Of a stretch of DNA of 34,332 nt, positions 1 through 34,332 are shown one piece after another; within the stretch, counting starts at the first letter, position 1; the number at the start of each line of letters is the position of its first letter. This stretch comes from a candidate division WOR-3 bacterium. GTDB lineage: Bacteria > SDB-A. Location of the stretch: positions 1 through 34,332 of the forward strand of contig JAFGSQ010000023.1 of assembly GCA_016934535.1 (NCBI GenBank), written 5' to 3'. A program made the translations under genes and the position numbers. The notes beneath the pieces were generated by a model. That model was not told where the DNA came from. It ran no database searches and saw only the letters and a list, made by a program, of their open reading frames with translations.

Positions 1-594
1 AGGGCGTAATATATGAAATATAAAAAGCAGAAGATTAAAAATTCTACCGTAATATTTTCTGAAGCAATCCTGAAAACCAAAGGGAAAAGGCGGTATTTCG
101 GATCGTACTCCGGAAGGAGCATTATTTGGATGACAAACAATATGAATGAAAATATCAGAAGTGAATATCTGAGATTGTTTTTGTCTTCGGGTCTACCCCA
201 GTATACCATGAGATGGTATATCGCCAGAGAAACATAAATTCCCAGCAAGATAAAACTGAAATATGCCGGGATTAACTCAGATGTATGGAGTGTTTTGGGA
301 GCAGAAAATGAATTATGAATAATGCAATATACAGATATCAATTTCTATCCAGAAAAATTGTTAATAAGATATTTCGTACCACTCATTGGGTTAGACTTCA
401 ATGCTTATGATTTATAGGCAGTTTCAAATCATTAACTTTGATGATTTTTGATATGATTTTACCTGACAAACTCAAACACTGAAAAAGCTTTGAAAAAATT
501 TACTCGCCTTTCGCTAAGCCAGATCTTTCAATTGAAAAACAGCGAGATTTATAATCATTTAATTAAAACAATCATTCTAAGGAGGGGTTACAAT

Positions 595-669
595 TTGTTA
601 TTTTTCAAACTTCGTGAAGATGAATTGTTTACAATTTATCCTTCGTGTAGGGGTAAAGCAGATCTTTAA
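595..669 (+). CDS. Possible 24-codon small ORF with strong ribosome binding site
   Basis: A TTG codon at 595 follows a strong Shine-Dalgarno match (AAGGAGGGG at 579-587) at a spacing of about 7 bases, and opens a 24-codon frame ending in TAA at 667-669. The peptide begins LLFFKLREDELF and contains a YPSCRGKADL segment near its end. I do not recognise it. The good ribosome binding site is the only support; the frame is too short for codon statistics and it could equally be a relic of a decayed gene, since the whole surrounding 788 bases look degenerate. Confidence 0.2.
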   Translation: MLFFKLREDELFTIYPSCRGKADL

Positions 670-685
670 CACGCTTCGTGTTAAA
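665..685. repeat. Perfect 9-bp inverted repeat (stem-loop)
   Basis: TTTAACACG at 665-673 and CGTGTTAAA at 677-685 are perfect reverse complements separated by a 3-base loop (CTT). It lies about 100 bases beyond the stop codon of the leftward hcp gene. Neither strand shows a T-run after the stem, so it is not a typical intrinsic terminator; it could be an mRNA 3'-end stabilising hairpin or a protein-binding dyad. Confidence 0.5.
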
Positions 686-788
686 TATTCTTATGATTAG
701 TGCCAGGTCTTGTCGTGTGACCTGTTCTCTCATATCCCCTTCATTGAGATTTCAGACAGTTGTTCTGAGCAATTTCTATTACTTGAGG

Positions 789-2420
789 TTATTCCAATCC
801 GAAAATCTTCATATCCTCTTGGGCTGTCTTAATGGTCTGAACTCCGAACTTTTCCTGAACTGTCCTTAAAAGATTGGGCGTAAGCCAAGCGGGAAGGGTG
901 GGCCCTATATGGGTGTTTTTTATTCCCAAGTACAACAGAGCGAGATGGACGATAATCGCTTTTTGTTCATACCAGGCGATGTTGAAAACAACGGGAAGTT
1001 TGTTTATGTCGTCGAGTTTTAAAGCTTCTTTCAACTTCAACGCCACAAAAGCCCAGGAATAACTGTCGTTGCACTGTCCGGCGTCCAGGACCCGCGGGAT
1101 ACCGCCGATATTCCCCAGGTTTAATTTGTTGTAACGGTATTTTGCGCAACCTGATGTCAAAATAACAGTGTCTTGGGGCAGTTTTTGAGCAAATTCCGTG
1201 TAATACTCGCGTGATTTCTGTCTTGCGTCGCACCCTGACATGACGACCAATTTTTTTATCGTCCCTGAGTTTATCGCCTGGATTAATTTGTCGGCGAGAG
1301 CCATCACCTGATTGTGAGCGAACCCAATCGTTATTTCTCCGTTTTCAATTTCTGTTGGAGGGTGGCAGGTTTTTGCCTTTTCAATGATCTCGGTAAAATC
1401 CTTGTGTCCGTTGGGCAATTTTTTATCAATCCGTTTCCACTCGGGCATTCCTGTGGCGCCTGTGGTGAAAACTCTGTCGTTGTATGTCGTTGTTTTCCTC
1501 GGCGGGACCAGACAATTTGTTGTGAAAAGTATTGGGCCGTTGAATGTTTCGAATTCCTCTAATTGACGATGCCATGCGTTTCCATAGTTGCCTACCAGAT
1601 GTCTGTATTTCTTCAGTTTTGGATAAGCGTTGGCCGGAAGCATCTCGGAATGAGTATAGACGTCAATACCTTTTCCTTCGGTCTGTAAAAGCAATTGCTC
1701 TAAATCTTTCAAGTCGTGTCCGCTGACTAAAATTCCCGGATTTTTCCCGACGCCTATATTGACATTTGTGATTTCGGGATCTCCGAAGACGGTGGTGTTC
1801 GCCTTGTCCAACAAAGCCATTGCTCTTACGCCGTATTCGCCGGTTTTGACGAGCCAGTTGAGCGCGTTTTGCGTATCCGTTTGTTTTGTAATCATGACCA
1901 GACTCTGTTCTATGAAATCGTAGATTTCATTTTCTTCAAAGCCGAGGTGAAAGGCGTGTTCCGTGTAAGCAGCCATGCCTTTGATTCCGAACAAAACGTA
2001 TTGCTTGAGTCCTCTTATGTCTTCATCAGTGTCGTAGGTCAGAATCCCCACCTCTTTAGCCTTTTCGTAGAATTCGTTTTCAGATTCCGCTGTCCATGAA
2101 GCTGAATCGTGCGTGGCGGTCGGTTTGAAGCGGGATTTTAAATTTTCGCGATATTTCAAACTTTCCTTTATAGCAAAGACGATGGATTTATCGTCGAAAT
2201 TCGCGTTGGTAATTGTCATGAAAAGGCAATTGGCTATGTGTCTGCTTTCTAAGTTGGTGTCGATGCCGTTTTTTCTGGCTTCAAGCGTGACGTAGGAAAG
2301 TCCTAGACAGGCAAAAACGAGCAAATCCTGGAGGTTGGAAGTCTCTTCGGTCTTTCCGCAAACTCCTTTTACAGTGCAGCCTGTGTTTTTGGCAGTTTCC
2401 TGACATTGATTGCAAAACAT
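789..2420 (-). CDS. hcp: Hybrid cluster protein (hydroxylamine reductase / NO-related protein)
   Basis: This is Hcp, an Fe-S enzyme carrying a [4Fe-4S]-type cluster and a hybrid Fe-S-O cluster, implicated in nitric oxide and nitrosative-stress handling in anaerobes (hydroxylamine reductase activity in vitro). The N-terminal cysteine set CNQC, NTGC, KGVCG (C3, C6, C15, C21) is the Desulfovibrio-type CX2CX8CX5C arrangement. The middle holds the hybrid-cluster region, with [11 protein letters not shown], a TTNCLVPP cysteine, and later MSGCDAR and [11 protein letters not shown] place the start at 2420 because a strong AAGGAG lies 7 bases before that ATG and the product (543 residues) then has the family's normal N-terminus. 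The frame stays open for another 116 codons upstream, giving a possible 659-residue fusion (see the separate entry). A dyad upstream at 2783-2799 may be a regulatory site. Family assignment is secure; start and fusion status less so. Confidence 0.95.
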
Positions 2421-2768
2421 ATCGCGCTCCTTTTTAGGTTCAAGAATTTGCTTGGATTGAAAACAGAATTTTGACCGGCAGACAAATTCGATGAGTTTTC
2501 GGAAAAAAGTTTTGCGGTCTAAAAGGAAAAAGGTCAGCAAAAAACCAGCTAAACCAGCAGAGGCTATACCGACAGGACAACCGGGCTTTCCACAGAAAGG
2601 ACATACCGAAAGTGATGAATAAATTGATGTAAATCCGAACCAGATTCCGAAAAATTTTACAATTTTACCGAATAATTGATAAATTATTACTGGTTTTTTG
2701 TAACTTTTCTCTTTGCTATTAAACTTATGCTTGGTCATGTTTCCAGCTTGAAGTTTAATATTTTCCAT
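2421..2768 (-). CDS. In-frame membrane extension upstream of Hcp, with CPFCGxxGCP motif
   Basis: This 116-codon segment has no stop codon before it runs in frame into hcp, so it could be read as a fused N-terminal domain or as a small protein whose stop was lost. It is basic at the N-terminus, then has a hydrophobic helix at about residues 30-52, a cysteine-rich turn [14 protein letters not shown] at about 54-67, a second helix (about 67-84, [14 protein letters not shown]) and a basic tail with two further cysteines (CRSKFCF). The two-helix topology with a CxxC...C loop suggests a membrane-anchored thiol or metal site. I do not recognise a named family. ATG codons exist at 2768 and 2738, neither with a good ribosome binding site. 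hcp has its own strong site at 2420, so translation of hcp alone is also possible. Expression of this segment is unproven. Confidence 0.5.
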
Positions 2769-2892
2769 TTGCCATGTAAAGAGTAATTGACGGGATTACA
2801 TTTTTTTAAACATTATAATTATAAGTTTTCAATATCTTGATGAAAGATATGCCCTGCGAATTTTAAAATTTACAAAATGAGAACTTATAAAA
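2769..2892. promoter_or_regulatory. Divergent intergenic region with dyad GTAAT-N7-ATTAC and TATAAT boxes
   Basis: The gap lies between the leftward hcp unit and the rightward 2893 gene. A perfect dyad, GTAAT (2783-2787) and ATTAC (2795-2799) with 7 bases between, sits just before the hcp-side open frame. Overlapping TATAAT-like boxes occur around 2814-2824 on both strands, in an A+T-rich patch. A FNR/CRP-family (HcpR-like) regulator is the usual controller of hcp genes, and a two-fold-symmetric site here would fit, but the spacing and arm sequence do not match a consensus I can name confidently. Confidence 0.35.
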
Positions 2893-3183
2893 ATGGATAA
2901 AATACAGAATATTGAAACTCTTATATGCGAGACTGCAATTCTTCTTGAAAAGTTCGGAGAAACTAGCTGGGCGAGCGCTATCAGATCATTTGGAGATGAA
3001 ATTTTTGCTTTGAAAGGTGCAGAAAGAGGACAATCAATCAGAAAATTTTTGCGAATATTTTCTGGATCGGGTTCATTTTCGGATCTCGTTCTGACTATGA
3101 AAGGAAATACTCCGCTTGATATCAACGACCGTTTTTCTTATCTTAAGCGGGAAATACACAAATGCCTTTTAAAAATGCTTTAA
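2893..3183 (+). CDS. Small DUF6966-like protein
   Basis: A 96-residue soluble protein with no signal peptide or membrane segment. The pattern of an N-terminal helix (ETLICETAILLEKFGETSWASAIR), then a segment that ends in a G-S-G-S-F-SDLVL block, followed by a polar turn and a C-terminal helix, resembles small uncharacterised proteins of the DUF6966 type, where a GMGSFNDLVL-like motif is conserved. The resemblance is from memory and is not exact. The function is unknown; in other genomes such proteins appear alone or near immunity-like genes, which I cannot confirm here. There is no clear Shine-Dalgarno sequence before the ATG. It is followed, 130 bases on, by the large hybrid kinase. Confidence 0.6.
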   Translation: MDKIQNIETLICETAILLEKFGETSWASAIRSFGDEIFALKGAERGQSIRKFLRIFSGSGSFSDLVLTMKGNTPLDINDRFSYLKREIHKCLLKML

Positions 3184-3266
3184 CCGGAGGTGTTTTTGAT
3201 ATAAATGGAAAGCTTAAAAGGTTCTTGGTTTGAAATTGAAAATCTATAAAATGTAAAAATCTTTGT

Positions 3267-3294
3267 TTTACGAAACTGATAAATCCTGTAAAAT
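3267..3294 (+). promoter_or_regulatory. Possible sigma70-type promoter for the hybrid kinase
   Basis: TTTACG (3267-3272), a 16-base spacer and TAAAAT (3289-3294) lie just upstream of the kinase start at 3314. A second -10-like TATAAT overlaps at 3294-3299. The -35 box is weak and the leader would be very short, so this is a tentative call. Confidence 0.3.
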
Positions 3295-3313
3295 ATAATT
3301 AAAAAATAGTAAT

Positions 3314-6300
3314 ATGTCTTTGAGAACCAAAACTCATCTGACGCTGACAATTTTTGCTTTGGCGTCTTTTTTATTCTTTTTTTTGCTTAACAACATATTC
3401 CCTCTTCTTTTTCTCGACTTGGTTTTTTGTCTTGTTTTTTTTTTGCTGACGAGTATCTTCATAGACCGTTATATTCTGCGGAAAATTTCAACTTTATCCA
3501 AATTCGCTGAAGACCTCACCGTTAAGCCAATTGAACAAAAGAGGCTGGATTGCAAGGGTAAAGACGAAATATCAAAACTTTGCCTAAATATAAATTTGAT
3601 GCTCGACTCCATTACAAGGTCGAGTAGAGAAGAGATTCTTAATTCCGAAATGGCAAACGCGGTAATAAGAAATTCACCCATAGGGATTTCCGTCAGAGAC
3701 AGCAGGGGAAAACTCCTTTTTTTCAACGAGAGATGGAAAAATTTGTGGAACATGAACGATATACAGATTGATGAAGATAGACAAGACAGGAAAGAATTGA
3801 AATTGGACTACAAGGACTCTTATTTGAGCGACTGGCTTACCGAGGTTGAAAATCTGTATAAAAACGGAGGATCTCTGTATATCCCTCAGCTTTTTGTCAA
3901 AAGGCCGAGAGGAGGCGACCCGATTTGGATATCCCACTATTTCTATTCTATCCTCGATGAAAAAGGGTACGTCGACAGAGTCGTCATAATGACTGAAGAT
4001 ATCACCGAGAAAAAAATCGAAGAAGACAAAAGAAAAGAAAAGGCAGTCAAGGCGAAAATATTTCAAGAAGTTTTGCTCGATCTGATAAGGATGACAAGCG
4101 AGGATTTATGGGAATACTACGCTCTTCTTCTCGAGAAAACAGCGAACGCTCTCAAGGTCTCACACTCGAGTATATGGTTTTACAACGAAGACCAGACCAT
4201 GCTTGTCTGCTTTATAATGTATGACAAAACCAGAGGAAGATTTGAAAAAGGATTTTCGATAAAGACTGAAGATTGCCCCCTTTATTTTAATTACATCGAG
4301 ATAAACCGGACACTCGCGGTCGAAGACGTTTATTCAGAAACATCAACCTCTGAATTAGCCGATGTATATTGCAAAAACATGAACATATACTCAATTCTCG
4401 ACGCGCCTATCAGATCTGAAGGCAGTGTAATAGGGGTCATCACATTTGAAAACGCAGGAGATTACGTCGAGTGGACGGATGAAGATGAAAATTTTGTCGG
4501 TTCTGTTTCTGATATAGCTTCTTTGGCTTATGAGAGCACTGAGAAGGAGAAGACGAAAAAACTTCTTGAAGAATCTGAAAACAAATACAGAAACATCGTC
4601 GATAATTCACTTGTAGGCGTTTTCATTATGGATACAAATGGAAATTTTATTTTTGCCAACGAAGCCATGCCTCAGATCTTGGACTGTGACTCTTCCGACG
4701 AACTTTTAAAGCATAATATTTCTTCCTTCTACGTCAAACCCGAAGGCGCATCAGCGTTTTTTGAAAATATTTATAGTGTGAAAAAACTCAAAAACTGGGA
4801 AATTGATTTAAGGACAAAAAAGAGTAAATTGAAAAGAACCCTTCTGAACGTCTATTTCGACGGAAAAGCGCTGACTGGAATGATGATGGATATATCCGCC
4901 ATCAAAGAGACCGAAGAAAACCTCAACTCCGAAAAAGAAAGGTTGGCTGTGACTCTGAAATCCATCGGCGACGGAGTTATCGTGACGGACATGAACGGTA
5001 AAGTAGTCCTTATGAACTCCGTGGCGGAAAAACTCACCGGGTGGAGAGAGGAAGATTCAGTTGGAAGAAATGTCGACGCAGTATTTTGCATAGTAGATAA
5101 AATGGGGGGGGAATCCATTGAAAATCCAGTGGACAGGGCTATAAAGTCAGGTGAAATAGCCAATTTAACAGAAGGCGCGGTCCTTATTTCCAAGGAAGGT
5201 CAAGAGAGAATACTCGCCGACAGCGCCGCTTTGATAAAGGACAAATCCGGAAAAATAATAGGAGTAGTGCTCGTTTTCAGGGATGTGACGGAAAAAATAA
5301 AAATCGAACAGGAACTGTCAAAAGTCGACAAACTCGAAACGGTAGGTATTCTCGCCGGAGGCATCGCTCACGATTTCAATAACATGTTGGCGGGAATATT
5401 GGCGAATATTTCGCTGGCGAAAATTGTTCCGGAAGAAAAAGCGAAAATTAAATTTCTTGAAAAAGCCGAAAAGGCAATAGACAGGGCAAGAGAACTCACT
5501 ACGCAGCTTCTCGTTTTCTCAAAAGGCGGAGCGCCGGTAAAAAACGTCGTTTCGTTGAAGAGTCTGATTGAAGAGACGGCGACTTTCGCTCTGACAGGTT
5601 CAAAATCCAAATGTATTTTTCAATTTCAGAACGACCTTTTCAATGTTGAAGCTGACCCTGGACAGCTTAGCCAAGTGATAAACAACCTAGTTATAAACGC
5701 CGATCACTCTATGGCTTCAGGTGGTAAAATCATAATTGAAGCGGTTAATTCAGAAGTCGATGATTTTTCGACTCTGCCATTGGAGAAAGGCGATTACGTC
5801 AAAATTTCTGTTAAAGACGAGGGCGTTGGAATATCCCCGGAAAATTTAAACAAGATATTCGATCCTTTCTATTCGACAAAGAAAAAAGGAAGCGGTCTCG
5901 GGCTTTCGATATGCCTTACCATTGCCAAAAATCACGGGGGGCATATCACCGTATATTCCGAACAAGACAAAGGCTCCGTCTTCAACTTGTACTTACCCGC
6001 GACGCATAGCGACGAGATGGTAAACGAGAAGACTAACAATATAGTATTCGGAAAAGGGGACATTCTCGTGATGGACGACGAGATAATGATAAGAGAAATC
6101 GCTAAAGATATGCTTTCTTATCTTGGCTACAAGTGTGATGTCGCTTCCAATGGAGATCAAGCTGTCAAACTGTACGATAAAAAAGTTAAAAATGGCGAAA
6201 GGTACGACGCTGTGATTCTTGATTTGACTGTTCCAGGCGAAAAAGGCGGAAAAGACACCATAAAACTGATAAAAAATATAGACGAAAAAGCTATCGGCAT

Positions 6301-6430
6301 AGTCTCAAGCGGTTATTCCGACGATCCTGTCCTGTCAAGGTTTTGGAATTATGGCTTTGACGGGAGAATACTTAAACCTTATAAATTAGAAGAACTCAGC
6401 GCCGTGTTGTCCGACCTTTTAAAAAAATAA
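3314..6430 (+). CDS. Membrane-bound hybrid sensor histidine kinase (PAS-GAF-PAS-PAS-HisKA-HATPase-REC)
   Basis: A 1038-residue hybrid kinase. Two closely spaced hydrophobic segments (about residues 8-26 and 28-52) leave almost no periplasmic loop, so sensing is probably cytoplasmic or intramembrane. A HAMP-like region follows. PAS domain 1 is at about 118-230, a GAF domain at about 253-405, PAS 2 at about 423-530 and PAS 3 at about 543-665. The dimerisation/phosphoacceptor helix contains GIAHDFNNMLAG with His686. The ATPase domain shows NNLVINAD, DEGVGI and GSGLGLSI. A C-terminal receiver carries acidic D921/D922, phosphoacceptor D970 (VILDLTVP) and K1021. The HDFNN motif places it with the NtrB/PleC-like kinases that often act in phosphorelays. 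No separate partner regulator with an output domain is adjacent, so the downstream target is unknown. It is followed 20 bases later by urocanate hydratase. Confidence 0.93.
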   Translation: MSLRTKTHLTLTIFALASFLFFFLLNNIFPLLFLDLVFCLVFFLLTSIFIDRYILRKISTLSKFAEDLTVKPIEQKRLDCKGKDEISKLCLNINLMLDSITRSSREEILNSEMANAVIRNSPIGISVRDSRGKLLFFNERWKNLWNMNDIQIDEDRQDRKELKLDYKDSYLSDWLTEVENLYKNGGSLYIPQLFVKRPRGGDPIWISHYFYSILDEKGYVDRVVIMTEDITEKKIEEDKRKEKAVKAKIFQEVLLDLIRMTSEDLWEYYALLLEKTANALKVSHSSIWFYNEDQTMLVCFIMYDKTRGRFEKGFSIKTEDCPLYFNYIEINRTLAVEDVYSETSTSELADVYCKNMNIYSILDAPIRSEGSVIGVITFENAGDYVEWTDEDENFVGSVSDIASLAYESTEKEKTKKLLEESENKYRNIVDNSLVGVFIMDTNGNFIFANEAMPQILDCDSSDELLKHNISSFYVKPEGASAFFENIYSVKKLKNWEIDLRTKKSKLKRTLLNVYFDGKALTGMMMDISAIKETEENLNSEKERLAVTLKSIGDGVIVTDMNGKVVLMNSVAEKLTGWREEDSVGRNVDAVFCIVDKMGGESIENPVDRAIKSGEIANLTEGAVLISKEGQERILADSAALIKDKSGKIIGVVLVFRDVTEKIKIEQELSKVDKLETVGILAGGIAHDFNNMLAGILANISLAKIVPEEKAKIKFLEKAEKAIDRARELTTQLLVFSKGGAPVKNVVSLKSLIEETATFALTGSKSKCIFQFQNDLFNVEADPGQLSQVINNLVINADHSMASGGKIIIEAVNSEVDDFSTLPLEKGDYVKISVKDEGVGISPENLNKIFDPFYSTKKKGSGLGLSICLTIAKNHGGHITVYSEQDKGSVFNLYLPATHSDEMVNEKTNNIVFGKGDILVMDDEIMIREIAKDMLSYLGYKCDVASNGDQAVKLYDKKVKNGERYDAVILDLTVPGEKGGKDTIKLIKNIDEKAIGIVSSGYSDDPVLSRFWNYGFDGRILKPYKLEELSAVLSDLLKK

Positions 6431-6450
6431 AAAATACGATGGAGGCTTAC

Positions 6451-8472
6451 ATGTCCGACAAGAATTCCAAACAGAACTCAATTACCCATATTTTTGAAGA
6501 ATTGCCGTCCAGGAAAAATTTCAAAACCGGTATAAGAAGAGCCCCAAAAAGAAAGATGCCGCTACAAGGGCGGGAAATTGACAGAGCTTTGATCAACGCT
6601 TTGCGTTATATACCGGAAAAGCATCACGAAGAACTCGCCCATGAATTTCTTGAAGAACTTCTGACCATGGGCAGAATCTATGGATACAGGTTCAGACCCG
6701 AAGGAGAGATTAAAGCCCGAAGCGTCGATGAATACGAGGGGATACTCGAAGCGAGGGCTCTTCAGTTAAACATCGACAACAATTTGGATTTCGACGTAGC
6801 TCTATATCCATACGAGTTGGTCACTTATGGAGAGACGGGGCAGGTTTGTCAGAACTGGATGCAGTACAATCTGATAAAAAAGTACCTCAGCTTTATGAAA
6901 GACGACCAGACTCTCGTAGTTATGTCAGGTCACCCGCTGGGGCTGTTTCCTTCAAAAAAATCGCTTCCAAGAGTCGTTTCTACAAACGGTCTTCTAGTGG
7001 GCCAGTGGGACGATGTCGAAAATTTCAACAGGGCGGCGTCACTCGGAGTTTCAAACTATGGACAGATGACCGCGGGAGGCTGGATGTATATAGGCCCCCA
7101 AGGAATAGTTCACGGAACTTACATCACCCTTCTCAACGCCGGAAGGAAGTATCTGAATATCCCGGAGGATAAGGACCTGTCGGGAATCCTTTTTTTGTCT
7201 TCAGGGCTTGGAGGCATGAGCGGCGCTCAGGCAAAAGCTGTTGAGATTGCCGGGGGTATAGGTGTAATCGCTGAAGTAGATGAGTCGAGAATCCGGACCA
7301 GACATTCACAGGGTTGGGTTAAAATCGTCACCGGCGATCTTAAAAATGTTTTTTCTGAAGTAGAGAAACACAGAAAGTCTGAAAAACCTGTTTCTATAGC
7401 TTATCACGGTAACATCGTCGATCTACTTGAATACTGCGTAAAAGAAAATATTGAAGTAGAGCTTCTTTCCGACCAGACCTCCTGCCACGCTGTCTACGAA
7501 GGCGGTTATACGCCGGTTGGACTGACATTTTCTGAAGGCAGGCAACTTCTCTCAAATAATCCTTCTGTTTTCAGAGAAAAAGTGGACGAGTCGCTAAAAA
7601 GGCATTTTTCAGCCATTAAAAAACTGACGGACAGGGGTTCGCGGTTTTGGGATTACGGCAATAGTTTTATGGCTTCCGTCTTCGAAGCCGGGCAAAAGGA
7701 GATATCGAAAAACGAAAGGGATATGACGGATGGGTTTATATGGCCCTCCTATGTCGAAGACATAATGGGACCCGTTTGTTTTGACAGAGGTTTTGGCCCT
7801 TTCAGGTGGGTGTGCCTATCTGGGGAAAATTCCGACCTCGAAAAAACCGACAAGGCCGCCATGTCTTGCCTTGACCCAAAGCTCTCTTCTCTTCACAGGG
7901 ACAATTGGGTCTGGATAAGGGACGCCATGAAAAACAATCTTGTCGTAGGCAGCAGGGCGAGGATTCTCTACGCGGATGAAAAAGGCAGGATGGAGATTGC
8001 TCTTTTGTTTAATAAAATGATAAAAAACGGCGAGATAGGACCAGTGCTCCTCGGTAGAGATCACCACGATGTTTCAGGAACGGATTCTCCTTTAAGAGAG
8101 ACAGCGAATATTTACGACGGAAGCAGGTACACCGCCGAAATGTCGGTACAGTCTTTTGCGGGAAACGTAGCCAGAGGCATGACCCTTGCAGTGCTTTCAA
8201 ACGGAGGGGGAGTGGGCATAGGAAGGGCCAGCAACGGAGGTTTTGGACTTGTCCTCGACGGTTCGGTCGAAAAGGACGCTATAATCAGATCGGCTCTGAG
8301 TTGGGATGTGATCTGCGGTGTCGCGAGAAGGAGCTGGGCGATGAACGAGAACGCGGTGAAAACAGCTTCTCTGTGGAATGAAGAAAACGAGGGCAAGGGT
8401 GTTTTGACCCTTCCTCATCAGGCAAACGTAAGTTACATAGAAGGAATCGTCAAAAAGCAAACTGGAGGATAA
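6451..8472 (+). CDS. hutU: Urocanate hydratase
   Basis: Converts urocanate to 4-imidazolone-5-propionate, the second step of histidine catabolism, using tightly bound NAD+ (EC 4.2.1.49). Characteristic segments include YGETGQVCQNWMQYNL, MSGHPLGLFPS, the glycine-rich LGGMSGAQAKA, the SDQTSCH block and WVCLSG, where urocanases carry the active-site cysteine. At 673 residues it is of the long type (as in animals and some Bacteroidota-like bacteria), rather than the roughly 550-residue HutU of Pseudomonas and Bacillus. I start it at 6451, not at an in-frame ATG at 6439, because GGAGG at 6441-6445 sits at the right distance before 6451. No other hut genes (hutH, hutI, hutG/ftcD) are in the window. 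The stop codon is 3 bases from the convergent glyS stop. Confidence 0.95.
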   Translation: MSDKNSKQNSITHIFEELPSRKNFKTGIRRAPKRKMPLQGREIDRALINALRYIPEKHHEELAHEFLEELLTMGRIYGYRFRPEGEIKARSVDEYEGILEARALQLNIDNNLDFDVALYPYELVTYGETGQVCQNWMQYNLIKKYLSFMKDDQTLVVMSGHPLGLFPSKKSLPRVVSTNGLLVGQWDDVENFNRAASLGVSNYGQMTAGGWMYIGPQGIVHGTYITLLNAGRKYLNIPEDKDLSGILFLSSGLGGMSGAQAKAVEIAGGIGVIAEVDESRIRTRHSQGWVKIVTGDLKNVFSEVEKHRKSEKPVSIAYHGNIVDLLEYCVKENIEVELLSDQTSCHAVYEGGYTPVGLTFSEGRQLLSNNPSVFREKVDESLKRHFSAIKKLTDRGSRFWDYGNSFMASVFEAGQKEISKNERDMTDGFIWPSYVEDIMGPVCFDRGFGPFRWVCLSGENSDLEKTDKAAMSCLDPKLSSLHRDNWVWIRDAMKNNLVVGSRARILYADEKGRMEIALLFNKMIKNGEIGPVLLGRDHHDVSGTDSPLRETANIYDGSRYTAEMSVQSFAGNVARGMTLAVLSNGGGVGIGRASNGGFGLVLDGSVEKDAIIRSALSWDVICGVARRSWAMNENAVKTASLWNEENEGKGVLTLPHQANVSYIEGIVKKQTGG

Positions 8473-8475
8473 AAC

Positions 8476-10608
8476 CTAAGAAGTCCTGTCCCTTTCTTCT
8501 CCCTCTATCACGATTTTGCTCAGGTCGGCTATTCTTTTGAAAAAATTGGATATATCGGACAAGAGAGCTTTTCTGTTTATCATCTTTGATTCGTCTTCAA
8601 CGTTGACCATCACGTTGTCGAAAAAATTGTCTATCGGTTTTTTTAAATCGAGAAGCCTGTCCATTGCCGATGTGTAATTTTTTACGCCGAGAAACTTTTC
8701 TACTTCCGGTTTTATCTTTTTGAATGAGTGCAAGAGCTCTCTTTCGTAATCTGATTCGAAAATCCCTTCGTCCACGGAGGCTTTAAAATTGAAATCTTCG
8801 AGTATTCTCTCTGTTCTTTTCGAGGCGATTACGAGGTCTATGAAGTTCTTCTGTTCCCTATACTCCGATAGAGCTGAGGATATTTCAAAAGCCTTCAAGG
8901 GGTCGTTTCCAGAGACTGCTATTGCCGCGTCAGCGATGTCGTACCTTATTCCTCGGTCTCTCAGTGCTCTCTCTATACGCGATGAAAAATATTCGCAGAC
9001 CTTTTTGAAAGTATCTTCCGTATTTTCCGCCAGCCCCTGATTCGCGTAAAGACCGAGATTTCTCTTCAGTAAACCTTCAAAGTCTATATGCCAGCTTCTG
9101 TCCAAGGAGATTTGAATTATCAAATTCGCGGATTTTCTCAAACCGTAGGGATCAGCTGAACCCTTCGGTATTCCAAGGATTGAAATAAAACCGCAGAGAT
9201 GATCCATCTTGTCAGCCATGCCAAGTATTTGTGATTCGTCCGAAAAAACAGGATCTGAAATTTCGAGAAGATGGTTTCTGATTATTTCAGCCGTTTTTTC
9301 AGATTCACCGGATTTTAGAGCGTAATAACTCCCGATCACACCCTGAAGGGAAGTGAATTCCTTTCCGTCTCTTATCATAGCAGTCGCCATGTCGCATTTG
9401 CAGAGTTCAGAAGCTCTTTTAAGGGCTTCGATGTCTATTTCAGACCGGCAGAAGTCTTTTATCAGTAGGACAAGTTCTTTCAGCCTTTCTGTCTTCTGCT
9501 GTAAAGTTCCCAACCCTCTCATGTAAGTCATCTCCGAGAGTTTTTCGGAAAAGGAGGTAAAGGGTTTTTTCGTATCGTCGGCGAAATAAAAATAAGCGTC
9601 TTCAAGCCTTGAGCCCACAATTGTCTCGTTGCCTTTGACAGCGTTTTCACAAGCTCTTTCCGATATACCGTCGGCTACATACAAGAAGTAGAGCATAAGA
9701 GAACCGTCTTTCCCGGCAATTGAAAAATCCCTTTGATGGCTTTTTAGAGCGGTGATGATAATCTCCGAAGGCAAAGTCATGTATTCTTCCGGCAGTCTGC
9801 CTTCGACTAGAACCGGGTACTCGACGAGATCGGCGACTTCCTCGATCAGGTCTTCATCTCTTATCAATTTTCCGCCTAATTGCATGGATTTGTTTTCAAG
9901 CAGTTCTATGAGTGTTTTCTTTCTCTCTTCGTGGTCGGCGATAATTTTTTTCTCTCTCAGCGCTTCCTTGTAGTCGCGTGGATTGACTTTTGCGAAATCG
10001 TCTCTTCTTGTGTGAGATATTACTGTTGTTTTGGCTGATTTCACTCCGGCAATTTCGACTGGTATCAAATCTTCACCGAATATGAACAATATGTTTCTGA
10101 GCGGCCTGGGGAAGCGAAAACCGGACGCTTCCCATTTCATCGTCTTTGGGAATTTGATTGTTCTGAGAGCTTCGGGGAGCCAAGACGAAAGGATGCTTTC
10201 TGTTTTTTCTCCTTCCTGAAACTTCTTGAGAAACAAAAATATTCCCTTTTCGCCGGAATCTACGAAAAGTTCAGTCGCTTTCGCGCCGTTTTTTTTGAGA
10301 AATCCTTCAAGGGCTTTTGTCGGTTTGCCGTTTTTCAATGTCTTTTCATGGCAGTCAAGTTGTTTCTCGAACGCTACCGCGACGGAAGGTCCTTTTATTA
10401 AAATTTCGCTGTCAGGTTTTTTAACAGCGAGTTCCCTGACTATTAAAGCGAGTCGTCTCGGAGTGTACATAACAGAAATTTCAGAAAACGCGAGGTTGTT
10501 TTTTTTGAGAAAACATTCGGTTTTTGTCTTGAATTCATCGGAAAAAAATCTTAGGTAAGACGCTGGGAAATCCTCAAAATATAATTCGAGCAAGAGGTCT
10601 TTATTCAT
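8476..10608 (-). CDS. glyS: Glycyl-tRNA synthetase beta subunit
   Basis: The large (710-residue) subunit of the heterotetrameric (alpha2-beta2) bacterial glycyl-tRNA synthetase, which charges tRNA-Gly. The N-terminal LLLELYFEDFPASYL, the PRRLALIVREL segment, the KTMKWEASGFRFPRPLRN block and the SHTRR, DLVEYPVLVEG and TALKSHQRDF elements are typical of GlyS. The helical C-terminal anticodon/tRNA-binding part follows (GSADPYGLRKSANLII and onward). It begins inside the last codons of glyQ (8-base overlap at 10601-10608), so the two subunits are probably translationally coupled. It ends 3 bases from the convergent urocanase stop, leaving no room for a separate terminator. Confidence 0.97.
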   Translation of the reverse strand: MNKDLLLELYFEDFPASYLRFFSDEFKTKTECFLKKNNLAFSEISVMYTPRRLALIVRELAVKKPDSEILIKGPSVAVAFEKQLDCHEKTLKNGKPTKALEGFLKKNGAKATELFVDSGEKGIFLFLKKFQEGEKTESILSSWLPEALRTIKFPKTMKWEASGFRFPRPLRNILFIFGEDLIPVEIAGVKSAKTTVISHTRRDDFAKVNPRDYKEALREKKIIADHEERKKTLIELLENKSMQLGGKLIRDEDLIEEVADLVEYPVLVEGRLPEEYMTLPSEIIITALKSHQRDFSIAGKDGSLMLYFLYVADGISERACENAVKGNETIVGSRLEDAYFYFADDTKKPFTSFSEKLSEMTYMRGLGTLQQKTERLKELVLLIKDFCRSEIDIEALKRASELCKCDMATAMIRDGKEFTSLQGVIGSYYALKSGESEKTAEIIRNHLLEISDPVFSDESQILGMADKMDHLCGFISILGIPKGSADPYGLRKSANLIIQISLDRSWHIDFEGLLKRNLGLYANQGLAENTEDTFKKVCEYFSSRIERALRDRGIRYDIADAAIAVSGNDPLKAFEISSALSEYREQKNFIDLVIASKRTERILEDFNFKASVDEGIFESDYERELLHSFKKIKPEVEKFLGVKNYTSAMDRLLDLKKPIDNFFDNVMVNVEDESKMINRKALLSDISNFFKRIADLSKIVIEGEERDRTS

Positions 10609-11452
10609 TTTCTTTCTCAGTTTCGACGTATATTTTCGCCGCGTTTCTCGAGATTTTTCTTATCCTTGCTATGTAAGCAGCTCTTTCGTCGGGGCTTATA
10701 ACGCCTCTCGCGTCGAGCAGGTTGAAAAGGTGGGAACATTTTATGGCGTAGTCATAGGCGGGAAAAACAAGATTCTCCTCTAAAAGCCTGAATGATTCTT
10801 TTTCGTATATTTCAAAAATATCGCGAAGAAGTTTTGTGTCAGCTCTGTCAAAATTGAATTTGCACCACTCACTCTCTGATCTGCCGTAGATATCTTCCCA
10901 CTTCAAATCTTCTGAAAGAGATAATTCCTGAACCCTGTTTTTTTTCTGTGAGAACAGTGCGATTCTCTCCATGCCGTATGTCAACTCGGCGGACACAACG
11001 TCAAGTTCAAGACCTCCCATTTGTTGAAAGTAAGTGAACTGGCTGATTTCCATGCCGTCAAGCCAGACCTCCCAACCCAATCCCTGAGCGCCGAGGGTCG
11101 GGGACTCCCAATCGTCTTCGACAAATCTGATATCGTGTTCATCTGTCTTTATACCGATACTCCTCAAGCTCTCTATATAGAGAAACCTGACGTCCTGAGG
11201 AGCCGGTTTAAGCAGGACCTGAAACTGTGTGAACTGTTGAAACCTCAGGGGATTTTCGTTGTATCTACCGTCTTTCGGTCTTTTCGATATTTCAAGGTAT
11301 GCGATTTTTATGGGTTTTTTACCGAGAGAGAACAGGAAAGTGAAAGGGTTGAATGTCCCCGCTCCGACTTCACTAGAATAGGGGTGAGCGATGTAACAAC
11401 CCTTTGATGCCCAAAAGTCTGCCAGGGATTTTATCATTGAGTCGAAATTCAT
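10601..11452 (-). CDS. glyQ: Glycyl-tRNA synthetase alpha subunit
   Basis: The catalytic alpha subunit (283 residues, usual length) of the alpha2-beta2 glycyl-tRNA synthetase. Diagnostic class II-type sequence includes WASKGCYIAHPYSSEVGAGTFNP near residues 13-35, NPLRFQQFTQFQVLLKP, DDWESPTLGAQGLGWEVWLDGMEISQFTYFQQMGG and ELTYGMERIAL. It lies 1 base after the end of the cupin gene and overlaps glyS by 8 bases, forming a cupin-glyQ-glyS minus-strand operon driven from the promoter at 11750-11777. The ribosome binding site is weak (GGAT), so coupling to the upstream cupin reading frame is likely. Confidence 0.97.
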   Translation of the reverse strand: MNFDSMIKSLADFWASKGCYIAHPYSSEVGAGTFNPFTFLFSLGKKPIKIAYLEISKRPKDGRYNENPLRFQQFTQFQVLLKPAPQDVRFLYIESLRSIGIKTDEHDIRFVEDDWESPTLGAQGLGWEVWLDGMEISQFTYFQQMGGLELDVVSAELTYGMERIALFSQKKNRVQELSLSEDLKWEDIYGRSESEWCKFNFDRADTKLLRDIFEIYEKESFRLLEENLVFPAYDYAIKCSHLFNLLDARGVISPDERAAYIARIRKISRNAAKIYVETEKENE

Positions 11453-11453
11453 T

Positions 11454-11726
11454 TTATCCGAGTTTGTATAGTTTACGGACCGGTCTTTCTACAGCCCATG
11501 TGCACTTAAGGCCTTTGGGGAATGTAACGACGTCTCCTTCTTCAATTTCGACTTCCTGGTTGTCTCCGTATTGGATTTTTACTTTTCCCTCGATAAAAAT
11601 GCAGGTCTCGTCTTCATCGTATTCCCAATCGAAAGTTTCAATACCGCAAGACCACTGAGGCCAGTTTTCTGCGTTCAGATTATTTATGCTCTGATCGCCG
11701 GCTTTTTTGAGTATTTTTATATCCAT
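11454..11726 (-). CDS. Small cupin-fold protein (Cupin_3 / DUF861-like)
   Basis: A 90-residue single-domain cupin. The barrel shows CGIETFDWEYDEDETCIFIEGKV (split here for reference: first part WSCGIETFDWEY, then EDETCIFIEG), followed by EEGDVVTFPKGLKCTWAV, the pattern of the EutQ/ureidoglycine aminohydrolase-like Cupin_3 group. The substrate cannot be predicted. I start at 11726 because AGGAGG lies 7 bases upstream; an upstream in-frame stretch to 11837 has no homology-like character. It is the first gene of the operon with glyQ and glyS, so it shares their promoter. Whether it has any relation to tRNA-Gly charging is unknown; co-transcription may be incidental. Confidence 0.8.
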   Translation of the reverse strand: MDIKILKKAGDQSINNLNAENWPQWSCGIETFDWEYDEDETCIFIEGKVKIQYGDNQEVEIEEGDVVTFPKGLKCTWAVERPVRKLYKLG

Positions 11727-11749
11727 GATTTCCTCCTGAGAAAAAAAAG

Positions 11750-11777
11750 AATATATTTTTGCGGTATGTCTTGTCAA
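11750..11777 (-). promoter_or_regulatory. Strong sigma70-type promoter for cupin-glyQ-glyS
   Basis: On the minus strand, a perfect -35 TTGACA (plus coordinates 11772-11777) is separated by 16 bases from a TATATT -10 box (11750-11755). Transcription would start near 11743, giving a leader of about 17 bases before the cupin ATG at 11726, with the AGGAGG ribosome site just after the start. No leader regulatory element such as a T-box can fit. Confidence 0.65.
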
Positions 11778-11996
11778 CGTAATTGTAAAGGTTTTGGTCG
11801 AGGGAGAGAAGATGCATAGAGGATTTTTAACAGCCAAGTGCAGGATTCTTCAATATGTATGTACTAAAATTATGTCAAAAAAAACTCGTCTCTGAAAAGA
11901 AAAAAATCAGCCCTGCAGCAGTATGGTGCAATTTTCAACGATGTTATTTAGAAACCAGTTATGTGCCAAGTATTGTTATGAAACAGATGATTTTTT

Positions 11997-12005
11997 TGGT
12001 ATAAT
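11997..12005 (+). promoter_or_regulatory. Possible extended -10 promoter for the tldE/tldD operon
   Basis: TGGTATAAT (TATAAT at 12000-12005) is an extended -10 element, about 160 bases upstream of the tldE-like start at 12165. The best -35-like sequence, TTGTTA at 11973-11978, is 21 bases away, too far for a normal pair, but extended -10 promoters can do without it. Confidence 0.4.
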
Positions 12006-12164
12006 GTTTCTCAAGTTCAGCGCTCATCAAGAATTGTTTTCAAGAAGGAATAGTTTTGTATTTTTATCTGGAGATTTTTGTCCATTGCGCATTGAAGCCG
12101 TTTGGTTTTATCCTTATCCGGAACAAAGAAATGATCTGGATTTCCGATAAATGAAGGAGGGAAG

Positions 12165-13496
12165 ATGATAGATAAGCAGAAGATCAAGGATTTTCTGGCA
12201 AAATCTGCCGGAGTAGAAACAGAAATAATAATTTATTCGGAGAATAATGCTTCGACTAGGTTCTCTAACAACTCGATAACCCAGAATGTGAAAAACGAGA
12301 GTATCTATTTCAAGCTCAGGGTTTTGGAGGGGAAAAAGACGTCAGCTGTTTCATCCGACGATTTATCGGTTGAAAATCTCGAAAAAATGAGAAAAAAAGC
12401 CCTGGAGATAAATAAATTCGCCAAAGACGACAGCGACCTTTTACCTTTGCTGGACAAAGACGACGAATTGACAGTCGATTCCGCTTACGATAAAAAAACA
12501 GCGGAGATGGAGCCTTCAATGAGGACCGAAATCGTTAATAGATGTGTGAGCGAAGCCGGGAAAAAAGGTATGCAAGCGGCTGGCTTTTTGAGAAATGGCA
12601 GCTCGGGGCTTGTAATAGCGACCAATAAAGGGATGTGGCGTGAGAACAGACGCAGTCATTTTTCACTTTCACTTTCGGTTATGAACGAAGAAGGCTCCGG
12701 ATGGGCGAGTTTTTCATCTTCGAAATTCGACCAGAAAGCTGTGGAAGAAGTTGTAAAAAAAGCCGTTGAAAAAGCCGACGCCAGCAGAAATTTACAGACA
12801 CTTCCCCCCGGTCCATACACTGTTATTCTCGAACCGGCTGCGGTCGCTGATCTTATAGCTTTTCTAGGTTTTGGAGGATTAGGAGGCCTTTCTTTTGTCG
12901 AAAACAGATCCTTCATGAGCGGGAAATTGGGAAAGAAAATAATGGATGAAAAAATCACAATCACGGACGACGTCAACGATGATCTCTTCAAGGCTTGCCC
13001 TTTTGATTTTGAAGGACTGGAGACAAAAAAAGTTGTTTTGATAGAAAACGGAGTGGCAAAAGCCGTTGTTCATGACAGAAAAACCGCCGCTATAGCCCTG
13101 ACAGAATCTACAGGGCATTCTCTACCTCAGCCAAACAGCCATGGTCCTTTTCCCAGAGCTCTCAAAGTTTCGAAAGGCAGCTCGAAAATCGAAGAAATGA
13201 TAAAATCAACAGAAAAGGGAATACTTGTGACAAGATTCCACTACACCAATATGCTCGACCCTATGAGAGTAACCGTTACGGGCATGACCAGAGACGGTCT
13301 GTTCCTAATCGAGAAAGGTAAAACGACAAAAGCGCTTAAAAATTTCAGGTTCACCGAAAGCATCTTGGAAGCCTTTTCTCGCGTCGTCATGGTCGGAGAC
13401 AGCCATAAATTGACACAGGGCTTTTTTGGAGGCGGCTTTGTCACTCCGGCGCTTAAAATTGAAAACTTCCACTTTTCCAGCAACACGGACTTTTAG
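12165..13496 (+). CDS. tldE: TldE/PmbA-family protein
   Basis: A 443-residue member of the TldD/TldE (U62) family, the non-catalytic partner of the TldD metalloprotease. In other bacteria the pair forms a heterodimer that cleaves unfolded or modified peptides (for example microcin B17 and CcdA processing). Characteristic are the central PPGPYTVILEPAAVADLI and the C-terminal TRFHYTNMLDPMRVTVTGMTRDG block. No HExxxH motif is present, as expected for TldE. A good ribosome site (AAGGAGGGAAG) directly precedes the ATG. It is followed 9 bases later by the tldD-like gene, so the two subunits are made together. Confidence 0.9.
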   Translation: MIDKQKIKDFLAKSAGVETEIIIYSENNASTRFSNNSITQNVKNESIYFKLRVLEGKKTSAVSSDDLSVENLEKMRKKALEINKFAKDDSDLLPLLDKDDELTVDSAYDKKTAEMEPSMRTEIVNRCVSEAGKKGMQAAGFLRNGSSGLVIATNKGMWRENRRSHFSLSLSVMNEEGSGWASFSSSKFDQKAVEEVVKKAVEKADASRNLQTLPPGPYTVILEPAAVADLIAFLGFGGLGGLSFVENRSFMSGKLGKKIMDEKITITDDVNDDLFKACPFDFEGLETKKVVLIENGVAKAVVHDRKTAAIALTESTGHSLPQPNSHGPFPRALKVSKGSSKIEEMIKSTEKGILVTRFHYTNMLDPMRVTVTGMTRDGLFLIEKGKTTKALKNFRFTESILEAFSRVVMVGDSHKLTQGFFGGGFVTPALKIENFHFSSNTDF

Positions 13497-13505
13497 GGAG
13501 GAAAG

Positions 13506-14981
13506 ATGAAAGAACTCGCTTACAGAGCCATCGAAAGGGCTAAAAAAGAAGGCGCTGAATACGCTGACATAAGAATAATTCAGGATGAATCCGAAATGCT
13601 CGAGACGAGAAACGGAAAACCGAGCAGGATTGATTATAATGAGAGCGAAGGTTTTGGAATAAGGGTGCTTTACGACGGATCTTGGGGCTTTGCCTCTTCG
13701 TCCGGAACTAAACCCGAACAGGTAGATAAAATTGCCTCTCTTGCCGTAGAGATAGCCAAAAATTCATCAAAAGTCAGACAGAGAAAAGTGAAACTCGCCA
13801 AGGAGAAGGTCTGGGATGAATTTTGGATGACGCCTTACGTCATAGACCCGTTCAAAGTTCCGGTTTCAGAAAAGCTGGACCTTTTGATGGCGATAGATTC
13901 AATCCTGAGAAAAAAACCGGAAATAAAAGTCGCTATATGCATGATGGAATTCTGGAGAGAGCACCAATGGCTGGCGACTTCTGAGGGAAGTTTTATCGAA
14001 CAGATATATTTAAGGTCTGGCACCGGATATCAAGCTGTAGCGGTGGGCGACCACGAGATGCAGGTCAGAACCTTTCCGAACACCCACAGGGGGCAGTACC
14101 TTTCCACGGGGTACGAACTCGTAGGTTCGCTCGAATTGATCGAAAACGCCGACAGGGTTAGAGATGAAGCTATAGCGCTTTTATCTGCTGAAAACTGCCC
14201 TACGGCGAGAAAAGATATAATATTGACTGGAACTCAGATGGTCCTTCAGATACACGAATCAGTGGGCCATGCGACGGAATTGGACAGAGTACTCGGATAT
14301 GAAGCGAACTACGCGGGCAGATCTTTCGCGACAATGGAAAAGGTTGGAAAACTCAGGTACGGCTCTGAAAAGGTAAACCTCGTCGCTGACAACACACTAC
14401 CAGGAGGACTTTCCACCGCGAGGTTCGACGACGACGCCGTCCCCGCGAAAAGATGGCATATAGTAAAAAACGGTGTTTTTTCAGGATATATGACGAATCG
14501 TGAAATAGCTTTCGAAACAGATCAACCCGAGAGCATGGGCTGTAACAGAGCACAGGGATATTCCAACATTCCCATTATAAGAATCGCGAATCTCAGCCTC
14601 ATGCCCGACAGAGGATCTCTTGAAGATATAATTTCAGATACCGAAGACGGCATACTTATGGACACCAATAAAAGCTGGTCGATAGATCAGATGCGGATGA
14701 ATTTCCAATTCGGGGTTGAAGCCGCTTGGGAGATAAAAAAGGGGAAGAAAACCAAACTTCTGAAAAACGCCAACTACCAGAGTTCGACAGTCGAGTTTTG
14801 GAATTCTTGCGACCGTATAGCTGGTCCCGAAGAATGGAAACTATGGGGTGTCAGAAATTGCGGAAAAGGTCAACCCGGACAGAGCGCGGAAATGTCTCAC
14901 GGCTCTTCACCCGCAAGATTCAGAAATATACAAATAGGCGTAGGCAACGATTTTCTTGAGAAAAATTCCGATTTAATATAA
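13506..14981 (+). CDS. tldD: TldD-family zinc metalloprotease
   Basis: The catalytic TldD partner (491 residues), an intracellular zinc protease acting with TldE. The HExxxH metal motif is intact: QIHESVGHATELDRVLG, with H250, E251 and H255. The family's GCNRAQGYSNIPIIRI segment, containing the cysteine that helps bind zinc, and the C-terminal GPEEWKLWGVRNCGKGQPGQ motif are also present. GGGAGGAAAG lies just before its ATG. Substrates in this organism are unknown; no peptide-modification cluster (such as an RiPP precursor and cyclase) is visible nearby, so a housekeeping role is most likely. Confidence 0.93.
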   Translation: MKELAYRAIERAKKEGAEYADIRIIQDESEMLETRNGKPSRIDYNESEGFGIRVLYDGSWGFASSSGTKPEQVDKIASLAVEIAKNSSKVRQRKVKLAKEKVWDEFWMTPYVIDPFKVPVSEKLDLLMAIDSILRKKPEIKVAICMMEFWREHQWLATSEGSFIEQIYLRSGTGYQAVAVGDHEMQVRTFPNTHRGQYLSTGYELVGSLELIENADRVRDEAIALLSAENCPTARKDIILTGTQMVLQIHESVGHATELDRVLGYEANYAGRSFATMEKVGKLRYGSEKVNLVADNTLPGGLSTARFDDDAVPAKRWHIVKNGVFSGYMTNREIAFETDQPESMGCNRAQGYSNIPIIRIANLSLMPDRGSLEDIISDTEDGILMDTNKSWSIDQMRMNFQFGVEAAWEIKKGKKTKLLKNANYQSSTVEFWNSCDRIAGPEEWKLWGVRNCGKGQPGQSAEMSHGSSPARFRNIQIGVGNDFLEKNSDLI

Positions 14982-15027
14982 TATACATTGAAAGAAATTA
15001 ATCATAAAAATAAATAAGGAGGAGAGG

Positions 15028-16215
15028 GTGATTAAATTGAATTTCAATTACAAGGATATCTTTCGCGCCGGAAGGCTTGGTTTCAGCTTCAAGAAAATGA
15101 GCGCTGGTATGATAGGACTTGTAATTTTGACTGTAGTCTACAACGTTTTTACTTATGTTTCCATGAGCATAGCCGGGGTGCCTTTCGACAGGATTTGGAC
15201 TTTTCAGAGGCTGGCGCCGATACCTTTCGGAATGTCTATGCCATGGTATTCCTGGATTATATGGGCGGTCGGAGCACTTTTGTCCTGGTTCATAATGGCG
15301 TTGACGATTTCAGCAGTTTCCAAAATCACCTTTGAACAACTCAGAGGCGATGAATTTTACGAAGTGGGTAAAGCCTATAAAGATTCCCTGAAACTCTGGA
15401 AGAGCTCTTTCCTTTCGCCAATAATTCTGGCCGTGTTCATAGCGTTTCTTTTCGCGGTGGGAGTTCTTTTTGGTCTGATGGGGAAAATTCCCGTAGCCGG
15501 TCCTTGGATTGTAGGTTTACTATCAGTTTTTCTTTTCCTTGGAGCTTTCTTTATCGTGTATCTTATACTGGTTTGGGTTGTCTCCCTTCTGACTTCTCCG
15601 ACGATATCGGTCGTGACAAACGGCGACAGTTTTGACACTCTTTTTGAGGTTTTCAGCGTTGCCAATGAACAGACGTGGAGATTCGTGGTGTGGCAATTTT
15701 TAAACGGCGCCATTATGACTACGGGAGTTCTGATATATTCTTTCGCCATAAAATTCACCCTGACTTTGTTGAAGTTAGCTATGGATATTCCAAATGGCCA
15801 AGTCTGGTGGAACCAGGTGTGGAACGTGGCGAGAAGCACCCTGCCTTCTCTTCCTCCAATGATACCCTCCCATTTGTACAATATTTTTGCCAAAATGTTT
15901 CCAGGATCGGTGCAGGTATGGCCAATGAATAGTTTGGTCGGCATCGGACCGATGGTAGGAGGAATAATCCTAGCCGTTCTGCTATACCTCGTCATGCTCT
16001 CTATTCTTTCTCTGAAACTTTCGATTTTCAGCGTTGGACAAACCCTTATCTATGTAGTGCTCGTAAAAATTAAGGACGACAGAAATCTTCTTGAGACAAA
16101 AAAGAAATGGTCTATAGACGACGAAGACGAAGATTTGGATGAAGAAGAAAAAGAAGAGGAGAAAGAGGAAGATAAAAAAGAAAAGGAGACTGTTGAGGGA
16201 GAAGCAGAAAAATGA
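15028..16215 (+). CDS. Polytopic membrane protein with strongly acidic C-terminal tail
   Basis: A 395-residue integral membrane protein with roughly six hydrophobic helices (about residues 27-48, 72-98, 130-152, 155-188, 224-250, 310-348). It ends in a cytoplasmic tail in which the last 35 residues are nearly all D, E and K. It starts at a GTG at 15028 preceded by AAGGAGG (15016-15022). I do not recognise the family; the pattern is like generic DUF4013-type membrane proteins. It has no MalF/MalG EAA loop that I can see, so I do not take it for the permease partner of the ABC ATPase 22 bases downstream. The acidic tail could serve metal or protein binding or merely be disordered. Confidence 0.75.
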   Translation: MIKLNFNYKDIFRAGRLGFSFKKMSAGMIGLVILTVVYNVFTYVSMSIAGVPFDRIWTFQRLAPIPFGMSMPWYSWIIWAVGALLSWFIMALTISAVSKITFEQLRGDEFYEVGKAYKDSLKLWKSSFLSPIILAVFIAFLFAVGVLFGLMGKIPVAGPWIVGLLSVFLFLGAFFIVYLILVWVVSLLTSPTISVVTNGDSFDTLFEVFSVANEQTWRFVVWQFLNGAIMTTGVLIYSFAIKFTLTLLKLAMDIPNGQVWWNQVWNVARSTLPSLPPMIPSHLYNIFAKMFPGSVQVWPMNSLVGIGPMVGGIILAVLLYLVMLSILSLKLSIFSVGQTLIYVVLVKIKDDRNLLETKKKWSIDDEDEDLDEEEKEEEKEEDKKEKETVEGEAEK

Positions 16216-16237
16216 TTTGAGGCTTATCTCTTGAAAA

Positions 16238-17326
16238 ATGTCTTATCTTTCACTGAAGAATGTAAGTAAGGTTTTTTCAAAAACCAGGGCATTAGAACCT
16301 GTTGACCTCGAAGCGGAAAAAGGCGAACTGCTCGTAATTGTAGGGCCTTCCGGTTGCGGTAAATCTACTTTGTTGAGAATAGTCGCCGGACTCGAAACTC
16401 CGAGTTCCGGCGAGATTTTTCTGGAGGGGAAAAAAATAAACGACAGGGAGCCGTCCGAGAGGGATATCGCTATGGTGTTCCAGAATTACGCCTTGTATCC
16501 TCACATGAAGGTTAAGGACAATCTTTCTTTTGCCCTGAAGATGAGAAAATTTTCAAAAAAAGAAATTTCCGAGAGGGTGTCGGAAGCCTCGGGGTTGCTC
16601 GAAATTGGAGATTTACTTGACAGATATCCAAAAGAAATTTCGGGCGGAGAAAGACAAAGAGTGGCTCTTGGAAGAGCTATAGTGAGGCATCCGAAGCTTT
16701 TCCTTTTTGACGAACCCCTGTCAAATTTAGACGCGAAATTGAGAGTTCAGATGAGAAGCGAAATCACCAAACTCCACATGAGAATTGGGGTGACGATGTT
16801 GTATGTCACACACGATCAGACAGAAGCGATGACCATGGGAGACAGAATCGCGGTTATGAAATCCGACAAAAAAAACGGTTTGGGCGGGAAAATTTATCAG
16901 ACTGGGGTTCCAATGGACTTGTATGAAAAGCCCGAGAATAAATTCGTCGCTGAATTCATAGGTACACCTTCGATGAATTTCATAGAAAACATAGTTGTTG
17001 AAGACGGAATTGTGCGCGTCAAAAATTTGCAAGATTTACTCAAAAACTTTCAACCTGACGCAGATTACGCGGACATGGTGCTCGGAATAAGACCTGAGAA
17101 ACTGAAAGTGTTCGAGGATCAAACCCACGGTGAAAGGATGAGTGTTGAACTCGTCGAGAGAATGGGGGCGGAAACGCTTGTTTATCTTGTCAAAGACGGA
17201 TTAAAACTTGTTTCAAAAATTTTTAAACCTTTGAAAATAAAAAGCGGAGATTTAGTTGGAGTCGAAATCAGCTCGGAAGACGCGATGTTTTTCGACAGGA
17301 GGGACGGCGGCATAGTTTCTCGATGA
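16238..17326 (+). CDS. ABC transporter ATP-binding protein, MalK/UgpC/MsmX type
   Basis: A 362-residue cytoplasmic ATPase that energises a carbohydrate importer. Walker A GPSGCGKST is at 36-44, followed by the Q-loop VFQNYALYPHM, the signature SGGERQRVALGRA, Walker B LFLFDEPLSNLDAKLR and the H-loop VTHDQTEAM. The C-terminal part (from about residue 240: FIGTPSMNFIE, LGIRPEKLKVF) is the TOBE/OB regulatory domain of sugar-importer ATPases. No cognate permease or substrate-binding protein is in the window, so it may be a shared ATPase in the manner of MsmX. Its stop codon overlaps the ptsH start (ATGA at 17323-17326). The substrate is not determined by sequence. Confidence 0.93.
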   Translation: MSYLSLKNVSKVFSKTRALEPVDLEAEKGELLVIVGPSGCGKSTLLRIVAGLETPSSGEIFLEGKKINDREPSERDIAMVFQNYALYPHMKVKDNLSFALKMRKFSKKEISERVSEASGLLEIGDLLDRYPKEISGGERQRVALGRAIVRHPKLFLFDEPLSNLDAKLRVQMRSEITKLHMRIGVTMLYVTHDQTEAMTMGDRIAVMKSDKKNGLGGKIYQTGVPMDLYEKPENKFVAEFIGTPSMNFIENIVVEDGIVRVKNLQDLLKNFQPDADYADMVLGIRPEKLKVFEDQTHGERMSVELVERMGAETLVYLVKDGLKLVSKIFKPLKIKSGDLVGVEISSEDAMFFDRRDGGIVSR

Positions 17327-17592
17327 GAAAAGTTTTAAAAATCGTCAACAAACTCGGGATTCACGCCAGACCTGCCGCTGTTTTGGTAAAAATAGCGAAT
17401 GCTTATGACTGCGATGTATTTTTCGAAAAGGACGGAATGAGGGTCAACGGGAAGAGCGTTCTCGACCTGATGATTCTTGCCGCTCCAAAAGGGACAGAGA
17501 TATCAGTTGAAACGGTTGGAGAAGGGGAAAAGGAGTGCATGGGTGAAATTGAAGAAATTTTCGCGAGAGGTTTTGACGAAGAAATAGAATGA
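17323..17592 (+). CDS. ptsH: Phosphocarrier protein HPr
   Basis: An 89-residue HPr, the small phosphocarrier of the PEP:sugar phosphotransferase system. The active-site His14 sits in GIHARPAAVL, and a serine (Ser45, in GKSVLDLMILAA) occupies the position that is phosphorylated by HPr kinase in some bacteria. It overlaps the ABC ATPase by 4 bases and ptsI by 4 bases (17589-17592). The genes ABC ATPase, HPr and EI are therefore one tightly coupled unit. No HPr kinase or EII gene is nearby, so HPr could be regulatory rather than a transport carrier; whether Ser45 is used cannot be read from sequence. Confidence 0.94.
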   Translation: MRKVLKIVNKLGIHARPAAVLVKIANAYDCDVFFEKDGMRVNGKSVLDLMILAAPKGTEISVETVGEGEKECMGEIEEIFARGFDEEIE

Positions 17593-19343
17593 CACAGAAA
17601 AAGGAAAAAATCTTAAAAGGAATACCAGTCAGCGCCGGTGTAGCTATAGGCAAGTCTAACGTCTATAAAATACTTAAAAAGCGCGAGGAGTTCGTGTCCC
17701 GCCCTAGAATTGAATCCGATCAAGTAGGAACAGAAATCGGAAAACTGCTGCGCTCGGTATCGCAGGCTAAGGCGACATTGAACCATCACAGATCTCGATT
17801 GACAGGCAGGACGAGTAATTACCACCTCGGAATATTCGAGTTTCAGTCATTTCTTCTTGAAGACGAATCATATATTGGAGCGATCAAAAAACTTATTGAG
17901 GAAAAACAGATTACCGCCGGTGAAGCTATTTGGACTGTTACAGATGAATTGGCCAAAAAATTAAAACAGACATTCGAAGATATCAAAGACGTTGGCAATT
18001 TGATTTTTTCAGGTCTTTCAGATTCGGAAAATTTCCATCTATCGATAGCCAATCCTGATGAACCGTTTATTTTCATCTGCGATATACTGGCGCCTTCCAT
18101 GATAATTTACCTTTTTGAAAGCAAGGTATCCGGAATTATCACGGAATTCGGAGGAAAGACTTCTCACGCAGTGATATTGTCCGAAAGCCTCGGTGTACCG
18201 GTTATAGTCAACGCAAAAAAAATTACTGAAACAGCCAAAAACGACGATGTTGTGGGAATGGAGGGGGGATGCGGCAAAATTGTCTTGAACCCCTCCGAGT
18301 TCAGAATAAAGGCATACAAAAGACTTCAGGTATGGAACGGAAAATACAAGACGATAATATTGAAAAAAGCGAAAAATAAAGCCGAGACCAAAGACAGCTT
18401 TAAAGTCAAAGTAATGGCGAATATTGAAATTGTCTCTGAGATTACCCAAGCTGTTGAACAGGGAGCTGAAGGAATAGGCCTTTACAGAACGGAGTTTATC
18501 TTTCTGGATAACCCGCATTATTTACCGACTCACAGGGAGCAGTTTAAAATATACAAAGAGGTTATTTCGATGATGAACGGCTTGCCGGTAATTTTCAGAA
18601 TCGCGGATTTGGGGTCGGATAAAATACCGTTTTATCTCGAGAGCCACCGGAAAATATGGAGGGAAGAAATGAATCCCGCTCTCGGTTACAGAGGAATTAG
18701 ACTAATGCACGAAAATTACAAAGAATTAATACTTCCCCAATTAAAAGCTCTTTTGAGAGCTTCGGCATACGGACCGGTGAAAATTATGCTTCCCATGGTC
18801 TCCCTTGTGAATGAGGTAAAAGAGTTTATCGAGAAAACAGATGAGGCTATGGATGAACTTGGGAATGAAGCTCCTTCAAAGAAACCTCAGCTTGGCATCA
18901 TGCTTGAAACTCCTGTATCGATATTGATGATGGAAAAATTTCTGCCTTATGTTGATTTTTTTTCGATCGGAACGAACGATCTCACGCAGTACACTCTCGC
19001 TGTGGACAGAGACAACCCTCAAGTCGGGTATATCTGGGATCATATGCACCCGGGAGTTCTTCAGCTTGTGAAGAGGGCAATCGACATTGCCAACAAAGCA
19101 AAAAAAGAGATCAGCATTTGCGGAGAATCCGCGGGAGATCCTTTTGCGGCGGCTGTTTTTGTAGGTTTCGGGCTTAAAAATTTAAGCGTTTCGGCTTTAA
19201 AAGTAGCAGTCACAAAACACTATATCAGACAATGGACAAAGAAAGAACTCGATGAGATAGCTTCGGAGGTTCTGGCAATGGATTCGTCTGAAGATGTCAA
19301 ACAATACGTTAAAAGGACGGTGAAGGTTGGCTTATCAGGGTAA
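17589..19343 (+). CDS. ptsI: PTS enzyme I (phosphoenolpyruvate-protein phosphotransferase)
   Basis: Enzyme I (584 residues) autophosphorylates with PEP and passes phosphate to HPr. The swivelling phosphohistidine domain has GGKTSHAVILSESLGVP with active-site His193. The C-terminal PEP-binding barrel shows GIGLYRTEFIFLD, MNPALGYRGIRL, KIMLPMVSL, GIMLETPVS, FFSIGTNDLTQYTLAVDRDNP and the catalytic cysteine C511 in SICGESAGDPF. The domain order and length are normal for EI. It overlaps HPr by 4 bases. The likely start of the next gene is 7 bases beyond its stop. Confidence 0.96.
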   Translation: MTQKKEKILKGIPVSAGVAIGKSNVYKILKKREEFVSRPRIESDQVGTEIGKLLRSVSQAKATLNHHRSRLTGRTSNYHLGIFEFQSFLLEDESYIGAIKKLIEEKQITAGEAIWTVTDELAKKLKQTFEDIKDVGNLIFSGLSDSENFHLSIANPDEPFIFICDILAPSMIIYLFESKVSGIITEFGGKTSHAVILSESLGVPVIVNAKKITETAKNDDVVGMEGGCGKIVLNPSEFRIKAYKRLQVWNGKYKTIILKKAKNKAETKDSFKVKVMANIEIVSEITQAVEQGAEGIGLYRTEFIFLDNPHYLPTHREQFKIYKEVISMMNGLPVIFRIADLGSDKIPFYLESHRKIWREEMNPALGYRGIRLMHENYKELILPQLKALLRASAYGPVKIMLPMVSLVNEVKEFIEKTDEAMDELGNEAPSKKPQLGIMLETPVSILMMEKFLPYVDFFSIGTNDLTQYTLAVDRDNPQVGYIWDHMHPGVLQLVKRAIDIANKAKKEISICGESAGDPFAAAVFVGFGLKNLSVSALKVAVTKHYIRQWTKKELDEIASEVLAMDSSEDVKQYVKRTVKVGLSG

Positions 19344-19350
19344 TAAGATT

Positions 19351-20331
19351 ATGTGGGACTGGATCAACGCTTGGCCCGTGGACTTAAAAAAGGGGTATTT
19401 TAAAACCGGCGAATTAGAGTTAACCGGCATTGGTTCAGTCATTTTTTGGGGTATGGGCGGATCCGGGATGGTTGGGAAAATAATGGCTGATATGTCTTCT
19501 GAAATGGGTTCCAAGCCAGTGTTCTCCTCAGGGGGGTACTCGTTGCCTAATTGGATTTCAGAAGACGACCTTTTTATACCCGTGAGTTATTCAGGAAACA
19601 CAGAGGAAACGCTTGAGTCGTTTGACAAGGCTGTTTTAAAAAGGGTTAGGTTGATCAGCATGTCGTCGGGAGGAAAACTCGCTCAAAGAGCTGGTGCAAA
19701 CAATTTTATAAACCTTCCGCTTCAGGAGGGAAGAGCGCCGAGAGCCGATTTGCCCGAGATGCTGGGAATATCCCTGAGTATCTGTGAAAAAGCCGGTGTT
19801 TTTTATTCGATGGCGGATAAGCTTGAAAGGGCTGTCTCCAGTGCGGTTTCTGTTCTTGAAGAGAGAAAAAGAGAGATTAAAGAATTGGCCCAAAAAACCT
19901 TTGGTTCCAACTTATACATTATCGCCCCGGAAAAGATGAAAAGCGTCTCCTACAGGTGGGTATGCCAGATAAACGAAAATTCAAAAAAAAGAGCGCAAGG
20001 GTTATGGCTACCGGAGATGAATCATAATTTTGTCGTCGGCGGGGTGCCCGAGAATTCAGTTTTCATTTATCTCGTCCAGAAAATATCGGATGATGAAAAA
20101 AATCAAAAGAGGCGTCAAGGAACTTCAGCCCTTATGAAAGAAATGGCTGAAAATTTTACCTTTTTCGAGATCGAGCTCGCAGGGGAGGATTATTTTTCCT
20201 CCTACGTGGAATCTCTTGTCTGTGGCGACCTCTACAGCTATTTTTTGGCTGAGTTTTTGGATGTTGATCCTTTGCCCATTTCCGCTATCGACAAGCTGAA
20301 ATCATTTATGATCTCCGGGGCACAAAGATGA
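19351..20331 (+). CDS. Bifunctional phosphoglucose/phosphomannose isomerase (SIS domain)
   Basis: A 326-residue SIS-fold sugar-phosphate isomerase of the archaeal/Aquifex-type PGI/PMI family, interconverting glucose-6-P or mannose-6-P with fructose-6-P. Diagnostic segments are WGMGGSGMVG, VSYSGNTEETL, LPLQEGRAPRADLPEMLG (the signature loop of this family) and the C-terminal PEMNHNFVVG. I choose the ATG at 19351; a TTG at 19327 in the same frame overlaps ptsI and has its purine-rich sequence directly against it, with no spacer. It shares a 4-base overlap with the nucleotidyltransferase. It lies in the operon after ptsI, which suits sugar-phosphate entry to glycolysis or to nucleotide-sugar synthesis. 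Preference for glucose- over mannose-phosphate cannot be read from sequence. Confidence 0.85.
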   Translation: MWDWINAWPVDLKKGYFKTGELELTGIGSVIFWGMGGSGMVGKIMADMSSEMGSKPVFSSGGYSLPNWISEDDLFIPVSYSGNTEETLESFDKAVLKRVRLISMSSGGKLAQRAGANNFINLPLQEGRAPRADLPEMLGISLSICEKAGVFYSMADKLERAVSSAVSVLEERKREIKELAQKTFGSNLYIIAPEKMKSVSYRWVCQINENSKKRAQGLWLPEMNHNFVVGGVPENSVFIYLVQKISDDEKNQKRRQGTSALMKEMAENFTFFEIELAGEDYFSSYVESLVCGDLYSYFLAEFLDVDPLPISAIDKLKSFMISGAQR

Positions 20332-21299
20332 GGGTTTTGATTCCGGCCGCTGGAGTCGGAAAGAGGCTTCAACCCCACACTTTCACGTTGCCCAAAGTGC
20401 TGTTGAGGTTAGCGGGAAAACCGATGATCGCGCATATTATGGATATCGCGGAAAAGATCGAACCGGAAGAGGTCGTCATCGTAGTCGGATACAAGAGTGA
20501 AATCATAAAAAAATATCTTTCCAGGTATGAGAAAAGATTCAAGCTTCTTTTTGTAGATCAACAAGAAATGCTGGGGCTCGGTCACGCTGTTTACATAACA
20601 GGAGACAGCGACAAGGACACTTTGATAATCCTTGGCGACACCATATTCAGATTCGACCTCAAACAGGTTGTAAAATCTGCAGGAAATTCAATCGGTGTGG
20701 CTCAGGTCCAGGATCCTAGACGTTTCGGGGTCGTGGAATTAAATGAAGACAAAACCGTGAAAAGACTGGTCGAAAAGCCGGCGAATCCCACTTCAAATTT
20801 GGCAATAGTGGGATTATACAGGATTAGAGATTTCCACGATCTGTACAATTCCTTGCGTCATTTGATCGAAAGCGGAAAAAAAACATCGGGAGAAATTCAG
20901 CTTACTGACGCGCTTGAAAAAATGGTCGAAGATGGTAAAAGAATAGGCGTTTTCGGTATCGATCAGTGGCTTGACTGCGGAAAACCGGAGACCCTGCTTT
21001 CGACTCAAGCTTTTTTACTCGGTGAAAACACCCAAAGGCATTCAATCCCTACAAGCTCGGTCTTGGAGCCAGTTTTTATCTCCAAAGGGGCGGTGATACA
21101 AAACTCGGTTATTGGCCCAAACGTCGATGTGGGGGAAAATTGCGTGATAAAAAACTGTGTAATCAGAGACGCGATCATAGGCATGAATTCTGTAATCTCC
21201 GACTCGCTTCTCGAAAGATCTATTGTAGGCGACAACAGTAGAATAGAAGGTCATTTCAAAAAAATCCAGATTTGCAAAAATTCTGAAGTCATATTTTAA
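20328..21299 (+). CDS. NDP-sugar pyrophosphorylase (nucleotidyltransferase with left-handed beta-helix)
   Basis: A 323-residue nucleotidyltransferase. The N-terminal nucleotide loop is [20 protein letters not shown], followed by a Rossmann-like catalytic domain with [10 protein letters not shown] and GLYRI; the C-terminal part has imperfect hexapeptides ([21 protein letters not shown], described in order: [10 protein letters not shown] then [15 protein letters not shown]) forming a left-handed beta-helix. It resembles glucose-1-phosphate thymidylyltransferase / mannose-1-phosphate guanylyltransferase-like enzymes, making an NDP-sugar from NTP and sugar-1-phosphate. The nucleotide and sugar are not certain. 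It overlaps PGI/PMI by 4 bases (ATGA). The combination of isomerase and pyrophosphorylase suggests supply of activated sugars for surface polysaccharide. Confidence 0.88.
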
Positions 21300-21310
21300 A
21301 GAGAGGAACA

Positions 21311-22441
21311 ATGGAAAAATATCTTTTTACATCTGAATCCGTTACGGAGGGACACCCTGACAAGCTGTGCGATCAAATTTCAGACGCAATATTGGACGGC
21401 GTTCTCACCAAAGATCATGATGGCAGGGTCGCCTGCGAGACATTGACCACCACGGGTCTTATAATGATAGTCGGAGAAATAACGACATCGGCTTATGTCG
21501 AATTTCAACAGATAGCAAGAAAAGTGGTCATGGAAGCCGGATACGATGACCCGAAATACGGTTTTGACTATGAATCTTGCGCGGTGATGTCTTCAATTCA
21601 CAATCAGACCCAGGACATCGCGACTGGCGTGGACACCGGCGGAGCAGGAGATCAGGGAATGATGTTCGGTTTCGCTTGCAAAGAAACAAAAGAGCTGATG
21701 CCCCTTCCCATAATGCTCGCTCATAAATTGACCAGGAGATTAGCCGAGGTTAGAAAGACCACAAAAGGATGCCGGGTTTGGCCCGACGGAAAATCTCAGG
21801 TGACGGTAGAATACAACAAAGAACGAAAACCCGTGCGCATAGATACGGTAGTCGTGAGCACCCAGCATAGTGCTGATTTCAAAAAAGCGGAGTTGGATGA
21901 TTTTATTAGAAACGAAGTTATATTTAAAACTCTACCAATGGAAATGATCGACAATGACATGAAAATATTCATCAATCCTACGGGTAAGTTTGTAAACGGC
22001 GGTCCAGCAGCGGATTCCGGTCTTACGGGTAGAAAGATAATGGTCGACACATACGGAGGATACGCAAGACACGGAGGGGGAGCTTTTTCCGGTAAAGACC
22101 CGACCAAAGTCGACAGAAGCGGAGCTTACATGGCCCGTTATCTGGCTAAAAATGTCGTCGCGGCAGGTTTGGCAGAAAAGTGTGAGATTCAGATTGCCTA
22201 CGCCATCGGAATCGCGAGGCCGGTATCTGTTTTCATAGAGACTTTCGGCACGGGTAAGACCCCAGATGAGGAAATAGCGAAAAAAATTCAGGAGATTGTG
22301 GATTTGACACCTCAAGGTATAATCCAGAGGTTTAAATTGACGAGACCGATTTACAGGAATACCTCCGTCTACGGCCATTTCGGGAGGGAAAACGAAGGTT
22401 TCCCATGGGAAGTTATAGACCTCGTCAAGGATCTGAAATAG
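21311..22441 (+). CDS. metK: S-adenosylmethionine synthetase
   Basis: Makes S-adenosylmethionine from methionine and ATP (376 residues, normal length is about 380-400). Core motifs are [30 protein letters not shown], the potassium/ATP-binding region, and [26 protein letters not shown] lies shortly before the ATG. It follows the nucleotidyltransferase by 11 bases and precedes the sensor kinase by 9 bases, in the same direction. I see no SAM riboswitch in the very short leader. A housekeeping gene, co-transcribed with the neighbours by position. Confidence 0.97.
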
Positions 22442-22450
22442 ATTGCAAAA

Positions 22451-23986
22451 GTGAAATATGCGTCCGGGATAAGATTCTTTATTATAGTAATAACCGCCGG
22501 GCTTTCTCTTACTTGTGTCGCTTCTGTCGTTCTGATTGACAGATCAATCGCTTTAGCGAGAGAATCAATTTCGTTTTCAATCGACGCCGAAATGGAGACC
22601 CTTGAAAGATATTTAGTCGAAACAGGCTCCGATGATCTCTCTTTTGGGAGATCTTATTTCGATTTTATATCCAAGGACAGTTCACTCTTGATCGGTGAAA
22701 ATGCCTTTGTCTCAAGCGTCAACCTGCCCGACGGGAGTAAAATTTACTTCGGTAGAAGCGCTGAGGATTTTGAAAAGATCAACTTTTACAAAAATACAAT
22801 AATCGCAGCTCTTGCGGGTATAGTTGTCCTATCGCTTATCTCGGTCGTTTTATTCACCAGAGAGAATGTGATGAAACCTTTTAAAATCATGGGAGACCTC
22901 ACTGGTACTTCACCGGAGCCTGAGGAACTCATAGAAAATATGAGAAGCATCATCAACGATCTCGAAGAAAAGAAAAATGAACTTGAAAATCTGTATTCGG
23001 CGGAAAAAAACAAAGCGAGGGATCTCGCTCTGAGAAGCCGAGCAGTGATTCAAAGTCTTGAAGCTGGAATAATTGACGTCGATGCTGAAGCCAACATAAT
23101 ACAAGCAAATCAAGGTTTTTTTAATATCTCGGGAGAACATGAACTGAGCGGAAATTTAATAAATTCTCGGGTTGGAGAAAATATAAAAAGCGCGATATTC
23201 GACTGTCTGAAGGATAAAAAATCAACCAAATCGAGACTGGAAATCAGAGGAAGGATAATTGATGAAATTGTTTCGCCTGTCCTCGAATCAGAGAGAATAG
23301 TCGGAGCCGTCGCCGTTTTTTACGATATTACAGACACTGTCCTGCTCGAGAGAATGCTGTCGACGAGGGAAAAAATGCTTTCTCTGTCCGAAATATCTGC
23401 AGGGGTGTCTCATGAATTCAGAAACTCCGCCGGAGTCCTGATCGCTTTAGCGAGCGCTATATACCAGAAGCAAAGCGACGAAAACGCGAAAATGCTTCTC
23501 GAAGAAACCAAATCCCTGGTTGGTATAATAGAAAATTTTTCTGAGCTCGCCCGGAAAAAAGATAAATCTTTCGCCGAATTCGACCTGAAAAAAATGACGG
23601 ATGAAATAAAAAAATACTACAATTGGAATTTCAAAACAGACATCAGACATTTCATGTTCATGGGTGATAGAGATTTGATCCGAAGAGCTCTAATAAATGT
23701 CTTGCAGAATTCCGTTGAAGCTTCAAGAAACAGGGAATCGGAAATTTTAGTCAAAGCTGATAAACTGAACAGCTGGCAGAGAATCGAGATCACCGACAAG
23801 GCCGGAGGGATGAATGATGAAGATTTGGAAAAAATCAAAGCTCCATTTTTTTCTTCAAAAAAGGAAGGGATCGGCTTGGGACTTTCTATTGTCGAGAAAA
23901 TAATGCAAATGCACAAGGGATCTCTTGAAATAAAAAACTTTGATGGAGGTTTGAAAGTTACGATGTCCTGGAGCTGCGGTGAGTAA
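22451..23986 (+). CDS. Membrane sensor histidine kinase of an NtrC-type two-component system
   Basis: A 511-residue kinase. Two transmembrane segments (about residues 7-29 and 115-136) flank a small extracytoplasmic sensor region of about 85 residues. A coiled linker and a PAS domain (about 195-300) follow. The phosphoacceptor is His321 in GVSHEFRNSAG, and the ATPase domain shows NVLQNSVEASR, TDKAGGMND and GIGLGLSIVEKI. It starts at a GTG at 22451 with no clear ribosome site. The stop overlaps the response-regulator start by 8 bases (23979-23986), so kinase and regulator are coupled. The HEFRN motif fits NtrB-type kinases that pair with sigma54 activators. Signal unknown. Confidence 0.93.
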   Translation: MKYASGIRFFIIVITAGLSLTCVASVVLIDRSIALARESISFSIDAEMETLERYLVETGSDDLSFGRSYFDFISKDSSLLIGENAFVSSVNLPDGSKIYFGRSAEDFEKINFYKNTIIAALAGIVVLSLISVVLFTRENVMKPFKIMGDLTGTSPEPEELIENMRSIINDLEEKKNELENLYSAEKNKARDLALRSRAVIQSLEAGIIDVDAEANIIQANQGFFNISGEHELSGNLINSRVGENIKSAIFDCLKDKKSTKSRLEIRGRIIDEIVSPVLESERIVGAVAVFYDITDTVLLERMLSTREKMLSLSEISAGVSHEFRNSAGVLIALASAIYQKQSDENAKMLLEETKSLVGIIENFSELARKKDKSFAEFDLKKMTDEIKKYYNWNFKTDIRHFMFMGDRDLIRRALINVLQNSVEASRNRESEILVKADKLNSWQRIEITDKAGGMNDEDLEKIKAPFFSSKKEGIGLGLSIVEKIMQMHKGSLEIKNFDGGLKVTMSWSCGE

Positions 23987-25289
23987 AATTTTAATTGTTG
24001 AAGACAAGAAAAATTTAAGAATAGCTCTGAGTAACTTCCTCAAGGAAAACGATTTTGTTGTCTCAGAAACGGATGGCGTCGAAACTGCAAAAAACATTCT
24101 TGACAGGGAGTTTTTTCAAGCGGCTGTTATCGACATAAGACTGTCTGACGGGAACGGACTCGAAATCCTGGATTTTATCAGAAATTCAAAAAAAGACCTG
24201 ATAGTCATCATGATGAGCGCTTACGGAGACATACCAGTGGCGGTTTCAGCTATAAAAAAAGGCGCGAAAGACTTTGTCACAAAACCTTTTGAACCCATGG
24301 AATTGCTTCAAATTTTGCAAAGAGAGATTTCCCTTTCTGCTGTTGGAAAAGAGAATCCGATGGAAATGTCTGAAACGGTGGGGACATCAAAACTATGGCT
24401 TGATGTACTTAAGCTCGCCAGGGATGTCGCGAAAATAGACAGTACAGTTTTGATTTCGGGTGAAACAGGATCGGGAAAAGAAGTTGTCGCCCGTTATATT
24501 CACCTAAACAGCAAAAGGGCAAAAGCGCCTTTTATCCCTGTAAACTGCGCCGCCCTGCCGAAAGAACTCGTCGAGAGCGAGCTTTTTGGAGCCGAGGCGG
24601 GGGCGTACACCGGGGCGGAAAGAGCGAGGACAGGAAAATTCGAATCAGCTCACGGAGGCACGATATTTTTAGACGAAATAGGCGATCTTTCGGATGAAGC
24701 ACAGGCAAAGATATTGCGAATACTCGAGACAAAAAAAGTGCAAAGGCTTGGAAGTTCGACGCCGATAGAAGTTGACACAAGAATAATTTCAGCGACAAAT
24801 AAAAATCTGAGCGAAGAGATAAAAAGAGGGAGGTTCAGGGAAGACCTTTTTTACAGAATTTCGGTTTTTCCTATAGAAGTTCCGCCACTCAGAGACAGGC
24901 CTGAAGATATTTCAAGCATAGCGAAATACCTGATAGGCAAAATAGCTTCAAAACTTGAAAGAGATTTCGATGATGAAATTCCGAGTCCTGTTCTTGACAG
25001 GCTTGTCTCCCATGATTGGCCTGGAAACGTCAGAGAACTGTCAAATGTAATGGAGAGAGCCATGATACTTTCGGGCGGAAGAGTTATAGACCCTGAAAAG
25101 ATTTTTATACCGGAAAAGGAAAGAGAGTCTGATATTCACAGAGCGGTCATGGACAGAGAGAGAGAAATTATTGTAAAAGCTCTCAAGAAAACCGGATGGA
25201 ACAGAACGGAAGCCGCAAAAACACTCGGCATAAGCTACAGATCCTTGCTCGAGAAGATAAAAAAGTATAAAATAGTTAAAAAAACTTGA
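23979..25289 (+). CDS. Sigma54-dependent response regulator (NtrC family)
   Basis: A 436-residue transcriptional activator working with RNA polymerase sigma54. The receiver domain has phosphoacceptor D52 (AAVIDIRLSDGNG). The AAA+ domain contains Walker A GETGSGKE (161-168), the sigma54-contacting loop GAYTGA (208-213), a tyrosine variant of GAFTGA, the GTIFLDEIGDLS Walker B region and the ISATNKNLSEEI sensor region. The C-terminal Fis-type helix-turn-helix is NRTEAAKTLGISYRSLLEKI. It begins with GTG overlapping the kinase stop. It requires an rpoN gene elsewhere. Target promoters are not visible; I found no clean TGGCAC-N5-TTGC site in the intergenic regions. Confidence 0.95.
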   Translation: MSKILIVEDKKNLRIALSNFLKENDFVVSETDGVETAKNILDREFFQAAVIDIRLSDGNGLEILDFIRNSKKDLIVIMMSAYGDIPVAVSAIKKGAKDFVTKPFEPMELLQILQREISLSAVGKENPMEMSETVGTSKLWLDVLKLARDVAKIDSTVLISGETGSGKEVVARYIHLNSKRAKAPFIPVNCAALPKELVESELFGAEAGAYTGAERARTGKFESAHGGTIFLDEIGDLSDEAQAKILRILETKKVQRLGSSTPIEVDTRIISATNKNLSEEIKRGRFREDLFYRISVFPIEVPPLRDRPEDISSIAKYLIGKIASKLERDFDDEIPSPVLDRLVSHDWPGNVRELSNVMERAMILSGGRVIDPEKIFIPEKERESDIHRAVMDREREIIVKALKKTGWNRTEAAKTLGISYRSLLEKIKKYKIVKKT

Positions 25290-25344
25290 CAAGATTTGAT
25301 CTACGTGAAAAAATCTTCCGATTTAATATAAAACAGGAGATAAT

Positions 25345-25539
25345 ATGTCATATAAATGTGAAATTTGCGGGAAAGCACCGAGCGTTGGAAACAATGTCAG
25401 CCACGCGAACAATAGAACAAAGAGAAGATTCCTCCCGAATCTACAAAAGATCAAAGTGTTAGATCAAAAAGGGAAAACCGTAAAATTGTTGGTTTGTACT
25501 TCTTGCATAAAAGCAGGAAAAGTCAATAAATCTCAATAG
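25345..25539 (+). CDS. rpmB: 50S ribosomal protein L28
   Basis: A 64-residue ribosomal protein of the zinc-ribbon (CEIC...CTSC) type, with the family's [21 protein letters not shown] segment. AGGAG lies 6 bases before its ATG. It sits alone between the response regulator (55 bases upstream) and the L,D-transpeptidase (9 bases downstream), without the usual rpmG or other ribosomal genes. A transcript could arise from read-through of the two-component operon. Confidence 0.96.
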
Positions 25540-25548
25540 ACTTACCCA

Positions 25549-26556
25549 ATGAGTTCCAGAATCAAGATTCTGGTTTTCGGTGTTTTTTTTGTCTTCCTCG
25601 AACTCTTCCTTTTAGCTCTAATCTCCTGTAACTACACCGCCTCTCAGACTGGGACAAACCGCCCTATAAGAGTAACAAGTTTTCAAACGGAAGACGGCGG
25701 ATTCAAAAGGTCTGTCTTTTACGGAAGAGATATAATCCAATCCGAGCTGATATATCCGCATCCAATTTGTACGGTTCCAAGTTACGCCGCTTTCCAAGTT
25801 AAACCTCTGACACCAGACGAGATTCTCGACGTTTCTTCCCTGCGTTCTCAAGGCTCTACAGAAGTCTCGATTTATACTTGCACCGATTCTTTCCGAATGT
25901 ACTTTGACGTCAAAGGAGGACAATTCGAGATTCCTTTCAACGGAATTGATTATTCCCCTTTAAGAATAGTCGTAAAACGCGGAGATCGGCAGGAAGAATT
26001 TATGCTGACCCTATATTCTGAGAGATGGATGGAGGTTTTTTGCGATTGGAATATTCAGTGCGCAATTCTTTGGGAAGGCGCGAGACCGAGGTATTGGACA
26101 ACAGTGTCCACTGGTAAAGACAACTGGACGAAAGCTGAGCACTGCAGAATATTCTCAAAAAGCCCGGTGGCTTATTTTGTGCTCAACAGAGCTCCCATGA
26201 GGTACTGGCTCGGATTCCAAGAAATTCACGGAACAATAAACGGCACCCACGCACCTCTTTCCGGTACATGGTGGAGGTTGGGAAGGCAGGGAAGCCACGG
26301 TTGTATAAGAAATCCACTTGCGGAGAACTTTTACGCTCTTCTCGACACAGGGCATAGGGTTGAGTTGCACTACAGCTATTCAGAGGGATTTTCTCTGAGA
26401 GAGATAAATCCAGCATGGGAATACATAGTTTTGGAACCCCTTGACACCCTTCAAGACACCATGTCGAATAAAGTATACACCGACGAAGCGAGAAAAAGGC
26501 TTTTACCGATTTTCAACGAAATAATTCAAAACGAGCGAAATCATTCAGATTTGTAA
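25549..26556 (+). CDS. L,D-transpeptidase-like lipoprotein (YkuD domain)
   Basis: A 335-residue protein with a signal peptide ending in the lipobox LISC (Cys27), so probably a lipoprotein anchored in the outer or inner membrane. The C-terminal YkuD domain has His227 in EIHGTINGT and the catalytic triad segment SHGCIRN with Cys252. Such enzymes crosslink peptidoglycan by 3-3 bonds or attach lipoproteins to it. The region between residues 60 and 200 is beta-rich and not recognised. It starts 9 bases after rpmB without a clear ribosome site. It ends 12 bases inside the convergent MATE gene, antisense. Assignment to the fold is strong; the exact reaction is inferred. Confidence 0.82.
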   Translation: MSSRIKILVFGVFFVFLELFLLALISCNYTASQTGTNRPIRVTSFQTEDGGFKRSVFYGRDIIQSELIYPHPICTVPSYAAFQVKPLTPDEILDVSSLRSQGSTEVSIYTCTDSFRMYFDVKGGQFEIPFNGIDYSPLRIVVKRGDRQEEFMLTLYSERWMEVFCDWNIQCAILWEGARPRYWTTVSTGKDNWTKAEHCRIFSKSPVAYFVLNRAPMRYWLGFQEIHGTINGTHAPLSGTWWRLGRQGSHGCIRNPLAENFYALLDTGHRVELHYSYSEGFSLREINPAWEYIVLEPLDTLQDTMSNKVYTDEARKRLLPIFNEIIQNERNHSDL

Positions 26557-27978
26557 TTTGTCTTTAAAATATTTAGCGTTCCACCTGTAGATCAGCGAAG
26601 GTATAAAATCCCTTTTTTGAATTTCGTGTTGTTTTAAAATCAAAAATATAAACCAAGACATCAAGACGATACCTTTAAAGACACTGCTTACGCTGATGCT
26701 CCACCATACTCCATCCAACCCCAGAAACTTTTCCGAAAGAAAATAGGCGGCGGGTATGCGAAGACCGGTGAAAATAATTGACACTATCGAAGGGGGGAGT
26801 GTTTTCCCGATTCCATTGAACGCTCCTGCCGATGTTATCTCGAAACACATGAAAATCTGCGAAAAGGACAGTATCTTCAAATAAGAAACCCCGTGATTTA
26901 TGGTTTCTGCGTCTTTTACAAAAAAGGACATTATCCGGTCAGGAAAGAAAAAAAGAACGGCAAATGATATAATACCAATTCCCGTCATCAGCACAAGGGA
27001 TTCAGAATAACCTTTGACTATTCTGTTCCATTTCAGAGTTCCGAAGTTTTGACCCGTGAATGCGCAAAGGGCAGTTGAAAAGCCGCTGGCAGTCATATAC
27101 GAAATGCCTTCTACCTGAATTCCAATTTTCTGTGCCGCGATTGGAAGCGCGCCGTATCTTGCCACTACTCTGGCGAGTAAAATCGCGATCAGAGTGAAGG
27201 ACATGGATTGCAGAGCGACTGGGGAGCCGAATTTGACGATTCCGGTGATGTGTTTTATCGACATTTTTTTGAAAAACTGGAATTTTTTAAAAGGAATTCT
27301 TTTCAACCTCATGTAGACAACGAAAATCAAAGTGACAAGCGCTTGAGACAGAATTGTCGACAATGCCGCTCCTGCTACACCGAGTTTAGGAAAACCAAGA
27401 AGTCCGAATATCAGGAAAGGGTCCAACACAATGTTCGCGATTATTCCGATTGAATTTATGACAAAAGGCGTTTTGCTGTTTCCTGTGCCGTTAAAAATTC
27501 CCGAAAGAACAGGATTTACGAACATGAAAATCGTACCAAAGGAAATTATTGCGGCATAAATTTCAGCCCCGGACACAACGTCGGGTCTTTCGAATCCGTA
27601 AAACGCGATAAAATATTTTCTAGAGAAAAAGATGAACAAACCATAGAAAACGGCTGATATCAGATTTATTTGAAGCGCATTTCTCGCGTAATTTACCGCG
27701 GAGTCAAAATCGTTCCTGCCTATAGACTGAGCCACCCATATCTCCGCTCCGACCTTGGATACGAGTATGAAGGAAAACCCGAGCCATACCAAAAAACTCG
27801 CTGTTCCGACTGCCGCTACAGCCTCGCTGCTGAGTTTGCCAATCCAGAGCATATCGGTCACACCGTATGCAAGGTGTATGATGGAAGTGCCTATGACTGG
27901 GAGGGCAACTTTGATTATTTTAGGGAGTATCGAACCATTGGTCAAATCGACAGAAATTATTTTGTTTTGGTTGTCCAT
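26545..27978 (-). CDS. MATE-family multidrug/metabolite exporter
   Basis: A 477-residue, about 12-helix membrane transporter of the multidrug and toxic compound extrusion family, using Na+ or H+ gradients to export cationic compounds. Indicative segments are PVIGTSIIHLAYGVTDMLW, GTGNSKTPFVINSIGIIANIVLDP (split: GTGNSKTPFVINS then IVLDPFLIFG), LGVAGAALSTILSQ and FTGQNFGTLKWNR, all in MATE order. Near the C-terminus it has a helix with GVWWSISVSSVFKG. It starts with ATG at 27978, with a possible promoter at 27993-28020. It overlaps the convergent L,D-transpeptidase gene by 12 bases. Substrate is unknown. Confidence 0.95.
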   Translation of the reverse strand: MDNQNKIISVDLTNGSILPKIIKVALPVIGTSIIHLAYGVTDMLWIGKLSSEAVAAVGTASFLVWLGFSFILVSKVGAEIWVAQSIGRNDFDSAVNYARNALQINLISAVFYGLFIFFSRKYFIAFYGFERPDVVSGAEIYAAIISFGTIFMFVNPVLSGIFNGTGNSKTPFVINSIGIIANIVLDPFLIFGLLGFPKLGVAGAALSTILSQALVTLIFVVYMRLKRIPFKKFQFFKKMSIKHITGIVKFGSPVALQSMSFTLIAILLARVVARYGALPIAAQKIGIQVEGISYMTASGFSTALCAFTGQNFGTLKWNRIVKGYSESLVLMTGIGIISFAVLFFFPDRIMSFFVKDAETINHGVSYLKILSFSQIFMCFEITSAGAFNGIGKTLPPSIVSIIFTGLRIPAAYFLSEKFLGLDGVWWSISVSSVFKGIVLMSWFIFLILKQHEIQKRDFIPSLIYRWNAKYFKDKLQI

Positions 27979-27992
27979 GTTTTAAAATAGAA

Positions 27993-28020
27993 AGTATAAA
28001 CCAGCTCGTATATTTTTAAA
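27993..28020 (-). promoter_or_regulatory. Possible promoter for the MATE exporter
   Basis: In the 53-base divergent gap, the minus strand has TTTAAA (28015-28020), a 16-base spacer and TATACT (27993-27998), about 15 bases before the MATE ATG. The -35 box is weak, and the rightward HAD gene may use overlapping elements. Confidence 0.3.
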
Positions 28021-28031
28021 AGGAGAGAAAA

Positions 28032-28742
28032 TTGCCCAAGGATCTTCATCAAACGTATCTGTTGAAGAAAGCTTTGATATTCGACCTATTCCACACCCTT
28101 ATTTGTCTTGAAGACAGCGGAAGCGATTTCAGAGCGACTCACGAAATAATAGGAGTATCGCGTGATGATTGGGAGCGACAGTTGTTTTCCGACGTTGACG
28201 ACAAGTTGAAGGGAAAAGAAAAAAATCCGTTTAAAATCATGGAGAAAATGATCAGAGCCTTAAAACCGACAATAGAAAAAGAATATATTGAGACAGCTCT
28301 TGAGCACAGAAGGAGAAGGTTTGAAAAGGCTTTCAGGGAAGTTCCTGAAGTGACCATGAAGTCTTTGAAAATCTTCAAAGAGGGGGGAAAAAAAATCGGC
28401 TTGATTAGCAACGCCGATATCTTAGAAATGACTGGCTGGGAAGAATCGCCTTTGAAAAAATTCATAGATATCCCGATATTTTCCTGCCAAGTGGGTTATA
28501 TGAAACCTGAAAAAGAGATATACGAGTTGTGCATGAGGGAACTCGGTGTGAGCAAGGAAGAATGTCTGTTCATCGGAGACGGCGGGAGCCAAGAGCTTCA
28601 GGGTGCTGTGAACATGGGTATTGAAACTGTTATGATAACCGGTTTTATTGAAAAAAGATGGCCTCATCTTATAAATGAAAGAAAGAAACACGCCTGCTTC
28701 GTCATAAAAAATCTTGACGAACTGGCGTGCTTATCTGATTAG
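28032..28742 (+). CDS. HAD-superfamily hydrolase (subfamily IA)
   Basis: A 236-residue soluble hydrolase of the haloacid-dehalogenase superfamily, most probably a small-molecule phosphatase. Motif I is FDLFHTL (nucleophile Asp18; the usual second aspartate is Phe, as in dehalogenase-like members), motif II GLISNADI, motif III KPEKEIY and motif IV GDGGSQELQGA. I start at a TTG at 28032 because GGAG lies 6 bases before it and no ATG is available nearby. A second TTG at 28062 would drop the first ten residues. The missing second aspartate of motif I means phosphatase activity should not be assumed. Convergent with the next gene, 18 bases apart. Confidence 0.88.
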   Translation: MPKDLHQTYLLKKALIFDLFHTLICLEDSGSDFRATHEIIGVSRDDWERQLFSDVDDKLKGKEKNPFKIMEKMIRALKPTIEKEYIETALEHRRRRFEKAFREVPEVTMKSLKIFKEGGKKIGLISNADILEMTGWEESPLKKFIDIPIFSCQVGYMKPEKEIYELCMRELGVSKEECLFIGDGGSQELQGAVNMGIETVMITGFIEKRWPHLINERKKHACFVIKNLDELACLSD

Positions 28743-28760
28743 CTAATATCTAACTCTTAG

Positions 28761-30278
28761 TCAGATAACCATGATTCTCGTTTTCAGGGGTATCTGTTCT
28801 GCCTGGTTTATTTCGAGGAAATAAATTCCGGAGGGAAGATTGTCGATTTCAATGGAATTAACTCCTTTGGTTCCTTGTATTTCGCCTGATTGTTGAACAG
28901 GTCTTCCTGTGATGTCGAAGATAACTGATTTGTAAATGCAGTCCAGGGGAAGGACCAGAAACACTGAAGAATTAGATCTGATGACTGAGGGGAAAACCCT
29001 AAAATCGCCAATGGGTATATTTTCTGGTGTTTCTTCGACACAGAGTGTCCATGGAGCGTCTATCCAGAGGTCATTTTCGAGGTAACCTGAATACATCACC
29101 GCGCTTCCTGAGCCAGTGGCTCCTGGTGAATAGCATATTTTGGGACTTGTCCCGTTTGGGATGTAATGACTGGGGTGGTCGTTTATAAAAGTCGTGTGAA
29201 AATTCCAGTGAACGTGATTTGATCCGGAGGCCCAACCCCAGAAGATCTTTGTGGAGTCGTTAGCCAGGTTGTGGTAGAGGTAGGTCATGTTTACATACAT
29301 GTTTCCGTAAGATTTATAAAATCTAAGGTCTGGACCGGATTCCATTTGAGATGAGACAGATATGCTGGTCTGGGCCCATCCGTAGTCAGCGCTGTCCGGA
29401 GTTTTAACAGAAGCGACGTAGACATCAAGGTCGTTTTGGTATAAATCGAACTCATAAGTGTAGGCGCACCATAACGCCGGATTGTTAGGGTCGTTGGAAC
29501 AGGCTATTCGGGGCTGGACACAGGCCTTGTTTTGGTCTGCTATGATGAATGTGTCCCCTATAGATCCGCCTGTGTTCGCGTCCCAAATTTGCCCATAAAG
29601 GTTCAAAGAGTCTCTTTCCTGCGATTGAACACTGGCAGACCAAGCCGTGTAGATTTCGTTTCTCGGCCCCCGGCATATAGAAACATCGGGATCAAAAGCT
29701 CTTCCCTGCGCGTTGATGAACCAAGTGCCATACCATGTAATTCCTCTGTTATCACTGTGTCTTATTTGCAGTTGTGAATCCTCACTCCAGAATATAACAG
29801 ATATAGTTGAATCTCCGTTATGTTCGTATAAAGTCGCGTCGAAACTGTTAGGCCATGCCCAAGCGTCAATCAATTCGCTTGATTGAAGGGTATGAGCCGT
29901 CAAGTTGTACCTCTGAACGCAGAGTCTGTTGAACATTCCGTTGAAGTTGAAGCAAAAGATGAAAAGGTAATCGTCCCCGAGTTCGCTGGAGAGAAGTTTC
30001 ATCCTTTCGTATTTACCCAATGATTGTATCGTGTCGAAAACATGCCAACTCCCTCCGTGGTTTGTCGATCTGTATAGAATTACAGGATAGCTGTCGGGAG
30101 ACATGACAACGGTGTCTTTTTGAACCGCAGCGAACATGGTCCCGTCCGATAAGTAGTCGCAGTCGAAAGAGGTTATCTCGCCCTGCATTATCCTGACGTC
30201 GTTTCCCCAATCCGATGACTGGGCGAAAAGCAGCGTTGAAAAAAAAGCCAAAAAGCAGAACACTTTTAAAAACCTCAT
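28761..30278 (-). CDS. Secreted Asp-box (BNR/sialidase-like) protein with T9SS-type sorting domain
   Basis: A 505-residue exported protein. The signal peptide is MRFLKVFCFLAFFSTLLFAQ. Two Asp-box motifs, STNHGGSW (71-78) and SDNRGITW (175-182), point to a BNR/sialidase-type beta-propeller. The last 80 residues (from DFRVFPSVIRSN, then VIFDITGRPVQ, NLPSGIYFLEI) are a Por-secretion-system type A C-terminal sorting domain. I start at 30278 because AAAGGAG lies 6 bases before it; an in-frame start at 30293 has no signal peptide. It is probably surface-bound or released to handle polysaccharide or another polymer, but the catalytic residues of sialidases are not obvious, so it may be non-enzymatic. 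Confidence 0.85.
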   Translation of the reverse strand: MRFLKVFCFLAFFSTLLFAQSSDWGNDVRIMQGEITSFDCDYLSDGTMFAAVQKDTVVMSPDSYPVILYRSTNHGGSWHVFDTIQSLGKYERMKLLSSELGDDYLFIFCFNFNGMFNRLCVQRYNLTAHTLQSSELIDAWAWPNSFDATLYEHNGDSTISVIFWSEDSQLQIRHSDNRGITWYGTWFINAQGRAFDPDVSICRGPRNEIYTAWSASVQSQERDSLNLYGQIWDANTGGSIGDTFIIADQNKACVQPRIACSNDPNNPALWCAYTYEFDLYQNDLDVYVASVKTPDSADYGWAQTSISVSSQMESGPDLRFYKSYGNMYVNMTYLYHNLANDSTKIFWGWASGSNHVHWNFHTTFINDHPSHYIPNGTSPKICYSPGATGSGSAVMYSGYLENDLWIDAPWTLCVEETPENIPIGDFRVFPSVIRSNSSVFLVLPLDCIYKSVIFDITGRPVQQSGEIQGTKGVNSIEIDNLPSGIYFLEINQAEQIPLKTRIMVI

Positions 30279-30423
30279 ATTTTCTCCTTTCAAAATTTAA
30301 TACAATCATTGGCAAGAAATTATCGTATATATTTTCCGTAAATCAAACTGATATTATTATGGGTGATGATCTCGTCTTAAAGTGGTTATTTTGATGAAGA
30401 AAAGTATTTTAAAAATAATATAA

Positions 30424-31506
30424 TTAAGGCTCTGTTTCTTTTGTTGTTTCCGGATATTCAGATATCAGATCGAGTATTTCAGAGGGGGTGTCCTTCAGGA
30501 AAGGGGTGCTCCTATAAGCGGTTTCGATGAGAGCTCTGTTAGCCTCTATGGTGTATTTGGAGAACTTTTCGTTTACTTCGCCTTCAGAGGTTTCGTTTAT
30601 GTCCATAATAAGAACAGGTGTAGTCGCTGAAAAGTCTAATTCTTTTAAATCAATGGATTTGATTTCTTCGGATTGAGATGTGAAAAAATGAACTTTCATG
30701 TTTTCAAGGTCATAGACAATGCTCCACTTTGAGAAATCACCGTATTTAACACTTTTCAACAAGTTGAAAGCGAAGTCAATAACCGAAACGAAATTATCAG
30801 GGGAATAACCCTTCAATCTATTCATCAGGATACAAAAAGCCGCTAGTGAAAGGTCTTCCACTGAATCTTCATAAAACATGAGATTGTTCTCGTTGCCGAA
30901 CATACTCCCGTATGCCGTGAAATAATCCAGTGAGTATTTATAGATGTCGTTTGTAAGCGCTTTATGAGAACCCACCATATAGTCGTAGACAAGTTCTTTA
31001 TCTAAATATTCTACAGTCGCACAGGCACCGGTTTTATCGCAAACAAGAAAGTGAAGGGGCACAGACCCGGGATCAATACGTAAACTAAGGTCGCTGTTGA
31101 CCACTTCTTCGACAGTGCTGAAATTGTCGAGCTGGTATTGTATCCACTGAAGGTCATTCAGACAAGGCCTGTCGTCGGGATCAGGATACTCCGCTTCTTT
31201 AAGCCACAGGCAGGCAATGACCAACCCAGCTTAGTTTATTCCATCCATAGGAAACTCTCTGCCGTATAGATTGAAAGTGACGCTGCCGTATTTTGAAGTC
31301 CAGTGGGCGGGGTTCTCGTTTATAAAGGCTGTTTTTTCAATGCCCCTTTTGTTGACTATTACCAAGCCTTCACCGACCATCCAGTCGAAATTTCTACCGT
31401 AGATGAGTTCATTTTGGGACTTCAAGCAAAATGTTGAGCAAGCCTGCAATGCAGTGATTTTCAAAAAGCAGAATAAAATTACATTTTTGATAAATGTAGT
31501 TGACAT
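30424..31506 (-). pseudogene. Choloylglycine hydrolase-family Ntn hydrolase interrupted by an in-frame TAA
   Basis: The reading frame encodes a 360-codon secreted linear-amide C-N hydrolase, but codon 92 (31231-31233) is TAA. The sequence around it, FPMDGIN-stop-AGLVIACLWL, matches the family pattern GMNEAGLV, so a single GAA-to-TAA change explains it; the frame continues to 30424. The N-terminal part has a signal peptide whose cleavage after ALQA would expose Cys23 (CSTFCL), the N-terminal nucleophile of these enzymes; GRNFDWMVGEG and VNKRG follow. I start at 31506 because AAGGAG lies 7-8 bases upstream. Family members cleave bile-salt, N-acyl-homoserine-lactone or penicillin V amides. It lies 20 bases downstream of the padR-like gene, so it is its probable target. 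The alternatives to a dead gene are a sequencing error or stop read-through. Confidence 0.85.
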
Positions 31507-31526
31507 TGTCGTTCTCCTTACTTGAA

Positions 31527-32024
31527 TCACAAGTTATTTGAAAATTTTTCGAACCATTCCTCCAAAAAGGTCAGATGAGCGATGCCGTATTTCAATGTCT
31601 GAATAGAAAAAGGGTCGTTGTCATAATCCTCCATTTTTTTATCTAAACTTTTTAGTTCCGCAAGTTCTTTTTTCAAGCACTCCAGGAAGTTAACTGTCGT
31701 TTCAGCTCTGCTTTTTTTGTCTAATAATGAAAAGAAAAACATTTTCAAAAGAAATATTTGAGTTTTGCAGGATGGAGATCTCATCCAGTCGAGGAATGCT
31801 TCTCTTCCGGTAGGTTTTATATAATAGATATTTTTCAACCTTCCAGATTGGATTATTTGTCTGGCCTCGACTAATTTCATCTTTTCCAGCTTTTTAAAAG
31901 CCGGGTATATACTGCCGGGGCTTGTGTTGAAAATAAACTGAGTGCTCGATTCCATTTCTTTTTTAATCTGATAACCCGTCTTTTCACCCCCCATCAAAAA
32001 CCCCAAAATGATTTTTTCCTGCAT
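31527..32024 (-). CDS. PadR-family transcriptional regulator
   Basis: A 165-residue winged-helix repressor. The N-terminal domain (QEKIILGFLMGGEKTGYQIKK, in two parts: EKIILGFLMGG and TGYQIKKEME) and the following SPGSIYPAFKKLEKMKLVEARQ recognition region are the PadR/HTH pattern, with YIKPTGREAFLDWM as the wing. The C-terminal helical pair (about residues 90-160) fits the Vir_act_alpha_C dimerisation domain. PadR proteins usually repress an adjacent detoxification or enzyme gene and respond to a small ligand. Here the downstream co-transcribed gene is the Ntn hydrolase and the upstream region holds a palindrome at 32050-32070. The ligand is unknown. Confidence 0.93.
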   Translation of the reverse strand: MQEKIILGFLMGGEKTGYQIKKEMESSTQFIFNTSPGSIYPAFKKLEKMKLVEARQIIQSGRLKNIYYIKPTGREAFLDWMRSPSCKTQIFLLKMFFFSLLDKKSRAETTVNFLECLKKELAELKSLDKKMEDYDNDPFSIQTLKYGIAHLTFLEEWFEKFSNNL

Positions 32025-32049
32025 TCTTCCTCCGAATATAACAATATTA

Positions 32050-32070
32050 TATATATCAAATTGATATATA
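32050..32070. promoter_or_regulatory. Palindromic candidate PadR operator
   Basis: A 21-base near-perfect palindrome: arms TATATATCAA (32050-32059) and TTGATATATA (32061-32070) around a central A. It lies 26 bases before the padR-like ATG (32024), where an autoregulatory operator would be expected. A related ATGATAT element follows at about 32081-32087. PadR-type repressors commonly bind such A+T-rich dyads; the sequence itself is consistent but not proof. Confidence 0.6.
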
Positions 32071-32120
32071 ACATATTAAAATGATATTTGCAAGCCATTT
32101 GTTATGAAGATAATTGGAGA

Positions 32121-32603
32121 TTAATACTGATTACAAAAAAGAAACTTAAAAATATTCTCTCTCAATAATTTCAACCTCTCACTATCGATAAAGATGATCT
32201 TTGAGATCCACTTGCCGTTTATTCCATATGCAAATTCATAGGATACAGTTTCAACCAAGCCTCCATCAGGATTGTAAAACCTTTCTTCGACAAGAATTCT
32301 ATCTTCGCCAATGGTCGTGTAAGAATATTCAACTGACATAGTCAATATGTCTGAATTGAAAATTTCACGCCTTATTTTTCTCTCTTCTTCGTCGTAATAG
32401 TGGATGTATTTTTTTATTAGTCTTCCCGTGGACGAAAAGAAGTTGTCGTATTTTATGTCTTCTACTTTGTCGCCGTTGGAATCGAATATATTTCTGTATG
32501 AAAGTTTAAGAGAATCATTTGAATAGACACCATTTTGAATTGATACGGAATAATGCCTTTCCAAAATTTCATCGCAAGCTTTATCAAGAGAAAATAAATT
32601 CAT
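32121..32603 (-). CDS. Unknown small exported-like protein, start doubtful
   Basis: A 160-residue frame of unknown family from an ATG at 32603, rich in aromatic beta-strand patterns (repeated N-x-Y and I-x-x-Y with NPDGGLVETVSYEF), of the kind found in antitoxin-like or surface repeat proteins. No ribosome site precedes this ATG. Upstream the same frame stays open and reads NIKILFFTFFMNLFSLDKAC, a typical signal-peptide core, but has no ATG start. An ATG at 32645-32647 lies in another frame, separated from it by a run of four A (32632-32635). One extra A would join that ATG to the signal peptide. So either the start is non-standard (ATT) or the gene is frameshifted at its beginning. Confidence 0.5.
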   Translation of the reverse strand: MNLFSLDKACDEILERHYSVSIQNGVYSNDSLKLSYRNIFDSNGDKVEDIKYDNFFSSTGRLIKKYIHYYDEEERKIRREIFNSDILTMSVEYSYTTIGEDRILVEERFYNPDGGLVETVSYEFAYGINGKWISKIIFIDSERLKLLRENIFKFLFCNQY

Positions 32604-32689
32604 AAAAAACGTAAAGAAAAGTATTTTAATATTTTCTCTTTCAGCATTATAAGTTAAAATTTTTTCCCTCGTATCAACTATTGGAAAGA

Positions 32690-32711
32690 GGAGAGACTTT
32701 TCCGCCTCTCC
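32690..32711 (-). terminator. Possible intrinsic terminator of the edge gene
   Basis: On the minus strand, GGAGAG (plus 32706-32711 as CTCTCC) and CTCTCC (32690-32695 as GGAGAG) form a 6-bp G+C-rich stem with a 10-base loop, followed by a short T-rich stretch (TCTTTCC). It lies 67 bases beyond the stop of the large secreted protein. Another hairpin (GGCTTC / GAAGCC at 32745-32763) stands nearer that stop but without a T-run. Confidence 0.4.
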
Positions 32712-32744
32712 CTAACAGAAAGGTTTGACTTCAATATCTTTATT

Positions 32745-32763
32745 GGCTTCGGCTTTTGAAGCC
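32745..32763. repeat. 6-bp stem-loop after the edge gene
   Basis: GGCTTC (32745-32750) and GAAGCC (32758-32763), loop of 7 bases. It lies about 15 bases beyond the stop of the leftward secreted protein and may be part of its transcript end, but lacks a following T-run. Confidence 0.4.
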
Positions 32764-32777
32764 TCTATTAAATAATT

Positions 32778-34332
32778 TTACCTGACTACAACTATCTTGT
32801 TGGCGTCGGTGAAAGAACCGGCGACTATCCTGTAGAAATAAGTACCGGATGAGACCAAAGTTCCTCTCTCGTCCCTTCCGTCCCATTCCACCCTGTAGAC
32901 TCCGGGCCCCTGAACCGCGTTGACCAGCTCGGATACCTGTCTTCCCGATATGTCGTAGACAGCCAGTCTGACAGGAACCTCAGAACCAACGCTGTAGCCT
33001 ATGACAGCTCTGCCCCTGACCGGGTTCGGATACGCCCTCATGAGGGCAAACTGCACGACAGGACCATTGACTGGGTTTTCCTGCTCCTCTACCCCGAGTC
33101 CCGAGGCGATTCCCATATTTATGTCGTCGAAGAAATATCCCTCGTAGGCGACCACAGTAGTGCTCCCGAATTTCCAACCGAGCCTTATATTGCCCGTGAC
33201 ATTGAAAACAAGGTGCTGTTGATTCCACGGTGTACCCTGTCCTCCTGACCAGTATGGTTCTCCGGATGAAAATCCGTTGCCGGATCCGCCGTTCGTAGAA
33301 GTATATCCTTCCACGGTAGTGACCATCGTCCAGCTTGATCCGCCGTCTGTGCTTATCTGCAGCTGAACCCCGTCCCATGTCGCGAACATGTAATATCTGT
33401 GCCAGAAAGACATCGTGTCTCCGGCGTTTACGTATATTTCGGGAGAGACGGCTCTTGCGTTTACTATTCCGTTGGCGTGAACGCCTGTGGCTTCATCTCC
33501 GCAATAGACAGAGTGAGTCGGGCTGTGGGCGTCTCTTACGGATATGTGCCAGCTCGCGGGTCCTGTCCACGTCCAGTCGGCGGTGTCCTTGTCCTCGAAA
33601 TCTTCCACAAACACAAGATTTCCGATACCGACGTTGAAAGTGTCAACGAGCGTGCATCCGTCTGCGGACACCGCGTTGCAGACCATTTGAGCCGAATGAG
33701 GGTTCGGACAACTCGAACTGACGGTCATCGAGAACACGCCTTTCTGGAAGAAAGAGTCACCTGGCGCTATCGAGGCGACAGACTGGGTTGAATCCGTGAA
33801 TGTAATGTATGAGTCGAGGGACCTCATCTTTATAAGCACGTTGTGGGCGGTGCCGCTTCCGGTGTTGTAAAGCTTTATTCCAACAGGGACGACGTCGCCT
33901 GGCAGTATCATCGCTTGTCCGTAATAACCGCCGATTCCGAGAAGAGGAGAGTTGACGGTCAAGTTGAAATCGCTGCTCCATGTGCTGTCATTGGCGTCTT
34001 TGCAGACCAAAGTTACGGGTATTACTTGTCCGTCGGGAGTTCCCTGGTCTATGTCGAAGCCGAACGGCGAAGCTCCGACTACCGTGTCGTTTGCGTTGAC
34101 GGTGCCAAAGTTCACGGTGTCGGGATCAAGCGATATGTAGGGGTCTGAAGACGTCAGGTAGCCCGTCACTCCCGTTGCGTTTACGGTGCCGATGTTTGTC
34201 ACCGAGAGGGTCATGTCGTAGCTCTGTCCCGGATTTATCTGACCGTTGTTGTGCCCGCCTGTCAAACTTTCCAATCCCGCGTATACGATGTAAGAGCCTG
34301 TCGCGGGGAGAACTTGAACGGTGTCTATGTAG
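32778..34332 (-). CDS. Secreted protein with jelly-roll-like and T9SS/FlgD-type sorting domain; 5' end outside window
   Basis: The frame is open to the right edge of the window (last codons read YIDTVQVLPATGSYIVYAGLE), so the N-terminus and any signal peptide are missing; about 517 residues are visible. Two beta-sandwich repeats (CARDB-like, with NPGQSYDMTLSVTNIG and LPGDVVPVGIKLYNTGSG) are followed by a jelly-roll-like domain (FVEDFEDKDTADWTW, SFWHRYYMF, GYFFDDINMG), then a C-terminal sorting domain (RAYPNPVRGRAVIGY, LAVYDISGRQV, GTYFYRIVAG). The last matches the Por-type A / FlgD-Ig sorting signals. It is probably a large secreted hydrolase, protease or adhesin; the missing N-terminus would decide. 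Base composition is noticeably richer in G+C than its neighbours. Confidence 0.85.
   Translation of the reverse strand, partial: YIDTVQVLPATGSYIVYAGLESLTGGHNNGQINPGQSYDMTLSVTNIGTVNATGVTGYLTSSDPYISLDPDTVNFGTVNANDTVVGASPFGFDIDQGTPDGQVIPVTLVCKDANDSTWSSDFNLTVNSPLLGIGGYYGQAMILPGDVVPVGIKLYNTGSGTAHNVLIKMRSLDSYITFTDSTQSVASIAPGDSFFQKGVFSMTVSSSCPNPHSAQMVCNAVSADGCTLVDTFNVGIGNLVFVEDFEDKDTADWTWTGPASWHISVRDAHSPTHSVYCGDEATGVHANGIVNARAVSPEIYVNAGDTMSFWHRYYMFATWDGVQLQISTDGGSSWTMVTTVEGYTSTNGGSGNGFSSGEPYWSGGQGTPWNQQHLVFNVTGNIRLGWKFGSTTVVAYEGYFFDDINMGIASGLGVEEQENPVNGPVVQFALMRAYPNPVRGRAVIGYSVGSEVPVRLAVYDISGRQVSELVNAVQGPGVYRVEWDGRDERGTLVSSGTYFYRIVAGSFTDANKIVVVR

Follow-up and report, generated by a model that had tools for sequence, protein, structure and literature searches.

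An unnamed membrane hairpin module in one open frame with a class I hybrid cluster protein in a candidate division WOR-3 contig

The window, the whole stretch of 34,332 nucleotides analyzed here (contig JAFGSQ010000023.1 of a candidate division WOR-3 bacterium), carries on its minus strand a single stop-free frame of 659 codons (789–2768), which spans a small membrane-protein module and a hybrid cluster protein (Hcp), an enzyme of nitrosative stress. The module takes up 116 codons (2421–2768, −) and consists of a first hydrophobic segment of 17 residues (residues 39–55; 2604–2654, −), a 12-residue Cys loop (residues 56–67; 2568–2603, −), a second hydrophobic segment (residues 68–84; 2517–2567, −), and a basic tail (residues 85–116; 2421–2516, −), beyond which lies the 543-aa hcp gene (789–2420, −). 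A sequence-only reading of the locus had described 116 stop-free codons ahead of the Hcp start, encoding two hydrophobic stretches around a CxxC-x4-C loop and then a basic tail, and this description holds for both the frame, which is open throughout, and the sequence. The further CxxxxC pair that it pointed out in the tail is present in the window copy and is not conserved among the relatives of the module, which end near here. An in-frame extension of such length ahead of hcp is rare; at 31 other full-length Hcp loci, the stop-to-stop frame has a median of 16 and a maximum of 80 codons beyond the matched gene, compared with 125 codons at the window hcp. Hcp frames of >650 codons also occur in G289 and G071, yet the stretch upstream in these genomes does not contain the module motif. 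A small DUF6966 gene (2893–3183, +) is divergent from the module–hcp frame.

The Hcp half of the frame (residues 117–655) matches the hydroxylamine reductase profile NF003658 (E = 6e-236; 784 bits against a curated cut-off of 367; profile positions 1–542 of 546 covered) and the Prismane profile PF03063 (E = 2e-164), with the match starting exactly at MFCNQCQE, residue 117. The N-terminal [4Fe-4S] cysteines (CxxC-x8-C-x5-C) and the hybrid-cluster ligand motifs are all present, as seen by pattern search and by alignment to 1e2u, and judged by these matches and motifs the protein is a complete class I Hcp. In a tree of 31 Hcps it pairs with that of G172 (support 96/97), apart from the Hcps of G000:C10, G002, and G003, which group together. 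Since the window Hcp groups with the foreign G172 lineage and not with that of its own phylum, its gene looks horizontally acquired. Upstream of hcp in G000:C10, G002, and G003 is a regulator gene (named Rrf2-like from sequence), in the place where the window hcp has the module.

The genome bin that holds the window also contains contig C57, which is colinear with window positions 3314–22441 (L090) at about 53–86% protein identity and shares with it genes for a histidine kinase, urocanate hydratase, glyS, glyQ, two TldD/PmbA-like proteins, an ABC-transporter ATPase, a PTS-like pair, and metK (several named from sequence). Three of these genes, metK, glyQ, and glyS, occur twice in the bin at 61–78% identity, and such duplication of normally single-copy genes implies that either the window contig or C57 comes from a second, related organism. 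To judge from its gene content, then, the bin (stated contamination 3.92%) mixes two related organisms, and because of this mixture its two hcp genes may belong to different organisms. A synteny comparison that looked for the site without hcp in G002 and C57 ran into a contig end in each case, at the histidine kinase or a little upstream of it.

The nearest other genus (G003) has a 113-aa stand-alone relative of the module (40% identity; E = 3e-21 in a single-sequence search), which stops at about the point where the window Hcp starts. In total, 16 relatives were found outside the window, in G003, a Desulfobacca MAG, an Omnitrophota MAG, G237, G370, G260, G122, G436, and eight more genomes of the phylum of G370, with the copy in G395 degenerate or truncated and that in G420 cut by the contig end. 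These relatives are separate small genes of 72–136 aa from several phyla, whereas the window module has no stop codon of its own before hcp. Given the G003 relative and the further members in several phyla, the module represents a real family and not a frame open by chance. Nine residues (C56, P57, C59, G60, G63, C64, P65, G67, and G75), among them the three cysteines of the loop, are invariant in 15 aligned sequences, and the window module matches a profile built with itself included at E = 1.6e-56. The relative in G436 (L109:1471–2154, −) is extended at the N-terminus, where a Cys-His stretch (WSCESGHRHEH) precedes the hairpin.

The view that the module lies outside any named family is upheld, as neither the module alone nor 15 family members gave a match above cut-off in Pfam or NCBIfam. 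No solved structure in the PDB matched the module, a tblastn search of plasmids and phages gave no match, and a literature search returned nothing on the loop motif or on COG3689 with zinc. TMEM43, YccF, and AgrD were rejected as identities because these matches were weak and far below cut-off, and a scan of viral contigs with the module profile gave a single match, set aside as a zinc-finger-like false positive. An AlphaFold model based on three sequences is poor (mean pLDDT 57, low confidence), and places helices at residues 26–53, 65–82, and 85–102, of which the first covers most of the first hydrophobic segment. In most family members, both flanks commonly carry basic residues and the loop has almost none, so that by the positive-inside rule both ends of the module are predicted to be cytoplasmic and the Cys loop to face outward. 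The joining of a CxxC-x4-C loop to an Fe-S enzyme could suggest that the loop relays electrons to Hcp as its redox partner, and one relative does adjoin genes for thioredoxin and a DsbD/CcdA-type protein. However, the predicted topology would put the membrane between the loop and a cytoplasmic Hcp, which speaks against electron transfer from one to the other, and no other hcp among those of about 197 genomes has the loop, so a redox partnership appears highly improbable.

Gene neighborhoods point the module in another direction. In G415, G412, G407, and G394, it is the third gene, on the same strand and within about 70 nt, after genes for an ArsP_1 permease and a DUF1980/TIGR03943-like subunit, whose TIGR03943 scores are below the cut-off of that family. 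This three-gene operon (ArsP_1, DUF1980/TIGR03943-like, and the CPxCGxxGCPxG hairpin), in which the third gene is unnamed, is conserved in one phylum (L069, L071, L072, and L073). In the Desulfobacca MAG, the module comes after the thioredoxin and DsbD/CcdA-type genes, and in the Omnitrophota MAG after genes for a YHS-like protein and a CusA-like efflux pump (CusA named from sequence only). In G260, znuA follows the module at a distance of about 630 nt, and this link to zinc is weak because of that distance and because the znuA neighbor is absent beside the module of the relative G436. An ArsP_1-family permease, BAS1632, belongs to the Zur regulon of Bacillus anthracis (PMC6336718). As its relatives lie beside or near ArsP_1/DUF1980, ZnuA, CusA–YHS, or thioredoxin–CcdA genes, the module probably assists metal or thiol homeostasis at the membrane as an accessory protein, the best-supported role on grounds of guilt by association.

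The membrane Cys-loop module is joined in frame to Hcp, as the sequence-only reading had stated, whereas the partnership with Hcp that it proposed gains no support from the comparison of genomes, since the relatives keep the company of metal permeases and the module adjoins or is fused to hcp in no other genome checked. None of the 16 module relatives is fused to or adjoins hcp, and G003, G237, G370, and G122 have both genes at separate places. A search of Hcp loci, which the same reading had called for, covered a sample of 386 genomes (134 with Hcp) and 98 genomes of the phylum with the nearest Hcp in the tree (65 with Hcp), with two genomes common to both lists, and found no Hcp carrying the module in about 197 other genomes, the segment occurring elsewhere as a stand-alone gene. 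Survey alignments reaching into residues 74–116 were rejected as module copies, as many have stops and enter AT-rich upstream DNA, and two stop-free alignments of the G494 type proved to be an unrelated charged extension. The join looks like a one-off event and not a conserved partnership, given that the module is a separate gene in every other genome checked and often lies beside metal transporters. With the phylum of the window represented by only four genomes, a fusion shared by its close relatives may have escaped notice.

A lineage-specific functional fusion, in which the hairpin would anchor Hcp on the cytoplasmic side of the membrane, close to respiratory enzymes that produce NO, while a short soluble form is also made from the internal start, is unlikely in view of the solitary case among these genomes and of the metal and thiol genes that accompany the module relatives. 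It would be consistent with a frame that is open with the conserved residues of both halves all kept, and with a predicted topology that puts the C-terminus, and hence Hcp, in the cytoplasm. Escherichia coli Hcp occurs in the interactome of the membrane-bound nitrate reductase during nitrate respiration (PMC6805990), so a membrane site for Hcp is not absurd. N-terminal additions to Hcp also appear to be tolerated in principle, since the Hcps of G494 and G497 are lengthened at the N-terminus by a charged stretch of about 30 residues (MxWDRLKxFFAKEKELAKE...). In these two genomes (L129 and L132, respectively), the Hcps are tandem or single and have a similar charged extension before the first cluster motif. 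It is quite doubtful that a Cys-loop hairpin fused to this NO-detoxifying enzyme brings it to the membrane while an internal in-frame start yields a second, soluble form; if real and made, the fusion would be the only membrane-anchored Hcp in the genome sample.

The strong ribosome site that had been ascribed to hcp itself is indeed found, as AAGGAG (2427–2432, −) lies within the long frame 6 nt before the hcp ATG, and its retention also speaks against a functional fusion. No such site precedes the starts at 2768 and 2738, and translation from the internal start most likely yields a soluble Hcp. Many genes of the window have no ribosome-site match, however, and translation may begin at the long start as well, and a 659-residue protein with Hcp held at the cytoplasmic face is possible as a minor product. 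Codon statistics favor no single frame in the module tail, and in frame +2 the tail contains TGA and TAA immediately before the ribosome site; together with the origin of the contig in a mixed bin, this would be compatible with two genes that are separate in the living population and were joined by a lost stop codon or a frame-shifting error, whether through an assembly error or a recent private mutation. Against such an error or mutation, the module frame aligns with the G003 relative well past the second hydrophobic segment, the assembled sequence gave no sign of misassembly, and a single error at exactly this spot is a priori unlikely, which leaves this explanation improbable.

The favored explanation, judged fairly probable, is that an hcp gained from another lineage ended up in frame after a membrane-protein gene to which it is unrelated, with the soluble Hcp translated from the start of hcp itself. 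In this view the two genes differ in origin and lie head to tail, the first encoding a small membrane hairpin protein of the unnamed CPxCGxxGCPxG family with a probable accessory function in metal or thiol homeostasis, and the second being a horizontally acquired class I hcp. With no stop in the first gene before the second, the two would form one frame as assembled, from which Hcp would most likely be translated at its own AAGGAG site, and some tethered 659-residue protein may be made as well. The join would then be incidental, with no sign of selection for joining. Counting against this explanation are the frame that stays open across the junction and the rarity of such long in-frame extensions ahead of hcp.

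Compared with the unnamed CPxCGxxGCPxG family, the window module has the same hairpin and all nine invariant residues, whereas it is more diverged, runs without a stop into hcp, and has no metal permease beside it. This family of small membrane proteins with an invariant three-cysteine loop is the more durable result. In two-part permease operons of ArsP_1 (PF03773) and DUF1980/TIGR03943, module relatives form the third gene in one phylum, whereas the window copy lacks an adjoining permease of that kind, and the operon setting suggests, in a form open to testing, an accessory of these poorly understood metal permeases. The Hcps of G494 and G497 resemble the window protein in having an in-frame extension ahead of Hcp, but this extension has no membrane segment and no Cys loop and is unrelated in sequence to the window module. 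Class I Hcps (NF003658, TIGR01703, and PF03063; structures 1e2u, 1gn9, and 8cnr) are matched end to end by window residues 117–655, with all cluster-ligand motifs. Such Hcps are normally soluble and start at the first cluster motif, whereas in the window a long frame with a membrane hairpin precedes Hcp, and an internal AAGGAG start is also present.
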